From positions 1 through 48,169 of the IMG/VR virus record IMGVR_UViG_3300030118_000538: 48,169 nucleotides of DNA, one strand, 5' to 3'. Position 1 is the first letter of the stretch; every line of letters starts with the position of its first letter. Shown piece after piece: positions 1 through 48,169 of this stretch. This DNA comes from a virus. Both the position numbers and the translations under genes were made by a program. Under the pieces are notes generated by a model, which ran no database searches, had not been told where the DNA came from, and saw only the letters and a list, made by a program, of their open reading frames with translations.

Positions 1-98
1 GGGCGGTCATACAAGCAACAGATACCACTTATCTATAGCTATGGGTGCAGAAACCCTTAGGGTTGATGTGACCCAAAGGCAGGGGGTTTCAGAGCCAT
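1..98. repeat. Direct terminal repeat, left copy
   Basis: These 98 bases are identical to 48071-48168. The last base of the window (g at 48169) differs from base 99 (c), as is common at a contig edge. The repeat lies inside the replication initiator gene, and joining the two copies restores one intact reading frame. It is therefore best read as assembly overlap of a circular or circularly permuted molecule of about 48,070 bp. A true short terminal repeat cannot be excluded. Confidence 0.9.
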
Positions 99-373
99 CC
101 AATACTAAAGAAGATACAAAAGATAATATATTGTTTGAAAAGTTCTGGTCTGTATATCCAAGAAAAATAGCTAAGAAAAAAGCTAAAGAGATATTTGAAA
201 AACATAAAGATCAAGAAAGAATTGTTGAAGGTGCAATTAAGTTTGCATCGTTAAATGAAATGACTGATGAAAAATTTATTCCACATCCGACCACTTGGTT
301 AAATGGTGAGAGATGGAATGATGAAATGAAACAACCTGCAAGGAGAACTAATTTAAACTCACTTGCAGGATAA
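2..373 (+). CDS. Replication initiator-like protein, C-terminal part (gene wraps the contig ends)
   Basis: This is the distal part of a gene that starts at 47841 and crosses the circular junction; the joined protein is 200 residues. Its C-terminal half has the FWSVYPRK segment and a PTTWLNGERW segment near the end, a pairing typical of phage replication proteins that follow an N-terminal helix-turn-helix. The next gene, 13 bases downstream, is the primase-helicase, which fits an initiator or helicase-loading role at the phage origin. By analogy with lambda O-type proteins it would bind origin DNA, but the loading role is inference. An internal ATG at 41 is in frame but has no convincing ribosome binding site. 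Confidence 0.8.
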   Translation, partial: GGHTSNRYHLSIAMGAETLRVDVTQRQGVSEPSNTKEDTKDNILFEKFWSVYPRKIAKKKAKEIFEKHKDQERIVEGAIKFASLNEMTDEKFIPHPTTWLNGERWNDEMKQPARRTNLNSLAG

Positions 374-386
374 TTAGGAGAGTAAA

Positions 387-2084
387 ATGAACGAAAGACC
401 TGAAGATTTGGGTATCAAGCTCAAGAAGTTTGATTTTGGAACGCAAAAAGTCAAATGTCCACAGTGTCAACCACCACACAAAATGTCTGATAATCCTTTG
501 AGTGTTACGATAAACGAAGAAGGAACAGTATGGTTTTGTCACCACTGTGAATGGAAGGGTTCTTATTTTGTAAATAATGACAGGATGTATATTCCAAAAC
601 AAAAGACTTATGTGAAACCAGAGACACCTGTTATAAATAAAAACCAAGATATGTACGACTACTTCGCTAAAAGAGGTATATCCAAAAAAACTGTTGATGA
701 CTTTGAGATATTTGAAGAAAAAGGTTGGTATGGCTTTCAATACTTTAATACAGAAGGAGAGCTTGAAAACATCAAGTACAGAAACAAACAAAAGAACTTT
801 AGGCAAAGTCAGGGTGCTAGACAAATACTTTACAACTACAAGCAAGTTGCAAAAGAAAACACAGTTGTGTTTGTTGAGGGCGAGATGGATGTTCTAAGCG
901 TAGCTGAAACAGGTTACAAAGGAACTTCATTGGCAAATGGAGCAGGTAAAGTAGCAAAGTTCAATCCTAAAGATTCTAGGTTCAAAGCATTAGAAAACTG
1001 TCCATTAGCTGCTAGAAAGATCATTATTTTCACTGACAATGATGTAGCAGGAAAATCTTTACATAAAGAATTGCTGCATCGCTTTGGTAAAGACATTTGT
1101 TGGTATGTAAGAGTGCCTGAAAACTGTAAAGATGCTAACGATGTTTTGGTCAAACTAGGTAAAGACAAGCTAAAACAAATATTAGATGAAGCAGAACCAT
1201 ATCCAATAGATGGACTGTATAGAGCTAACGATTATTATTCACAAGTACAAGACCTTTACGATGGCAACTACGAGAAGCCAATAGAGATTGGTCTTAAAGG
1301 TTTAGATGACATTTATAAGATCATGACAGGAACTTTTCATGTATTCACTGGCATTCCTAATCATGGTAAATCAATATTTTTAGATCAGATACTTCTAAAA
1401 CTAGCAGAGAATCATGACTGGAAATTCGCTATGTTTTCTCCTGAACATAGTACAAGTATGCACATTAGAAGGCTTACACAAATGTATATCAAGAAGAATT
1501 TTGATGAAGGCTTTCAAGATAGGATGACAAAAGAAGAACTTAACCAATCTTTGAAGTTCATACACGATCATTTTTACTTTATTGAGACAAGAGACTCTGT
1601 ACCAAACATAGAAACAATTTTAGACATTGCAAAGTCAAGTGTTTATAAATATGGTATTAATGGATTGATAATAGACCCATATAATGAGGTAGACGCTAAA
1701 AGGAGTGGTAATACAAGAGAAGATGAACACATAAGAGACTTCATATCCCTTTGTAAAAGATTCTCAAGGATTTATCAGATAGTTACTTGGGTTGTAGCAC
1801 ATCCAACTAAGTTGCCTAAAAGCAATGAAGGTGTTTATTTACCGCCTACAGCTTACGATATAAGTGGAGCTGCACATTGGCATAACCAAGCTGATGCAGT
1901 TATTACAGTGCATCGTGACTTTGAAGATAACACAACAAGCATCATAACCAGAAAGATCAGAGAACAAGACCTTTATGGAAAAATTGGTGAAGCTAAGTTT
2001 CAATACAACTTCAATAGCAGAGACTTTCAACCACACATCAAAGATGTGTCAGAGGATTGGTCTAGCGTAAGATTTAAAGATTAA
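387..2084 (+). CDS. T7 gp4-type bifunctional primase-helicase
   Basis: The 565-residue protein combines three modules. There is an N-terminal zinc-binding primase domain with C24, C27, C51 and C54. A TOPRIM domain follows, with FVEGEMD around residue 164 and a TDND acidic motif near 217. Last is a hexameric RecA-fold helicase with Walker A GIPNHGKS at 322-329. Length and order match the T7 gp4 family, which unwinds DNA at the fork and makes lagging-strand primers. A GGAGAG ribosome site precedes the ATG. No DNA polymerase is encoded, so the protein presumably works with the host replisome. Its end overlaps the convergent regulator gene by four bases. Confidence 0.95.
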   Translation: MNERPEDLGIKLKKFDFGTQKVKCPQCQPPHKMSDNPLSVTINEEGTVWFCHHCEWKGSYFVNNDRMYIPKQKTYVKPETPVINKNQDMYDYFAKRGISKKTVDDFEIFEEKGWYGFQYFNTEGELENIKYRNKQKNFRQSQGARQILYNYKQVAKENTVVFVEGEMDVLSVAETGYKGTSLANGAGKVAKFNPKDSRFKALENCPLAARKIIIFTDNDVAGKSLHKELLHRFGKDICWYVRVPENCKDANDVLVKLGKDKLKQILDEAEPYPIDGLYRANDYYSQVQDLYDGNYEKPIEIGLKGLDDIYKIMTGTFHVFTGIPNHGKSIFLDQILLKLAENHDWKFAMFSPEHSTSMHIRRLTQMYIKKNFDEGFQDRMTKEELNQSLKFIHDHFYFIETRDSVPNIETILDIAKSSVYKYGINGLIIDPYNEVDAKRSGNTREDEHIRDFISLCKRFSRIYQIVTWVVAHPTKLPKSNEGVYLPPTAYDISGAAHWHNQADAVITVHRDFEDNTTSIITRKIREQDLYGKIGEAKFQYNFNSRDFQPHIKDVSEDWSSVRFKD

Positions 2085-2287
2085 TCTAGGTAGAAGTCAT
2101 TAGGTGAAACTGCACCTTCTGTAGCCTCAAAAATTACTTGTAACTCTTTTTTACGAGGCGTTCTTTGATTTAACACATACTTTGCTAATGTGCCTTGTGG
2201 CATACGATGTCCAGTCTTATCCTTCACTTTTTGGATAAAAGCAACCTGTGTATATTCGTTAGATTTTAAGTAGTCATTTAATTTCAT
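2081..2287 (-). CDS. Small XRE/YdaS-type helix-turn-helix regulator (Cro-like)
   Basis: This 68-residue protein is the only leftward gene within the early arm. It begins MKLNDYLKSNEYTQ and contains a recognition-helix-like segment followed by NQRTPRKKELQVIFEATEG and a closing NDFYLD, the usual pattern of small Cro or YdaS-like repressors. It is transcribed divergently from the nuclease gene at 2403, and the shared 115-base interval holds two promoters and two copies of a phage-wide operator motif. It is therefore the best candidate for the protein that reads this motif. With no integrase or large CI-type repressor seen, it more likely times early transcription than maintains lysogeny. Confidence 0.8.
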   Translation of the reverse strand: MKLNDYLKSNEYTQVAFIQKVKDKTGHRMPQGTLAKYVLNQRTPRKKELQVIFEATEGAVSPNDFYLD

Positions 2288-2293
2288 AATCTA

Positions 2294-2322
2294 TTGCAAA
2301 CTTTCCAAAGTGGGTTTATAAT
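2294..2322 (+). promoter_or_regulatory. Rightward early promoter with internal operator
   Basis: TTGCAA at 2294-2299 and TATAAT at 2317-2322 are separated by 17 bases, a near-consensus sigma70 promoter. The spacer holds the operator TTTCCAAAGTGGGTT (2302-2316), which matches the motif at five other phage promoters. Transcription would start near 2329 and serve the nuclease gene at 2403. A bound repressor would directly block polymerase. Confidence 0.75.
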
Positions 2323-2326
2323 TCTT

Positions 2327-2367
2327 ATACCTATTTGGAATTATAGCCGATTGGGTACATAAATCAA
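2327..2367 (-). promoter_or_regulatory. Leftward promoter of the XRE regulator with overlapping operator
   Basis: On the minus strand TTGATT (plus 2362-2367) and TATAAT (plus 2340-2345) are spaced by 16 bases. The operator ATTCCAAATAGGTAT (plus 2327-2341) overlaps the end of the -10 and the predicted start site, as expected for autoregulation. A weaker related element, CCGATTGGGTAC, lies at about 2347-2358. Only a poor ribosome site is seen before the regulator's ATG. Confidence 0.65.
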
Positions 2368-2402
2368 ATGATATGAAATGATAACAAAATGAAGGAAACG
2401 AA

Positions 2403-3191
2403 ATGAAAAATGACCCCTTTGAAGTACATGAGATAGATCACTTATCTCCTTCCTCAGTGAATACTTTTATAGATGACATATGCTTATGGATAATGCGTTA
2501 TCTGTTTGGCTACAGGAATGGTGGTAGTCCTGCTATGTGGCGAGGCACTGTCTCAGATCATGGTGTAGGCAACCTGTTTGGCTTGAATGAAACACAAAAG
2601 GTTTACACTAAAGATGAGGCAATCAAAGAAGCTGAAGCAGAATATATTCGTCTACACAATTACTGCAAGAGAGAATATCCAGAACAAACAATAGAAGAAG
2701 ATAAATACAAACGAGAGAAAAGAGATTTGCCTAAGTATCTCAATGCTGCTTTTGATTTCTACCTTAAGTTAGGTAAACCAACTGATTATCAAAAACAAGT
2801 AAACCTTTTTCTTGAAGATATACCTGTACCAATACAAGGTTACATTGATCTTCAATACCAAGACATTATTAGGGATATAAAGACCGCAGGTCGTATGCCT
2901 AGTAAAGTATCTTCTGCCCATGCACGACAGGTCTCTGTTTATGCAAAAGCGGAAGATTGTATGCCTATGCTTGACTACATATCGCCTACAGGAAAGATAC
3001 AAACTCTGCCTGTGCTAAATGTAGAAGAGAATATAAGCGAAGTTAGAAAGATAGCTTTATCAATCATGAATCTTCTTTCTGCATCTAACGATAAAAATGA
3101 AATAGCAAATATGTTTTATCCAAACTTTGACGATTGGAAATGGGGAGAGGATGAGATCAAATTTGCAAAAACAATATGGAGCATAAAATGA
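2403..3191 (+). CDS. PD-(D/E)XK nuclease, RecB/Cas4-like
   Basis: The 262-residue protein has RecB-family nuclease landmarks: an early histidine in RGTVSDHG (H53), GYID with D149, IRDIKTA with D158 and K160 forming the D...DxK core, and a downstream ARQVSVY resembling the family's Q-containing motif. Phage members of this group are often exonucleases that supply single-stranded ends for annealing recombination. The next gene encodes an annealing protein and overlaps by ATGA, so the pair resembles a lambda exo/bet-like recombination module. I see no clear cysteine set for a Cas4 iron-sulphur cluster. The ATG follows GAAGGAAACGA. Confidence 0.85.
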   Translation: MKNDPFEVHEIDHLSPSSVNTFIDDICLWIMRYLFGYRNGGSPAMWRGTVSDHGVGNLFGLNETQKVYTKDEAIKEAEAEYIRLHNYCKREYPEQTIEEDKYKREKRDLPKYLNAAFDFYLKLGKPTDYQKQVNLFLEDIPVPIQGYIDLQYQDIIRDIKTAGRMPSKVSSAHARQVSVYAKAEDCMPMLDYISPTGKIQTLPVLNVEENISEVRKIALSIMNLLSASNDKNEIANMFYPNFDDWKWGEDEIKFAKTIWSIK

Positions 3192-3901
3192 ATGTTGAAT
3201 TGACATACAAAGAAGTTTGGCAAACTCTAAATGCCTTAGACCTTAGTAAATATCATGACAAAAAAGGTAACTTTACTTATCTTTCTTGGACTGATGCTTG
3301 GCAGATTCTCATGGAGCAATATCCTTTTGCAACTTATGAATTTATGCCAGAAACTTACGAAGCCAATGGTACTGTGATGTCTCATTGCATAGTAAGGATA
3401 GGAAACTTAGAAAGATATATGTGGTTGCCTTGCATGGATAATCGCAACAATTCTTTAACAAATCCTACAACAAGACAAATCCAAGACTCAAGAATGCGAT
3501 GTATGGTCAAGTGTTTGGCTATGTTTGGTTTAGCAAACTATATATTTAGAGGCGAAGATTTACCTGATGCTGCTAAAGACGAAGCAGAAGCTGCTGTCGT
3601 AAAAGAAGAAGAACCAACACCAGATCAATACAGGTTTGTAAGCGACACAGGAAGCGTTATAGGAACTTATATAGATGAAGCTATGTTTATGAAAGATGCT
3701 TTAATTAACTTTTTAAACACAACAGATACTGGTGGCGAACCTACTAAAGAACAAATCTTACTTTATGAAGCAAACAAAGATGAAATCAAAAAAGCATCGG
3801 AAAGTGCAAATAAAAAAGATCAAACAGCTTATACACAGCTAATTGAAAAATACGAATCAATACCAGAGGAAACAGATGAGCAAGGCAAACAGTCTGACTG
3901 A
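3188..3901 (+). CDS. Sak/DUF1071-like single-strand annealing protein
   Basis: Starting at the ATG at 3188, which overlaps the upstream stop in ATGA and has GGAG at a good distance, the protein has 237 residues. The first 130 residues carry the pattern of the Sak/DUF1071 (RAD52-like) family: FTYLSWTDAWQIL, then MVKCLAMFGLANYIFRGEDLP. These proteins anneal complementary single strands during phage recombination and repair. The C-terminal 100 residues are acidic and charged, a common feature of phage annealing proteins. Coupling to the upstream nuclease supports the assignment. A start 12 bases upstream is possible but less well placed. Confidence 0.8.
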   Translation: MNVELTYKEVWQTLNALDLSKYHDKKGNFTYLSWTDAWQILMEQYPFATYEFMPETYEANGTVMSHCIVRIGNLERYMWLPCMDNRNNSLTNPTTRQIQDSRMRCMVKCLAMFGLANYIFRGEDLPDAAKDEAEAAVVKEEEPTPDQYRFVSDTGSVIGTYIDEAMFMKDALINFLNTTDTGGEPTKEQILLYEANKDEIKKASESANKKDQTAYTQLIEKYESIPEETDEQGKQSD

Positions 3902-4148
3902 TTATGTGTTTCTCTGTATGAGAGATGGTTCTTGGTGGACTTTCTGGGATTTACAGAGAGTTATTAAGGACAAAACAGGTAAGTTTTATGGCGAACCAAG
4001 TATTTCTGCAGCTATCAGAGACTTGAGAAAAGACCCTTTTAGGTTGAAATATGACTTAGAGATGCTTGGTGAAACTGTAGAACGCAAGAAAATCACTGGT
4101 AAGAAAGGTTATCAGTACAAACTTATAGGAGTAAAAAATGGCAGATAG
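3876..4148 (+). CDS. Small winged-helix-like protein
   Basis: Taking the ATG at 3876, which begins MSKANSLTDYV, gives 90 residues and a 26-base overlap with the annealing gene. The segment GEPSISAAIRDLRK resembles the recognition helix of small winged-helix domains seen in phage recombination operons, and the tail GKKGYQYKLIG suits a beta wing. Its role is unknown; DNA binding is inferred from that pattern alone. The reading frame extends upstream to 3843, but that region lies inside the previous gene and has no ribosome site. Confidence 0.65.
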   Translation: MSKANSLTDYVFLCMRDGSWWTFWDLQRVIKDKTGKFYGEPSISAAIRDLRKDPFRLKYDLEMLGETVERKKITGKKGYQYKLIGVKNGR

Positions 4149-4524
4149 TTATGAGATGAAAAACAACAGTGGAAGTTTATTTCACGAAACAAGGGTGACT
4201 GTACCTAGAAAGGGTAAGTTTAAGATAAACGATAAGGAAGTATATGGAGCTATTCTTAAATATGAAGATAAGAATGGTAAAGAAAAATACGAGCTTGTTG
4301 CTTCTCTTGGATTACTGCACTACAACGCACCAGAAACCAAAAGAAGTGAGACCACGCCTGATATAGGTGGGAAGATCACTTGGGAAGGCACAGTATATAA
4401 ATGTGGCGGTTATGCTAATCAAACGCAGCAAGGCACAGATTATACAAGTCTTAGATTCACACCTTATGATGAAGAGGGCAATCTTATCATTCCAGAAAAG
4501 GAAGATGATAAAGCTATATTCTAA
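4138..4524 (+). CDS. Hypothetical small beta-rich protein in the recombination operon
   Basis: This 128-residue protein overlaps the previous gene by 11 bases. It is not recognised. It seems beta-rich, with repeated charged strands (GKFKINDKEVYGAIL, KITWEGTVYKCGGYAN) and an acidic end, EKEDDKAIF. Acidic C-terminal tips occur on single-strand-binding proteins, and the genome otherwise lacks a visible SSB, so an SSB-like or OB-fold role is possible. That idea rests on context and tail composition only. Confidence 0.7.
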   Translation: MADSYEMKNNSGSLFHETRVTVPRKGKFKINDKEVYGAILKYEDKNGKEKYELVASLGLLHYNAPETKRSETTPDIGGKITWEGTVYKCGGYANQTQQGTDYTSLRFTPYDEEGNLIIPEKEDDKAIF

Positions 4525-4856
4525 TGGAAGAAGAGGTTTGGATGCACAGGATAAGATCATTAGCAGAGCCTATACAAAAGGCAGAGTATGAAGTCTTTGA
4601 AGCAGAAGCAAATGTGAAAAGATTATCAGCTCGTCTTAAGTTAGAGGCTACTGCTGAAGGTTGTAAAACTGTCTCTGCACAAGAAGTATATGCAGAAAAC
4701 AATGAAGAGATGTATCAAGCTAGATTAGTAGTAGGTACTAAGAAAGGTATGTTGTCATCTCTCAGGGTTAAATTAGATGCCTACAAAGTAGGTTTTGAAG
4801 AGTGGCGTACCAAAATGGTAAACGCTAGAGAAGAAGCAAAAAGATATGGAGCATGA
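4524..4856 (+). CDS. Hypothetical coiled-coil protein
   Basis: The 110-residue protein is highly helical and charged, with heptad-like spacing through residues 15-60 and 65-105. Its ATG lies at the stop codon of the previous gene, so translation is probably coupled. I do not recognise a family. The position between recombination genes and the Api92-like gene suggests an accessory DNA-metabolism role, but nothing in the sequence shows it. Confidence 0.65.
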   Translation: MEEEVWMHRIRSLAEPIQKAEYEVFEAEANVKRLSARLKLEATAEGCKTVSAQEVYAENNEEMYQARLVVGTKKGMLSSLRVKLDAYKVGFEEWRTKMVNAREEAKRYGA

Positions 4857-4857
4857 T

Positions 4858-5574
4858 ATGGCTAATTGGGTAAATCAAATAATAACAATCTATACCGAAG
4901 ATAAGGACAGATTGCAGACTATAAGAAAACATTTGAAAACAAAGGATAGTAATGAAGAGTTACTTCATTTTGATTTAAATAATCTTGTAAAGATGCCAGA
5001 AGAACTTAAAGGTATTAACTGTATGAAAACAAGCGAAAATGGCAAGTTGCTTGATATTTATTATAAAGAAGAAGATGCAAAACCTTTTATGGATTGGGAA
5101 CAAATGATCAAAGGGCAAAATCAAAGGGTGAATACCGATGACATGATGAAGCGTCTTAAAGAAATACAAATAGACGAAGTAACAATCAAGCGTTACAAAA
5201 AAGAGTTTGGTTCGGCTTACTGGTATGACTGGTGCAACGAAAACTGGGGAACTAAATGGAACGCTTGGGCAACTAATGTGAAAGAAGAGGACATAATATC
5301 AACATCACAAGCACCTAGTTTATTTATGTTAATTTATGAAATTGAAACAGCTTGGTCACCACCTTTTGGGTGTATGCCTAACTTTTTCAAGTTCATAGAA
5401 GCACATGACTGCACTGCCAAGTGGGTATGTAACCCAGATAAATACATCCAAGACTTAACTGATGCTGAAGAAGAAGATGTAAGTGCATTGATCGTCAGAT
5501 CATATGGCGAAGCAACAGCAGTAAAACAAGAATTTTTGGCAAAACATAAAGCCATGATGGACACATTTAATTAG
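4858..5574 (+). CDS. Api92/YubB-like protein (DUF1281-type)
   Basis: Starting at the ATG at 4858 (MANWVNQI), which is better placed behind GGAG than the ATG at 4846, the protein has 238 residues. The segment WYDWCNENWGTKWNA is the hallmark of Api92-like proteins, which have a ferredoxin-like N-terminal domain and occur on plasmids and phages. A later run, WSPPFGCMPNFF, is also typical. The biochemical function of the family is not established. The start overlaps the previous gene's end, so it belongs to the same early operon. Confidence 0.8.
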   Translation: MANWVNQIITIYTEDKDRLQTIRKHLKTKDSNEELLHFDLNNLVKMPEELKGINCMKTSENGKLLDIYYKEEDAKPFMDWEQMIKGQNQRVNTDDMMKRLKEIQIDEVTIKRYKKEFGSAYWYDWCNENWGTKWNAWATNVKEEDIISTSQAPSLFMLIYEIETAWSPPFGCMPNFFKFIEAHDCTAKWVCNPDKYIQDLTDAEEEDVSALIVRSYGEATAVKQEFLAKHKAMMDTFN

Positions 5575-5582
5575 GGGGTAAC

Positions 5583-6353
5583 ATGAGAAATATAAAAAAA
5601 GGACAACTCGTACAGAAAGGAAAGCATGGTGATATTTATAAAATATTAAATGTTTCGTCTGAAAAGATAAATGGTTTTGTAAGAGAAGAAGTTTTAGTCG
5701 GATGTTTACATAATAATCAAGCTGTAAGCATACCTGCTAGTGAGATTTCAGATAAAAGAATCTGGAAAGATGTCAACGAAGATAATATTAGAACACAAAT
5801 CGTTGAAAGAAAAATTATGCGTAATCCTGATGGTAGCGTAGTAATTTTGTCAGAAACAGTAGTTTCAACACAAAATGAAGAGAATGCTGATATACAAAAG
5901 ATAGTAGCTAAGAAAAAATATCCAGACACTGCTCTTGGTAAAGCCATGAACGATGCTATATCTAAATCAGAGGCAGATAAGATTGTGAATATTGGACATA
6001 TAACCAATGTTCATACTGCAAAAGAAAAAGATGAAAAAGCAACGCCTACCCCTGATCATACAAAGTTTGGTCATCTTAGATATGACAGCTTGGATGTTTT
6101 AGGTCAGGTTTATGGACAACACAGCAGTGTAATAAAACAAAGCTCAGGTAAGTTTCATAAAGGTATGGCTACTTTACATCAACAATGTCTTGATAGATTT
6201 AGAGATGGCGACATAACTCTTTATGATCTAAGAAAATATTCACCTAACAGTAAGACAGGAAAAAGTTTGAGTCTTGAAGGTACAATAGCTAGATTGAATA
6301 AAGCGATCTGGCATTATGGTACTGAACAAGAAAGAAAACATTATGGATGGTAG
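5583..6353 (+). CDS. Hypothetical early protein
   Basis: A 256-residue protein eight bases after the Api92-like gene, with GGGGTAAC before its ATG. Residues 1-75 look like a small beta-rich domain (GQLVQKGKHGDIYKILNV). A charged middle is followed by a helical C-terminal third around HKGMATLHQQCLDRFRDGD, ending in RKHYGW. I do not recognise a family. Its place directly before a recombination nuclease fits a DNA-metabolism operon. Confidence 0.75.
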   Translation: MRNIKKGQLVQKGKHGDIYKILNVSSEKINGFVREEVLVGCLHNNQAVSIPASEISDKRIWKDVNEDNIRTQIVERKIMRNPDGSVVILSETVVSTQNEENADIQKIVAKKKYPDTALGKAMNDAISKSEADKIVNIGHITNVHTAKEKDEKATPTPDHTKFGHLRYDSLDVLGQVYGQHSSVIKQSSGKFHKGMATLHQQCLDRFRDGDITLYDLRKYSPNSKTGKSLSLEGTIARLNKAIWHYGTEQERKHYGW

Positions 6354-6695
6354 GTGAAGGGTAGAACGCCAACGAGAGCAGAGAAAGAACACATGGACAA
6401 AGTTCGTGATCTAGGTTGTATTATTTGCCGACAGCAAGGCAAAGGCAGACGACCCTGTGAGATACATCATGTGTATGGCAAGACCAAAAAAGCAAAAGGA
6501 GATTTCAAAGGCAGTCATTTTTATGTGTTGCCTTTATGCTTTGAACATCATCGCATGGGTAGCGATAAAGAACCAATAAGCCGACATCCATACAAAGCTA
6601 GATTTGTTGCAGCTTATGGCACAGAAGAGTCATTATTAGATTTAGTTGATGACCTTTTAAAACTGGATGAATACTCTGCTGAACTTCCTTTCTAA
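6354..6695 (+). CDS. Ref-like RecA-dependent HNH nuclease
   Basis: This 113-residue protein starts with GTG directly after the upstream stop (TAG-GTG). It has the zinc-supported HNH layout of the phage P1 Ref family: C22-x2-C25, then EIHHV with H38-H39, then LPLCFEHH with C62 and H65-H66. It closes with HPYKARFVAAYGTEESLL, the typical Ref ending. P1 Ref cuts DNA at RecA-formed displacement loops. Here it ends the recombination operon that also holds the nuclease and annealing protein. A generic HNH endonuclease of the DUF968 type is the alternative. Confidence 0.8.
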   Translation: MKGRTPTRAEKEHMDKVRDLGCIICRQQGKGRRPCEIHHVYGKTKKAKGDFKGSHFYVLPLCFEHHRMGSDKEPISRHPYKARFVAAYGTEESLLDLVDDLLKLDEYSAELPF

Positions 6696-6699
6696 ATAG

Positions 6700-6728
6700 T
6701 TGACACTTATTCCACATTGGGATAATAT
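6700..6728 (+). promoter_or_regulatory. Early promoter with operator in the spacer
   Basis: TTGACA at 6700-6705 and TAATAT at 6723-6728 have 17-base spacing. The operator ATTCCACATTGGGAT lies at 6709-6723, between the two boxes, so an occupied site would block polymerase. The promoter serves the 83-residue gene at 6768 through a structured leader shared with the gene at 7192. Confidence 0.8.
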
Positions 6729-6731
6729 TGA

Positions 6732-6761
6732 GGCTCGTTAAATTGAGCCGAAAGGCAGGAG
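6732..6761 (+). promoter_or_regulatory. Structured leader with GAAA tetraloop before the ribosome site
   Basis: The transcript holds GCC-GAAA-GGC (6747-6756) immediately before AGGAG. Upstream GGCTC (6732-6736) can instead pair with GAGCC (6745-6749), which would open the small hairpin. A 21-base stretch (6741-6761) recurs exactly at 7166-7186. The repeat suggests selection on translation or mRNA stability, or duplication of a promoter cassette. Confidence 0.55.
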
Positions 6762-6767
6762 CATAAA

Positions 6768-7019
6768 ATGGAAAATGTAAATCAACAACTTAGAAATGAT
6801 GTACCTACATGGTTACTCGGATTATTTGAAAACTACGATGGGGTACATTTGACTAATCACAAAAATGAGGGCGAAAAGCAACACTTACTAGATTGTGCTG
6901 AAGCTGTTATTGAAATAGTAAACAAAGACTTTACTGGATATAACATTGAGGTTTCAGCTAGTGATCTTGTAGATTGCTATATACACGATAGTGTTTGTAG
7001 TCCTCTTAATGGTGGGTAA
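6768..7019 (+). CDS. Hypothetical early protein
   Basis: This 83-residue protein has its own repressible promoter and shared leader. It is acidic and mostly helical, with two cysteines near the end (DCYIHDSVCSPLNGG). I do not recognise a family. A strong promoter and AGGAG ribosome site suggest abundant early expression, as seen for phage host-takeover proteins, but that role is a guess from context. Confidence 0.7.
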   Translation: MENVNQQLRNDVPTWLLGLFENYDGVHLTNHKNEGEKQHLLDCAEAVIEIVNKDFTGYNIEVSASDLVDCYIHDSVCSPLNGG

Positions 7020-7028
7020 TATTAACTA

Positions 7029-7112
7029 GCTTTGTCTTTTGGTACTTGGCAAAGCATTGAGAAGGGAACGATCATCTCCTAAGATACAAACAATAATGGT
7101 AGTTTCCTTCTC
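7029..7112 (+). ncRNA. Candidate structured RNA in intergenic region
   Basis: Between the genes at 6768 and 7192 lie 172 bases without a gene. They contain a 6-bp stem, GCTTTG (7029-7034) with CAAAGC (7050-7055). A second stem of 11 pairs joins GAGAAGGGAAC (7059-7069) to GTTTCCTTCTC (7102-7112), with one G-U pair and a 32-base loop. No U-run follows, so this is not a textbook terminator. It could be a small RNA, a processing site or an anti-terminator. Confidence 0.4.
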
Positions 7113-7123
7113 TCTAAAAAGTG

Positions 7124-7153
7124 TTGACATATATTCCAATTTGGGTTTATAAT
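7124..7153 (+). promoter_or_regulatory. Early promoter with operator in the spacer
   Basis: TTGACA (7124-7129) and TATAAT (7148-7153) are both perfect sigma70 boxes with an 18-base spacer. The operator ATTCCAATTTGGGTT fills 7133-7147, directly before the -10. It drives the small-gene operon from 7192 to 8318. Confidence 0.85.
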
Positions 7154-7165
7154 AGACACATAATT

Positions 7166-7186
7166 AATTGAGCCGAAAGGCAGGAG
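7166..7186 (+). promoter_or_regulatory. Second copy of the GAAA-tetraloop leader
   Basis: This is identical over 21 bases to 6741-6761, including GAGCCGAAAGGCAGGAG. The upstream GGCTC pairing partner found at 6732 is absent here, so the two leaders would fold differently while sharing the same ribosome site. Confidence 0.6.
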
Positions 7187-7191
7187 ATAAA

Positions 7192-7545
7192 ATGAAATAC
7201 TTAGTAATAAATCCAGAAACCTACAGAGTCTTGATCAGACAGTATGGTTCATCAAGATTGTTTGACACTAAATCTGGTGCAAAACGATCTTTAAATACAC
7301 ACATCAAAAAGTTAGCTGCAAGAAAAGCCGAATATGTAGAAAGATTTGGTGTAGATGGTTTTGATAATCAAACAGGTAGAGAACTAGACGAGATGAAAAA
7401 AGGTGTTGTTATTGATGAAAAAACATTCAACGAAAAAGAACCTTTAGTAATCAAAAAGGACTTCATGACAGGACAGACCTTTGTTGAGCCTTTAAATACG
7501 CCTCACTACGCAAGTAGATCATCAGAATCTTATTGGAGCAGTTAA
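7192..7545 (+). CDS. Hypothetical early protein
   Basis: The ATG at 7192, five bases after AGGAG, gives 117 residues (MKYLVINPETYRV). The frame continues upstream to a TTG at 7168, but that codon lies inside the structured leader and is rejected. The protein is basic in its first half (KSGAKRSLNTHIKKLAARK) and ends in a serine-rich tail. Many marine phages have small proteins of this kind; the function is unknown. Confidence 0.7.
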   Translation: MKYLVINPETYRVLIRQYGSSRLFDTKSGAKRSLNTHIKKLAARKAEYVERFGVDGFDNQTGRELDEMKKGVVIDEKTFNEKEPLVIKKDFMTGQTFVEPLNTPHYASRSSESYWSS

Positions 7546-7546
7546 A

Positions 7547-7729
7547 ATGAAAATATCAGAGCAAATTCTAAATGAGTTATACAAAAAGTATAACATCACA
7601 GATGACACTAATATTTTTGAGATCAAGAATATTATGAATGCCGAAGATTATGCCAAATGGGAACTTGCTTTTAAGTACCCAAATGGTAAACCACTAGAAG
7701 TTATAGAGGGATTTAAAGATGGAGTTTGA
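7547..7729 (+). CDS. Hypothetical small protein
   Basis: A 60-residue protein beginning one base after the previous stop. It is mixed helical and charged (MKISEQILNELYKKYNI) with no recognised family. The tight spacing places it in the operon from promoter 7124. No catalytic motif is visible. Confidence 0.6.
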   Translation: MKISEQILNELYKKYNITDDTNIFEIKNIMNAEDYAKWELAFKYPNGKPLEVIEGFKDGV

Positions 7730-7931
7730 AATACTTGACCCTGAGGTGATGAACTTTTGCGGACATCCTATAAAGATCATTACAGATGAAGATAAAAAAT
7801 ATTTAGGGGATTATCATAGAGTAGCTACGTTTGAATGTGACATACAAGGTATAGATAGAGACGAGCATATACTTTTTGCAGGTAGGGGTATAGGTTTCTT
7901 TATTAAAGATTATAGTAAAAAACAATCATGA
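7719..7931 (+). CDS. Hypothetical small protein
   Basis: A 70-residue protein overlapping the previous gene by 11 bases, with GGAG-like sequence before the ATG. It appears beta-rich (GHPIKIITDEDKKYLG, ILFAGRGIGFFIKDY). No family is recognised. Confidence 0.6.
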   Translation: MEFEILDPEVMNFCGHPIKIITDEDKKYLGDYHRVATFECDIQGIDRDEHILFAGRGIGFFIKDYSKKQS

Positions 7932-8143
7932 ATCTTCAACATAAATATTACACCTACGAAGGCTATCATCAGATACTAGAGAGAGTAAGAGGCATTCTTG
8001 AATCTAAGATAGATAAAGAAGCTGTTGATCTGGAAACTAAAATATCTAATGGAAAAATCAAACGCTGCCTTGAAGAAATTGATAGCTTTGAGACAGAAAT
8101 AGAAACTATCATATCAGGAAGGGAGGATATGGCTAATGGATGA
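7928..8143 (+). CDS. Hypothetical small coiled-coil protein
   Basis: A 71-residue protein whose ATGA start overlaps the upstream stop. It is almost wholly helical and charged, with coiled-coil character at residues 15-62. No family is recognised. Confidence 0.6.
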   Translation: MNLQHKYYTYEGYHQILERVRGILESKIDKEAVDLETKISNGKIKRCLEEIDSFETEIETIISGREDMANG

Positions 8144-8318
8144 GTTTTTGTATGACAAAAAAGATTCTTTTCAAAATAACTTTGCTAGATGGTATCACAT
8201 GAATTGTACTGAAAGAGAAATGTATAATGAGAAACCACTTACTAAAAAAGAAGCATTAAGTGTCTTTGAAAACTTCTTGGGAAGAAGGTTTCCCAACTTG
8301 ATCTACAGGATTGACTGA
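8136..8318 (+). CDS. Hypothetical small protein, last gene of the early arm
   Basis: A 60-residue protein preceded by GGGAGG and overlapping its upstream neighbour by eight bases. It is aromatic-rich (NNFARWYHMNCTEREMYN) with a helical C-terminal part. It converges on the leftward gene at 8537 and their coding ends overlap by 63 bases. That overlap is unusual, but both frames have acceptable starts. Confidence 0.55.
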   Translation: MDEFLYDKKDSFQNNFARWYHMNCTEREMYNEKPLTKKEALSVFENFLGRRFPNLIYRID

Positions 8319-8537
8319 ACTTTTACTTTCAGAAGCATACTTGATATTAAGACCTGCTAAAGTACAAAGACGATTCTTCTCATCAAGACCTTTGCTTGTG
8401 ATCTTATAACCTTCCTCTGTTTTTTCTACAAAGCCAAGCTGAACTACATCTTCTATAGCACCGCTAGGAGTTTCTTCTTTAAACATGACTGAAAGAATTG
8501 CACCTAATCGCTTGTTTTGCTTTTTACTTAGAGCCAT
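8256..8537 (-). CDS. Hypothetical protein, last gene of the late arm
   Basis: A 93-residue protein directly after the endolysin gene. It begins MALSKKQNKRLGAIL. The run AIEDVVQLGFVEKTEEGYKITSKGLDE resembles a winged-helix fold with a beta wing, as in small MarR- or PadR-like domains. The C-terminal 25 residues overlap the convergent early gene. No function is assigned. Confidence 0.65.
   Translation of the reverse strand: MALSKKQNKRLGAILSVMFKEETPSGAIEDVVQLGFVEKTEEGYKITSKGLDEKNRLCTLAGLNIKYASESKSSVNPVDQVGKPSSQEVFKDT
8277..8296. terminator. Hairpin in the convergent gene overlap, possible bidirectional terminator
   Basis: TTGGGAA (8277-8283) and TTCCCAA (8290-8296) form a 7-bp stem with a 6-base loop, where the early and late arms meet. 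An overlapping alternative stem, CTTCTT-GGG-AAGAAG (8273-8287), excludes the first. Neither side has a strong U-run, so termination is only suggested by position. Confidence 0.4.
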
Positions 8538-8981
8538 CTAAACTTCTATCCAGTCCTCCGCATTAAATAATAAACTTTCTGCCTTTCTTCGTCTAATCAA
8601 TCCTTCTAAAGTTTTGCCACCTGCTTTATTCCATCTACGCATTTCACTTGGCACTAACTCGTATTTGCCTTCATTAAGAACTTTTAACATGGTAGATGAA
8701 CGCAGATTGCCTACACCTAAATTAAAAGTCCATGCTACTAAAGCATCAAATTGACATTGGGTTAAAGGCACAGTCACATTATCTTCTACATAACCTTCAA
8801 ATAATTCTAAGTCCTTTTCTAGCATTTCATCTGCCATATCTTGTGTTATGGTCATGCCCTCTTTGACTCCTTCAGTATGTCCATAACCAATAGTAAGTAC
8901 ATTTGCACTACATAAATAACTTTCTAGTCTCAATCCTTCAAACTTTTTGATCAGACTAATTCCTTCTTGTGATGTTTTCAT
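8538..8981 (-). CDS. Endolysin, GH24 lysozyme family
   Basis: The ATG at 8981, after GGGGAGA, gives 147 residues; the upstream frame extension lies inside the nuclease gene. The N-terminal catalytic region has KKFEGLRLESYLCSANVLTIGYGHT spacing: E, then C in place of the usual D, then T, the E-C-T arrangement known in some phage lysozymes. FDALVAWTFNLGVGNLRSST and a late EGLIRRRKAE are also family landmarks. It cleaves peptidoglycan at lysis. No signal or SAR segment is present, so release needs a holin; a one-TM protein two genes upstream is a candidate. Confidence 0.93.
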   Translation of the reverse strand: MKTSQEGISLIKKFEGLRLESYLCSANVLTIGYGHTEGVKEGMTITQDMADEMLEKDLELFEGYVEDNVTVPLTQCQFDALVAWTFNLGVGNLRSSTMLKVLNEGKYELVPSEMRRWNKAGGKTLEGLIRRRKAESLLFNAEDWIEV

Positions 8982-8982
8982 A

Positions 8983-9381
8983 TTATTCTCCCCATGTTCC
9001 ATCTTCTCGTACTTTGGCGGTTTTTGTACCACCCCAGTATTCAACTGCGTGTCCTTCTTCAATAAGTAATTCACAAATGCTCTTACCATCTTCTGTAAAA
9101 GGGATGCCAAGTATTCGCCCATATTTGCCTTTACCTAATGATTGAATTTTGAATGAACCTACGCATAATTCAGTTAATCTTTCTTTAGCCTTCAAACCTA
9201 AGGCTTTTTCTTCAAGATTTCTAGTTCTGCTTTCAGGTGTGTCTATACCTGCTAAACGCACTCTTTGTTTGTGTAACATTACATCAAAACCAAGATCAAG
9301 AGTCACATCTATGGTGTCTCCATCTATTACCCTGTCTAAAATCGCATTATAGACAAATGGGGTGACGCTTGTTTTAGTCAT
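8983..9381 (-). CDS. Thermonuclease-like (SNase) nuclease
   Basis: From the ATG at 9381 the protein has 132 residues. SNase landmarks are all present: VIDGDTIDV, then RVRLAGIDTPE (first active-site Arg and the acidic site), then a helix with EEKALGLKAKE, then GKGKYGRILG (second Arg). No signal peptide is visible. It starts inside the end of the holin-like gene and ends two bases before the endolysin ATG, so it is an integral part of the lysis operon. It may degrade host DNA or lower lysate viscosity; the role is inference. Confidence 0.88.
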   Translation of the reverse strand: MTKTSVTPFVYNAILDRVIDGDTIDVTLDLGFDVMLHKQRVRLAGIDTPESRTRNLEEKALGLKAKERLTELCVGSFKIQSLGKGKYGRILGIPFTEDGKSICELLIEEGHAVEYWGGTKTAKVREDGTWGE

Positions 9382-9559
9382 CTTTATTTGGTGCAATCAT
9401 TTTTGCTTTACCTATGTTTAATGCGAGAATTTCTATTCCCTTATATAACTTACCCAAAAGCTCGTCATCCTTTGGTGTAGGCGTAATAGCTGCTATAAAA
9501 CTAGCAACACAAACTACAGAAGTAACAACAGTAACAATGCTCATTATTAAATCAAACAT
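9374..9559 (-). CDS. Small one-TM protein, candidate holin
   Basis: A 61-residue protein with one long hydrophobic helix (residues 4-26) followed by TPTPKDDELLGKLYKGIEIL and a basic, amphipathic tail. It has a strong AAGGAG ribosome site. Its position between the spanin pair and the endolysin, plus the single-TM design, suits a small holin or pinholin. Assignment rests on context and topology, since holins share no sequence motif. Confidence 0.6.
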   Translation of the reverse strand: MFDLIMSIVTVVTSVVCVASFIAAITPTPKDDELLGKLYKGIEILALNIGKAKMIAPNKDD

Positions 9560-9598
9560 AATTTACTCCTTGCGTTTCTTAGAGTGTAGCCGATATGA

Positions 9599-9979
9599 CT
9601 ATTTTTTACTAGAATCTTCTGTATCTTCTTTTTTATCGTATTCTCTATAATAAGCTACGATAGAAAGTATATTATTGGTATATCTGGTGATTTCTGCCAT
9701 GTTATTAGACAGATTTTGATACTGTTGAGTAGTTAAAGCATAGTAAGGCTTTGCAGGAGCTTTACCTTCTTCTACTAATTTCAGATACTCTTCCATTAGT
9801 TCTGGGGTGAGTATTTCAAACTTAACATCTACAAGCTGCATTTCTAAAGGTAAAGGCGGATGATACATTGGCGGTATTTCAGCAATAGTCCTAACCTCTA
9901 CTGGCTTTGCTTTCGGCAATATAGAGCATCCGCTTATTAAGAAACCTAAAATTAAAAAGCTAGTTATTGTTCTTATCAT
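9599..9979 (-). CDS. Outer-membrane lipoprotein, o-spanin-like
   Basis: This 126-residue protein has a lipoprotein signal with lipobox LISGC (C18), followed by a proline-rich stretch (IAEIPPMYHPPLPLE) typical of Rz1-type o-spanins. The later region, YYALTTQQYQNLSNNMAEI, is shared by a lipoprotein family common in marine phages. It overlaps the end of the upstream i-spanin-like gene by 20 bases, matching a two-component spanin. It would link to the inner-membrane partner and fuse the membranes at lysis. Confidence 0.75.
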   Translation of the reverse strand: MIRTITSFLILGFLISGCSILPKAKPVEVRTIAEIPPMYHPPLPLEMQLVDVKFEILTPELMEEYLKLVEEGKAPAKPYYALTTQQYQNLSNNMAEITRYTNNILSIVAYYREYDKKEDTEDSSKK

Positions 9980-10376
9980 CTTCTTCTCCTAAGTCAAACT
10001 TATTTGGATTTGTTATATCAACTAAATTTTCCATAACCTTTTTAGACGCATTGTTGACCCTTTTTTCAATAAGTTTTGGCTTCATTAGGGCAAGATTATT
10101 TAGATCATGCCTTGCAAACTTATTTCTTAGCTCAGTAACTGCTCTGTTAGCTTCAGCTTTCTCTTTTTCTAAAATATCAAGCTGTTTACTTTGTTTTTCC
10201 TGATTTGCAAGATAATTCTTAATTGACTCGTTTTGTTCGGATATTTTTGACTCAAGTACGATCTGGTTGCCCTCTAAAACTGCCATTTGATTAAATAAAT
10301 ACTTAATATAGAAGCCAGAGCCACTAATTGTAGCTAACAAAAGACCTCCTAAAATAATGCTCAATTTAAATCCCAT
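9960..10376 (-). CDS. Inner-membrane coiled-coil protein, i-spanin-like (Rz-type)
   Basis: A 138-residue protein with an N-terminal TM helix (residues 5-27) and a long periplasmic coiled coil (30-90). The segment ELRNKFARHDLNNLALMKPKLIEKRVN is characteristic of Rz-like proteins in many tailed phages. It is directly followed by the overlapping lipoprotein gene, so the two form the spanin complex. Its ATG lies 11 bases inside the end of the cyclase gene, tying the cyclase transcript to the lysis module. Confidence 0.8.
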   Translation of the reverse strand: MGFKLSIILGGLLLATISGSGFYIKYLFNQMAVLEGNQIVLESKISEQNESIKNYLANQEKQSKQLDILEKEKAEANRAVTELRNKFARHDLNNLALMKPKLIEKRVNNASKKVMENLVDITNPNKFDLGEEDDKNNN

Positions 10377-12141
10377 AAACTCTCAATGGATATAATTTAC
10401 CTTTAACACTGATGTCGTTTACATATCTTAAATCAAATGTAGTTGTATTTGCAGTGTTTTCACCAATTAAAACTGTTTCTTTTTGATCTTTTGTAGCACT
10501 TTCAAGCCTAGCAGCAGTGTTAACAGCATCTCCTATAGCTGTGTAGTCAAATCTTGTCTCACTACCCATATTTCCAATGACTGCATCGCCTGTATTGATG
10601 CCTATGCCTATTTCAACAGGCTCTATACCCTCTTCTACCAGTTTTTTATTAAGTTCTTCCATATTTTTAACAATATCCTTTGCACACTGTATGGCTCTGT
10701 CTACATGATCATCTTGATCTAATGGAGCATTGAATATTGCCATCATTGCATCGCCAATATACTTATCTACCATGCCTTCATTAGCCTGAACAGCGTTTTG
10801 TTGTGCTGTTAGTGCAGCATTCATAATATATGTAACCTTTTCTGGCGGTAAACTCTCGCTAAGTGATGTAAAACCACGCACATCTGTAAATAAAAAGGTT
10901 GCCTCCTTCTTTTCACCGCCTAATTTTAGTAAATTTGGGTTGTTTTGCAGCTTTTTAACTTGTTTTGGGTCTAAATAATGCTCAAACTGCTTTTTGATCT
11001 GTAATCGTAGCTTGAATTGCTCTCTAAAGTTTAAATAAAAGGCAACAGCACCAATTATGAACTGACTTATGAGTGTCCAACTCACATCTATAAGTAAACC
11101 TGACCTAATTTGCTGATAGCCATAGACTGCTGTAGAGGCAAATATAAGCAAAAATGACAACAAACCTAAGGTAACCCCTAAAAACCTAGTAGAGACCCAG
11201 AGAATAGCTATAGATAGCAAAAAAATACCTAATTCAACAGCTAGACTGTAATCAGGTATATATGGAGAGTTTTGCACCAGTAAAGATTCTGCTAAAGCTG
11301 CTTGTATATAGTGTGGTTCTAACAAACCAACTGGTGTAGATAATTGTGGCATGACACCCTTTGCAGTCACCCCTACAAATACAAACTTATCCTCTACATC
11401 CATTTCCTTCAAAGATGTTCCACGTGGAACAATCCATGAAATCCACTTTCTCCCCATACTATCTACTTTGACAGGCGGTATACCTTTTACAGTTATTTCT
11501 TCTATACCATTGTCATTTGTTTTTATTATGTAAGTATCTGAGCCAGTAAGAGCTTTGAGAACCTGCGTACCAAATGATGCTATCCAACCATCAGGGGTTC
11601 TATAAAGTAAGGGTATTCTTCTTACTAAATTATCCGCATCTACAGGTGCAGATGCTATACCTTCATATGCAACTTTAGATAGTTCTTTTATGTTTTGTAC
11701 TGTGCCATTTGAAAGAAAGCCACCTATATCATCACCAAGAATTACTGTTCCTGTAGTCTTTGGATATTGTTTATTATTATTCTCAAAAAGAGCTATAACA
11801 GAAGGAGTATAAGCAAGAGCAGCTTTGAAGTAGCCATCACCTCCAAACCTATCTTCATGTGGGAAAGCTAACACCCATCCAACACCTAATGCACCATTTC
11901 TAAGCAAATCTAAATGTATTTTTGCAAGTTCTTCTCTAGGAAATGGATAACCACCTGCAGCATCAACATCTTCCTCTGTAATATTAAGTATTACAAAGTT
12001 TCCAGATTCTTTTGGTGTGACTACAAAATTATCAAATATTTTGAGTTTCAGTATCTCTGTCGGTGTACTTTGGAATATAAGCGGTAGTGATAATACAACT
12101 AAAAGTAATAAGCCTTGTGAATATTTAGTTAGATTCTTCAT
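10366..12141 (-). CDS. CHASE2-domain class III adenylate cyclase
   Basis: A 591-residue membrane protein. TM1 is at about 8-25, an extracytoplasmic CHASE2 sensor at about 30-295 (including a predicted LLEPHYIQAAL end), and three closely spaced TM helices lie at about 300-375. A linker and a cytoplasmic class III cyclase domain follow at about 410-591. Both metal-binding aspartates are present (FLFTD420 and YIGD464), as are adenine-specifying K460 and D532 (RFDYTAIGD) and transition-state N541 and R545 (NTAARLE). It should therefore make cAMP, not cGMP, in response to a periplasmic signal. Full-length cyclases are unusual cargo for phages. It sits in the late operon after the FecR-domain gene. 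Confidence 0.95.
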   Translation of the reverse strand: MKNLTKYSQGLLLLVVLSLPLIFQSTPTEILKLKIFDNFVVTPKESGNFVILNITEEDVDAAGGYPFPREELAKIHLDLLRNGALGVGWVLAFPHEDRFGGDGYFKAALAYTPSVIALFENNNKQYPKTTGTVILGDDIGGFLSNGTVQNIKELSKVAYEGIASAPVDADNLVRRIPLLYRTPDGWIASFGTQVLKALTGSDTYIIKTNDNGIEEITVKGIPPVKVDSMGRKWISWIVPRGTSLKEMDVEDKFVFVGVTAKGVMPQLSTPVGLLEPHYIQAALAESLLVQNSPYIPDYSLAVELGIFLLSIAILWVSTRFLGVTLGLLSFLLIFASTAVYGYQQIRSGLLIDVSWTLISQFIIGAVAFYLNFREQFKLRLQIKKQFEHYLDPKQVKKLQNNPNLLKLGGEKKEATFLFTDVRGFTSLSESLPPEKVTYIMNAALTAQQNAVQANEGMVDKYIGDAMMAIFNAPLDQDDHVDRAIQCAKDIVKNMEELNKKLVEEGIEPVEIGIGINTGDAVIGNMGSETRFDYTAIGDAVNTAARLESATKDQKETVLIGENTANTTTFDLRYVNDISVKGKLYPLRVYGI

Positions 12142-12328
12142 GTTTTACGATGTACTCCTTACAATCTACCAAATAGCTTTTTAGCCTATCTGCTTGTTTA
12201 TAGTGAAAATCTCTATAATCAGGCTCTATTATGGCTTTTTCGTAGTGAAAGTCTATCATTCTGAGGATTAAAGCTATAGCATCTTGATAAGGCATCCTTA
12301 CTGCCGAGCTGAAAGTCCTTTTAGGCAT
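12125..12328 (-). CDS. Hypothetical 67-residue protein between FecR and cyclase genes
   Basis: A small basic helical protein (MPKRTFSSAVRMPYQDAIA) with aromatic and charged residues and no signal peptide. It starts at the stop of the FecR-domain gene and overlaps the cyclase start by 17 bases, so it is made with both. A cytoplasmic partner for one of them is possible but unproven. No family is recognised. Confidence 0.65.
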   Translation of the reverse strand: MPKRTFSSAVRMPYQDAIALILRMIDFHYEKAIIEPDYRDFHYKQADRLKSYLVDCKEYIVKHEESN

Positions 12329-13485
12329 TACGACCCCTGTATTATTCTTATAGTGGTATCACTGCCTCCATTGATCTTTATAGTGTTTGACACACCATCT
12401 TGTATCAGAATTACAGTATATGAGCCAGTGCCATCCAAATCTATTCTCGCTGTTTCGCTTACGCTTCTACGCAGACTTATTAGTTGCCCTGTAACAAGTG
12501 TAGTAATTTGTGTGTCAGGGTCTTTACCGATAAGTGTGCCAGATATATTGATACCAGTAGCTTCTGCAAGTTGATCTTCCTCTTCTTCTATTGCTAAAGC
12601 ATCTAAAACATTCAATAAATCTTCCAAAAAGTTCACATCCAAGTAATTTATATCTAGCTCTGTAAACTCTAGCTCTTTACTTTCTAAAAAATCTTCATTC
12701 AAATAATCTATATCCAAGTCATCAAAATCTAAATAACTTGCTTGTTTTGTCTGTGCATTATCTTCTACAAACCTCTCATCTTCTTTTGGTGGATTAACAA
12801 TCAACATATTATCTATAAGTTCTAAAGTGAGGTCTAAAATTACAGGCTTAGAGGGTGCAGATTCAAACATTTTAGCTGTTGTGGCTTCGTAAGGCTTATT
12901 CAGAGTTACACTACCTGCCATTGTAGTCACAATGATTTCACCAGAGGATATGCCTGTATCATCTGGCAAAAGTATAATTAACGACTCTCCTAATTCATTC
13001 ACTGTGCAAGTAAAGTCAGTTCCACGAATAGCAATGTTAGCTGTTGGAGTTTTCAGAGATATATTCTTTTTATCTATTTTATTGAGACTACCAGTGATAA
13101 ATCTAGCTGTACCACTGGCAAACTTTAACGCCATCTTAGTTTTACTAGGATTTGGGTCGTAGATGTATTCGTCTATTATCAAAGACGAGTGTTCTGTAAG
13201 TCTTACTTTAGAGTCATCTAAAAAACTGATTGCAATACGACCATTGGATGTACGAACATCGTCAAAACTTTGTATGCCGAAGTCTACCTTAGGAGCATAC
13301 TCATCATCACGAATTATTTTGGCATAGCCATTTAGTTCGCTTACTGCTCCAATGTCAACAACTTGTGCTTGTGCCTTGATCGTTTTGGTTGACGCAAACA
13401 GTACCATTAGAACCATTAGATATGATGCGAAGCCAGTCGTTGTCCAAAGTTGACTGTTGCGATATGTTGAATGTTCTGCTACCAC
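12328..13485 (-). CDS. Secreted FecR-domain protein with acidic repeat linker
   Basis: From a GTG at 13485 the protein has 385 residues; an ATG at 13416 (residue 24) is the alternative and leaves a shorter signal sequence. A hydrophobic segment at 17-37 ends near KAQAQ and looks like a Sec signal. The FecR domain spans about 70-165 (VRTSNGRIAISFLDDSKV, SLKTPTANIAIRGTDF). An acidic linker at about 234-308 repeats DLDIDYLNEDFLE-type units. A beta-rich C-terminal region, with curlin-like IKINGGSDTTIRI, follows. It has no anti-sigma N-terminal domain, so it is not a classic FecR regulator. It overlaps the curlin-like gene by up to 131 bases. Confidence 0.85.
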   Translation of the reverse strand: MVAEHSTYRNSQLWTTTGFASYLMVLMVLFASTKTIKAQAQVVDIGAVSELNGYAKIIRDDEYAPKVDFGIQSFDDVRTSNGRIAISFLDDSKVRLTEHSSLIIDEYIYDPNPSKTKMALKFASGTARFITGSLNKIDKKNISLKTPTANIAIRGTDFTCTVNELGESLIILLPDDTGISSGEIIVTTMAGSVTLNKPYEATTAKMFESAPSKPVILDLTLELIDNMLIVNPPKEDERFVEDNAQTKQASYLDFDDLDIDYLNEDFLESKELEFTELDINYLDVNFLEDLLNVLDALAIEEEEDQLAEATGINISGTLIGKDPDTQITTLVTGQLISLRRSVSETARIDLDGTGSYTVILIQDGVSNTIKINGGSDTTIRIIQGS

Positions 13486-14065
13486 CAGTTTGCTCTAATT
13501 TAAAATATTGACCTGCATAACCATCTCCATCAAAAGTAACTGTATTGTCGTTACCATCTAAGCTCATATAGTTGGTAGCTCCATCAGCGTCAATAGATGC
13601 AGTAATTGTATTACCACCTCCATTGATTATCCAATCTAAATCAAGTTGTGATGCTAATGCAGAAGTTGCTTGATTCAAGGTAAAAGTATTTGTGTTACCT
13701 GTGACATCAACATAAATATTAGAATTATCTGCTCCAAAGGTATTTGTAGGGTCAGTTTGTATGTTGAATACATTACTGTCACCATCAAATTCAAAAAAGC
13801 CAGTATAAGTATCACTGGTAATATCTCCTAAAAATTTATTTAGATTACCTATTTGGTTTATATCAAGTGTTGCAGATGTAATGTCTAAGTCTAAGGCAGT
13901 CATACTTCCTGCTGTAGCATCGCTACCACCGATGATATTACCAGAACCAAGCTGCTCAACATCTATGTTTACAGTTGCTCCTGACTGATCTATATAAACC
14001 TCATTATCGGCAGTATATGCTACTCCCATATAAAATAAGGCTACTAATAAACTAACTATCTTCAT
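13355..14065 (-). CDS. Secreted curlin-repeat protein (CsgA/CsgB-like amyloid candidate)
   Basis: A 236-residue protein with a Sec signal peptide (MKIVSLLVALFYMGVAYTA). The mature part is rich in N, D, T, G and Q. It carries curlin-type strand-turn units such as VEQLGSGNIIGG, LDINQIGNLNKFLG, FTLNQATSALA and FNISQQS, spaced roughly 20-45 residues apart, which is looser than E. coli CsgA. It ends with VCVNQNDQGTSTSC, holding its only two cysteines. It directly follows the CsgG gene, the pore that exports curlins, so it is the likely substrate. Identification as a curlin rests on the Q-x-G-x-x-N pattern and context. A phage surface or decoy protein is an alternative. Confidence 0.75.
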   Translation of the reverse strand: MKIVSLLVALFYMGVAYTADNEVYIDQSGATVNIDVEQLGSGNIIGGSDATAGSMTALDLDITSATLDINQIGNLNKFLGDITSDTYTGFFEFDGDSNVFNIQTDPTNTFGADNSNIYVDVTGNTNTFTLNQATSALASQLDLDWIINGGGNTITASIDADGATNYMSLDGNDNTVTFDGDGYAGQYFKLEQTGGSRTFNISQQSTLDNDWLRIISNGSNGTVCVNQNDQGTSTSC

Positions 14066-14852
14066 TTTCTACAATACTCCAAAAACCTGATTTATGACCT
14101 TCATGTATAGTTTGTAGAACTGCAGTTTCTATAGCTGCTTGGAGTGCTAGATTGACTGATTCATTTTCGGTCATACCATTCTCTACTTCTACTAGCTCTG
14201 TTTGATCTGCCACAAATCTAAATACATCTTGGCTAACACCCACACTAAGTATGGTTTTGGTAACCAAGACTTCTAATAAAATGCGACCAGTAGATACTGA
14301 TACTGTGCGTAAAGATACAATTACTGTATCTTGTCGGTACTCTTTGGAACTTCCTATTCCTAAGTACCTAGCACCATAACCGCCTGATTTTACATTACTT
14401 TCATATCCTACAACACTACCCTCCATTAGTAAACCTGCAAATAATAATGGTTTAAGTTGTTGTTTTTCTTCAAAATTTTCTCTTGTAGATCGTATAATTT
14501 GTCTTTCTTTGGTTAAATTATCTAATCCTGTGCGTTCTACAACATCAAAAAAACCTGAATGCTGTAAAGCTCTTATTAGATAAATATGCGGTGCTTGTGT
14601 TACTGCTGTACTAAAAGTAGCAAAAGAACTGTTACCTCTTCTTTGTCCTGTGTCGTCTTTAAAAGCTGTAGGATAAACAGCTACAGTAGGTTTTCTCTCA
14701 GGTTTGCCAACTTCTGCAAGTCCTTTAATAACAAGAGAATTTATCTGTGCTTCTTGCTTTGTGGGTTCATTCTGCCACTTGCCATTTATTGCACAACTAG
14801 AAAGTAAAATTACCAATAGGCAAAGTGATAACAGTCGTACCACCAGTTTCAT
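14052..14852 (-). CDS. csgG: CsgG-like curli secretion channel lipoprotein
   Basis: Beginning at the ATG at 14852 the protein has 266 residues, near the 277 of E. coli CsgG, with lipobox LLSSC (C20). Conserved CsgG segments include DDTGQ, TFSTAVTQAPHIYLIRAL, MEGSVVGYESNVKSGG, GARYLGIG, VSLRTVSVSTGRIL and TKTILS. In E. coli CsgG forms a nonameric outer-membrane channel for curlin export. By my alignment the constriction residues Y51 and N55 are replaced by Ser and Thr while F56 is kept, so the pore may be wider or less selective. The start lies 56 bases inside csgF and has no ribosome site, suggesting coupled translation. In-frame codons upstream to a TTG at 14948 lack a signal peptide. Confidence 0.93.
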   Translation of the reverse strand: MKLVVRLLSLCLLVILLSSCAINGKWQNEPTKQEAQINSLVIKGLAEVGKPERKPTVAVYPTAFKDDTGQRRGNSSFATFSTAVTQAPHIYLIRALQHSGFFDVVERTGLDNLTKERQIIRSTRENFEEKQQLKPLLFAGLLMEGSVVGYESNVKSGGYGARYLGIGSSKEYRQDTVIVSLRTVSVSTGRILLEVLVTKTILSVGVSQDVFRFVADQTELVEVENGMTENESVNLALQAAIETAVLQTIHEGHKSGFWSIVENEDS

Positions 14853-15306
14853 CGGTAATTGTAAGTGTAATAAACTCGCCATCTGACACATAGGTAATAG
14901 TATTTCCTTCCAAAGTAATAGTACCTTCTGTACTAGGAGTTTCTCCAAACAAGTTTTCTACTAATTGCCTAGATAACTGTGCGTATATACGACTTTCTAA
15001 ATTTCTTATAAACCTTGCTAATGTTGTGTTTTCTTTGTCTCTTTCTATCTCTTCTTGTAATGCCTTGATTTCATCTTTCAAGGCTTTCTTTCTGTTAAAT
15101 TCTTGATTTTCTATTGTCAAATAATGCGATGATGTGCCTATACCTGAAAAACTAGGACTTTTGAATTTGAATACCATTTCATCTGCAAAAACACTCTGAA
15201 TAGAACCAACTAAGACTGTTAAAACAATAAAAGACAAACCAATTATGGCAAACCACATCTTGAATTTTTCATCTTTTGCTTGTTGTGCTTTTGTCTTTTT
15301 TTTCAT
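14797..15306 (-). CDS. csgF: CsgF-like curli assembly factor
   Basis: A 169-residue protein with a basic N-terminus, hydrophobic segment at 18-36 and a probable cleavage after VFA (residue 41). The mature start DEMVFKFKSPSFSG closely matches the N-terminus of E. coli CsgF, the part that plugs into the CsgG channel. The C-terminal portion (LSRQLVENLFG, then TITLEGNTITYVSDGEFITLTITDE) matches CsgF's helix and beta region. It anchors curlin nucleation at the pore in bacteria. Gene order csgF-csgG-curlin differs from E. coli csgDEFG and csgBAC. No csgE, csgC or csgD is seen in the window. Confidence 0.85.
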   Translation of the reverse strand: MKKKTKAQQAKDEKFKMWFAIIGLSFIVLTVLVGSIQSVFADEMVFKFKSPSFSGIGTSSHYLTIENQEFNRKKALKDEIKALQEEIERDKENTTLARFIRNLESRIYAQLSRQLVENLFGETPSTEGTITLEGNTITYVSDGEFITLTITDETGGTTVITLPIGNFTF

Positions 15307-15550
15307 TATCTTTAAGTTTATTTTCTTCCTTAAGCTCTAAAACTGTATTTACCTTCTGTTGTAATCGTATCATATCTTGGTCTAAAAGACGCAACTGGTC
15401 AGTCAATCTTATAATGGTTTTTTTCATGTCCTCTACAGCAGGACTTATCGTATTTGTTATTGTTTGCCATACATACCAGACGAAATATCCTAGTCCTACA
15501 ACCATAACTACAGGAAAACCAAAGTCAGCTATTAACTGTCCAATGTCCAT
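15269..15550 (-). CDS. Small one-TM coiled-coil protein (paralogue of the gene at 15843)
   Basis: A 93-residue protein: TM helix at about 11-32 (FPVVMVVGLGYFVWYVW), then a coiled coil through residue 75 with LLDQDMIRLQQKVNTVLEL, then a highly charged lysine-rich tail. Its pattern matches the next upstream gene along its length, indicating duplication. Similar proteins near tail genes in marine phages are sometimes called holin-like. It overlaps csgF by 38 bases. Function is unproven. Confidence 0.7.
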   Translation of the reverse strand: MDIGQLIADFGFPVVMVVGLGYFVWYVWQTITNTISPAVEDMKKTIIRLTDQLRLLDQDMIRLQQKVNTVLELKEENKLKDNEKKDKSTTSKR

Positions 15551-15843
15551 TAATCTCTTCTTGCGTCTATTTTTCCATCTTCTACAAAATTCTCTGCTCT
15601 TGCAATTCTTTGCAAATCTGGACTAAGATCAAGTGCTGCAGATACACTTGTATCTATTCTAATCATGTCATTGTTCATTATAGAAGCTCTTGTAATAAGC
15701 ATTTGTGTTATGCCTTGTATAGTTTTTATCTCTGCAACAAGACCATCCATTAGCTGCTTCATAACTAAAAATATAAAGTAAGCCATAACCAAAGCACCTG
15801 CTATTGGTACACCTACCTCAGCTATCAGATTGAACGCTTCCAT
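15550..15843 (-). CDS. Small one-TM coiled-coil protein
   Basis: A 97-residue protein with a TM helix at about 8-29 and a helical region with MNNDMIRIDTSVSAALDL. It aligns with its downstream neighbour (LIAxxGxP near the start, DMIR and LxL later), so the two are tandem paralogues and could form a hetero-oligomer. The stop and the neighbour's ATG share one base. Holin-like or anchoring roles are possible; no motif decides. Confidence 0.7.
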   Translation of the reverse strand: MEAFNLIAEVGVPIAGALVMAYFIFLVMKQLMDGLVAEIKTIQGITQMLITRASIMNNDMIRIDTSVSAALDLSPDLQRIARAENFVEDGKIDARRD

Positions 15844-15982
15844 ATAATCTTTTGTTTTCCTCTTTTAAGTGTTTTAAATAATGTTTTAAGTTTCTTTCTA
15901 TTCTGTAGTTTGCATAGAGTTTGAATCCTATAAGACCGAACAATACAAGCAAGTTTAAAAAGATAACAAAAAACTCTATCAA
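15818..15982 (-). CDS. Small TTG-initiated membrane protein (54 residues)
   Basis: This gene begins with TTG at 15982, overlapping the previous stop in TTGA, and has AAGGAG seven bases upstream. The product starts (M)IEFFVIFLNLLVLFGLIG, a TM helix, then a basic helical tail with HYLKHLKEENKRLYG. It ends at TGA (15818-15820), overlapping the next gene by 26 bases. It fills an otherwise empty 135-base stretch in a cluster of small membrane proteins. The alternative frame across the same interval gives a highly basic, cysteine-containing product that looks spurious. Confidence 0.65.
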   Translation of the reverse strand: MIEFFVIFLNLLVLFGLIGFKLYANYRIERNLKHYLKHLKEENKRLYGSVQSDS

Positions 15983-16308
15983 TTATCTTCTCCTTTGAAT
16001 TTTTTACTTTGACCTGAAGTACCTGCATATATACCAAATACTGCTGCCATAGCACCTACAACAATAGAAACTAAAGCAGATTGCTCTAAATTAGGCTCAG
16101 GTAGTTCCATAAACCATATGACAACTTTATAAAGCAGAACTATATATACACTGACAAATATTCTTGGAAATATCCTCCAAGCATCTACAGTTTTAGCCAA
16201 ATGCACCCATTTCATGTAAGGATTATCTCCATCATTTACAGGCGTGACATCAATATCTAGCTCTAATTTTTTCTTTATTGGCTCATCTTGTTTTGGCTCG
16301 TCAATCAT
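15979..16308 (-). CDS. Two-TM membrane protein, holin candidate
   Basis: A 109-residue protein with an acidic N-terminus, a segment YMKWVHLAKTVDAWRIFPR typical of a marine-phage membrane family, and TM helices at about 52-70 and 77-95. The tail is charged (GQSKKFKGEDN). Two TM helices with a charged tail suit a class II holin, but it lies 7 kb from the endolysin. It competes with the one-TM protein at 9374 for that role. Confidence 0.7.
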   Translation of the reverse strand: MIDEPKQDEPIKKKLELDIDVTPVNDGDNPYMKWVHLAKTVDAWRIFPRIFVSVYIVLLYKVVIWFMELPEPNLEQSALVSIVVGAMAAVFGIYAGTSGQSKKFKGEDN

Positions 16309-16531
16309 AAAAATAACCTCCTATTTGATCATATCCAAACTGTATTAACTTTTTTTGATAAATCATTGCTTCATTTATATCATATATCCTCTCTGTTTTG
16401 ATCTCATCCTCTGGGTTTGGTTTTTGCAAAAGCTCTATCACCTCTACTGTGTCATCTTCAAGTATCTTAAAAGATACATAATGACCTTCATGCACCCAAA
16501 GTCCTGACCAAATTAGTAAATCATCCATCAA
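16301..16531 (-). CDS. Hypothetical small tail-region protein
   Basis: A 76-residue acidic protein (MMDDLLIWSGLWVHEGHYVSF) with a predicted beta region followed by a helix. It overlaps both neighbours by four to eight bases. It is not recognised. Position after the tail chaperone-like gene suggests a tail or host-interface role. Confidence 0.65.
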   Translation of the reverse strand: MMDDLLIWSGLWVHEGHYVSFKILEDDTVEVIELLQKPNPEDEIKTERIYDINEAMIYQKKLIQFGYDQIGGYFYD

Positions 16532-16914
16532 GTAGGTTCGGTTGGAAAAGTTGTGCTTTCAACAGTATTTTCTTTGCTGTCTGTATAAGATGCCATCATA
16601 TCTCTTAGTTGTTGCCTATAAGTTGCCCATTCTGCTTTTTTGCTGTCTGTTAATGGACTATCTGGCATTTGTGTCCAATCACTATCTTTTAAGAGTATAT
16701 TTCTCTTTTGTCTTACTTCTGCGGTATTTTGACCTGAAATATAATCATCATAATCAACAATTTTAGTGCCATTCCATTTCTTTTTTGATATTTGATACTT
16801 GCCTTCTACATATCCATATGTTGAGGTGTCCAAATGACTTATTTCATCAATAGAATTTATGTTTCTTGTAGATATAATTTGCCCAGTTGATTTTAAGTAA
16901 ATACTGATGTCCAT
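16528..16914 (-). CDS. Tail assembly chaperone-like protein (XkdW type)
   Basis: The 128-residue protein has an N-terminal beta region and the segment ILLKDSDWTQMPDSPLTDSKK followed by WATYRQQLRDM, the signature of small phage tail or fibre assembly chaperones. Its start abuts the stop of the J-like tip protein gene. It probably helps fold or attach fibre proteins. This is separate from the frameshifted chaperone at 24193. Confidence 0.8.
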   Translation of the reverse strand: MDISIYLKSTGQIISTRNINSIDEISHLDTSTYGYVEGKYQISKKKWNGTKIVDYDDYISGQNTAEVRQKRNILLKDSDWTQMPDSPLTDSKKAEWATYRQQLRDMMASYTDSKENTVESTTFPTEPT

Positions 16915-19900
16915 TATCTAAATACTCCTTCTACAGATAAAGTATATTGTAATCTTGGACTTGCTACGCCAAAAAGACCGCCAAACCCATAGATATACAA
17001 TACTGTTGAGCTAGATGTGCTTGTAGTAATAGAAAAAGCATGAGATACACCTAGACCCTCTGCAAACACAAGATTAGTGAACTGGTTGGCATTTGTACCT
17101 AATCCAGAGATGGCAGTTACACTTGCACCTGTTGCATAACCACAAATTAGATTGATAGCTGTAGAATGGACTTGTGTACCAACTGGATTCACAAATAATC
17201 TAATAAGAAAAGTTTTTGAAACTGCTGTTACTGTAGCAGGTATAGTCAAGGTTATAGGAGTTGATAACCTTTCAGGCGTTGTGAAACTGGTATTACTACT
17301 TGTGTTAGTGTTTGACATCGTATATATGCCTTCATCTGCAAGAACTGCACCAAGCGTACCTGCGTTAACATGACTGTTTGCATCAAAAGTTCCTACATTT
17401 AAACCATTTGAAGTAACTGATAGAGTTGTTCCATTTAATTTTATGCGATTGGCATTAAGTTCACCTGCAGTAATGTTACTTGCGGTTATGTTATTTATAT
17501 TCAAAGTAGAAGCGTCTATTGTTCCTGCTGTAAGCGTTCCTACATCTGCAGATATTGCTGAGAGGGTGGCAACATTTATTTCTGTTGCTGTGACCGCATT
17601 TGCAGCTATGGAATCTTGATTTACTGCATCTGTATCTATAAGGGCATTTGTAACTGCGTCATTAACAATGTCAGCAGTATTAGCATTAGTAAAGTTACCT
17701 TGTACTGAACCTACAAAGTTAGAATGCACATCTGAATGATTTACTGCTCTTACCCAATAATAATAAGTGACACCTGCTGTAAGACCACTAGCTTTGCCAT
17801 CTACAAAGGTGGAAACAGAGTTTGGCGAACCATATTGAGTGTTAATTAAGCCATCACTATCACTTGTTGGTGTGCTGTTAGAAGTCTTTCGGTATATTTT
17901 TACTGCTTTTAGATCGCTGTTATTTGGATTTGTATAACTGACGACAATATTAAAAGGCTTACCTGTTGAAGCAGATAAACCACTTGGGTCGCTAGGAGCT
18001 GCACTGGCAGCAGCTATCGTAATGTTCACATTACTCGTATAGGCAGAATAAACATTACGATCTGAAAAATGCCTTACTCTTACATTGTATTGTTGTCCTG
18101 CGGTGACATTCGGTATAAAGGCTTGACTTGTTCCTGCACCTACAACTATAGCTTGATAAGCTGAATCGGTAGACAATTTATATGAAACCTCAGTTCCAAA
18201 CAGATAAGGAGATGTACTGTTAGTCCAAGTCGCTTTTATGTTTATTTTTGAAGTAGTGCCATCCAAAGTAAGAACTTGAGACAACGCAAGATTGCTTGGT
18301 TGTGACATCTCAAAAGAACCTGCAGGAACTTCACTTATTGGTCCTTGAGTAATAGGAGTTACATAATCATTAGTTACAAAGTCATACACAGCAGCTTCTA
18401 TTTCTTTCAAAACAAGTCTTGTTGCTGCAACAGGTGCTTCATCTATTTCTTTGAACTCTAAGTTAGTAGATACAACCTCAAACATTTTGTTAGAAAAATT
18501 AAGCCTTTCATTTGTTATGTAAACAAAGTCTGCAGGTTGCAATCTCATAAACTTAGTTGTGGTTAGCAATGATACTTGTAAAGTCTTTCTTTGATGTTGC
18601 AAAGCAATCTTAGCTAATCTTTCTGCAGTGGTATTGGTTTGTGTGTAAGGCAGTTGCACTTCCATTCTTTTTAAATAGTTAGCGTTTGCTTCACCAGTTG
18701 GTACATCTTCTGAGACAAAAGTTGCATTTGTTAGCTCTGGCGTATCTGTAGCTTGAAAATTATTATTTTTATCAACAAAAACAGCTTTAACACTATTGAA
18801 TAGCTCATTTGACTGCGTATTTTTTGTAAGATTGACAGCTTCTAATAGATCATCGTCTGTAATCGTTAAAGATGGTGTTTGGGCTGCAGCTACAAATACA
18901 TTGAACATACCATTCGTAAAAGTTAATTTACCACCACAAGCACTTAACAAGCCTTCTATGACACCTGTACCATCGGCACTCATATTGGTAAAACCATTTG
19001 CGGTATATCTTTCCTCTGAGACACCTCCAATATTAGAAACTGTTTGCTCACAAGTATTAGCTGCAGACATGAAACCTCCTGCGTTTGCAGACAGGTTTAA
19101 TTCAGTAGAAGTAGCTTTCAAACCATAAGTAGTATCTGAAAGATAATCTAAAATACATAAAGCAGGATTATCCGACCATTCATGAGTAGATGCTGTACCG
19201 AGTCTATGTGAACCATCACCTCCTACTGTAGTGTCTTTTCTAGGGTCATATAGTTTTTTACCTTTTATCTTCATTGAAATCTTCGGTACTTGAGGTAATT
19301 TTTCTGGGTCATAGATCATTTCTAAATACATATAAGAACAACCTGTGAGTTTAAAATTATTATCTATGATTGTACTTCCATGCGTAGTCCTAGCTAAAGA
19401 ATCATGTGCTGTCTGACTGCCATCATGAAAGGTAAACCTAGCAAGTCTACCGCTACCAAAATTGTTATCGTTTTCTGTATTTGTAAAATCAGAGTTTGTT
19501 ACAGTGTAGATTTTATTATCAGTACCTGCACCAGAAGAGGTCGTTGTAGTTGTAGTTATAGTGACATCATTGAAATGTAAACTTGTAAATCCTTCTACTT
19601 CGTGTCCTGAAAACACTACCATCATAGATAATTTGTTGTTATCAGTGCCTGTAGTTCTTAAAAAATTTATAACACCACCAACTACAGTCTCTCCATATAT
19701 TATTTGTCTTGGCTTTATTGCACCTCTTGTAGTAGCTTTTGTGCCAAAATTAGCGTTGTTTGCTTCTATTCCTTTGGAGGTCATCATGCCTATACCTGCT
19801 GATATAAGCGTTGTAGCAAATGTCATGATTGCTACTGTTGCAAGTGATGGCAAAGCCACTGCTAAGGCAGCAGGTAATAAAGCTCCTCCTGTAGCTACAA

Positions 19901-19952
19901 CTGCGACTGCAATCGCAGTAGCAATTATTGCTGTCTTTATAGCCTTAGCCAT
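16914..19952 (-). CDS. J-like tail tip/host specificity protein
   Basis: At 1012 residues this is the central tail tip protein. Residues 1-55 are very hydrophobic and alanine-rich (ATAIAVAVVATGGALLPAAL). Residues 60-500 carry the baseplate-hub region, including IYGETVVGG and a CILDYLSDTTYGL segment. Fibronectin type III-like repeats lie at about 555-760 and a beta-rich C-terminus completes it. It would form the tail tip and contact the host envelope. Order (distal tail, hub, NlpC-like, J) matches other siphoviruses. The C-terminal 250 residues are the likely receptor-facing, variable part. Confidence 0.85.
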   Translation of the reverse strand: MAKAIKTAIIATAIAVAVVATGGALLPAALAVALPSLATVAIMTFATTLISAGIGMMTSKGIEANNANFGTKATTRGAIKPRQIIYGETVVGGVINFLRTTGTDNNKLSMMVVFSGHEVEGFTSLHFNDVTITTTTTTSSGAGTDNKIYTVTNSDFTNTENDNNFGSGRLARFTFHDGSQTAHDSLARTTHGSTIIDNNFKLTGCSYMYLEMIYDPEKLPQVPKISMKIKGKKLYDPRKDTTVGGDGSHRLGTASTHEWSDNPALCILDYLSDTTYGLKATSTELNLSANAGGFMSAANTCEQTVSNIGGVSEERYTANGFTNMSADGTGVIEGLLSACGGKLTFTNGMFNVFVAAAQTPSLTITDDDLLEAVNLTKNTQSNELFNSVKAVFVDKNNNFQATDTPELTNATFVSEDVPTGEANANYLKRMEVQLPYTQTNTTAERLAKIALQHQRKTLQVSLLTTTKFMRLQPADFVYITNERLNFSNKMFEVVSTNLEFKEIDEAPVAATRLVLKEIEAAVYDFVTNDYVTPITQGPISEVPAGSFEMSQPSNLALSQVLTLDGTTSKINIKATWTNSTSPYLFGTEVSYKLSTDSAYQAIVVGAGTSQAFIPNVTAGQQYNVRVRHFSDRNVYSAYTSNVNITIAAASAAPSDPSGLSASTGKPFNIVVSYTNPNNSDLKAVKIYRKTSNSTPTSDSDGLINTQYGSPNSVSTFVDGKASGLTAGVTYYYWVRAVNHSDVHSNFVGSVQGNFTNANTADIVNDAVTNALIDTDAVNQDSIAANAVTATEINVATLSAISADVGTLTAGTIDASTLNINNITASNITAGELNANRIKLNGTTLSVTSNGLNVGTFDANSHVNAGTLGAVLADEGIYTMSNTNTSSNTSFTTPERLSTPITLTIPATVTAVSKTFLIRLFVNPVGTQVHSTAINLICGYATGASVTAISGLGTNANQFTNLVFAEGLGVSHAFSITTSTSSSTVLYIYGFGGLFGVASPRLQYTLSVEGVFR

Positions 19953-20361
19953 CTATACGCCAACCTCTCAATGCAAGTTCTGTAGGTTTTACAGCTATGC
20001 CATCATCAGAAGGACATAAAATATTAACACCATTGTGAATGCCACACATTTCAGTTTGTTCTTTCCAGATTACTAGATCACCACACTGCAAAAATACAGG
20101 TTTTATTTTTTTTAGATTTTGTGCTTTGGCAGCTTTATCAATAGCTTTGCCCAGAGTTCCACCATATTCTTTGATTGCTTTCATGGCAGATTCTTCATCC
20201 TTCCATTTTAAGGTTTTGGGTATTAGGCTTTTGCCTGTCATGACCTTTATACAGGCATCTGAAAATTTACAACAATCCCACTTTGCCCACACAAAGGGTT
20301 TATTATAAACCTCCTCTATGTATGCAAATAAATCTGATTGCCAATCTGGTTTTTTTTTCAT
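19945..20361 (-). CDS. NlpC/P60-like tail peptidase (DUF6950 type)
   Basis: The 138-residue protein contains FVWAKWDCCKFSDAC, with the likely nucleophile Cys, then a GDLVIWKE stretch and IHNGVNIL bearing the His. This is the cysteine peptidase arrangement of NlpC/P60-like tail proteins such as lambda K. Located just before J, it probably cuts peptidoglycan locally during genome entry or aids tail maturation. It overlaps J by eight bases and the hub gene by four. Confidence 0.8.
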   Translation of the reverse strand: MKKKPDWQSDLFAYIEEVYNKPFVWAKWDCCKFSDACIKVMTGKSLIPKTLKWKDEESAMKAIKEYGGTLGKAIDKAAKAQNLKKIKPVFLQCGDLVIWKEQTEMCGIHNGVNILCPSDDGIAVKPTELALRGWRIDG

Positions 20362-20993
20362 CGTATAACTGTCTGTGCTTTATCTTGATTACTATTGCCT
20401 CCACCCCCTGCACTGGTATCTGTATTAGAAGGTCTACCCCAATCAATCTCTTTATCTTGAATAGCCATAACATACTTAAAACCAGTATCAGAACTGTCTA
20501 TTATTTGTTGTGAGGCTAAGGTATATCTTAGATTGCAAGGTCTATTTAAATCTACTAAACGATTTTCAGCGTTAACAGTTATTGACATACCTTGTGGGTC
20601 ATCATTAACAGTAAGATTTGTCATTCTTCCAGAAAATAAAATTATCTCTCCTGCACTTTCATTAGAACCACCACTGAGGTAACCCATAAAAAGTGTTATT
20701 TTTCTATTCTGTATATCTTCAGATAAAGCTAAATTCAGCACAGTTTCATCCATACCTGACATTACAAAAGAAGCATTAGTTGAAGCAACATCCATGTTGT
20801 CCTCAACATCGCTAACACTTAGTAAAGTACCTGCACCTGTATAGGTTTCTCCATTGATAAGTAAGTCATCATAACCAGTCCAAAGTCTAACAGTATCAGT
20901 ATCAAACTCTGCTTTTACTGCTAAGAATATTATTTGATGATCAGCACCTAATCTATTAGTGATATTTGCATCTATGCCACTTCTACTAGCCAT
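20358..20993 (-). CDS. Tail tip hub protein (DUF2163-like)
   Basis: A 211-residue protein with VRLWTGYDDLLINGETYTGAG near the start and repeated beta strands, the pattern of DUF2163 or lambda L-like tail tip proteins. Its place between the distal tail gene and the NlpC-like peptidase is standard for siphovirus tail tips. The final 20 residues are glycine-, serine- and asparagine-rich. No cysteine cluster for an iron-sulphur site is evident. Confidence 0.75.
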   Translation of the reverse strand: MASRSGIDANITNRLGADHQIIFLAVKAEFDTDTVRLWTGYDDLLINGETYTGAGTLLSVSDVEDNMDVASTNASFVMSGMDETVLNLALSEDIQNRKITLFMGYLSGGSNESAGEIILFSGRMTNLTVNDDPQGMSITVNAENRLVDLNRPCNLRYTLASQQIIDSSDTGFKYVMAIQDKEIDWGRPSNTDTSAGGGGNSNQDKAQTVIR

Positions 20994-21874
20994 TAAGTAT
21001 TACTTGCAGAAACATCCTCAATGACAGAAAAAGATATGCCATAAGTAGATGCTCTATCAGCACTCCAATTTATTTCATTTGACTGTAATCTAAACAAACC
21101 TTTTGGATTCTGAAAGGTAACAAAGTAACCATCTGTGAGGTCTTTTCTCAATCTTGGTTCAGTTTTTACTGCAACGCTTGTTCCTGATCTGACAGCATCT
21201 TCGGTCACAAGCAGTAATTGAAAAGGTTGATGTGATAAACTATTACCACTTAAAACCCCTAAGTAATCACCTGCTAGAATAGTTCCTGTATCGCTACTTA
21301 CTGTTGTTAATGCTATGCCTGTAGCTCCTGATACATTTTGTCTAATTTTGCATCCTGCAGTATTACTTTCTGTAGTCAAAGTAGTCGTAGTAATTATTGT
21401 AGTGGCATTAGTGACTGACGAAACTTTATGTGTGCCATTGTTAGCTTCGTTAGTAGCACCAGTCACATGGACAAAATCACCTGCAATCAGACTTCCAAAA
21501 ATGCTTGTTCCTGCTGTGATTGTTGCACCACTGAACGATAATGTTTCGCTTGAGTCATCTACTCTTCTTGAAGCTGTAAGATGTGTTTGCCCATATGTTC
21601 CTTGATTTGTTTTTGCATCTGGGTCGCCTAACTGAAATGAATTTATTTGTCCTTGACAATTAGCAAGAAAAGACTGCCATTGACTTGCTTGAGTTCTACT
21701 CAAAGGAGGCAAAGTCAGATCACCTGCAAAATAATTATATCCAAACTCTTGCGTTTTCTTTTGCCCTGTAAATGGACTTACTGTTACACCAACTGTTCTT
21801 ACTAGAGACCATGTACTATCAGAAAAGTTTGGTGTACTGGGCATAGTTACTATATTGTTTGTACTTGTTGTCAT
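20993..21874 (-). CDS. Distal tail / minor tail protein
   Basis: The 293-residue protein has WSLVRTVGVTVSPFTGQKKT near the start and LTLPPLSRTQASQWQSFLANCQG, characteristic of distal tail proteins adjoining tape measure genes. A threonine-rich domain at about 90-190 appears inserted relative to short family members. It would form the ring joining tail tube and tip. Start and stop overlap neighbours by one base each. Confidence 0.75.
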   Translation of the reverse strand: MTTSTNNIVTMPSTPNFSDSTWSLVRTVGVTVSPFTGQKKTQEFGYNYFAGDLTLPPLSRTQASQWQSFLANCQGQINSFQLGDPDAKTNQGTYGQTHLTASRRVDDSSETLSFSGATITAGTSIFGSLIAGDFVHVTGATNEANNGTHKVSSVTNATTIITTTTLTTESNTAGCKIRQNVSGATGIALTTVSSDTGTILAGDYLGVLSGNSLSHQPFQLLLVTEDAVRSGTSVAVKTEPRLRKDLTDGYFVTFQNPKGLFRLQSNEINWSADRASTYGISFSVIEDVSASNT

Positions 21875-23643
21875 TATCCACCTACCAATGCTTTTCTAAA
21901 TGCACCACCTCTTGCTGATGCTTCAAGAACCGCCATCTTAGATGTTTCGGCTATTTGTGGCAGCATTTTCTGCACTTCTGCCCTTGCTGTAGCTCCTACT
22001 CCTAAAGCAAAGTTATTGTTCTGTACTATAGTTACACCGCCTCCACCAGATAAAGCACTTCTGGTATTCATATTGTTCATAATAGTACCGCCAGTATTTG
22101 GTACAAATAGCTCTGGTCCTCTTTCTCCAACTAAAGTAGGTCGTTTACCTTGTATAGTTCCACCCCCTGCTTGTCCTACTGTAATAGTCGGTAGAGCATT
22201 TGCTCCTCCTGTAAGTCCAAAAACCGCATTCAATATTTGATTCACTACTGCCATTTGTAAAAAAGTTGCTATGATTTGCTGAACAATATTTTTTGCAAAG
22301 TTTTTAAAAGAATCTAAAGCTGATTCACCTTCCATTAACGCACCAACAAAATCATTAGTAAAAGCATGACTTGTGCTAACTATTGATTGTTTTAACTCTG
22401 TGCCTAAAGTGACTTTAGCTTTTTCTGCTGCATTACCAACTTCAGCCACTCCCTCTGCGACATTAGATAATTCTGTTTCTAACTCTGAGGTGTCTACTGT
22501 CAAATCTTCAATTATTTTACTCAAAGACTCTGTAACACCTAATTGTTTATCAAACTCACCAATAACATCTTGTACTTTTTTTCCTAGATCATCTAACAAG
22601 CCTGTAAAGTAAAGCACAGAAGCAGATACTAAAAGTATAGGATTTGCTTTCATAATCATGTTGAATGCTTTCATTGCAGCAGATGCAATCGTCAAAGTTT
22701 TGACTAATTTGAGCAGTGCTAGACCCATACTTGCTAATTTCACAGCGATACCTATTGCCATAAATGCTACTATCTCGTCTTTGAATTTTTTAGCAAAATC
22801 AAATGCTGTACTAATAGCTTGACCAGTTTTTTCAAAAGCTAGTCTTACAACGCCACCTATTGCTTTAGCTGTATCTAAAGAATTTACTAAAAGAACACTT
22901 AAATCTCTTGCAACATCTATCAAAACATCCTTCAAACCACCTTGTCCTATTTCATCCATGAATAAAGATGTAGCATCACCTAAGTTTGAAAAAGCACCAG
23001 TCAAAGTATTGGCTCTTTGTGTAATAGCTTCTGGAAATTTAATTTCACCAACAGCTCTTACAAAACCCATCACTCCTTCGGCAGATTTATCCACTGTCTC
23101 GGTAATGTCACCAAAGGTCAAGGTAATCTTGTCACCCTCAGTCTTGCCTTCAAAACCTAAGGCTTGTAATGATTCAATAGAAGTAGTACCTGCTTTGAAG
23201 ATAGCCTGAGCAATTTGGTCAATACCAACACCTTGAGCTGCAGCGACATTACCAATACCTCGTAAATCTTCTTCTGTAGGCTTGATACCAATTCTTCTAA
23301 ACTCAAGGAAAGCTCTTGTTACTTCATCAATTTGGAAAGTGGTTTGTGCTGTAAACACCTTAATCATATCTAAGGCTTGTGCTGTTTCTGTAGCACTGCC
23401 TGTGTTAGCTTGTAAAGTAGCTTCTAAATCTTCAAACATTTGTGTCGTTTGCACAACACTAGAAGCTAATCTAGCAAAACCAATGACTCCAAAAACTTTA
23501 GCTAAGTTCCTAAATGTTAAGACAGATGCTTTTGCTCTGGCATTAGTCGTGTCTAGTTGAGCATTAACTCTCTTCAATCCTCTACGCAGATCAGCAGTTT
23601 CTGCTCGGATTTGTACTATCAGCTCATCTACAGGAGTTGCCAT
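21874..23643 (-). CDS. Tape measure protein
   Basis: At 589 residues this is the tape measure protein. The N-terminal half is helical and coiled (LIVQIRAETADLRRGLKRVN). Hydrophobic helices lie at about 285-350, and a glycine-rich C-terminal region contains GERGPELFVPNTGG, a frequent tape measure motif. At about 1.5 angstrom per residue the tail would be near 90 nm, a rough inference. It follows the frameshifted chaperone, the conserved order in long-tailed phages, and its ATG overlaps the chaperone's extended stop (TAATG). Confidence 0.93.
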   Translation of the reverse strand: MATPVDELIVQIRAETADLRRGLKRVNAQLDTTNARAKASVLTFRNLAKVFGVIGFARLASSVVQTTQMFEDLEATLQANTGSATETAQALDMIKVFTAQTTFQIDEVTRAFLEFRRIGIKPTEEDLRGIGNVAAAQGVGIDQIAQAIFKAGTTSIESLQALGFEGKTEGDKITLTFGDITETVDKSAEGVMGFVRAVGEIKFPEAITQRANTLTGAFSNLGDATSLFMDEIGQGGLKDVLIDVARDLSVLLVNSLDTAKAIGGVVRLAFEKTGQAISTAFDFAKKFKDEIVAFMAIGIAVKLASMGLALLKLVKTLTIASAAMKAFNMIMKANPILLVSASVLYFTGLLDDLGKKVQDVIGEFDKQLGVTESLSKIIEDLTVDTSELETELSNVAEGVAEVGNAAEKAKVTLGTELKQSIVSTSHAFTNDFVGALMEGESALDSFKNFAKNIVQQIIATFLQMAVVNQILNAVFGLTGGANALPTITVGQAGGGTIQGKRPTLVGERGPELFVPNTGGTIMNNMNTRSALSGGGGVTIVQNNNFALGVGATARAEVQKMLPQIAETSKMAVLEASARGGAFRKALVGG

Positions 23644-24193
23644 TAGTCAGGATACCTTTCCATTAGATCGTTGAGTTCGTCTTTTGTCATAGGAGTTGGT
23701 TGATTGCCAGTATGGAACTCAGTAAATCCATCTATGGCACAGTGTATTTCTATCACTGAAGCATTCCAGAACTCAGAAGGTTGCATTCCAATCATGCCCA
23801 TACATATCTCCATATATCTTTTGATGGGCAGTTTGTCATCAACTCTTACTCCTTTTTTTTTCCTTCTGCTTCTCCTTCTTCGCCTGAATCAGTCGTAAGT
23901 GATTGTGTTAATAGTTCAGCTACTGCTTTTGTTGCATTGACAAGTCCAATGTCAGCAACAATTTTTTTTATGTCGTTTTCTTGTATATCTTTTCCACCAC
24001 CTCTTAATGCAGGTGTAAGAACATAGATGACATCAGACATTCTTATGTCACCTTCTGCCATCTTATTTGCTAATTTGATTATACCGCACCCACAAGCTGC
24101 TTCTATCTGCATAATAGAATCAACAGATAATCTGGCTTTGTATGTATCAGTTCCTAGAGTAAGGTCAATCTGACCCTTCATTGGATTTGCCAT
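23643..24193 (-). CDS. Tail assembly chaperone, -1 frameshift product (gpGT-like)
   Basis: A -1 slip on the A9 run (plus 23853-23861) lets ribosomes bypass the TAA at 23846 and continue to a stop at 23643, giving about 183 residues. The extension reads GVRVDDKLPIKRYMEICMG, then MIGMQPSEFWNASVIEI and ends DELNDLMERYPD. WMIG-like plus EFW segments are typical of the T domain of tail assembly chaperones. This mirrors lambda gpG/gpGT and accounts for the coding-quality sequence just before the tape measure. No independent start with a ribosome site exists for the extension. Confidence 0.85.
23846..24193 (-). CDS. Tail assembly chaperone, short form (gpG-like)
   Basis: The unshifted product has 115 residues, ending GEEGEAEGKKKE. 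It is a helical protein beginning MANPMKGQIDLTLGTDTYKARL, a form common to chaperones placed between tail tube and tape measure. Together with the extended form it would coat the tape measure while tube subunits assemble. Its ATG lies 29 bases inside the upstream gene. Confidence 0.85.
   Translation of the reverse strand: MANPMKGQIDLTLGTDTYKARLSVDSIMQIEAACGCGIIKLANKMAEGDIRMSDVIYVLTPALRGGGKDIQENDIKKIVADIGLVNATKAVAELLTQSLTTDSGEEGEAEGKKKE
23853..23861 (-). other. Programmed -1 frameshift slippery run
   Basis: On the minus strand the sequence is GGA-AAA-AAA-AAG-GAG-TAA. Nine consecutive A residues let P- and A-site lysine tRNAs re-pair after a -1 slip. A GGAG just downstream could act as a stimulatory internal Shine-Dalgarno. 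The resulting frame is open for 70 more codons, up to the tape measure start. Confidence 0.85.
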
Positions 24194-24434
24194 ATGACTC
24201 TCCTTGAGCTTTGCTCTTTGGACTTCCCATTGGAAGTTCTAATTTTATTTTTAGTATATCGTCTCTAGTATCTAACGATACAGAAACTACCTTATAAGAC
24301 TTGCCATCTACACTTAAGGTAGTTGGCTCGTCTTTGTCTTTACCCAGAAAGTTAGGCACTTCAAGCATATCTTCTTGCATTAAAGCTGATATGTCTTTAT
24401 TGCCCTCTTTTACAGTGACATTTTTCCAAGCCAT
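24165..24434 (-). CDS. Hypothetical tail-region protein
   Basis: An 89-residue protein between tail tube and chaperone genes. It has beta character (PTTLSVDGKSYKVVSVSLD) and a serine-, lysine- and glycine-rich tail. It may be a minor tail-tube or connector component. I do not recognise a family. It overlaps the chaperone gene by 29 bases, suggesting coupled expression. Confidence 0.65.
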   Translation of the reverse strand: MAWKNVTVKEGNKDISALMQEDMLEVPNFLGKDKDEPTTLSVDGKSYKVVSVSLDTRDDILKIKLELPMGSPKSKAQGESYGKSNEGSD

Positions 24435-24444
24435 AGCTTATTCC

Positions 24445-24852
24445 TTATGCACTTGTGAATGTTACTGCACCAGAGCTTTCTAATGTTACAGAATATGTAA
24501 CTTCTCCATTGTACTCTCCTGCATACTCCAATGTAGCTACCATAAACGCACCCTGATAAGTACCAAAATCAGGTATGATCACCTGAAAGTTCTTAAAAGT
24601 AGAAGCATTCATTGCATCTTTAAGAGTAGTTTCAGAAGCAGCGTCAGTAAAGACACCAGAGCCTGAAACAGACATAGAATGAATACCGCCATCTGCTAAC
24701 AAAGTTCTGTTTCCAGAGGAGTCTTTGTTAGTCACATCAACAGCTTCATCATTTAGAGTTATGGAAGTAGAACGCAAACCACCGACTGTCACATAAGTTG
24801 TGCCTGTGGTATTTATTTTGAGCAGTAAACTTGCTCCTTTTTGTGCTGCCAT
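24445..24852 (-). CDS. Major tail tube protein (TP901-1-like)
   Basis: The 135-residue protein begins MAAQKGASLLLKIN and has SITLNDEAVDVTNKDSSGNRTLLADGG, the hallmark of TP901-1-type major tail proteins. A repeated beta pattern and YSVTLESSGAVTFTSA at the end follow. It would polymerise into the tail tube. It sits between the tail completion gene and the chaperone. A GGAG site precedes the ATG. Confidence 0.9.
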   Translation of the reverse strand: MAAQKGASLLLKINTTGTTYVTVGGLRSTSITLNDEAVDVTNKDSSGNRTLLADGGIHSMSVSGSGVFTDAASETTLKDAMNASTFKNFQVIIPDFGTYQGAFMVATLEYAGEYNGEVTYSVTLESSGAVTFTSA

Positions 24853-24866
24853 ATTTTACTCCTATA

Positions 24867-25268
24867 TTAACCTAGTAATACTGCACGAAATCTCATGACA
24901 CCATGTCTTGTTTTCCCATCTGGGTCTCTCATTATATCACTAAATTCAAACCTTAAATTTATGAGGTTGAACCCACTGACACTCAAACTACTATCATGCA
25001 ATAAATCATGTATTCTGTCCATAATTTCCTTTGTTTCTTTACTTCCCTTATATTCTGACCAGATGTGCAATGTCAAGGTTGTATCTGTGCCATCTACATC
25101 TTTTGTGCCAGATTCTTGAGTGTTTTCTTCACCTAAAACAACATAAGGAAAACTGGTGCTTTCAGGCACATCATCAAAGACAGATGCTCCTAATGTGCTT
25201 GTCAAAGTGCTATCGCCACTCAAGGTACTATATATTGTGCTTTGTAGGGCAAAAGTACCTAAACTCAT
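24867..25268 (-). CDS. Tail completion/terminator protein (DUF3168)
   Basis: A 133-residue protein with LQSTIYSTLSGDSTLTSTLG, PYVVLGEE, a hydrophobic LHIWSEYKGSKETKEIMDRIH and a MRFRAVL ending. This is the DUF3168 pattern of head-tail joining or tail-terminator proteins. It caps the tail tube so the tail can bind the head. It overlaps the previous gene by four bases. Confidence 0.85.
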   Translation of the reverse strand: MSLGTFALQSTIYSTLSGDSTLTSTLGASVFDDVPESTSFPYVVLGEENTQESGTKDVDGTDTTLTLHIWSEYKGSKETKEIMDRIHDLLHDSSLSVSGFNLINLRFEFSDIMRDPDGKTRHGVMRFRAVLLG

Positions 25269-25714
25269 CTGATTATGCCCTCTCTTTTAAATATTTGATT
25301 GATTTTACGCTTATTTTTACGCAAAGCAGGTTGCATAAAAGGTCTAGCTGCCATGTTTTGTGTACCAAACTCTAAGTGCTTTCCATAGTTTCCGCCAGAG
25401 CCATCATCTGCAAAAGCAATGATCTTACCTACAACAGCATTTCTTTCTACATCCAGATCAATAGTAATGCTACTAGCTAATGTACCTGTGTCACTTGCAG
25501 GAGGTTGACCTGCAGCAGAAGCAGTATGAGTTCTATTAGGATTGTATAAACGATAAGTACGACCTGATTTATTACCAGATAATATACTGGTAACAGCTTC
25601 ACCTCTTACTACCATTGCACTACTACCAACAGCTCTTTTAAGATTTGAACCTGCATTTTTGACAAACCTTTTGTGTAAGCGTCTTTGAAACGCATCAAGA
25701 TTCTTGATAGTCAT
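25265..25714 (-). CDS. HK97 gp10-like tail component
   Basis: A 149-residue basic protein. Its end, KHLEFGTQNMAARPFMQPALR followed by a lysine-rich helix, is the signature of the HK97 gp10 or minor capsid/tail-completion family. It lies between head-closure and DUF3168 genes, the standard place. It probably helps join the head connector and tail. Overlaps of four bases on either side indicate coupling. Confidence 0.88.
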   Translation of the reverse strand: MTIKNLDAFQRRLHKRFVKNAGSNLKRAVGSSAMVVRGEAVTSILSGNKSGRTYRLYNPNRTHTASAAGQPPASDTGTLASSITIDLDVERNAVVGKIIAFADDGSGGNYGKHLEFGTQNMAARPFMQPALRKNKRKINQIFKREGIIR

Positions 25715-26037
25715 TGGGCAACACCTTCAGTACAAGATAGTTTGTAATATCTGTCTCTCTCATCAATGTTTAGTATTGACTTGATGTTGAATGATCTACT
25801 TTCGTAAACTATGCGATAGGTAGCGTCTAAATCGCTTCTATACCTAATAAATATATCATGTGTGGTTTCGTCTTGTACTTTACCCCTTTGATAGCTTTCT
25901 TTACCGCTTTTAGGAACTATATTTGCATATATATCAGCAACTCGTGTAAAACTTTGTGATCTACCTCCACCTGCATCTGTAGTGTTAGTTGGTGATTGCA
26001 ACTGAACTCTATATCTCATCTTACCGATAGAGTTCAT
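25711..26037 (-). CDS. Head-tail joining protein (Phage_H_T_join type)
   Basis: The 108-residue beta-rich protein has MRYRVQLQSPTNTTDAGGG, IYANIVPKSGKE, THDIFIRYRSDLDATYRIVYESRSFNI and a YYKLSCTE ending, a match to the SPP1 gp16-type head-closure family. It seals the connector below the portal. It follows the adaptor protein gene by four bases. Confidence 0.88.
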   Translation of the reverse strand: MNSIGKMRYRVQLQSPTNTTDAGGGRSQSFTRVADIYANIVPKSGKESYQRGKVQDETTHDIFIRYRSDLDATYRIVYESRSFNIKSILNIDERDRYYKLSCTEGVAQ

Positions 26038-26041
26038 GATA

Positions 26042-26698
26042 TTAACCTACCGCTAAGAATGAAGAAGAACCAATGCCTTTGTGTATTACATAAGGAGCAT
26101 AGAGCTTTTTGACTATGGGTGGCATTGGAGCTTGAGCTTCATACATATCTCCTCTGTGTTCATATAAATATGCTATATGTTGAAGCATACCCATACGAAT
26201 AGGCTCTGGAACGCTAAATGCAGAGGTATATCCTGCCACATAGACGATTTTAATAGCATTGGCTACCCTAAGTGCTGTTGGAAAGGTTTCACCCCTTCTA
26301 AGCACTACTCTGGCAGGTTCACGCACATTATCTACATAATACCTAGAAGCTGCCATAGTGGTTTCAGTATCATCATCGTTAAATGTGCTTACTGAGCTTA
26401 CGCTAACCACAGGACTTGTAGGCAACACTATATGATCTTTGTAATAGTTTAGGTATGGACCAGTCCTAAAGCCTTCAAATAGAGGGTCTGCTAATTCATC
26501 GTAAGCATCTACAAAAAAGCTGTGCGTTTGTGTCATTAACGATCTGCCAGTGTGTTCTTCACACAATCTTCTAGCAGTTTCTATAAATGGTCTTAGTATT
26601 CTTTCGTCTGTGCTATCTTCTACACGCAAATACTCTTTTACTTCTTGTAAAGATAGTGGTTCTTGAGTAGGTGCAGTTGTTATCTGTAATCCTGACAT
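26042..26698 (-). CDS. Head-tail adaptor protein (gp6/phiE125 gp8-like)
   Basis: The 218-residue protein starts with LSLQEVKEYLRVEDSTDERIL and IETARRLCEEHTGRSLMTQ, the helical adaptor signature. It continues with a beta insert and ends with a helical GMLQHIAYLYEHRGDM. It binds directly beneath the portal. It is separated from the capsid genes by the fibre cassette, which is unusual. Its ATG overlaps the stop of the preceding small gene. Confidence 0.88.
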   Translation of the reverse strand: MSGLQITTAPTQEPLSLQEVKEYLRVEDSTDERILRPFIETARRLCEEHTGRSLMTQTHSFFVDAYDELADPLFEGFRTGPYLNYYKDHIVLPTSPVVSVSSVSTFNDDDTETTMAASRYYVDNVREPARVVLRRGETFPTALRVANAIKIVYVAGYTSAFSVPEPIRMGMLQHIAYLYEHRGDMYEAQAPMPPIVKKLYAPYVIHKGIGSSSFLAVG

Positions 26699-26898
26699 TA
26701 CAACACCTGTGCTACTACTTGTGAGCCTATGATCAACACATAGACCCCAATAATCATTGCTTCTACTCTGGCAAAGCGTTTACTGCCAGACTCTAAGCGT
26801 TTTTCTATGTTCTCATAACGAATCGCACAAATCTGCTCATGCGAATCTAACGCTAAGGCTACATCACTTGTCGTCTGATTTTTCTTCTGTCTCGGCAT
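26698..26898 (-). CDS. Small tail-anchored membrane protein
   Basis: A 66-residue protein with a basic start (MPRQKKNQ), a helical middle, and a C-terminal TM helix (MIIGVYVLIIGSQVVAQVL). It overlaps the preceding gene by 35 bases. It resembles small phage membrane proteins next to fibre genes. Its function is unknown, with holin-like or anchoring possibilities. Confidence 0.6.
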   Translation of the reverse strand: MPRQKKNQTTSDVALALDSHEQICAIRYENIEKRLESGSKRFARVEAMIIGVYVLIIGSQVVAQVL

Positions 26899-27157
26899 CC
26901 TCTACTTCCTCAGCTTCCGACTCGTCTGAATCAAGTAAAGGCTTAAGTGCCTCTAAGTAATGCTTCTGCAATATATCGTTTTTTTCTAAGCCAAACTCGG
27001 CATTAGTTTTTATGTTTTGTGACTCTTTACTTAATATTTCAATCTTTGTATACAAGAGCTTTGCTTCATCACTCATATCAGAAACTTGATATGTGACATC
27101 TTCTCCTGTTTCGGATTTCATAATAAGCGTTCTTTCATCTTTATTAGCTTCTGCCAT
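26864..27157 (-). CDS. Hypothetical acidic helical protein
   Basis: A 97-residue protein with a strong AAGGAG before its ATG. The centre, KTNAEFGLEKNDILQKHYLEALKPL, is helical; the last 25 residues are almost all acidic. It lies between fibre and connector genes. Similar acidic coiled-coil proteins accompany fibres in marine phages, but no role is known. Confidence 0.65.
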   Translation of the reverse strand: MAEANKDERTLIMKSETGEDVTYQVSDMSDEAKLLYTKIEILSKESQNIKTNAEFGLEKNDILQKHYLEALKPLLDSDESEAEEVEDAETEEKSDDK

Positions 27158-27200
27158 AAGTTTCTCCTTTTTCTAAAGTTAATTTATATATCATATCATA

Positions 27201-27386
27201 CTAGCTTTTCAATTGTTTTGCTGTAGGCTGAGTATCTGTATGAGTCCATCTACCTATATAAATTCCATCTCCACTATCCCAAAGTTCTATTTTGCCTGTT
27301 CCTCCAACTGTAAGAGGTAAAAAATCATTATCTGATACTCCTGAGCAGAGTTCTTTTATCTTAGTTATTATTTGTTCTGATGTCAT
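27201..27386 (-). CDS. Hypothetical small protein downstream of a fibre gene
   Basis: A 61-residue protein with a helical start (MTSEQIITKIKELCSG) followed by strands (LPLTVGGTGKIELWDSGDG) and ending QPTAKQLKS. It starts seven bases after the fibre gene's stop. It could be a fibre-capping or chaperone piece, but that is context only. Confidence 0.6.
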   Translation of the reverse strand: MTSEQIITKIKELCSGVSDNDFLPLTVGGTGKIELWDSGDGIYIGRWTHTDTQPTAKQLKS

Positions 27387-27393
27387 AATCTCT

Positions 27394-29052
27394 TTACCTC
27401 ATTAACATAATTTCTATATGAGATGCAGCACCACCTCTTATCACATGAGTACCACTTCCAGAAAATGTTTGCACTTTCATTGTCTCACTTGCTACTGCCT
27501 TAAACATAAAATTTATTGGAACATCATAACCATAATCATTGGTGCTGTTACTACTATTAGCGTGTTGTTCAAATATACCAAGTTCAACATCATTGTGACT
27601 AGAAAACACTACTCTTGCCAAAGCATAGTTTGTGGCACTTACTTGCTGTATGCTTATTACACCAGTACATAAATAAACACCTGCTACAGGCATTGTGAAA
27701 GTAGAGGTTGCAGTCCTCATATCTGAACCATTATTTTCTAAAGTAGTATCAACACTCCAATCTGTCCAAGTTGCAGCAGAAACAGTTTGATTTGAGCTTC
27801 TATAAGCAGCTACATATGGTTGATTGGAGTTTGTTTCTCTACCAAGTTGGTCAATGGTAAGTCTTGCTGCTAAGTTATTTGCTGAAGATGTATAGAATAC
27901 TAGCTTTCCATCATCTTTATTGGTTGTGTCATCTCCTGTTGCAGAGGCTATCATTGCAACAGTAGTACCATTCCACTTGCTTTGCATTTCGCCTATAGAG
28001 CTTCCTGCACCACTTCTGTTTGCATCAAATATTATTGCATTTGAAGTATTACCAGTACTCTTGATAGTCAAACCTTCATCGCCTGAGTCAGTATGTATGT
28101 GAAGATTATTTGTAGGACTTGTAGTTCCGATTCCAACATCGCCACTTGTTCCATGAATCATCATTTTTGAATCAGCAAGGACTACACTATTACTATCATT
28201 TGCAATATCAACTAGAAAATGTAAATGTCCTCTAGCTGCACCATCGCCAATTTGTTCTTGAGCTATCGCTGTTTTTCTATAAGTGGCATTAGCGTTTTCG
28301 GTATATCCTAAAGAAATACCAGTATAATGAGTATCTGTAGTTGCAATAGCTCCAAAGTGAGAATATGTACCAGTAGATGTAGCTACCTGTAAAGTACTTT
28401 GAGGACTATTAGTTCCAATCCCAAGCCTATTATTACCTCCATCAATTCTCATAATCTCTGTGTTGAAAGATTTAAATATGTGATGACCTGCTGTAGAGTT
28501 TGTTGAAGTAGATTTGTATGTAATATCTTTACTAGATGTAAGTTCTAAGTTTTCAGAACCACTTGTGGTATTAAAAGATACAGTTCCTTCGTCATTGTCT
28601 CCACTATGCCCAAAGTTAATAGCTAGAATTGAAGAACTACCACCTAAAATACTTAATGTTGTATTGTCATCATCTTCTACTGTTAAAACTGTGCCTGTTG
28701 CAGCAGTTGCTCCACTTGATGCTGTTGAGAATGTTCCTGTAGTTCCTGTTATTGTTCCTGCATTTGTGATGTTTTGGCTTCCCATATTCAAAGCACCAGA
28801 CATAGTGCCGCCTGAAAGCGGTAAGACTGTGCTAAAGAAAGAAGCGTTGTCGTTCATAGCTGCAGCTAACTCATTGAGAGTATTCAAACTACTAGGTGCA
28901 GAATCTACAAGATTAGCTACAGCAGTGGTCACAAAAGCTGTGGTTGCAACTCTTGTTGTGTTATTTCCTGCAGATTGCGTTGTAGTTGTAGGATTACCGC
29001 CTAAAGCTACATCATCTATGATCTGTTCACTGCTTACTTTAGTATTAGCCAT
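27394..29052 (-). CDS. Tail fibre protein with C1q/TNF-like head
   Basis: A 552-residue fibre. The first 80 residues are nearly identical to those of the next upstream fibre (IIDDVALGGNPTTTTQSAG), so it is a paralogue sharing an attachment domain. The middle is repetitive beta-helix sequence. The last 130 residues resemble a C1q/TNF-like jelly roll (FTMPVAGVYLCTGVISI, then INFMFKAVASETMKV). That fold commonly forms trimeric receptor-binding tips. Its start overlaps the upstream gene by eight bases. Confidence 0.82.
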   Translation of the reverse strand: MANTKVSSEQIIDDVALGGNPTTTTQSAGNNTTRVATTAFVTTAVANLVDSAPSSLNTLNELAAAMNDNASFFSTVLPLSGGTMSGALNMGSQNITNAGTITGTTGTFSTASSGATAATGTVLTVEDDDNTTLSILGGSSSILAINFGHSGDNDEGTVSFNTTSGSENLELTSSKDITYKSTSTNSTAGHHIFKSFNTEIMRIDGGNNRLGIGTNSPQSTLQVATSTGTYSHFGAIATTDTHYTGISLGYTENANATYRKTAIAQEQIGDGAARGHLHFLVDIANDSNSVVLADSKMMIHGTSGDVGIGTTSPTNNLHIHTDSGDEGLTIKSTGNTSNAIIFDANRSGAGSSIGEMQSKWNGTTVAMIASATGDDTTNKDDGKLVFYTSSANNLAARLTIDQLGRETNSNQPYVAAYRSSNQTVSAATWTDWSVDTTLENNGSDMRTATSTFTMPVAGVYLCTGVISIQQVSATNYALARVVFSSHNDVELGIFEQHANSSNSTNDYGYDVPINFMFKAVASETMKVQTFSGSGTHVIRGGAASHIEIMLMR

Positions 29053-30739
29053 TTTCTAAAGCCTCCAATCTTTTCATAAGGTCTTTTACAACTTCTACTA
29101 AACAAGAAACTGTAGCAGAAGCATCTCGCCCTTCTATTCCTACATCAGCGTATTTAGTGTCATTTACATAATCATGTAATACACTGTGGTCTAACTCGTA
29201 TTCTTTTTTATATTTTTCTAAATACTCTTCAAGACTCAATGCCTCCCTTTCAGGTTGTGGCATTTCATCTTTTGCTTGTATTTTATTGTATTGTGCTGTA
29301 GCTAATCTGGTTATTTCTTCTTCACTTCTGCGTTGATGTGAATTGATTACATCTTTTGCAAGTTGTAGTGATGTTGGATAAGGTGTTCTGTCTGTGACAC
29401 TTGCTGCAGATATATTATCTTGCACATAAATGTCTCCTCTATCAGGATTAGCTAAAGCGTAAGATGACGAAGCTAAAAGTCCTCCTAGTTTCAAACTTGC
29501 TGCTGAGAAATTATCTTCTGCTTCATAAAGTTGAAAAAAGTAATTAGTACCAACAGAACCAGAAGCTAAACAAGCAACAAATGAAGGTCCATGTAATCCA
29601 TTAGCAGTATTGTTTGTGCCAAAGGTGTACTGAGGTTGGCTATTTGACTGCTTCACTCTTAATATGTTTGTGCCACCAGTAGCAAGACCTAATGTATTTG
29701 CAGCAGGAAAGTACATACCTGTATCAGTATCATCTACATCTGAAATACTAGGATTTGAAACACTTGAAACAGCACTTCTCAAGAAAAAGCCATTGCTGCC
29801 AGTGCTAGATGCCTTAAATGTATTTGTGCCTGTTTCTACTTTACCGACATTACCAAACTTTACATTACCATCTACTTCAAGTTTTTTGCTTGGCGAAGTT
29901 GTTCCCACCCCAAGATTACCACCATTGAAATAAGAATCTCCATTACTATCAAATCTTATATCTTCGTTTTGTGCAGAATCATGAATACTTAATCTGCCAT
30001 GTCCTGATATTTCTGTTACTGAAAATAGATTATTTTGTGTTGAATCGTCACTACCGCTTTTTAAAACTCTTAATGCTGTAGATGTTGCACCTGTGGAGAG
30101 AATATCAACAGGCACTATAGGATTTATACCTGCACCAAATCTTGGTGCTTTTACAAAACTATTAAATGTGGCTTTTCCTGCATCTGACATATCAAGTGTA
30201 AGGGCAGTTATGACAGAGCCACCATCATTACCTCTTAATACTATATCTCCATCTTGAATACCTTGATTTATTCTTAAGTCATTTCCTGACTTGACCAGTT
30301 CTGCAAATGTAGTGCCTCCATCTTTTAACTGTATTTCCCCACTATCTGCGTCTAAAACAATGTTTCCTGCCACATCAAGAGTAAGGTTGCCTGAGTCAGC
30401 TAATGTTTGGTTTGCACCTGAAGCAGCTAATTTAGTAGCTATAGAGTTTGTCACAGTCGTACTGAAGTTAGCGTCATCTCCTAGTGCTGCTGCTAGTTCA
30501 TTTAATGTATCTAAAGCAGAAGGGGAGCTATCAACAAGGTTTGAGATCGCTGTAGATACAAAGGCAGTGGTTGCTATCCTTGTGGTGTTGTTTCCTGCAC
30601 TTTGAGTCGTTGTTGTTGGATTGCCACCTAGTGCAACATCATCAGCTATGAGAGCAGAGGTAATTTGGTCATCAGCAATAGCTGCAGTCAGAATTGCATC
30701 ATCTGCTATAACTCTTGATGTAATTTTAGTGTTTGCCAT
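29045..30739 (-). CDS. Tail fibre protein with helical C-terminus
   Basis: A 564-residue fibre with the same N-terminal attachment domain as its neighbour (DDVALGGNPTTTTQSAGNNT). A beta-rich shaft includes LGVGTTSPSKKLEVDGNVKFG, a common fibre repeat. The last 110 residues are helical and charged, ending LVEVVKDLMKRLEALENG, probably a trimerising coiled coil or chaperone-like end. It lacks the full S74 signature found in the 2278-residue fibre. Confidence 0.8.
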   Translation of the reverse strand: MANTKITSRVIADDAILTAAIADDQITSALIADDVALGGNPTTTTQSAGNNTTRIATTAFVSTAISNLVDSSPSALDTLNELAAALGDDANFSTTVTNSIATKLAASGANQTLADSGNLTLDVAGNIVLDADSGEIQLKDGGTTFAELVKSGNDLRINQGIQDGDIVLRGNDGGSVITALTLDMSDAGKATFNSFVKAPRFGAGINPIVPVDILSTGATSTALRVLKSGSDDSTQNNLFSVTEISGHGRLSIHDSAQNEDIRFDSNGDSYFNGGNLGVGTTSPSKKLEVDGNVKFGNVGKVETGTNTFKASSTGSNGFFLRSAVSSVSNPSISDVDDTDTGMYFPAANTLGLATGGTNILRVKQSNSQPQYTFGTNNTANGLHGPSFVACLASGSVGTNYFFQLYEAEDNFSAASLKLGGLLASSSYALANPDRGDIYVQDNISAASVTDRTPYPTSLQLAKDVINSHQRRSEEEITRLATAQYNKIQAKDEMPQPEREALSLEEYLEKYKKEYELDHSVLHDYVNDTKYADVGIEGRDASATVSCLVEVVKDLMKRLEALENG

Positions 30740-30740
30740 A

Positions 30741-33700
30741 TTATCCTTCCAATGTCTCTATTCTAGCTTTTAAGTCATTTATTATCACTTGTTGTTCTTG
30801 TATTGCTTTTATTAAAATAGGTACAAATACACTATATTTGACTGATTTAGTAACTGTACCTAAATCTTCGCCTTCCTCATTATAATCTTTGTGGTTTTCT
30901 ACCATACTAGGAAATATAGATTCTAGTTCTTGTGCAATTACCCCTATTTGTTTTTGTTTGTCTCCTTTTAAATTAAAGTTTTTAACTTTTACTCTATTTA
31001 AATCTTCTAATTTATTAGTAGCATCAACTATATTTTCTTTTATTTTAGAATCAGAAAGTTGTCCATAAGCATTATTAGTATTTTGCACATTACCTGAACT
31101 AGCGTTTACAACGAATCTTCTACTTCCACCGACATTTATGTAATCTATAATATGAGTACCTGAAGCTCCATTTATGTCTAAAACACCATTACCAGCTAGA
31201 GCTGTACCAACTCTCACATTACCATGCATATTAATGCTGCCGCCAGAATTGATACGCATTGCCTCTGTGAAGTTTCCTGCTTCTGGCTTGGTTGAGAATG
31301 TTAATAATCCACCTGAATCGTCACTTGCATTTGAGTCAGATGTTGCTGATCTTGCAGAAATAGCAGCAACTAACATACCATCACTATCTAATCCATCATC
31401 ATCTGCATTATCTGTATTGACAAACCTTAGACCTCCTACTTCGTTGTTATCACCATTTGTAGTTCTTGAAAGAATAATAGTTCCAGAACCACCTGCTGTT
31501 CCCCCTGCAACCTCTAAAAATCTGTTGCTTGGACCTAAAGTGCCTGAATGTATTGTGTCTGTTCCCACACCGATATTTCCAGAGGGAGTTATTTCTAGTG
31601 CTGTATTTGTTACCCCAGAAGCATAGCTGTTACTCGTTCCAAAAAATAAAGAGCTTCCGCTATTTGTTATTTTATTTCCAATGATTGAAGATACTTGAGT
31701 TAAAGTATTGGTTGAAAAAGTAATTCCAGATACATCGCCATTGGATAAGTCAGTTCCCCCATTGATATGAATTTGCCCAACCGCAGTTCCTGTCTTTGAA
31801 CTTCTGCTATTATCTTCAACTAAGGTAACTAATGCTGAAGGATTTGTAATACCCACTCCAATATTGCCATCACTCATTACTGAAAATAAAGCATTATTAT
31901 CTTTATCTGCTGCCCTCAAAGCATACTCTGATGAACTTGAGCCACCTGCAAAATATGCTCCAAAGCCTGAAGCATTAGTATTCCTAACATCTACTGCTGT
32001 AGTGGTTGAGTCCTCACGAATATCTAAAGCTACACCACTTGCTGCTGTGGTTTTGATACCTACCCCTGCGTTGAATAAAGCTCTACCTGCTTCTGACATA
32101 TCAAGAGTAAGGGCAGTAATAGTTGACCCACCATCATTTCCTTGTAATTTTATATCTTTGTCTTGTACTGCTGAATATATTGCAAAATCACTAGATGAGT
32201 TATACACCCTACCAAATTCAGTGCCACCATCTTTAAACATAATGTCAGCACCATCAGCATCAAGAGATATTGTTCCTGCTACATCTACTGTTAAATCGCC
32301 ACTTGATAAATCAATTTCTGTGCCATCAATAGTGATATTGTCTACAACTACACCTGCGTTTGCTGTGACTGTTCCTGTGAACGCTGCATTTTCATTACTG
32401 TCAAAGGTCATTGCCACTGCGTCTGCTGCAGAGGTAATACTTACTGCTGTAGCCATGATGTCATTAACATCAGCTTTCTTCAGTGCAGAATCAGTAGCGT
32501 CAAGTATCATCATCTTATCGCCACTTACTGGTGTTACTTCAGTCAAGCCTGATATTACATTGGCATTTAAGTGAGCAGCGTCTATTGAGCCATCTGTGTA
32601 GTGTTCACTATCTATAGCATTGTCTGCTATTTTTGCTCCTGTTATTGCGTCTGCTGCGATCTTGGCAGTTGTAACATTTAGATCAACTAGCTTGGCAGTT
32701 GTGATTGTGTCGTCTACTGGTACATTGATGTTTGTTTGTGTAAATGTATTTACCTCTACGATTGCTCCTGTGGCAGGAGCTGTATCAAATGTCAAAGTTG
32801 AGCCAGATATAGAATAATCAGATTTTTGCTGATAGACACCATCTATAAATACTTGTGTGTTGTTTTCTGAAACAGGTGCTATTGAAAGTGTAAACGCAGC
32901 ACTGCCACTAGCTGTGAATTGATCGTTGTTTAAGTTACTACCAGATACTGCAGCTCTTACAGAATAAACTATTATTCTTGTGCCGCTAGGAGGTGCTTCA
33001 TCTAGCGTCAAAGTTGTGCCATTTAGAACATAATCATTAGGATTCTGGAATACACCACCGATAAACACAAAGAGATTATCTTCGCTATTTGGAGTTTGAC
33101 TAAGTGTAAATGCGGTTGTTGAAGCATTTGCTGTTGTGAAATTGTCTACAGTAAAAGTATTAGTGCCACCGCCACCTATTTCACCCCAAGCATCAGTGTA
33201 ACCTTCAAATCTGCCTAATGTAGTGTTGTATCTAAAATGTCCTGCTGCTCCTGATGGTCTTTGTGCTGTCGTACCTTTTGGCACAAAGAAAGCATCTGTT
33301 GCACTTCCTGCATCAAGACTTACAGAAGGACTGGCAGTTTTAATTCCTACTCTATTATTTGATGTGTCAACTTTAAATACATTGGTGTTGACAGTCACAT
33401 CATCTGTAACTGCCAACGAAGATGATAATGTCGCTGCACCAGTTACGCCTAATGTACTGCTTAAAGTAGTAGCACCAGTTACGCCAAGCGTACCGCCTAT
33501 TGATGTGTTACCAGTGGTATCTGCTACAGTGAATTTGTTGGTGTCCATTGTCAAACCACCATTTAGGGTAGTTGCACCTGTCACTGTAAGAGTGCCACCA
33601 AATGAACCATTACCAGAAACAGTTAAGGCAGTTTGTGTTTGATTGATCGTTACATTGTCACCCATGAAAGTAGCTAGATCAGACAAAGCTACCTGTTTCA

Positions 33701-36700
33701 TAGTTCCTGCATCATTGACTATAACTCTGTCAGTAGTTGCTAGTGTGGTAGATGTTGCACTTGTACCGCCATCAAGAAGATTCAGTTCTGCGGTTGTAAC
33801 AGTCGCACCATCAAGAATATTTAGCTCGTCTGTTGTTACAGTAGCTCCATCAAGAATCTCTAGTTCAGCTTCAGTAATACCTGCACTACCAATATTTAAG
33901 TTTGTAGTATTAAGTGTGGTAACTGTGACCGCATCAGGCAGACCTATTGTTATTTCATTGTTAGATACTGCTGTTTCTATCTCATTGCTTGTTCCAGAAA
34001 TTGTTAGAGTTTCGCCTGTCGCAAAAGTATCGTTGCTACCTGAGTCTGCTGCTAATGTGAAAGAAGTTGATATATTATTTGTACTTACAGCAGTTATTTG
34101 ACCTTTTGCATTAACTGTTATTGCAGGAATAGCTGTAGCAGTTCCATAACTCCCTGCTGACACTCCTGTGTTAGCTATTGATACCGCACCACTACTAACA
34201 CTGAAATCGCTTGTAAACGAAGCTATACCCTTGTTAGAAGCAGTAGCATCTTCGGCAGAGAAGGTCACTGTGCCAGAGCTTTCAGCTACATCTAAGCCTT
34301 CCCCTGCTGCAAAAGTAATTGTTCCACCCAACGCAGTTGCAGTAGAGTTAGAGCCATCCGACACAGTGATTGTAGAGTTAGCTAATTTAGAATTAGCTAT
34401 TGAACCTGCAAGTTGTGCATTTGTAATTGTTCCAGACAGACTGCTTGTTGGATAATTCGTTGCATCACTTAGATCAAAAGCAGGAGTGGTGTCAGAAGCA
34501 CCTAGAGCTAGTGAAACTCCACCAAAGTTTATAGAGGAGTTTGCAAGTTTGGCATTAGCTATACTTCCTGCCAGTTGTGCATTGGTTATAGTTCCTGTCA
34601 ATGATGATGTAGGGTAACCAGTTGCATCCTGCAAATTAAACGCAGGTGTTGTATCACTTGCTCCCAATGCTAATGAAACGCCACCAAAGTTTATACTTGA
34701 GTTGGCTAACATTGTATTACTGACTGTGCCTGAATCTCCTGTGCCTACTAAAGTTCCTGCTGCTGCAGGTAAAGTTACAGTTGGATTACCGCTAAATGCA
34801 GAGTGTGCAGGAGCTTGAAGTCTTAGATAGTGGGCATTGTTGCTTTCACAGTAAAAGTCTATAAATGATTGTGTGCCACCATTCTTTATCTTAATTGCAC
34901 CTTGTTCTATAACGACACCATTTGTAGAGCCTCCTCCTACGCCTAATGATGTTGTGATCTCTGTAGCTGCAGGTAAACCAATTGTGACTGCTGCTGTTTC
35001 GCTTCCACTGCCACTTACTTCTACTTCGTTAGAAGTACCTGCAATAGTAGCTATGTAGTTTCCTGTAGTATCTGTACCCAGTGCTACAGAATTAGCTTGT
35101 ATTGTTGTACTGATGGATATACCTGCTGTGCCATCAAAGTTTGCTGTTCCTACTACATCACCAGATAAAGCTATAGCTCTTGCAGTTTCTAAAGCTGTTG
35201 CTGTACTTGCATTACCTGCAACATCACCAACAAAAGATGTAGCTGCAAATATCTTGTTAGCAACTAACCTACCATCACTGTTATTCCATAAGATAGTTGG
35301 TTTGCTTGATGAGCCACCAAACTCTAAACCTGCACCATTCGTTGCAGAAAGAGTCGTAGCATTCTTGGCAAACCTTATTGTTGTATCTTCTACATCTAAG
35401 TTTGTTGTGTTTATGGTAGTAGTTGTGCCATTTACAGTTAAGTCTCCTGTCACTGTCAAAGCACCACCAATAGTTACATTGTCTGGTAAGCCTATAGTAA
35501 CTGCAGCAGTTTCACTGCCAGAGCCTGATACTTCTATTTCATTAGATGTTCCTGCAATCGTTGCTACATAATTACCTGTTGATTGTGTTCCTAGTGTGAC
35601 CGCATTGTTAGCTATCTGATCTGTACCAATGGCATCATCAGCTATATCTAATGTAACCGCAGCAGTCTCGCTGCCAGAATTAGCTACTGTAATCCTAGAA
35701 TTACCTGCGTCTGCTATAGTGGCGACATAATTTCCTGTTGTATCTGTGCCAAGTGCAACGCTGTTTGCTGCAACTGTAAGACCAATAGAAGTGTTGCCAA
35801 GATTTGTTATTGTTCCAGAACCAGTTACATCTCCTGTGAAAGTAAGTGTAGGGTCATTGACATCAAAATCTATTGTGCCATCGCCATCTTCATAAGTGAC
35901 TGATATACCGCTTTCTGTGTTAGAGCTGACCATAGCTCCAACGATGTCCTGTACTCTTTCAGCATTTAGCGTTACATCACCTGAGCTAACTGTAAAGTCT
36001 GTACTATCAAACGATGCTATACCTTTATTAGAATCGGTGGCATCTTCAGCACTTATGGTAATAGCTGCAGACTCACTGCCACTGCCAGAGACATCTATTC
36101 CCTCTCCTGCTGCTACTGTGGCAATGTAGTTACCAGTTGTATCAGTACCCAGAGCCACCGAGTTAGCTTGTATAGTGGTAGAGATTGTGACATCTCCAAG
36201 ATTGGTCATAGTAGCCGAACCTGCTACATCTCCACTTAATGTAATAACAGGGTCAGCTACATCAAAGTCTATTGTTCCATCAGAATCTTCATAGGTTACA
36301 GTTATGCCATTTTCTGTATTGCCTGTGAGCATAGCTCCTACTAGGTCTTGAACGAACTCTGTATTTAGACCTACAGTTACACCTGCTGTTTCTGAGCCAC
36401 TGTTTGCTACATCAATACCGCTATTACTTGCTGCTAAAGTAGCAACATAATTACCTGTGGTGTCTGTTCCTAAAGCTACTGCGTTGTTGACTATAGTAGC
36501 TGTAAGGGTAGCACTAGCTAAATCTGTGATCGTAACTGAACCAGATAAATCACCAGATAGTGCTATTGTGAAATCATCTACATTGAAATCTATAGTTCCA
36601 TCTGCATCTTGATAATCAACTGACAAGCCACTTTCGGTATTGCTTGTGACCATAGCACCGACAATATCTTGTATTCTTTCTGCGTTTACTGTTACAGCTC

Positions 36701-37577
36701 CTGAAGATACTGTGAAATCTGTACTGTCAAATGAAGCTATACCCTTGTTTGAATCGGTAGCATCCTCTGCAGATATTGTTACTGCTGCTGTTTCACTACC
36801 GCTACCGCTTACATCTATGCCTTCACCTGCAGCAATGGTTGCTACATAGTTGCCTGTCGTGTCTGTTCCTAAGGCGACACTGTTAGCAACAATCGTTGCA
36901 GTAAGAGTGGCGTTGCCCAATTGGGAGAGAGTGGCACTACCGCTAAGGTCTCCTGCAAGTGTGATTAGGGGGGATTTGTTAATAACAGTGTCTGAACTTA
37001 TATCCCCACCATTCAGATCAACTGAGTTTAGGACAGGTGAGGTCAAAGTTTTGTTTGTTAAAGTTTGTGTGCCAGTAAGTGTTGTCACTGTACTATCTAT
37101 GTTGATAGTGAGTGTATTACTTGAGCCTACTGTATCTAATCCTGTACCACCTGCTATATTTAAAACTTCGGTGTTAATGGTAACGCTTTGGTTACCACCT
37201 GTATCACCTTGAAACTGTACTGCTTGTGCTGCGTTTTGAGCATCTACATAGCTTTTGATTGATTGTTGTGTAGCAAGTTTTGTGTTGCTATTTGACCCCA
37301 TGTTATCTTCATCAAGTACACCTGTAACAACTGCACCACCTGAAGTGAAGCCTAAGTTGAACAATTTTGCGTTAAGTGATTGAGCTGCAGTGCTTTGACT
37401 GTCTACCCACTGTGTATTGCTGTGATCATATACAAGTAATGAACCTGCTGTACTAGCTGTGGAATCAGCAACACTTCTACCTAAAATGGTGTTTGGACCA
37501 GCAACTCCCTGAGTTCCTGCTGTTATAACTGATATTGTACTTACATCGGTAACTGTGATTTGACTTACTGTACTCAT
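30741..37577 (-). CDS. Giant tail fibre with C-terminal S74-type chaperone peptidase
   Basis: At 2278 residues this is the largest gene. It contains six copies of a VALGTDTTGNYxAT-type unit, a duplicated SSINFGGVSLALGASDTTP block, and triple (E)LxILDGATVTT units. The final 105 residues carry the S74 intramolecular chaperone signature: SDSKIKENI, then KQIGVIAQELESIFP, ending in a coiled coil. That domain folds the trimer and then cuts itself off. It is placed first in the three-fibre cassette. The protein is probably the main long tail or side fibre; receptor specificity is unknown. Confidence 0.9.
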   Translation of the reverse strand: MSTVSQITVTDVSTISVITAGTQGVAGPNTILGRSVADSTASTAGSLLVYDHSNTQWVDSQSTAAQSLNAKLFNLGFTSGGAVVTGVLDEDNMGSNSNTKLATQQSIKSYVDAQNAAQAVQFQGDTGGNQSVTINTEVLNIAGGTGLDTVGSSNTLTINIDSTVTTLTGTQTLTNKTLTSPVLNSVDLNGGDISSDTVINKSPLITLAGDLSGSATLSQLGNATLTATIVANSVALGTDTTGNYVATIAAGEGIDVSGSGSETAAVTISAEDATDSNKGIASFDSTDFTVSSGAVTVNAERIQDIVGAMVTSNTESGLSVDYQDADGTIDFNVDDFTIALSGDLSGSVTITDLASATLTATIVNNAVALGTDTTGNYVATLAASNSGIDVANSGSETAGVTVGLNTEFVQDLVGAMLTGNTENGITVTYEDSDGTIDFDVADPVITLSGDVAGSATMTNLGDVTISTTIQANSVALGTDTTGNYIATVAAGEGIDVSGSGSESAAITISAEDATDSNKGIASFDSTDFTVSSGDVTLNAERVQDIVGAMVSSNTESGISVTYEDGDGTIDFDVNDPTLTFTGDVTGSGTITNLGNTSIGLTVAANSVALGTDTTGNYVATIADAGNSRITVANSGSETAAVTLDIADDAIGTDQIANNAVTLGTQSTGNYVATIAGTSNEIEVSGSGSETAAVTIGLPDNVTIGGALTVTGDLTVNGTTTTINTTNLDVEDTTIRFAKNATTLSATNGAGLEFGGSSSKPTILWNNSDGRLVANKIFAATSFVGDVAGNASTATALETARAIALSGDVVGTANFDGTAGISISTTIQANSVALGTDTTGNYIATIAGTSNEVEVSGSGSETAAVTIGLPAATEITTSLGVGGGSTNGVVIEQGAIKIKNGGTQSFIDFYCESNNAHYLRLQAPAHSAFSGNPTVTLPAAAGTLVGTGDSGTVSNTMLANSSINFGGVSLALGASDTTPAFNLQDATGYPTSSLTGTITNAQLAGSIANAKLANSSINFGGVSLALGASDTTPAFDLSDATNYPTSSLSGTITNAQLAGSIANSKLANSTITVSDGSNSTATALGGTITFAAGEGLDVAESSGTVTFSAEDATASNKGIASFTSDFSVSSGAVSIANTGVSAGSYGTATAIPAITVNAKGQITAVSTNNISTSFTLAADSGSNDTFATGETLTISGTSNEIETAVSNNEITIGLPDAVTVTTLNTTNLNIGSAGITEAELEILDGATVTTDELNILDGATVTTAELNLLDGGTSATSTTLATTDRVIVNDAGTMKQVALSDLATFMGDNVTINQTQTALTVSGNGSFGGTLTVTGATTLNGGLTMDTNKFTVADTTGNTSIGGTLGVTGATTLSSTLGVTGAATLSSSLAVTDDVTVNTNVFKVDTSNNRVGIKTASPSVSLDAGSATDAFFVPKGTTAQRPSGAAGHFRYNTTLGRFEGYTDAWGEIGGGGTNTFTVDNFTTANASTTAFTLSQTPNSEDNLFVFIGGVFQNPNDYVLNGTTLTLDEAPPSGTRIIVYSVRAAVSGSNLNNDQFTASGSAAFTLSIAPVSENNTQVFIDGVYQQKSDYSISGSTLTFDTAPATGAIVEVNTFTQTNINVPVDDTITTAKLVDLNVTTAKIAADAITGAKIADNAIDSEHYTDGSIDAAHLNANVISGLTEVTPVSGDKMMILDATDSALKKADVNDIMATAVSITSAADAVAMTFDSNENAAFTGTVTANAGVVVDNITIDGTEIDLSSGDLTVDVAGTISLDADGADIMFKDGGTEFGRVYNSSSDFAIYSAVQDKDIKLQGNDGGSTITALTLDMSEAGRALFNAGVGIKTTAASGVALDIREDSTTTAVDVRNTNASGFGAYFAGGSSSSEYALRAADKDNNALFSVMSDGNIGVGITNPSALVTLVEDNSRSSKTGTAVGQIHINGGTDLSNGDVSGITFSTNTLTQVSSIIGNKITNSGSSLFFGTSNSYASGVTNTALEITPSGNIGVGTDTIHSGTLGPSNRFLEVAGGTAGGSGTIILSRTTNGDNNEVGGLRFVNTDNADDDGLDSDGMLVAAISARSATSDSNASDDSGGLLTFSTKPEAGNFTEAMRINSGGSINMHGNVRVGTALAGNGVLDINGASGTHIIDYINVGGSRRFVVNASSGNVQNTNNAYGQLSDSKIKENIVDATNKLEDLNRVKVKNFNLKGDKQKQIGVIAQELESIFPSMVENHKDYNEEGEDLGTVTKSVKYSVFVPILIKAIQEQQVIINDLKARIETLEG
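34980..36900 (-). repeat. In-frame tandem-type repeats in the giant fibre gene
   Basis: Six degenerate copies of a unit encoding VALGTDTTGNYVATIA plus a GSGSETAAVT stretch occur here at uneven spacing, with related blocks of about 110 residues between several of them. Copies differ more at synonymous sites than in protein, suggesting old duplication under selection. They may let fibre length change by recombination. Confidence 0.7.
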
Positions 37578-37927
37578 CTGCTTGTGTTACCCCTGACACT
37601 GAATGTGCCTTCCATAATTCTAAAAACATTTCCTGAGGAATTAACTATTTCTAAGTCGTAGTGTCCATCACCAACAGACATAGCTGCTGTATCAGTCGCT
37701 GAAATACTAAGAGTTACAGTTCCTGCAGAACCACCTAAGGCTATTCTGCCATTTGCTGTTGTAAGTGTAAGAATTGTAGCTGAGGCATCTGGCGTGTCTC
37801 GTAAATCCATTTCTGCTGATGAATAGCCAGTCAGATTTACAAGAGCATCGCTGCTATCTTTTAGCGTAAGGGTCTGCCCAAATGTAGCTCCCTGCTCTAT
37901 GATGAAATGATGATAACCTGCACTCAT
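37574..37927 (-). CDS. Fibre-associated beta protein (BppU N-domain-like)
   Basis: A 117-residue beta-rich protein (FIIEQGATFGQTLTLKDSS, LTGYSSAEMDLRDTPDA, VGDGHYDLEIVNSSGNVFRIMEG). This pattern is shared with upper-baseplate or fibre-attachment domains in other phages. Its gene overlaps the giant fibre's start by four bases, so it is probably an adaptor or cap for that fibre. The assignment is by pattern only. Confidence 0.65.
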   Translation of the reverse strand: MSAGYHHFIIEQGATFGQTLTLKDSSDALVNLTGYSSAEMDLRDTPDASATILTLTTANGRIALGGSAGTVTLSISATDTAAMSVGDGHYDLEIVNSSGNVFRIMEGTFSVRGNTSR

Positions 37928-38012
37928 TAATAATAATTCCTATAGTTTGCATGGTATCTACCATTTTCACAGCGTCTGCTTTTTTTATATTACCACTATT
38001 TGTCTAGGAAGA

Positions 38013-38366
38013 TTATTTTTTAGTTGATTTCTTCGCAGTAGACTTAGTAGATTTCTTTTTTGTTGTTTTTTTAGGTGCAACACCACCTTCATAGGCTTCA
38101 TTTATGTCAGGCGTACTAGGGTCGTCAGCTTTGTAGTGTCCTTTTTCGTTCCTAGCTCTAACAGGCTCTGATTGCTCAAGATCGCTTGTATCTTCAACTT
38201 TTATTTCCATTGCCCAATTATTTGCAACAAATGCTTCCATAAGGTCTTGTTGCCAACTTTCTTTAGCCTCTACAACTTCGTTGTGGACATAAAGTTTTGA
38301 TTCTGTACCAAGTTCATTAGTAGCTCCCACCTTTGGTACTACTATTTTATAACTTTTATTTGCCAT
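38013..38366 (-). CDS. Small protein with lysine-rich histone-like tail
   Basis: The ATG at 38366 sits behind a full AAGGAGG ribosome site, giving 117 residues; ten extra residues from an upstream codon are rejected. The N-terminal domain has MANKSYKIVVPKVGA and an acidic middle. The last 20 residues are nearly all K, T, S and A (KKTTKKKSTKSTAKKSTKK), like histone H1 tails. Position next to capsid genes suggests a head-completion or internal DNA-binding protein. Confidence 0.7.
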   Translation of the reverse strand: MANKSYKIVVPKVGATNELGTESKLYVHNEVVEAKESWQQDLMEAFVANNWAMEIKVEDTSDLEQSEPVRARNEKGHYKADDPSTPDINEAYEGGVAPKKTTKKKSTKSTAKKSTKK

Positions 38367-38385
38367 TCGTTCCTCCTTAAAGGGT

Positions 38386-38407
38386 GGGATAGGCAAAAGC
38401 CTACCCC
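38386..38407 (-). promoter_or_regulatory. Strong hairpin between the decoration-like gene and the lysine-rich gene
   Basis: On the minus strand GGGGTAGGC and GCCTATCCC form a 9-bp stem (one G-U pair) with a TTTT loop. It lies between two late genes, 19 bases from a strong ribosome site. No U-run follows it. It may protect or punctuate the capsid mRNA. Confidence 0.5.
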
Positions 38408-38423
38408 ATACCCAAATGCTTTA

Positions 38424-38888
38424 CTAAGCGTTATGTGCTGTAAAGTCGTTATCAGTTGAGTGTCTAGCGTGTCCTCGTACAACCATCGCACCGATTGGTG
38501 TTCCATTTGAATGAGTACCAGTTTTAGCTAATACAACTCTGATATACCTCTTGTTGCCAACATAACCGACTCTGAAGATTCCACCTGTAGTATCAGGGTC
38601 ACCACCAGTAGTTCCATCTAACTTCAAGAAGATTCCTCCTGAAGCGATAGTTCCATCAATTATTGATGCTTGTGCAACATCAGTAAAAGTTGAGTTGTCA
38701 TCAGATTCCTCTAATGAAACTTCAAAATGTACTGAGCTTGAGAGAGTATCACCTTCTGCACCGACATCTACTAACACAGTAGCACTTTCGTAACCTTGAA
38801 GGTCAACACCAGTACCATTGGCAGCAGCAGTTCTGACTGCAGCAGGTAAACTCACAGCAGGACTAATATTATTACTTAAATCTTTCAT
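38424..38888 (-). CDS. Probable head decoration or capsid-associated protein
   Basis: A 154-residue protein directly downstream of the major capsid gene, with a GGAG site. It begins MKDLSNNISPAVSL and is beta-rich (SSSVHFEVSLEESDDNSTF, FRVGYVGNKRYIRVVLAK). Proteins of this size and pattern commonly follow HK97-type capsid genes. A decoration role is inferred from position and likely high expression. Confidence 0.7.
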   Translation of the reverse strand: MKDLSNNISPAVSLPAAVRTAAANGTGVDLQGYESATVLVDVGAEGDTLSSSVHFEVSLEESDDNSTFTDVAQASIIDGTIASGGIFLKLDGTTGGDPDTTGGIFRVGYVGNKRYIRVVLAKTGTHSNGTPIGAMVVRGHARHSTDNDFTAHNA

Positions 38889-38898
38889 TTATTACTCC

Positions 38899-40113
38899 TT
38901 ATGTAGAACATTTTTGTTTAACGATAGCCTCAGCAGTAACCACCTGTCCACCGACTCTTCTTCTAGCAACATATCTAACATTACCAGTTGTAGCCTGTGT
39001 AAATGGGTCACGCAAGACCGCCATAGCAACTCTGTCAACGATCATATATGCTCTGTTGAAGTCACCAAACGCCACAGGGAAAGTATTAGAACCTTCACTT
39101 GGCATATCAGTAGCTTCCACATATGGATAACCGAGAACAGTGTTTGTTACACCACCAGTTAGCATCATTCCTGCTTGGAACACATACTGACCTGCAGTGT
39201 CTTTTAGTTTTCTGATAGAAGAAAGAGTGGTTCTGTTGAAAACAAAAGTACCATTCTTAGCGTACTCAGACTTAATACCATGTACTAAGCTGATAAGTCC
39301 ATCAGCAGTAATCGCAGTTGCATTACCAGATACTACTTCGCCAACACTTGAGTTGGTCATGAAGCCTTCTGGTTTTCCTACTGCATTACCTGATACAAAC
39401 GCTGTACCTTCAGCTTTTGCAAATTGCTCTGCAAACTCTGATTGCATTTCTGCTTCTAAATCAAAGACTGTATCTTCAAGGTCTTGTTCAGAAATATCTA
39501 CTAAAGCGTAATGCTCGTGTGCAGGTATTTCTTCTAAGCCTACTTGATAGCCAGTTGTCTCTGCTCTTGTGCCACTTTCTGCGACCCATTCTGCTGAGAA
39601 CTGTCCAGTTCTTTTAGGAACTTGAATACTTCTCTGACCTGTAGAACGAATTTTAGCGATCTGTCTGATAGGTGAAATCTCTGTTACTGTTTTTAACAGT
39701 TCTCTCACATATTCAGGCGGAGCTAAATATCCACCAGTTGTGTCATTGCTGACAGTTAACGCTTTCTTTTCTGCATCAGATAGTTTTTCTATACCTTTTC
39801 TGCAGTAATTTTCAAACGCTTGACAAGTTGTGTCTACTGATTTGGCATCAAATCCAGATTCTGGTCTTGTGAGAACAGTTTCTAAATGCTCAACCTTTTC
39901 AGCTACACCCTCTTGTTGTGCTTTGGTATTATCAATAGCAGCTTTAACATCTTCTAAAGAATCTAGCTTTTCTTCTAGCTTCTCTATTTTGCTGTCAAGC
40001 ATACCATCACTAATACCCTTTTCTAGGTTTTCCAGTTTCTCGTCATTAGCTTTTTTGAACTCTTCAAAAGCCTGACCAAACTCCTGCATAACCTGTTTAA
40101 CATCTTCTGACAT
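38899..40113 (-). CDS. Major capsid protein, HK97 fold
   Basis: The 404-residue protein has an N-terminal helical scaffold or delta domain (about residues 1-105), expected to be removed by the phage protease. The capsid fold follows, with SNDTTGGYLAPPEYVRELLKTV, SGTRAETTGYQVGLEEIPAHEHYALVDIS split across its shell domain, GTAFVSGNAVGKPEGF, and a late FGDFNRAYMIVDR. This is the HK97 type. Gene order protease-capsid supports it. The product is the most abundant virion protein. Confidence 0.95.
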   Translation of the reverse strand: MSEDVKQVMQEFGQAFEEFKKANDEKLENLEKGISDGMLDSKIEKLEEKLDSLEDVKAAIDNTKAQQEGVAEKVEHLETVLTRPESGFDAKSVDTTCQAFENYCRKGIEKLSDAEKKALTVSNDTTGGYLAPPEYVRELLKTVTEISPIRQIAKIRSTGQRSIQVPKRTGQFSAEWVAESGTRAETTGYQVGLEEIPAHEHYALVDISEQDLEDTVFDLEAEMQSEFAEQFAKAEGTAFVSGNAVGKPEGFMTNSSVGEVVSGNATAITADGLISLVHGIKSEYAKNGTFVFNRTTLSSIRKLKDTAGQYVFQAGMMLTGGVTNTVLGYPYVEATDMPSEGSNTFPVAFGDFNRAYMIVDRVAMAVLRDPFTQATTGNVRYVARRRVGGQVVTAEAIVKQKCST

Positions 40114-40121
40114 ATTGCCTC

Positions 40122-41141
40122 CTATGATGTATTTTTAAGGGTTAAAGTTAAGTTTTTTAAGGCATCTACCAATTCAGCATTTGATTCAACAACATCTAGC
40201 TTCTCGCTAGTGTTCTTTGCTTCAAATACCTCGTGTACTGCTTTTGCAGCCACCTTCGCTTCTGAACGAGATAACGAGAAGGCATCTCGCATTCCATTTT
40301 CCCATTCTCTTATGGTTACATCCTCGCCCTTTACACTACGAACCTTAGCTTGAGGATTCATAGGGAAAGTCACAAGTGATATTTCCATTAAGTCTACTTC
40401 TCCGATCATGCGTTTGTTTGTACGCTTATCGTATGAAACTTCGTCAGGGTTTGCTCTAAATCCTATAGACATAGCATCTAATGCACCCATTTTTAATAAT
40501 TCGTATGCTTCTTGACCTGCTTGTGTTTTGAGAGCTAGTTTGCCCTTTACCATAAGTCCATGATCATCTTCTTTGATTTCTTCAAAGACACCTATCGGCA
40601 TATCTGTCTTATGTTGGTATAAAAGTTTTACTCCTTTTACGCCTCTTTTGCGTAAACTTTTAGTAAAAGCTCCTGTCTTGATGACATCGTTACCTAAATC
40701 TGTATTGTTGAATACTGAAGCATAGCCTTCAAACCTACCATATTCTTTCATTTCATCGTCATCATCGTCAGGATGATACGCTTTTAAATCAGATATGATT
40801 TCAAGAATATCTTTTTCTATGACTACTTCTTCTTCTTTTTTCTTTGGCTTTTTCTTTCTCTTGTCTTTATCGTACCCATAGCCTTGAACAGTCCTTCCAG
40901 TTAGTTCTGTGTATTCATCATGGGTTTTGCAAGGCATATAGACAGTGTTGCCATCTTCATCATGCGAATGAAAACCAACGCAACCTATCTCTTCTGCTCT
41001 TTCTACCGCTTCTTCTTCGGTAGTAAAAACATCTCTCCTTATCTGCTCTTTCTGTTCATTCTGACTAGAATCTTCTAACGAAGCAAACCGATTGGTTTTG
41101 ACAGCTAAAACTTTTTCTGCTTCTGTATATTCAGTAGTCAT
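40122..41141 (-). CDS. HK97-type prohead protease with long N-terminal extension
   Basis: The 339-residue protein has an S78-type protease domain from about residue 130: GRFEGYASVFNNTDLGNDV, LLYQHKTDMPIG (H177) and GALDAMSIGF (S225), followed by the metal-free acidic partner region VDLMEISLV. It cleaves the capsid delta domain. Unusually, about 125 residues precede the protease. They include FHSHDEDGNTVYMPCKTHDEY with paired Cys and His residues and a lysine cluster, perhaps a small fused domain. Confidence 0.9.
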   Translation of the reverse strand: MTTEYTEAEKVLAVKTNRFASLEDSSQNEQKEQIRRDVFTTEEEAVERAEEIGCVGFHSHDEDGNTVYMPCKTHDEYTELTGRTVQGYGYDKDKRKKKPKKKEEEVVIEKDILEIISDLKAYHPDDDDDEMKEYGRFEGYASVFNNTDLGNDVIKTGAFTKSLRKRGVKGVKLLYQHKTDMPIGVFEEIKEDDHGLMVKGKLALKTQAGQEAYELLKMGALDAMSIGFRANPDEVSYDKRTNKRMIGEVDLMEISLVTFPMNPQAKVRSVKGEDVTIREWENGMRDAFSLSRSEAKVAAKAVHEVFEAKNTSEKLDVVESNAELVDALKNLTLTLKNTS

Positions 41142-41156
41142 AAAGCTATCCTCGTT

Positions 41157-41172
41157 TTACTATATATAGTAA
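41157..41172. promoter_or_regulatory. 16-bp perfect palindrome before the protease gene, possible internal promoter
   Basis: TTACTATATATAGTAA is a perfect palindrome in the 42-base gap between head morphogenesis and protease genes. On the minus strand TTGTGC (plus 41189-41194) and TACTAT (plus 41166-41171) lie 17 bases apart, a weak promoter that would boost protease and capsid expression. Protein binding is also possible. Confidence 0.4.
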
Positions 41173-41183
41173 TTCATTGTTAA

Positions 41184-42011
41184 TCATAGCACAATATCTC
41201 TTTCGTCAGCATAAACTATCACACACCGACAATTTACGACATTTTTTGCACCGCCCTTTGGGTCTCCTGCATGGTTCATAGGACTGCCACCTATATCAAA
41301 GTCCTCATCCATGTTTCTAATCTGTCCATTTGCTTCTACATGAGCTGATCTCGTTCTTTCATCTGCTGTAGATACCCACCTTTTCATCATGTTTATACCT
41401 AAATCTTTTCTTAAGGTGTCATGATAGTTATGATTTGCAAAAGATGCTGCATTGTGCGTTTCTGTTCTTGCAATCAAAGCAGCTCTGCTTCTGCTTATAG
41501 GTAATACTCTTTCAGTTATTCTTCTAGCCAACTGATTCAAGCTCAAGCCTTCTTCTCTACCTTCCTCTATAATTTGTGCTACTTTCCTAGCTACTGATAC
41601 AGATATACCAGATAAGTACAAAAGTCTATCTCTATTGTAAAGATTTATTAAATCCTCTATGTCTATGTTTCTGCCAAAGATAATCGCCTCTTCTGCTTTT
41701 TGCTGTGGCTCATAGATAGATTCATTAGTTTGATATATTGATCTGAATACCTGTCTATAGTGCATATACATCACAGGTTCTAAGTCCTCTCGCAAGTCTC
41801 TTGCTGCTATGTCAGCATCGTATTGATTGAACTCTCTGACAAGATACGCTTTGGTATTCACAAACCTACTAAAGATTGAGAGAAGTTGCTTATATACTTT
41901 CTTTTCTAAGTTATTTCTAAGCCTACTCTGTCTACGAATCTCTTTGCGTAGATTTATCCTTCCTCGTCTGAAATCTCTAAGCTGTTTTTTATCAACGAGT
42001 TTTAAGGTCAT
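41184..42011 (-). CDS. Head morphogenesis protein (SPP1 gp7 / Mu F-like)
   Basis: The 275-residue protein has a basic, helical N-terminal two-thirds and the conserved domain ending RWVSTADERTRSAHVEANG, GGSPMNHAGDP and NVVNCRCVI. That domain is the minor head protein signature of SPP1 gp7 and Mu gpF. A few copies sit inside the prohead near the portal. It follows the portal gene with a four-base overlap. Confidence 0.9.
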   Translation of the reverse strand: MTLKLVDKKQLRDFRRGRINLRKEIRRQSRLRNNLEKKVYKQLLSIFSRFVNTKAYLVREFNQYDADIAARDLREDLEPVMYMHYRQVFRSIYQTNESIYEPQQKAEEAIIFGRNIDIEDLINLYNRDRLLYLSGISVSVARKVAQIIEEGREEGLSLNQLARRITERVLPISRSRAALIARTETHNAASFANHNYHDTLRKDLGINMMKRWVSTADERTRSAHVEANGQIRNMDEDFDIGGSPMNHAGDPKGGAKNVVNCRCVIVYADERDIVL

Positions 42012-44149
42012 TTTTTACTAGAAAGTGGATGACCCTTAGGGAAAAGATCGGTGTCATGACGACCCCCCTGAAATCTACCAGACCTCAAGGCACTAAGGAA
42101 ACTGTTCACACGAGCAAATGCCCACTGGTCTGGACCACTAACTCTAGGTCTAACAGAGCTAGGATTTGTATTGTATGCACCTACGCCTCGCTTGAACACT
42201 GCCTCTAACATACGCACTGTTGCCCTTTTTGTTGGTTTGTCGCCATACTTTTCATTATGATCATCAACTTTATTCTTTAAGGCTTCTTTTACTTTTGCTG
42301 ATACTTGTTTTGTATCTTCCATGACTGATACAAACTCATCATCTATTTCAAAGTCAAAATCTTCTAAATCTTTTCTGCCTTCTAATTTCTTTGTAAGTTC
42401 AAGGATTACATCTTTCATGCCTTGCTCACCAAGTTTTGGATTTATGACTCCCCACTTCATTAACGCCACAACTCCTGCAACATTTGACAGGTTTGGTTCT
42501 TTGCTACCACCTACAAACTGGTTGCCATCATTGACGCTATGTCTAGCTGCCCATGCTTCTCTTTCTTTAATCCATTTAAGCACTGCAGGAGACTCTGAGC
42601 CTTCTCTAGCTCTACCCCAAAGCATGAACGCTTCATTACCTCTGATATTACCACCTGCTGCCCAGATTTGTTTACCAACACCTACTTCTTTTACATTTTT
42701 TGCAAAATCATAGTCAAACTGTGGATATTCTGAGTTTCTTAGTGATATTTTCTTATCATCACCTGCATTTGGAAAGTCAGTTTCTTTTGTTTCGTCTTGC
42801 TTCTGCTCATCAAGCATATACTCTGCTTCTGTAAGCTCCTCGTAGTCTTTTACATCTTCATCTGCGTCTGGCACATCAGGAGAAGGCGGTGACTCGCTAC
42901 CTAAGGGGAACAGAGCAGCGTTGATATAAATATCGTCACCACCATCTATTGGATTGAGTCCGATAATCTCTCTTGCTTCATTCCTAGTCATTATTCCTGC
43001 ATTTACTGCACTGACTATGTTTTCGTAAGTCTTTCTTTTTCTTTCTGCTAAGGCAGGAATACTTTCTGTATCAAATGCCAAGTTTAATCTTTCATCAAAC
43101 TGCGGTACTAGCCATTCATTAAAGTCAGACTCTATTAGTTTGATATGTGGGATGATTGTTTCTTCATATAAAGCTAGTCTAGCCTCTGCAACATTTGCGT
43201 AAGTTTGTGCATCAGGCACTCCTACAAGCTGACTTGGTACACCAAAACACAATGCAATATCTGTAGCACTCATATGCTTCAAATTAATAAAGTCCATATC
43301 TTTTGGTGATAGACCCATTTCTTTCCAATCAAAATCACCCTCTAATAACATAGGTCTACCTGCGTTCCCTGAGCCTGTAAATCTGTTGTTTAAATCTGTT
43401 AGTAGCTGTTGTCTTTGTGTTTCATTAAGGTTTACAGCAAAACCTGCATCATCCTTAGGCTTGAATATGACTGCACCGCTAGGTCTAGCACCATTATTTA
43501 AAAGATTTATGTTGTGCTTACTAGCTAAGTTATGTTGGTCTACTTCTACTGCTGCTGCTGTTAATGGAGAACAACCATAAAAATCATCCATCGGATTCCA
43601 TAGCTTAATATGTTTTAGTTGAGAGAACCCTGTGTCTTGATCTACTAAATAGCTTTCCTTGACTCTGCCATTGATCATGTAGTCATATCTATCAGGAAAC
43701 TGTGATGTACCGCCTTTGATTACTATTCTATCTGGTCTGAGTAAGTGTAACTCTCTTGGTAAGCCTCCTTCTGCACCTACTTTTAACACATAGGCATTAC
43801 CACTTAGAAGCAAAAAGCCATAAAGAGCATTAAAAAACTCTGAGTAGCTTTGCATTGGATTGGGTCTGTCCATCAAAGATATTAGTGGATGTGTTTCTAA
43901 TACCTGATCACCTGCCTTTAGATCGTAGCTGACTGAACTTGCACCTTTTGATATTTCATTAACACAACGATAAACGATTGCGTTTTTCTTATAGCCTTCG
44001 TTTGCTAAGTCTTGATATTTATATTCTGTGCTACTAGAACCGACACCAAAGTACCCAAACATACTCCCATCTCTTTTGAACTCATCTACAGGCGTGTTGA
44101 GTAGTCTTTGAAAAAATGTTCTATTGTCTGCCATTAACTTATTCTCCAA
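42008..44149 (-). CDS. Portal protein with extra C-terminal domain
   Basis: At 713 residues it is much longer than typical HK97 portals (about 400-450). The first 410 residues are a standard HK97-type portal (VYRCVNEISKGASS, DRPNPMQSY, LLSGNAYVLKVG, MSATDIALCFGVP). The last 250 residues are separate in character. They include KQIWAAGGNIRGNEAFMLWGRAR, VNDGNQFVGGSKEPNLSNV and a basic end RFQGGRHDTDLFPKGHPLSS, found also in other phage head proteins. This could be a fused structural or enzymatic module. An ATG at 44134 is an alternative start. Confidence 0.92.
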   Translation of the reverse strand: MENKLMADNRTFFQRLLNTPVDEFKRDGSMFGYFGVGSSSTEYKYQDLANEGYKKNAIVYRCVNEISKGASSVSYDLKAGDQVLETHPLISLMDRPNPMQSYSEFFNALYGFLLLSGNAYVLKVGAEGGLPRELHLLRPDRIVIKGGTSQFPDRYDYMINGRVKESYLVDQDTGFSQLKHIKLWNPMDDFYGCSPLTAAAVEVDQHNLASKHNINLLNNGARPSGAVIFKPKDDAGFAVNLNETQRQQLLTDLNNRFTGSGNAGRPMLLEGDFDWKEMGLSPKDMDFINLKHMSATDIALCFGVPSQLVGVPDAQTYANVAEARLALYEETIIPHIKLIESDFNEWLVPQFDERLNLAFDTESIPALAERKRKTYENIVSAVNAGIMTRNEAREIIGLNPIDGGDDIYINAALFPLGSESPPSPDVPDADEDVKDYEELTEAEYMLDEQKQDETKETDFPNAGDDKKISLRNSEYPQFDYDFAKNVKEVGVGKQIWAAGGNIRGNEAFMLWGRAREGSESPAVLKWIKEREAWAARHSVNDGNQFVGGSKEPNLSNVAGVVALMKWGVINPKLGEQGMKDVILELTKKLEGRKDLEDFDFEIDDEFVSVMEDTKQVSAKVKEALKNKVDDHNEKYGDKPTKRATVRMLEAVFKRGVGAYNTNPSSVRPRVSGPDQWAFARVNSFLSALRSGRFQGGRHDTDLFPKGHPLSSKK

Positions 44150-45444
44150 TTTACTTGTCCTCTTGACTTGCTAAGTTCGGTCAAACCCCAAACTAAAGCA
44201 TCCAATCTATCAGGACTCGTTTTTATATCTCCTGTGTAAGAACACATCTGTGTTTCTAGCTCAGGAAAAGTTCCTACATGGTGAACTCGCCTCTGCTCAT
44301 ATAATGCTGCAATAGGTTCAGCTCTTACTAATTTACCTCTTGTAGCATGGACTGACCTATAAGGTATATTGCTGTCAATGTTCCTTAGTAGTCTTTCCAC
44401 CAAGTCGCCTCCATTATTAACTTCAGCTACTATTCTGTCAGCTTCCCATTCATAGAAAGCTCTAATAGCTATTCTACCCCATTTATCAGCAGAATACCTA
44501 CCAGACACATCTTCTAATACATAGTATTCGTTATTAGCGTCTTTGCCAACAACTAAAATACCTGTTTCATCTGAGTTTTCGTTAGCTGTTACAGCAGGGT
44601 CAATGGCTACAATGATGTTTGTTAGCTCTCTTTCCTCATCTCTTAACCTTGCCTCATCAATAGAACTTAAATCCCACAAAGCTCCTTCTACATTGTCTAT
44701 GATCTCTGCAAACAGCTCTTGTCTACCTAAAGTCGTACCCTCATAGCGTTCTCGTAGCATCTCCAATGCAGACTCTGCAAGGTTTGCTTCGTTCTCAAAA
44801 GTATTACCTCTAGTCAGATAACAGTCATCTCTTGCCATCAAATCTTTGATAAGTTTGGTTGGTTTTGGAGTTGTAGTGATTACACATTGCGGTTTTTCAC
44901 CTAGCCTTAGACCAAACATAAGCTGATCAAAAGCCTCAGGGTATCTCCAACTTGCTACCTCATCGCACCATGCTCTATGAAACTGTGGTCCTCTTAACCT
45001 GTCTGGTTCTTGTGCTGCAAACCCTGTGATTTTAGAGCCATTCCAAAGTCTTATCTCTGCAACACTTGATGAATAACCTTTTTGATCTGACGATTTTAAG
45101 AAGCACTCTTTTGGTATGACACTTATGAGTCCACTGTTGCCTCCAAAACAAACCCTTCTTAAATCTCCATGTGTTGGTGCAACTACAGCACAATTTACAT
45201 TCTCATTACGCATAGCGTATAAAGCAATGTCCTCAGCACCTGTTCTAGTCTTACCCCAACCTCTACCTGCTAAGATAAGCCATATCAAGAAGTCTTTCTC
45301 TGGTGTTAGCTGTTTATTTCTAGCTGTCTTTTGCCATTCAGTGTAATGGGTCGCTGTCGCCTTCAAGGCGTTGCTCTTTAGCCGAGTCCAGTAACTCCAT
45401 AATTCCTCTGAAGGCATCTGCTTCTTTAATTGTGGTGTTGACAT
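44134..45444 (-). CDS. Terminase large subunit
   Basis: The 436-residue protein has Walker A GRGWGKT at 60-66, Walker B FHRAWCDEV near 155-163, a coupling motif around VITTTPKP, and RNase H-like nuclease acids beginning with IIVAIDPAVT (D282) followed by DETGILVV. It packages DNA into proheads and cuts genome units. It overlaps the small subunit by 107 bases if the first ATG is used; a shorter start at 45414 is possible. Confidence 0.95.
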   Translation of the reverse strand: MSTPQLKKQMPSEELWSYWTRLKSNALKATATHYTEWQKTARNKQLTPEKDFLIWLILAGRGWGKTRTGAEDIALYAMRNENVNCAVVAPTHGDLRRVCFGGNSGLISVIPKECFLKSSDQKGYSSSVAEIRLWNGSKITGFAAQEPDRLRGPQFHRAWCDEVASWRYPEAFDQLMFGLRLGEKPQCVITTTPKPTKLIKDLMARDDCYLTRGNTFENEANLAESALEMLRERYEGTTLGRQELFAEIIDNVEGALWDLSSIDEARLRDEERELTNIIVAIDPAVTANENSDETGILVVGKDANNEYYVLEDVSGRYSADKWGRIAIRAFYEWEADRIVAEVNNGGDLVERLLRNIDSNIPYRSVHATRGKLVRAEPIAALYEQRRVHHVGTFPELETQMCSYTGDIKTSPDRLDALVWGLTELSKSRGQVNWRIS

Positions 45445-45907
45445 TTATGCTCTCTGTTATTTCGCCCATTGCAATCTTGCCTAGCTTTTGTGCTGTTAAG
45501 AGTGCATTAGTCAAATTTAAAAACTGATTTGGTTGAAAAGGCTTTTTGTTTTCTTTAAGTGCCTCTTCGTTCATCTGCATATACTTTGATACTTGCTCTA
45601 TTATGTCGTTGGCTTTTGCTAATAGCCTGTCGTCAAACTTCAATGACTCCTTAGCTATCTTTTTGACTCTCTCTTCCTTAACCTTTTCTTCTAGCTCAAA
45701 AGCATACTGATCTCTTAATGCTTTCCAGTTCTCTGCTTTAGCTGCTCTATATAAGGTTGCTGATGCTAAATTATATTTTTTGATCAAATCTTCTAAGTTG
45801 TAATGACAATTCTCACCTGACTCTAAGTCAATACTTTGCACAAACTCAGTCCTTACGTGAGCTTTGAGTTCTGTTGTGAGTTTTGTTTTACTAGATTTTT
45901 TAGTCAT
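45338..45907 (-). CDS. Terminase small subunit
   Basis: The 189-residue helical protein has an N-terminal region with a helix-turn-helix-like segment (YNLASATLYRAAKAENW) and a coiled-coil centre. It is directly upstream of the large subunit and first in the late operon, as for most terminase small subunits. It would bind packaging initiation sites on phage DNA. No strong ribosome site precedes its ATG. Confidence 0.85.
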   Translation of the reverse strand: MTKKSSKTKLTTELKAHVRTEFVQSIDLESGENCHYNLEDLIKKYNLASATLYRAAKAENWKALRDQYAFELEEKVKEERVKKIAKESLKFDDRLLAKANDIIEQVSKYMQMNEEALKENKKPFQPNQFLNLTNALLTAQKLGKIAMGEITESINVNTTIKEADAFRGIMELLDSAKEQRLEGDSDPLH

Positions 45908-45927
45908 GATTTCTCAAATATTCTCAT

Positions 45928-45956
45928 AATATAATGCAGATTGGAATACAAGGCAA
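45928..45956 (-). promoter_or_regulatory. Probable late promoter before terminase, with degenerate operator
   Basis: On the minus strand TTGCCT (plus 45951-45956) and TATATT (plus 45928-45933) have exact 17-base spacing. ATTCCAATCTGCATT within the spacer keeps the left half of the phage operator in the same position as at early promoters, but its right half is changed. Transcription would start about 14 bases before the terminase ATG and could run through the whole late arm. Confidence 0.65.
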
Positions 45957-45975
45957 AAGATACAGATAAATATAT

Positions 45976-46016
45976 ATTCCGAAATGGGTTGACTTCTATA
46001 CTCAGTCGTGTATCAT
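45976..46016 (+). promoter_or_regulatory. Early promoter with operator overlapping the -35
   Basis: TTGACT (45989-45994) and TATCAT (46011-46016) are 16 bases apart. The operator ATTCCGAAATGGGTT (45976-45990) overlaps the -35 box. It drives the metallopeptidase and Mom-like genes, and is back-to-back with the late promoter 20 bases away. Confidence 0.7.
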
Positions 46017-46046
46017 TAATGTATAAATTGAATTGAAGGAGATAAA

Positions 46047-46976
46047 ATGAAAACAGATTATCAACAAAGTAGAGTCTACAAATGGGAGAACGCTTCCGCT
46101 TGGTCACAAAAAGGTAACAAAACCCTAGAGACCTATCAGATTAAGTATCTTAATAAAAGACTAAATAGATTGTTTGGTCTTAAGACAGATGTGCATGATA
46201 AGTATGCCAATGGTGTCTGCCATTATGATACTTATAATGATGCTATTTATTTGGCAGGGTATGGTTTCAATTGGTCGGTTTACTTGCATGAGTATGCTCA
46301 TGCTTTGACTACTGATTATAAACCTGCACATGGTAAAGAGTTTGTCTCTGCATTCTGTGCCTTATTACACTTTGTTCATCCAGATAAGCCTTCCATTAGT
46401 GATCTTGCTAAATCAGCTAATAGTTATGATTTAGATTTTGTTTCTTTGACTGAGAATATTTGGTACAAGAAATTATCCAGAAGTAAGATAGATATTTCTA
46501 AAGCTATCAAACCACAAGAAAAAGTTATAGAACCCAAAAAGCCTTTGAATCAGGTGCATAAAAACTATCAGAAACTTTTAGCTAGACAAGTTAATCTTAT
46601 CAAAAGACAAAAACAGTATGAGGCTAATCTAAAAAGAGTTGCCAACAGTCTTAAGAAAGTCAGTAAGAGTATCAAGCAATATGAAGCAAAGTATGATGAG
46701 GAAAAACTTACTTCTAAGTATGCAGAGCCAGTAGTTAGAAAAGTATCAAAGAGTCCTAAACAAAAATGCCTTGAGTTGTGTGAACAGTATAGTTGGTTGA
46801 GAGTAGAAAAAGATGATGATTGGTATTATGGAGAAATGCGTATAGATGTTTACGACTTTGATAAAGCCAATAAAATTGACAATTACTTTGATCTAGGAAG
46901 TGATGGCGAATATTGTTGCTTCAGTTGGAAGGAAGCTCATCAAAGAGCTTTAGAATTAATTAAAGATAGGAGCTAA
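46047..46976 (+). CDS. SprT-like zinc metallopeptidase-like protein
   Basis: The 309-residue protein has the zinc motif HEYAH (H81, E82, H85) followed by H95 in AHGKEF, the spacing of SprT/Wss1-type metallopeptidases. The N-terminal half is that domain. A basic coiled coil lies at about 175-235 and an acidic, aromatic domain (DDDWYYGEMRIDVYDF) at the end. SprT-type proteins cut DNA-crosslinked proteins; a phage version could clear host proteins from DNA or be a host-takeover protease. GGAG precedes the ATG. Confidence 0.78.
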   Translation: MKTDYQQSRVYKWENASAWSQKGNKTLETYQIKYLNKRLNRLFGLKTDVHDKYANGVCHYDTYNDAIYLAGYGFNWSVYLHEYAHALTTDYKPAHGKEFVSAFCALLHFVHPDKPSISDLAKSANSYDLDFVSLTENIWYKKLSRSKIDISKAIKPQEKVIEPKKPLNQVHKNYQKLLARQVNLIKRQKQYEANLKRVANSLKKVSKSIKQYEAKYDEEKLTSKYAEPVVRKVSKSPKQKCLELCEQYSWLRVEKDDDWYYGEMRIDVYDFDKANKIDNYFDLGSDGEYCCFSWKEAHQRALELIKDRS

Positions 46977-46977
46977 G

Positions 46978-47592
46978 GTGAGAGGCTTATTTGATTATTT
47001 TGATGGTTACACTATAACTGTAAATGAATATGACATTTTAAGAGTATCTTACGAAGAAACAAAACCATTTATTTTAGACATACATTATGCAAAAAGAATG
47101 CCCTCAATAACTCATGCGTTTGGTTTATATAGAGGACATTCTTTGATTGGTGTAGTCACTTATGGCTCACCTGCTTCTCCTGCTTTATGTAAAGGTATTG
47201 CAGGTGAAAAAAATAAACATCATGTCTTAGAACTTAATAGACTTGTTTTGAAAGAAAATAAAAAAAATCAGGCTTCAATCTTGATTGGAGCTTCCTTAAA
47301 ATTATTGCCAAAACCTAAGATAATCGTGTCTTATGCTGATACAGCTCAAAATCATTTAGGTATTGTTTATCAAGCTACTAATTTTATGTTTACAGGGACA
47401 TCAAAGCCTAGAACAGATATGGCAGGTAAAGATGGCAAACACTCTAGGCATCATTTAGGAGATACAACCAACAGAGTAGATAGAAGTGCAAAACACAGAT
47501 ATATATATTTACTTGGTGGAAAAACTTGGAAAAAAAATATGCTTAAGGAACTATCTTATCAACCTTTGGATTATCCAAAATACAGGAGTTAA
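46978..47592 (+). CDS. Mom-like DNA modification enzyme
   Basis: The 204-residue protein starts with GTG after AGGAG. It has the features of the Mu Mom family (GNAT-related): IHYAKRMP, LIGVVTYGSP, LELNRLVL and SYADTAQNHLGIVYQATNF, in order and spacing like Mom. Mu Mom turns adenines in phage DNA into a carbamoylmethyl form that resists restriction. It is co-transcribed with the metallopeptidase gene as an early function. A com-like translational activator is not evident. Confidence 0.85.
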   Translation: MRGLFDYFDGYTITVNEYDILRVSYEETKPFILDIHYAKRMPSITHAFGLYRGHSLIGVVTYGSPASPALCKGIAGEKNKHHVLELNRLVLKENKKNQASILIGASLKLLPKPKIIVSYADTAQNHLGIVYQATNFMFTGTSKPRTDMAGKDGKHSRHHLGDTTNRVDRSAKHRYIYLLGGKTWKKNMLKELSYQPLDYPKYRS

Positions 47593-47593
47593 T

Positions 47594-47788
47594 ATGGACT
47601 TAGAAATAGGAAATACTACAAGACTACAGCATGGTTGTAGATGTCGTATCAAAAAGTCTACTATCTTTGGTACATTCTGTGGCTATGTTAGTCCAGATCA
47701 AAAGAAGTCAATCTTTTATGACGAGGAACTTAACAAAGTAAAGATATATAACACGAGTCGTTTGGAAAGGACTTATGAAAAGTTTTAA
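47594..47788 (+). CDS. Hypothetical small protein after the Mom-like gene
   Basis: A 64-residue protein from the ATG at 47594, directly behind CAGGAG. It is basic, with two cysteines in HGCRCRIKKS and another in FCGYVSPDQKK. The three cysteines invite comparison with Mu Com, a small zinc protein that activates mom translation, but its order relative to Mom and the missing fourth cysteine make this weak. Otherwise unknown. Confidence 0.6.
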   Translation: MDLEIGNTTRLQHGCRCRIKKSTIFGTFCGYVSPDQKKSIFYDEELNKVKIYNTSRLERTYEKF

Positions 47789-47792
47789 TAAT

Positions 47793-47834
47793 ATTCCGAA
47801 AAGGGTTGTCATAGTTTTTTGTAAATGATACGAT
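47793..47834 (+). promoter_or_regulatory. Early promoter of the initiator operon, leaderless arrangement
   Basis: TTGTCA (47806-47811) and TACGAT (47829-47834) have 17-base spacing. The operator ATTCCGAAAAGGGTT (47793-47807) overlaps the -35. The -10 ends only six bases before the ATG at 47841, so transcription would begin at or next to the start codon. Confidence 0.65.
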
Positions 47835-47840
47835 GCAGTA

Positions 47841-48169
47841 ATGTCTATTGAATGCCTAAATCAAGCTCTAAAAATCAAAGGTCTCACACCAACTAAAAAA
47901 TTCATTCTTGTTTTGTTAGGTAACTATGCAGACGAAAATGGTAGCTGCTATCCATCTTATCGTCACATCGCTGATATTGTTGGACTCAAAGATACAAAAG
48001 GCGTTCAGAAAGCGATCAAAGAGTTTGAATCTCTAGGATTACTTAGGATAGAACATCGTAAGAATAAAAAGGGCGGTCATACAAGCAACAGATACCACTT
48101 ATCTATAGCTATGGGTGCAGAAACCCTTAGGGTTGATGTGACCCAAAGGCAGGGGGTTTCAGAGCCATG
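47841..48169 (+). CDS. Replication initiator-like protein, N-terminal part (continues at 2-373)
   Basis: The N-terminal 80 residues form a helix-turn-helix domain of the HTH_36 type: TPTKKFILVLLGNYADENGS, SYRHIADIVGL, KAIKEFESLGLLRI and RYHLSI. These match DnaD- and RepA-related phage initiators. The frame runs into the terminal repeat and continues after base 1, for a 200-residue whole. It precedes the primase-helicase. The gene has no ribosome site and is probably translated from a leaderless mRNA. Confidence 0.85.
   Translation, partial: MSIECLNQALKIKGLTPTKKFILVLLGNYADENGSCYPSYRHIADIVGLKDTKGVQKAIKEFESLGLLRIEHRKNKKGGHTSNRYHLSIAMGAETLRVDVTQRQGVSEP
48071..48168. repeat. Direct terminal repeat, right copy
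   Basis: This is identical to 1-98 and supports circular closure; base 48169 is a single-base mismatch at the contig end. See the left copy for interpretation. Confidence 0.9.

Follow-up and report, generated by a model that had tools for sequence, protein, structure and literature searches.

A 591-aa protein encoded by an uncultivated marine phage, whose gene content suggests a siphovirus-like form, is an intact, membrane-bound and probably active CHASE2 adenylate cyclase. Its gene closes a curli (type VIII secretion) module, and we would give a probability of roughly one half to the reading that this membrane-anchored class IIIb cyclase is the active output arm of an envelope receptor within the module. 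In the window (the whole stretch of 48,169 nucleotides analysed here), the minus-strand order is csgF-csgG-curlin-fecR-(67-aa ORF)-cyclase; the cyclase comes last and is followed by spanin, nuclease and lysozyme genes:

15550..15843, minus strand: 97-aa single-TM protein of the same PHROG as the next (phrog_18771, 7.6e-23)
15269..15550, minus strand: 93-aa single-TM protein with a helical tail (phrog_18771, 2.7e-25; weak match to holin phrog_4898, 4.2e-5)
14797..15306, minus strand: CsgF (Pfam CsgF, 5.7e-20)
14052..14852, minus strand: CsgG, outer-membrane secretion pore lipoprotein (Pfam CsgG, 2.1e-52; NCBIfam CsgG, 2.6e-54; start inferred)
13355..14065, minus strand: secreted curlin-like repeat protein, probable fibre subunit (NCBIfam CsgA, 6e-4, weak and under the cut-off)
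12328..13416, minus strand: secreted FecR-domain protein (Pfam FecR, 3.7e-11; start inferred from the signal peptide)
12125..12328, minus strand: 67-aa ORF between fecR and cyclase (relatives in few loci)
10366..12141, minus strand: CHASE2 class IIIb adenylate cyclase by prediction, 591 aa, with TM, CHASE2, three TMs and cyclase domain (Pfam, model, residues, solved relatives)
9960..10376, minus strand: i-spanin, Rz-like (phrog_739, 5.9e-13)
9599..9979, minus strand: o-spanin, Rz1-like lipoprotein (phrog_812, 1.9e-13)
8983..9396, minus strand: SNase-family nuclease (Pfam SNase, 1.7e-12)
8538..9122, minus strand: phage lysozyme, endolysin (Pfam Phage_lysozyme, 1.5e-47)

The cyclase frame starts with ATG, and Pfam domains CHASE2 (residues 17-308, E 8.1e-25) and Guanylate_cyc (residues 411-582, E 3.5e-21) were both found far above cut-off. 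Hydropathy placed one TM helix before CHASE2 and three after it, which is the layout of a CHASE2 receptor. The AlphaFold2 model of the full protein, based on 52 aligned sequences, reached a mean pLDDT of 89.1 and a pTM of 0.69. Its cyclase domain displayed the class III catalytic fold: superpositions with Cya2, CyaC of S. platensis and CyaB of P. aeruginosa reached target TM-scores of 0.81-0.87, and the same three proteins appeared again near the top of a profile search. An earlier note on this DNA, drawn from the letters alone, had described an intact CHASE2-adenylate cyclase with TM helices and a large sensor in the late region of a phage, overlapping the i-spanin gene. Domains, residues, hydropathy and model all agreed with this description, the spanins do adjoin the cyclase, and the overlap is real and amounts to 11 bases. 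Its list of catalytic residues was right for D420, K460, D464, N541 and R545 but not for D532, a conserved Asp that does not specify the base. This role belongs to T534, as the base-specifying residue stands seven positions before the Asn.

The residues expected of class IIIb are thus present: D420 and D464 for metal, K460 and T534 for adenine, N541 and R545 for the transition state. Position 534 was T or S in 180 of the 181 viral rows with a letter there, which by sequence assigns these proteins to class IIIb. Likewise, among 186 viral rows (counted where a letter was present), conservation reached 183/183 for D420, 182/182 for K460, 182/182 for D464, 180/181 for N541 and 181/181 for R545, and each of these five was found in 80 of 80 bacterial relatives. 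In cultured Methylophilales phage Melnitz (L083, 7917-9968) the transition-state Asn is replaced by Ser and Thr534 by Asp, the sole such row of about 181; with two catalytic positions altered, activity in that one lineage may be lost or changed. The cyclase of locus L028 (3269-5100) was broken across two frames, either a damaged copy or a sequencing error. Median dN/dS (Nei-Gojobori, pairs with dS 0.1-0.8) within the cyclase was 0.056 for the cyclase domain (269 pairs), 0.136 for CHASE2 (277) and 0.239 for the TM region (275), and whole-gene medians were 0.138 for FecR, 0.147 for CsgG, 0.131 for CsgF, 0.100 for curlin and 0.206 for i-spanin, all of them descriptive only since the pairs have common ancestry. 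The viral copies, about 180 in number, are under strong purifying selection and their catalytic residues are almost invariant.

The remaining module genes were less uniform in their matches. The curlin-like protein had no Pfam match of note; its family comprised 191 frames in viral loci, some with clear curlin repeats. No Pfam or PHROG match was obtained for the 67-aa ORF. The FecR model was of low confidence (pLDDT 68) and consisted of two regions rich in beta strands with a poorly predicted linker between them. FecR proteins carry at their C-terminus (12328-12400 in the window) a motif like T-I-x-I-x-Q-S resembling curlin repeat ends; a curlin repeat in this tail was considered and rejected, at a profile probability of 1.9%. 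Both in the window type and in the type of cultured Pelagibacter phage HTVC008M, csgF is preceded by a pair of small single-TM proteins that belong to one PHROG, and profile searches of the window's 93-aa and 97-aa proteins revealed no kinase domain.

The record also carries TerL, portal, an HK97-type capsid and a tail protein with a Phage-tail_3 domain. A 98-base repeat common to both its ends indicates that it is probably a complete genome. Megablast of positions 1-20000 against 50,697 phage records recovered no relative, and terminase and capsid relatives pointed to no clear host. Within the window, no tRNA and no Rfam match (RNA element) at the gathering threshold were found, and promoter matches were fewer than in shuffles. 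Contigs of other samples (L002/L085, which are one contig, and L084) showed the same cyclase linkage at 99.9-100% identity. The gene thus belongs to the phage contig, a point that the earlier note had left to be checked, and a chimeric assembly was rejected in view of this recurrence in independent contigs and of the hundreds of relatives found in viruses.

Scans of viral sequences yielded at least 599 relatives with the window cyclase and 585 with that of HTVC008M, the best 80 being kept in each case, and 36 viral loci with CsgG. The loci are therefore best matches and not a random sample, and some share one contig (L002/L085, L016/L099); L001, the window itself, was removed from the groups used for counts. 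In these viral loci the cyclase recurred behind CsgG and FecR in 80 of 81 with room: where at least 3.5 kb lay upstream, both genes were present in 47/47 window-set and 33/34 HTVC008M-set loci of the best-80 sets. Conversely, all 19 CsgG loci with at least 4 kb downstream contained the cyclase. Eight annotated phage records had a cyclase match, from HTVC008M (2), Melnitz (4) and 'Acinetobacter phage MD-2021a' (2). The latter pair (CAKLQH020000011.1 and CAKLQF020000009.1) is annotated cyaA, matched in the cyclase domain only and may be bacterial DNA. In a likelihood tree of 96 of the 267 rows, bacterial cyclases were separated from viral ones by a branch of support 100. The window-type clade (30 rows, support 100) stood apart from the clade formed by HTVC008M and Melnitz, and the two are mutually only about 32-34% identical. 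Loci L113, L114, L116 and L117, counted in the window set according to the scan, were grouped with the HTVC008M type by the tree.

The nearest bacterial cyclases were about 33% identical or less and came mostly from Alphaproteobacteria. None of their 80 loci displayed CsgG or CsgF nearby, and a CsgF search in 20 genomes holding such relatives was equally negative. For FecR, 57 loci extended 6 kb or more upstream of the cyclase: the gene was found on the cyclase strand, no more than 6 kb away, in 18 of them (within 300 bases in 15) and not in the other 39. As the FecR model is viral, the counts of loci with FecR are lower bounds. In several bacterial loci FecR lay inside a very long ORF, an adhesin by eye. 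Csg loci over the cut-off occurred in five of 385 genomes, all alphaproteobacterial; FecR, cyclase and the two small membrane genes were absent from these five and from a sixth, sub-threshold locus. According to PMC9599517, FecR and the cyclase are likewise missing from bacterial curli operons. Acquisition of a whole bacterial curli operon was thus not supported by this small sample of five loci. Since FecR occurs near bacterial cyclases, where csg genes are absent, and csg loci have neither FecR nor cyclase, the FecR-cyclase pair is a bacterial unit, and its junction with curli was seen here in phages only. The occurrence of such pairs in curli-less bacteria points to a FecR-coupled envelope receptor.

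We propose that late in infection the phage would produce CsgG/CsgF pores and export curlin-like proteins, which may form fibres. The secreted FecR protein would sense secretion or fibre assembly and, by analogy, act on the periplasmic CHASE2 domain, thereby switching the cytoplasmic cyclase dimer. The benefit of the module would most likely lie in the fibre coat or the pore, through cell clumping and the barring of competing phages, with cAMP as a feedback signal. This reading is favoured by the near-invariant catalytic residues, by the cyclase-domain dN/dS of 0.056 and by the regular company of CsgG and FecR in viral loci. That the FecR-CHASE2 cyclase may report on coat or pore is suggested by the bacterial pairing, by a Burkholderia operon of FecR and a CHASE2 kinase that controls biofilm (PMC5192318, accessible text), and by the CHASE2 cyclases of S. 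meliloti, which sense through an outer-membrane barrel and signal via the CRP-type Clr (PMC13001267, accessible text). Against such a receptor stand the lack of a CRP-type reader in the phages and SAR11 (see below), the pLDDT of 68 of the FecR model, the two altered catalytic positions in Melnitz and the 39/57 bacterial loci in which the viral model found no FecR; against fibre clumping, the Melnitz authors observed none in infected cells, according to the accessible part of their report.

Alternatively, the module may be part of the lysis cassette, and the time of lysis may be set either by cAMP or by the CsgG pore, whose sensor would be the cyclase. A spanin lies at most 2.5 kb downstream of the cyclase in 39/69 window-set loci, the 93-aa protein weakly matches a holin family, and a role of the phage CsgGF pore in lysis is proposed, on other grounds, in the accessible text of PMC9004378. 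Yet spanins were downstream in 0/66 HTVC008M-set loci and upstream in 2/20 (best-80 sets), so that the proximity of cAMP output to lysis put forward in the earlier note is real in the window clade but missing from HTVC008M-like loci. Moreover, the neighbourhood was inherited within one phage clade and the 39 loci are not independent. Accessory genes are often located near lysis genes in any case, and we regard control of lysis timing as unlikely. Reprogramming of the host through a CRP-family regulator, also favoured by the earlier note, is improbable as well. PF00027 (cNMP_binding) was absent from the window and from 22 other module-bearing phage records, several of which are fragments. Two of 385 genomes were recognised as SAR11 by 16S probes that we take to mark this group (all four matched both genomes), and the order of one of them supplied 97 genomes. 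In this order, which is that of the HTVC008M host and may not be that of the window phage's host, PF00027 was found in 6/97 genomes, always weakly (27.7-29.2 bits, cut-off 27.5), in frames of 870 aa in five genomes and 372 aa in one; class III cyclases numbered 0/97. By eye, the one 870-aa frame inspected (L294) resembles an acyltransferase fusion and not a transcription factor. The search itself works, as 139/190 Alphaproteobacteria at large were over the cut-off, but it detects the cNMP_binding fold only and a reader of another fold escapes it. The abundance of cNMP-binding proteins in these 190 genomes, and a window phage not tied to a SAR11 host, speak for such reprogramming; with no CRP-type reader in the 23 phage records and no CRP-like protein in SAR11, where the main match is a large protein unlike a regulator, it is unsupported.

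The cyclase may have simply travelled with FecR, its product being without role, and the missing reader, the two altered positions in Melnitz and the fragmented copy in L028 are consistent with this. A passenger of this kind has, in our view, only a small chance of being correct, given a dN/dS in the cyclase domain below those of CHASE2 and the TM region, and catalytic residues near-invariant across two clades as distant as these. Since the cyclase domain is related to that of Pycsar cyclases (2e-29 for the best PADLOC match), counter-defence was also considered, in which a host immune sensor for cyclic nucleotides would be flooded or jammed by the product of the enzyme. Pycsar-type effectors use a cNMP-binding sensor; this sensor is nearly absent from SAR11, and the constant partners of the cyclase are curli and FecR genes, not counter-defence genes, which makes this highly improbable. 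In a Pycsar pyrimidine cyclase (PycC) the adenine Lys/Thr pair is lost and an effector adjoins. Such an identity was rejected, since K460 and T534 are kept and the record has no cNMP domain; none of the six module proteins matched a Pycsar effector.

The envelope receptor can be taken one step further, although we consider this extension doubtful. Ocean phages might run a cAMP circuit in cells having neither class III cyclase nor known cAMP receptor, bringing along the sensor, the enzyme and an unrecognised reader (perhaps one of the small membrane proteins before csgF), and in this way tie the end of infection to the state of their amyloid coat. In any case, an active site that hardly varies in phages whose host order has no CRP-type receptor would mean either a new cAMP reader or an unexpected use of cAMP.

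The core of this system was already known, since PMC9599517 (mSystems 2022) reports, in its accessible text, csgF, csgG, csgA/B, FecR, a 'histidine kinase' and adenylate cyclase in SAR11 podo- and myophages, as a viral T8SS module distributed and expressed ocean-wide, and the module is annotated in cultured HTVC008M. Curli genes are also described in pelagimyophages (PMC7029224, accessible text). The words CHASE, CRP, receptor, catalytic, spanin, holin and lysozyme do not occur in the main text of PMC9599517, nor do cyclase and FecR in that of PMC9004378, and no other paper on a phage cyclase with curli was recognised in the literature search, supplements and subscription papers being outside its scope. 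The phage cyclase is therefore in print, yet its chemistry, sensor type and reader are not discussed in these main texts. New here are the module in a siphovirus-like phage with adjoining lysis genes, a cyclase in a separate viral clade, catalytic residues that hardly vary and stand under strong purifying selection, FecR-CHASE2 cyclase pairs in bacteria without curli, and the finding that no CRP-type cAMP reader could be recognised in the 23 phage records or in SAR11.

Compared with the viral T8SS module and HTVC008M, the window displays the same order of csgF, csgG, curlin, fecR and adenylate cyclase, with a curlin that is weak by profile. Its cyclase aligns with that of HTVC008M over 94% of the length at 32% identity, in a separate clade. 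The window differs by its siphovirus-like type, by spanins and lysozyme directly downstream, and by a 67-aa ORF where the second curlin gene stands. At the place of the 'histidine kinase' of PMC9599517 it has the 93/97-aa ORFs, which are no kinases by profile; they were matched by position, and the difference may be a matter of naming. Among bacteria, CyaD1, CyaD2 and CyaK of S. meliloti share CHASE2 and a class III cyclase with the window protein (PMC13001267, accessible text). Alphaproteobacterial CHASE2 cyclases often follow a FecR gene as well, but they are about 33% identical at best, chromosomal and without csg genes nearby. In the Burkholderia operon, as far as the accessible text of PMC5192318 goes, a secreted FecR-domain protein adjoins a CHASE2 sensor as in the window, the output being a histidine kinase there and a cyclase here. 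These likenesses suggest that FecR and CHASE2 together form a portable unit for sensing at the envelope, combined with other surface genes in bacteria and with curli in phages.

Follow-up and report, generated by a model that had tools for sequence, protein, structure and literature searches.

Why would a virus encode a curli-type secretion pore next to a receptor-type adenylate cyclase, and what could the two do together during infection? The question is raised by IMGVR_UViG_3300030118_000538, a stretch of viral DNA of 48,169 nt, called the window here in its entirety, in which all genes described below lie on the minus strand. A leftward run of six genes overlaps at every junction: csgF (14797..15306; PF10614, 5.7e-20), encoding the partner of the outer-membrane curli pore; csgG (14052..14948; PF03783, 2.1e-52), encoding the lipoprotein secretion pore itself; the gene for Cur1, a curlin-like secreted protein (13355..14065); the gene for a FecR-domain secreted protein (12328..13485; PF04773, 3.7e-11); a 67-aa open reading frame (ORF) without a domain match (12125..12328); and the gene for a CHASE2-class III adenylate cyclase (10366..12141; PF05226, 8.1e-25; PF00211, 3.5e-21). 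The overlap of csgF and csgG is 152 nt from the listed ends, or 56 nt if csgG starts at ATG 14852, the likelier start, from which the product has a lipobox; csgG and the curlin gene share 14 nt; the curlin and FecR genes share 131 nt from the listed ends, or 62 nt from ATG 13416, the likelier FecR start; and the remaining overlaps are 1 nt (FecR/67-aa ORF), 17 nt (67-aa ORF/cyclase) and 11 nt (cyclase/Rz).

How far does the block extend? Two genes for small single-transmembrane (TM) proteins stand at its head, Xa (15550..15843; 97 aa; phrog_18771, 7.6e-23) and its relative Xb (15269..15550; 93 aa; phrog_18771, 2.7e-25), the latter preceding csgF. Xb lies upstream of CsgF in all 115 viral contigs with room for it, and Xa, which has a conserved C-terminal DARRD, matches only the 6 cassette carriers among 50,697 phage records, which rules it out as a general phage lysis gene. 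Both genes (15269-15843) are part of the cassette, so the block is longer than the six genes of the preliminary description; its core genes are linked as described, but the 67-aa ORF is not conserved. An HMM panel gave three matches to this ORF in all, from the window and from contigs whose cyclase is identical to its own, and it therefore probably lies outside the system and was rejected as a component. Xb has a weak match to the "holin" family phrog_4898 (4.2e-5), a family matched by 13 of 31 Xa/Xb relatives (best 2.4e-5), and Pfam YvrJ matches 12 of the 31 (best 0.009). Histidine kinases were rejected as an identity for Xa and Xb, HisKA and HATPase being absent among the 25 listed of 34 matched Pfam families. 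A scan for promoters and terminators returned no more sites than shuffled sequences, so late expression of the cassette is suggested by its position and strand.

The gene order is nearly invariant in 228 distinct viral contigs, which were recruited by similarity to the cassette proteins, the 80 best being taken from each of the scans with 365, 473 and 589 relatives. The cyclase comes after FecR in 157 of 157 contigs and directly adjoins it in 156, the remaining one having only the 67-aa ORF in between; CsgF, CsgG and Cur1 precede FecR in 150/150, and FecR follows CsgG in 69/69, although these counts are not independent, because the set includes identical and near-identical contigs (e.g., L015/L016 and L163/L164). 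Loci L001, L084, L129, L165 and L183 were removed before counting as duplicates of other loci or of the window. The 228 do not include HTVC008M, Melnitz or the window itself, and loci L351-L446 are also outside the counts. The dN/dS values of the cassette genes (0.04-0.27 in informative pairs) are indicative of purifying selection and, together with the recurrent order, argue against a chance arrangement. The genes are thus not scattered independently among related phages, the outcome that had been set against a linked cassette, and the leftward cassette itself is confirmed. The portal protein of the window matches 6 of 30 long contigs, and the HTVC023P terminase matches 7 others with no overlap; the window belongs to a siphovirus-like phage of a lineage distinct from the HTVC023P-type and T4-like carriers.

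Both the CsgG pore and CsgF score above the Pfam cut-off, and the periplasmic gate CsgE (PF10627) had no match in the window. The window's own Cur1 has no Pfam curlin match; within its family, 17 of 33 proteins show a Curlin_rpt match (E≤1, best 1.3e-5), the window protein not among them. The AlphaFold2 model of Cur1 is all-beta (pLDDT 85.4, pTM 0.80), the conserved alignment columns include a GxxN ladder and two C-terminal Cys residues, and a fold search with the model gave nothing significant (best E 0.13). Taken together, these features point to Cur1 as a degenerate curlin.

FecIR-type anti-σ regulators have a cytoplasmic N terminus, a central TM segment and a σ factor partner. In the FecR-domain protein of the window, the FecR domain (residues 75 to 164) follows an export-type start and is succeeded by an acidic linker and a beta-rich C terminus; no segment scores as TM-like at the chosen cut-off, and the window has no Sigma70_r2 match, so an iron regulator of the FecIR type was rejected. 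A C-terminal beta-x-beta-x-Q end is common to the FecR proteins (84/84) and the curlins (71 of 74 unique C termini) and occurs in none of nine other families. Could this end be a true curlin repeat? The motif Q.G..N, found in 83 of 98 unique FecR C-terminal ends, is absent from the two T4-like phages and from the bacterial locus L236, Curlin_rpt matches 0 of 27 FecR C termini in Pfam searches, and hhalign aligns the FecR C terminus with curlin at a probability of 24%. The repeat was rejected on these grounds and remains a lead; since, in addition, the structure model of FecR is poor (pLDDT 55.6, unfit for fold search), its link to fibers is suggestive.

The cyclase combines a periplasmic CHASE2 domain, TM segments and a cytoplasmic cyclase domain that matches solved adenylate cyclases. 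Class III cyclases use two metal Asp residues, a base-selecting Lys and Thr/Asp, and a transition-state Asn and Arg. The six residues of catalytic type (D420, K460, D464, T534, N541 and R545) are retained in 188 of 189 complete phage copies, the window included, and the Melnitz cyclase has Ser for Asn at one such site. Five of the 69 contigs with FecR after CsgG lack the cyclase, and there FecR runs straight to Rz/Rz1/Lys. The cyclase is optional and FecR is not, indicating that export and FecR make up the core.

Where does the FecR-CHASE2 pair come from? Two Caulobacteraceae metagenome-assembled genomes (L236 and L237) have a csgF-csgG-curlin-curlin-FecR-CHASE2 cyclase operon, in the phage order, on contigs with cellular flanks, and a full-length homolog of the FecR-domain protein is found in Caulobacteraceae at 40% identity. 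Their cyclases fall in one clade with the phage cyclases (support 100/100), between the T4-like and the other phage copies (87/73 or 93/81). Transfer from phage to bacterium was considered from this placement and set aside, phage monophyly not being rejected (AU test, p = 0.164). The bacteria may be donors or recipients, and the suggestion in the preliminary description that a FecR-cyclase pair was joined to curli genes gains no support from these two genomes, in which the five core genes already make up one operon. The cyclase is followed by PycTM in L236 and by TetR in L237; a Pycsar link was likewise dropped, with no PycTM in L237 or in the window. More widely, FecR adjoins CHASE2 at 10 of 20 alphaproteobacterial CHASE2 loci, hand-picked from a top-scoring listing and some of them cut by contig ends; five csgF regions taken as a control gave 0 of 5 FecR matches. 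The output domain of the receptor beside FecR is a cyclase in L302 and L327 and SpoIIE in L251, L258, L269, L326, L328 and L343. A FecR-domain protein, exported or in the outer membrane, is also encoded beside CHASE2 histidine kinases in the BiofilmReg operon of Burkholderia and beside the receptor in CHASE2-cyclase clusters of Campylobacterota, according to PMC5192318 and PMC9239204, respectively. The statement in the preliminary description that such genes are often neighbors in bacteria is thus borne out. From gene adjacency, FecR appears to pair with CHASE2 whatever the output domain, and the window, in which an exported-type FecR protein is encoded beside a CHASE2 receptor, fits this pattern. 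Whether FecR is a CHASE2 ligand is a question that bears on many bacteria beyond phages, since CHASE2 ligands were called unknown in 2016 (PMC5192318).

What, then, might the block do for the phage? Our main reading, with a probability of about 0.5, is a late operon that exports surface fibers by the curli route, together with a captured FecR-CHASE2 sensing pair that feeds back through cAMP. We infer late expression, FecR secretion by this pore, fiber formation, FecR-CHASE2 contact, cAMP output and a benefit as follows. The block is the known pelagiphage curli module, which here sits in a siphovirus-like phage and inside a lysis-associated, probably late operon. CsgG and CsgF would form the outer-membrane export pore, and late in infection Cur1 and probably the FecR-domain protein would pass through it and assemble into fibers or a coat on the cell surface. 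With no iron-dependent anti-σ role, the FecR-domain protein would act as an envelope or fiber component and as partner of the periplasmic CHASE2 domain; once the pair is engaged, the cytoplasmic cyclase would make cAMP as a report of export or assembly status. The cAMP receptor would be a host protein, since the phage encodes none (no cNMP-binding domain was found in the window). The likeliest benefit would be an altered surface of the infected cell, for example one holding neighboring cells or blocking other phages, with the cAMP arm as an optional means of tuning this change. A more specific form is a long shot: FecR may be a curlin-tailed reporter, whose Q-terminated beta-rich C terminus joins the fiber at the CsgG-CsgF pore while its FecR domain signals to CHASE2, so that a captured bacterial matrix-sensing pair serves as an assembly checkpoint and cAMP links a finished coat to the downstream lysis genes.

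Those lysis genes invite another explanation, that the CsgG pore, the cAMP of the CHASE2 cyclase or both set the moment of lysis, as the preliminary description proposed for cAMP. Behind the cyclase lie genes for an Rz-like inner-membrane spanin (9960..10376; phrog_739, 5.9e-13), an Rz1-like outer-membrane spanin lipoprotein (9599..9979; phrog_812, 1.9e-13), an SNase-type nuclease (8983..9396; PF00565, 1.7e-12) and a phage lysozyme, the endolysin (8538..9122; PF00959, 1.5e-47), and a two-TM holin candidate (15979..16308; two TM-like segments; DUF3792 at 1e-3, below the cut-off) lies just upstream of the block. Rz is the next gene after the cyclase in 88 of the 140 contigs with room, endolysin takes that place in 35 and a nuclease gene does so in 4, and the small membrane genes at the head are weakly holin-like, all of which favors a role in lysis, one proposed for the pore alone in PMC9004378. 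However, accessory genes are commonplace in late operons, and the phage retains its own spanins, lysozyme and holin candidate. The cyclase is dispensable, 13 of the 140 contigs have no recognized lysis gene downstream of it, and in HTVC008M and Melnitz-3 lysis genes do not follow the block, an Rz-like match in Melnitz being ~26 kb away. We therefore consider lysis timing unlikely. An X gene (Xa/Xb type) stands behind the holin candidate in 73 of 79 loci with room and is absent in 6; of four X-less loci with their genes listed, none has a contiguous lysis module, and no clean empty site was found.

Could the surface change be all there is? "Sibling capture" and defense against superinfection have been proposed for these genes (PMC7029224 and PMC9599517), and the one part to be lost is the cyclase, which might act on host physiology with no feedback from fibers. 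The near-constant place of FecR directly before the cyclase speaks against this, as does the bacterial pairing of FecR with CHASE2 receptors of several outputs, which argues for a sensing link; we regard a surface change alone as doubtful, about as much so as lysis timing. Less probable still is an ungated CsgG pore for the uptake of nutrients or iron compounds, put forward in the same two papers: the CsgE gate was not found in the window, but Cur1 occurs next to FecR in 150/150 contigs and is under purifying selection, and CsgF, curlin and FecR are all needless for uptake alone. An export operon with a sensing pair remains our preferred reading, and the facts that separate these hypotheses are the optional cyclase against the retained FecR, the lysis neighborhood of most sampled relatives but not of two T4-like phages, the Caulobacteraceae operon, and the pairing of FecR with CHASE2 across output domains.

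How does the block compare with known systems? The preliminary description took it for a possibly undescribed system, a reading ruled out by a pelagiphage type VIII secretion (curli) module reported in mSystems in 2022 for HTVC023P-type and Myoviridae pelagiphages (PMC9599517); the module or its pore genes also appear in PMC7029224 and PMC9004378, which describe the curli genes of HTVC008M and Melnitz. As given in PMC9599517, the pelagiphage module has csgF, csgG, curlin, FecR and adenylate cyclase in the order of the window, headed by one or two small genes labeled "HK", to which Xa and Xb are similar in place and number. The host of that module is Pelagibacter, whereas the window gave no evidence of its own host. 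The window differs in phage lineage and in having no second curlin gene, and its block adjoins lysis genes, whereas holin, spanin and endolysin are unmentioned in that paper. HTVC008M and the Methylophilales phage Melnitz share Xa, Xb, csgF, csgG, Cur1, FecR and cyclase in order with the window but are T4-like, have a second curlin gene (with a PA14 domain in HTVC008M) and lack lysis genes behind the block; clumping was not seen in Melnitz culture (PMC9004378). Unlike the window, the Caulobacteraceae operon has a second curlin gene and cellular flanks and lacks Xa and Xb. The Burkholderia and Campylobacterota clusters have a histidine kinase output or phosphodiesterase and TPR partners instead, with no curli genes mentioned in the available parts of PMC5192318 and PMC9239204. 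Bacterial curli systems (csgBAC/csgDEFG) share CsgF, CsgG and a curlin-type secreted protein with the window, which has no CsgE match and has FecR and the cyclase in addition. Our analysis places the published module in a third phage lineage, with an order almost invariant across a large similarity-recruited sample, and adds to it the membrane genes at its head, the spanin or endolysin genes that usually follow, the loss of the cyclase, the Caulobacteraceae operons and the apparent pairing of FecR with CHASE2 receptors of several outputs.

Gene calls and Pfam matches bear out the six leftward genes of the preliminary description (10366-15306, minus strand), but not the start of the block, which begins earlier, at two related genes for small single-TM proteins, Xa and Xb, and continues through the Rz and Rz1 spanin genes to genes for an SNase-type nuclease and a lysozyme (window gene calls and profile matches). 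The proposal of an undescribed system was wrong because three papers, in their available portions, already cover it: the module is reported in PMC9599517, the pore genes csgF and csgG, with "sibling capture" proposed, in PMC7029224, and a lysis role for the genes of the T4-like phage Melnitz is proposed in PMC9004378. The available text of PMC9599517 describes a pelagiphage type VIII secretion cluster in which one or two "histidine kinases" precede csgF, csgG, csgA/B, and FecR; another curlin gene and an adenylate cyclase are often present, and the carriers are HTVC023P-type phages and T4-like pelagiphages. The window is a new carrier of this known phage module.

Three viral-contig scans, limited to the best 80 of 365, 473, and 589 relatives, gave 228 distinct contigs without duplicates, a sample biased toward relatives resembling the window. 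Using profiles built in this analysis and counting only contigs with room, we found FecR immediately upstream of the CHASE2 adenylate cyclase in 157/157, with the nonconserved 67-aa ORF of the window intervening in one. Cur1 (a curlin-like secreted protein), CsgG, and CsgF lie upstream of FecR in 150/150 viral contigs and Xb upstream of CsgF in 115/115. Downstream of CsgG, FecR is present in all 69 contigs and the cyclase in 64; the five cyclase-less contigs have Rz or endolysin directly after FecR. A separate Rz1 scan placed FecR or the cyclase upstream in all 14 new loci with room.

The nearest recognized gene downstream of the cyclase (n = 140) is Rz in 88 contigs, endolysin in 35, and nuclease in 4, with none recognized in 13. 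In ten of 13 lineage-typed contigs, Rz, endolysin, or nuclease is matched downstream on the cassette strand; L206 has no lysis match, the sole match in L127 is a nuclease on the opposite strand, and the stored stretch of L162 stops within the cyclase. Lysis genes are absent behind the block in the T4-like phages HTVC008M and Melnitz, the latter having an Rz-like match ~26 kb away; adjacency is thus typical of most relatives sampled rather than of the module as a whole. Two relatives without the cassette (L397:3010-4104 and L400:10306-11400) carry a holin candidate followed by an exported-looking long Thr-Asn repeat protein, and another large protein also lies behind the holin candidate, perhaps an alternative surface module.

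Xa matches 6 of 50,697 phage records, all cassette carriers, and Xb matches four of these six. Nearly all copies of both have one TM-like segment; holin and YvrJ matches are weak, and no kinase domain was found among the matches listed. Judging by place and number, the "HK" genes in the available text of PMC9599517 may be Xa and Xb.

The window, a viral record 48,169 nt long, is siphovirus-like, given PHROG matches to tape-measure, distal tail, portal, head protease, and major head proteins and a tail protein homologue recovered by tblastn. No close relative was found among annotated phages, the best terminase match being 52% identical. Of 30 long contigs with the cassette, 6 match the portal of the window and 7 others the terminase of HTVC023P; together with T4-like HTVC008M and Melnitz, these groups make three carrier lineages. 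Residues 448 to 712, a C-terminal stretch of the portal ORF (42008-44149), match a Salinibacter phage "hypothetical protein" (48%), and in two relatives the portal match falls into two parts, with an internal TAG reported. Two neighboring tail-fiber genes (27394-30739) share several PHROG matches and look like paralogues.

Scanning 84,980 species genomes for FecR recovered csgF-csgG-curlin-curlin-FecR-cyclase, in phage order, in two Caulobacteraceae MAGs, L236 and L237, which lack Xa/Xb and any match to the phage profiles used. Flanks are cellular by ORF inspection in L236 and, for some genes, by Pfam in both. Such copies are rare: a strong full-length FecR match occurs in 1/299 genomes of this order, and CsgF exceeds the cut-off in 6/385 Alphaproteobacteria genomes, L236 included, the other five regions having csgF-csgG without FecR or cyclase. 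The phage and Caulobacteraceae cyclases group in a single clade (100/100) that excludes 12 other bacterial CHASE2 cyclases; monophyly of the phage copies was not rejected (AU p 0.164). Directly behind the cassette cyclase, L236 has a PycTM-type (Pycsar effector) gene (13572-14165) and L237 a TetR gene. Cassettes also occur in L238 (binned Planctomycetaceae), which contains Xa and Xb, and in the 3-kb L257 (binned Pelagibacter); both look like misbinned phage pieces.

The cyclase profile matches solved adenylate cyclases, and its six residues of catalytic type are all retained in 188/189 complete copies, the exception being Melnitz. No cNMP-binding domain was found within the window, so any cAMP receptor would be the host's. 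FecR (84/84 unique C-termini) and curlins (71/74) share a beta-x-beta-x-Q ending seen in none of nine other families from the block and its neighbors. Tests of true homology between these C-termini were weak or negative, and the common ending is therefore no more than a hint of FecR docking on the fiber. The second curlin gene of HTVC008M (L002:6639-7964) has a PA14 domain preceding its curlin repeats, an adhesin-like arrangement.

The best reading is a late operon of curli export type that would remodel the infected cell's surface, on which a captured FecR-CHASE2 sensing pair would act as optional feedback; fibers, contact, cAMP output, and benefit are putative. That FecR and CHASE2 genes are often neighbors in bacteria, as the preliminary description says, holds up. 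CHASE2 is present in 186/385 alphaproteobacterial genomes, and 10 of 20 loci hand-picked from the top of the listing have a FecR gene close by. By Pfam scans, the neighbor of FecR is a CHASE2-cyclase in L302 and L327, a CHASE2 receptor with a fused SpoIIE-type phosphatase in L251, L258, and L269 (records titled Pelagibacteraceae) and in L326, L328, and L343, and a cyclase without CHASE2 in L256 and L270. In the available portions of published accounts, the pairing has a cyclase output in Campylobacterota (PMC9239204) and a histidine kinase output in a Burkholderia biofilm operon (PMC5192318). With cyclase, SpoIIE, or histidine kinase as output, CHASE2 rather than the cyclase thus looks like the constant partner of FecR.

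What the first reader, a model, noticed from the sequence alone, without database searches (positions are those of the whole stretch)
13355..15306. Phage-borne curli-type secretion module: csgF, csgG and a curlin-repeat substrate
Three adjacent late genes encode a CsgF-like factor (mature start DEMVFKFKSPSFSG), a CsgG-like lipoprotein pore (MEGSVVGYESNVKSGG and GARYLGIG segments) and a signal-peptide-bearing, N/Q/G-rich curlin-repeat protein. From memory, csgG/csgF homologues have been noted in some marine myophage genomes recovered from metagenomes. A siphovirus set that also carries a candidate amyloid substrate seems less explored. Possible roles: an outer-membrane pore aiding lysis, fibres that trap new hosts or virions, or superinfection exclusion.
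Basis: partly seen in the sequence, partly recalled or inferred. Interest (0 to 1): 0.92.

Follow-up and report, generated by a model that had tools for sequence, protein, structure and literature searches.

The report
Curli secretion module in a siphovirus
This virus of an unidentified, probably marine bacterium carries genes that look able to export a sticky amyloid-like fibre onto the surface of the infected cell, plus a membrane sensor that makes cyclic AMP; the gene set was already known from other marine phages, but I found no report of it in this long-tailed phage type.

Summary
Window 14797-15306 is CsgF, 14052-14852 is CsgG, and 13355-14065 is an exported curlin-type beta-solenoid protein. 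The finding is too small, however. The conserved unit runs from 15843 to 10366: two small membrane/coiled-coil proteins, CsgF, CsgG, curlin, a FecR-domain protein, a 67-aa ORF and a CHASE2 adenylate cyclase. Overlapping spanin genes and an endolysin follow.

Gene order is rigid. In 81 non-redundant loci, every locus with room has CsgG (78/78), curlin (70/70) and FecR (64/64) after CsgF. A small membrane protein lies upstream in 63/64; the exception is a bacterial chromosome.

The module is already published in podo- and myo-pelagiphages (PMC9599517, PMC7029224). New here: it sits in a siphovirus, a carrier type I found neither in the papers held nor in 50,697 phage records. It joins the lysis cassette in this lineage but not in others. 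The genes where the literature places a 'histidine kinase' have no kinase domain. 'FecR' is an exported protein, not an anti-sigma factor. FecR/CHASE2-cyclase pairs are common in Alphaproteobacteria, sometimes beside giant RTX adhesins.

Best reading: a phage-encoded fibre exporter plus a FecR-CHASE2-cAMP envelope sensor. The benefit to the phage remains inferred.

The parts
15550..15843 (-). small membrane/coiled-coil protein, paralogue 1 (97 aa; hydrophobic segment about residues 3-37), phrog_18771
   Evidence: with paralogue 2 it holds the place where PMC9599517 puts its 'HK' (identity with that gene inferred from position); no kinase domain in 22 members
15269..15550 (-). small membrane/coiled-coil protein, paralogue 2 (93 aa), phrog_18771, weak similarity to a holin family (phrog_4898 E=4e-5)
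   Evidence: found upstream of csgF in 63 of 64 loci
14797..15306 (-). CsgF-like extracellular factor; predicted cleavage SVFA|DEMVFKF
   Evidence: PF10614 E=5.7e-20; phrog_35372
14052..14852 (-). CsgG-like outer-membrane lipoprotein pore; lipobox LLSSC
   Evidence: PF03783 E=2.1e-52; E. coli CsgG structures E=2.1e-48
13355..14065 (-). secreted curlin-type substrate, GxxN repeats, predicted beta-solenoid
12328..13485 (-). exported FecR-domain protein (start codon uncertain; the relatives' start is about 25 codons in); C-terminal domain ends in IxxQGS
   Evidence: PF04773 E=3.7e-11; AF2 model matches PupR signalling domain Z 15.2; 40-sequence alignment
12125..12328 (-). 67-aa ORF between FecR and the cyclase, mostly lineage-specific
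   Evidence: homologues in only 3 other loci
10366..12141 (-). CHASE2-domain class III adenylate cyclase; catalytic residues D420, K460, D464, N541, R545 invariant in 32 relatives
   Evidence: PF05226 E=8e-25, PF00211 E=3.5e-21
9960..10376 (-). Rz-like inner-membrane spanin, overlaps the cyclase gene by 11 bp (neighbour, not core module)
   Evidence: phrog_739 E=6e-13
9599..9979 (-). Rz1-like spanin lipoprotein (neighbour)
   Evidence: phrog_812 E=2e-13
8538..9122 (-). endolysin, phage lysozyme (neighbour)
   Evidence: PF00959 E=1.5e-47

Best explanation
A complete phage-borne curli-type (type VIII) export module fused to an envelope sensor, in the late operon of a siphovirus. Steps supported by sequence: CsgG is an outer-membrane lipoprotein pore, CsgF its partner, and 13355-14065 the Sec-exported curlin-type substrate; the FecR-domain protein is exported; the cyclase has an extracytoplasmic CHASE2 domain and an intact class III catalytic site. 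Inferred steps: (1) CsgG/F secrete the curlin protein, which polymerises on the infected cell late in infection; (2) the periplasmic FecR protein reports the state of export or the cell surface to CHASE2, switching cAMP synthesis; (3) the small membrane/coiled-coil proteins are inner-membrane parts of the module, not kinases; (4) the phage gains because cells or debris stick together or are shielded (aggregation, superinfection exclusion). Confidence that it is a T8SS with its own substrate: about 0.93; that FecR and CHASE2-AC form one signalling pair: about 0.7; that the benefit is fibre-mediated adhesion or shielding: about 0.45. The overall figure covers steps 1-2 together.
For: HMM and structure matches for every part. 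Rigid order: after CsgF, CsgG 78/78, curlin 70/70, FecR 64/64; membrane protein upstream 63/64; AC 21/31. The curlin gene is at least as conserved as the pore and under purifying selection, which fits a module kept for its substrate. Genes overlap or touch from 15843 through the spanins. A bacterial chromosome (L141) has curlin-CsgF-CsgG-curlin-curlin-FecR, so FecR does occur with T8SS genes in a cell. FecR and CHASE2-AC are neighbours on 24 alphaproteobacterial contigs within 5 kb, against 0.57 expected, several with FecR at the N-terminus of RTX/VWA/Calx-beta surface proteins. Precedents: CHASE2 cyclases of S. meliloti sense an outside protein through an outer-membrane barrel and make cAMP (PMC13001267); a Burkholderia FecR/CHASE2-kinase operon is needed for biofilm (PMC5192318).
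Against: No experiment. No CsgE gate in the record, so gating is unexplained. Pfam's curlin repeat does not score and the PDB fold match is generic beta-helix. No cNMP-binding protein in the phage, so any cAMP target must be the host's, and the host is unknown. The cyclase is missing from 10 of 31 loci with room (one of these is the bacterial locus). PMC9004378 saw no clumping in Melnitz-infected cultures, a phage with the same module.
Confidence: 0.65

Rival explanations
1. Lysis device: CsgG/CsgF, with the holin-like membrane proteins, act as a timed pore that depolarises or permeabilises the envelope before spanins and endolysin act (PMC9004378 proposed this for Melnitz).
For: In this lineage the module lies between tail genes and spanins/endolysin in one overlapping operon. 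One paralogue matches a holin family weakly (E=4e-5). Lysis homologues follow the module in 23 of 50 loci with room.
Against: Curlin and FecR are never lost (70/70, 64/64), which a pore would not need. In other phages structural or early-type genes follow the module, and in HTVC008M a tape measure gene. The membrane proteins occur in the phage collection only with curli genes, unlike a general holin. The phage already has Rz-like spanins and an endolysin.
Confidence: 0.12
2. Uptake channel: without CsgE the CsgG pore stays open and imports larger nutrients (cobalamin, siderophores) during infection; FecR reflects iron sensing (suggested in PMC9599517).
For: No CsgE in the window. FecR domain present.
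Against: CsgF and the curlin protein have no role in uptake yet are strictly kept. The protein is not a FecR anti-sigma factor: signal peptide, no N-terminal cytoplasmic domain, a different C-terminal domain. FecR-type domains are widespread outside iron uptake, e.g. in RTX adhesins.
Confidence: 0.08
3. The curlin-like protein is a virion or tail component or a surface decoy rather than a fibre, exported by CsgG/F only as a carrier; the benefit is receptor masking.
For: Late position next to tail genes. The model is a well-folded beta-solenoid, and phage spikes are beta-helical too.
Against: A Sec signal peptide and neighbouring dedicated csgF/csgG genes point outward from the cell. Sequence kinship is to curlins. 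The gene sits in podo-, myo- and siphoviruses with unrelated virions.
Confidence: 0.1

Closest known systems
T8SS/curli module of pelagipodoviruses (HTVC023P type) and pelagimyoviruses, PMC9599517
   Same: Same genes in the same order: [small gene(s)]-CsgF-CsgG-CsgA/B-FecR-AC; no CsgE, CsgC or CsgD reported there, no CsgE found here.
   Different: Carrier here is a siphovirus; no second curlin gene; spanins and endolysin follow. The gene(s) before CsgF are called histidine kinase there; in the same place here are 93-97-aa membrane/coiled-coil proteins without kinase domains (identity with theirs inferred from position).
HTVC008M gp011-gp019 and Methylophilales phage Melnitz _97 to _104
   Same: Every module part has a homologue there in the same order.
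   Different: 27-50% identity; both are large myoviruses with a second curlin gene; their module is not next to lysis genes.
Bacterial curli operon with FecR (L141, Gammaproteobacteria MAG, 96-kb contig)
   Same: CsgF-CsgG-curlin-curlin-FecR on a chromosomal contig.
   Different: No small membrane proteins and no cyclase there.
E. coli csgBAC-csgDEFG
   Same: CsgG, CsgF and a curlin-type substrate.
   Different: No CsgE found; E. coli constriction residues Tyr51 and Asn55 correspond to Asn and Thr, Phe56 kept (alignment, residue roles from general knowledge).
FecR/CHASE2-cyclase pairs of Alphaproteobacteria; Burkholderia BiofilmReg operon (PMC5192318)
   Same: Exported FecR-domain protein paired with a CHASE2 sensor enzyme, linked to surface or biofilm traits.
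   Different: No csgG homologue in the 20 bacterial neighbourhoods read; in Burkholderia the enzyme is a kinase.

Membership tests
Type VIII secretion (curli) system | CsgG outer-membrane lipoprotein pore | tested here: met
Type VIII secretion (curli) system | CsgF partner with conserved N-terminal FxFxxPxFxG segment | tested here: met
   sequence MVFKFKSPSFSG
Type VIII secretion (curli) system | Secreted curlin-repeat substrate | tested here: met
   the Pfam curlin-repeat model itself gave no match
Type VIII secretion (curli) system | CsgE periplasmic gate (present in enterobacteria, not essential) | tested here: not met
   no PF10627 match in the record, control positive in E. coli; PMC9599517 reports the same for pelagiphages; not counted as defining, as PMC7029224 notes secretion without CsgE
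Type VIII secretion (curli) system | Amyloid fibres on the cell surface | not testable with these tools
   needs expression and Congo red, ThT or EM
Phage T8SS module of PMC9599517 | Conserved order [small gene]-CsgF-CsgG-CsgA-FecR(-AC) | tested here: met
Phage T8SS module of PMC9599517 | Histidine kinase upstream of CsgF | tested here: not met
   the proteins in that place have 93-97 aa, hit phrog_18771 and no HisKA/HATPase family in 22 members; identity with the paper's 'HK' inferred from position
FecR iron anti-sigma regulator | N-terminal cytoplasmic anti-sigma domain plus transmembrane plus periplasmic FecR domain | tested here: not met
   hydrophobic N-terminus leads straight into the FecR domain; only the periplasmic signalling-domain fold matches PupR
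Class III adenylate cyclase with CHASE2 | CHASE2 domain plus catalytic D, D, K, N, R residues | tested here: met
   activity not tested
Holin | Accumulating small membrane protein that triggers lysis | tested here: inconclusive
   weak phrog_4898 match in 4 of 22 members; found only with curli genes in the phage collection
Siphovirus morphotype | Tail terminator, major tail protein, tape measure, distal tail and J-type proteins; no sheath | tested here: met
   virion not seen; no sheath family among the proteins scanned

The most novel reading that the evidence does not exclude
The phage module is a self-monitoring surface-fibre organelle: the FecR protein, tethered at the CsgG/F exporter (its fold also resembles an adhesin surface-anchoring domain, PDB 5ix9, Z 7.3), signals through CHASE2 so that host cAMP rises or falls with fibre export, letting the virus time late events by what happens on the outside of the cell. 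The phage-specific membrane/coiled-coil proteins would link the two membranes.
Probability: 0.2. Interest if true: 0.8.

Novelty: new member of a known kind. Interest (0 to 1): 0.5.

Why it matters
It extends a known but functionally unsolved ocean-wide phage module to a third tail type. It shows that the substrate and the FecR protein are the parts never lost, which argues for a real exporter and against a bare pore. It corrects two annotations that have steered hypotheses: the kinase call for the gene before csgF, and FecR as an iron regulator. It also points to a concrete, testable FecR-CHASE2-cAMP signalling pair with bacterial precedents.

Tried and rejected
Chimera: rejected, same junctions in many independent contigs. 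Chance repeat: rejected. CsgF against PDB by single-sequence phmmer: nothing up to E=0.1; the Pfam match stands. Curlin profile against PDB sequences: only chance matches; Foldseek against PDB: no significant hit, VIA shows generic beta-helices. Podovirus portal model PF12236 rang nowhere, so it is uninformative; a portal protein from an HTVC023P-type phage was used instead. Siphoviral CsgG as one clade: the tree needs 3 changes, but one origin is not excluded. Bacterial curli locus with both FecR and CHASE2-AC: none found among 18 genome hits or 20 FecR/AC neighbourhoods. Phage-encoded cAMP receptor: none found. Sigma-70 promoter and terminator scan: no more sites than in shuffles. No tRNA to hint at the host. 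Structure of CsgG not predicted, because sequence matches to solved CsgG were decisive and jobs were limited; the 9:9 complex cannot be modelled here.
Full report
CHECK. The three genes exist as described. CsgF (14797-15306) matches PF10614 at 5.7e-20 and CsgG (14052-14852) matches PF03783 at 2.1e-52; E. coli CsgG structures align over residues 8-261 at 2.1e-48. CsgG's likely start is the Met at 14852, giving a lipoprotein signal with LLSSC. The third protein (13355-14065) has a Sec signal and a mature region rich in T, D, N and G. It has 8 GxxN motifs against 2.9 in shuffles (P=0.003), and six GxxN positions are conserved across 47 homologues, with both residues invariant in five and the N at least 90% in the sixth. 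It matches the NCBIfam CsgA model weakly (6e-4), aligns with HTVC008M's annotated curlin at 1.1e-21 and with a chromosomal curlin-like protein next to csgG in a gammaproteobacterial MAG at 3.4e-8. AlphaFold2 gives a confident all-beta model (pLDDT 85.4). Its best viral structural neighbours are named 'Curlin associated' (TM 0.67-0.71 for two of them), and PDB neighbours are beta-helices, consistent with a curlin beta-solenoid though not specific to it.

WHAT IS REALLY THERE. The conserved unit is larger than the finding: two 93-97-aa membrane/coiled-coil paralogues (15843-15269), CsgF, CsgG, curlin, a FecR-domain protein (13485-12328), a 67-aa ORF and a CHASE2 adenylate cyclase (12141-10366), then spanin genes overlapping by 11 and 20 bp and, further on, an endolysin. 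Within the module neighbouring genes overlap by 1-56 bp, and curlin/FecR by up to 131 bp; the FecR start codon is uncertain because most relatives start about 25 codons further in. This looks like one late operon downstream of the tail genes. The carrier is a siphovirus by gene content: J-type tail protein, distal tail protein, tape measure, tail terminator, major tail protein, HK97-type capsid. It has no close relative in 50,697 phage records.

CONSERVATION. Scans gave 53 CsgG loci and at least 594 curlin loci in IMG/VR. In 81 non-redundant loci with CsgF, every locus with room also has CsgG (78/78), curlin (70/70) and FecR (64/64); the membrane protein lies upstream in 63/64, the exception being the bacterial locus L141; the cyclase is present in 21/31. 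All module genes are under purifying selection. Cyclase catalytic residues D420, K460, D464, N541 and R545 are invariant in 32 sequences. Of 25 larger records, 6 carry a siphoviral J protein, 4 an HTVC023P-type podoviral portal and 1 a T4 portal; the rest could not be typed. In the CsgG tree the window lies in a supported clade in which all typed members are siphoviral. Two other siphoviral groups fall elsewhere, but a single origin is not excluded.

PRIOR WORK. Phage csgF/csgG were reported in pelagimyophages with the 'sibling capture' idea (PMC7029224). The full module with curlin, FecR and AC was reported in podo- and myo-pelagiphages, with metatranscriptome evidence (PMC9599517). A lysis role was proposed for Melnitz (PMC9004378), a paper that says csgA/B are absent; yet the phage's own GenBank record annotates two curlin repeat proteins, and a profile built here matches both (2e-24 and 4e-15). 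So the module is not new. What I could not find in the papers held, or in the phage collection, is a siphoviral carrier.

TWO CORRECTIONS. PMC9599517 names the gene(s) before csgF histidine kinase. The genes at that position here and in HTVC008M and Melnitz encode about 92-116 aa, belong to phrog_18771 and match no kinase domain in 22 members. That they are the same genes as the paper's 'HK' is inferred from position. In the phage collection they occur only with curli genes, so they look like module parts; a weak holin similarity (4e-5) leaves a membrane-timing role open. Second, FecR here is an exported protein whose FecR domain matches only the periplasmic signalling domain of PupR-type regulators (Z 15.2), with no anti-sigma part. 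'Iron regulator' is therefore unsupported, and FecR does occur beside curli genes in a bacterium (L141).

MECHANISM. FecR and CHASE2-AC genes lie within 5 kb of each other on 24 alphaproteobacterial contigs, against 0.57 expected (expectation from a uniform-placement estimate on the matches listed). In three of the proteins scanned the FecR domain sits in RTX/Calx-beta or VWA surface proteins. None of 20 such neighbourhoods has csgG. CHASE2 cyclases in S. meliloti respond to an outside protein through an outer-membrane barrel (PMC13001267), and a Burkholderia operon with FecR and a CHASE2 kinase is needed for biofilm (PMC5192318). I infer that the phage module combines a curli exporter with a FecR-CHASE2 envelope sensor that sets cAMP. 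The cAMP target must be the host's, since the phage has no cNMP-binding domain. The module's use to the phage (aggregation, superinfection exclusion, shielding) is inferred. A pure lysis role is unlikely to be general: lysis homologues follow in 23 of 50 loci with room, and in others structural or early-type genes follow.

VERDICT. A real, complete, conserved phage T8SS in a new carrier type; a new member of a known kind, with corrected parts and a testable signalling hypothesis.

Noticed in passing
window 46978-47592 (+): Mom-family protein (PF25680 E=1.3e-37), suggesting Mu-like DNA modification against host restriction.
   Followed up: no
L221-L240 (alphaproteobacterial genomes): FecR-domain genes sit beside CHASE2 adenylate cyclases far more often than chance (24 contigs within 5 kb, 0.57 expected); in three proteins scanned FecR is the N-terminal part of RTX/Calx-beta or VWA surface proteins. 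Looks like a widespread surface-sensing pair.
   Followed up: partly
L129 7692-8411 and 9470-10486 (Melnitz): PMC9004378 states that Melnitz lacks curlin genes, but its record annotates two curlin repeat proteins and the profile built here matches both.
   Followed up: yes
L132-L140, L149: Phage-type curli contigs lie in MAGs labelled Maricaulis, Neomarinimicrobiota, Synechococcus, Flavobacteriaceae, Rhodobacteraceae, Saprospirales and Pelagibacter; probably mis-binned phage DNA that could be mistaken for host curli.
   Followed up: partly
OR851715.1 (L131): A 1.5-kb unverified 'Salmonella phage' contig encodes a CsgG 43% identical; probably a bacterial or environmental contaminant.
   Followed up: no
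window 12328-13485 and 13355-14065: Curlin and FecR genes overlap out of frame by about 90-130 bp in the window and relatives, an unusually long overlap that may couple their translation.
   Followed up: no
window 30741-37577 (-): 2278-aa tail protein with a C-terminal Peptidase_S74 self-cleaving chaperone.
   Followed up: no
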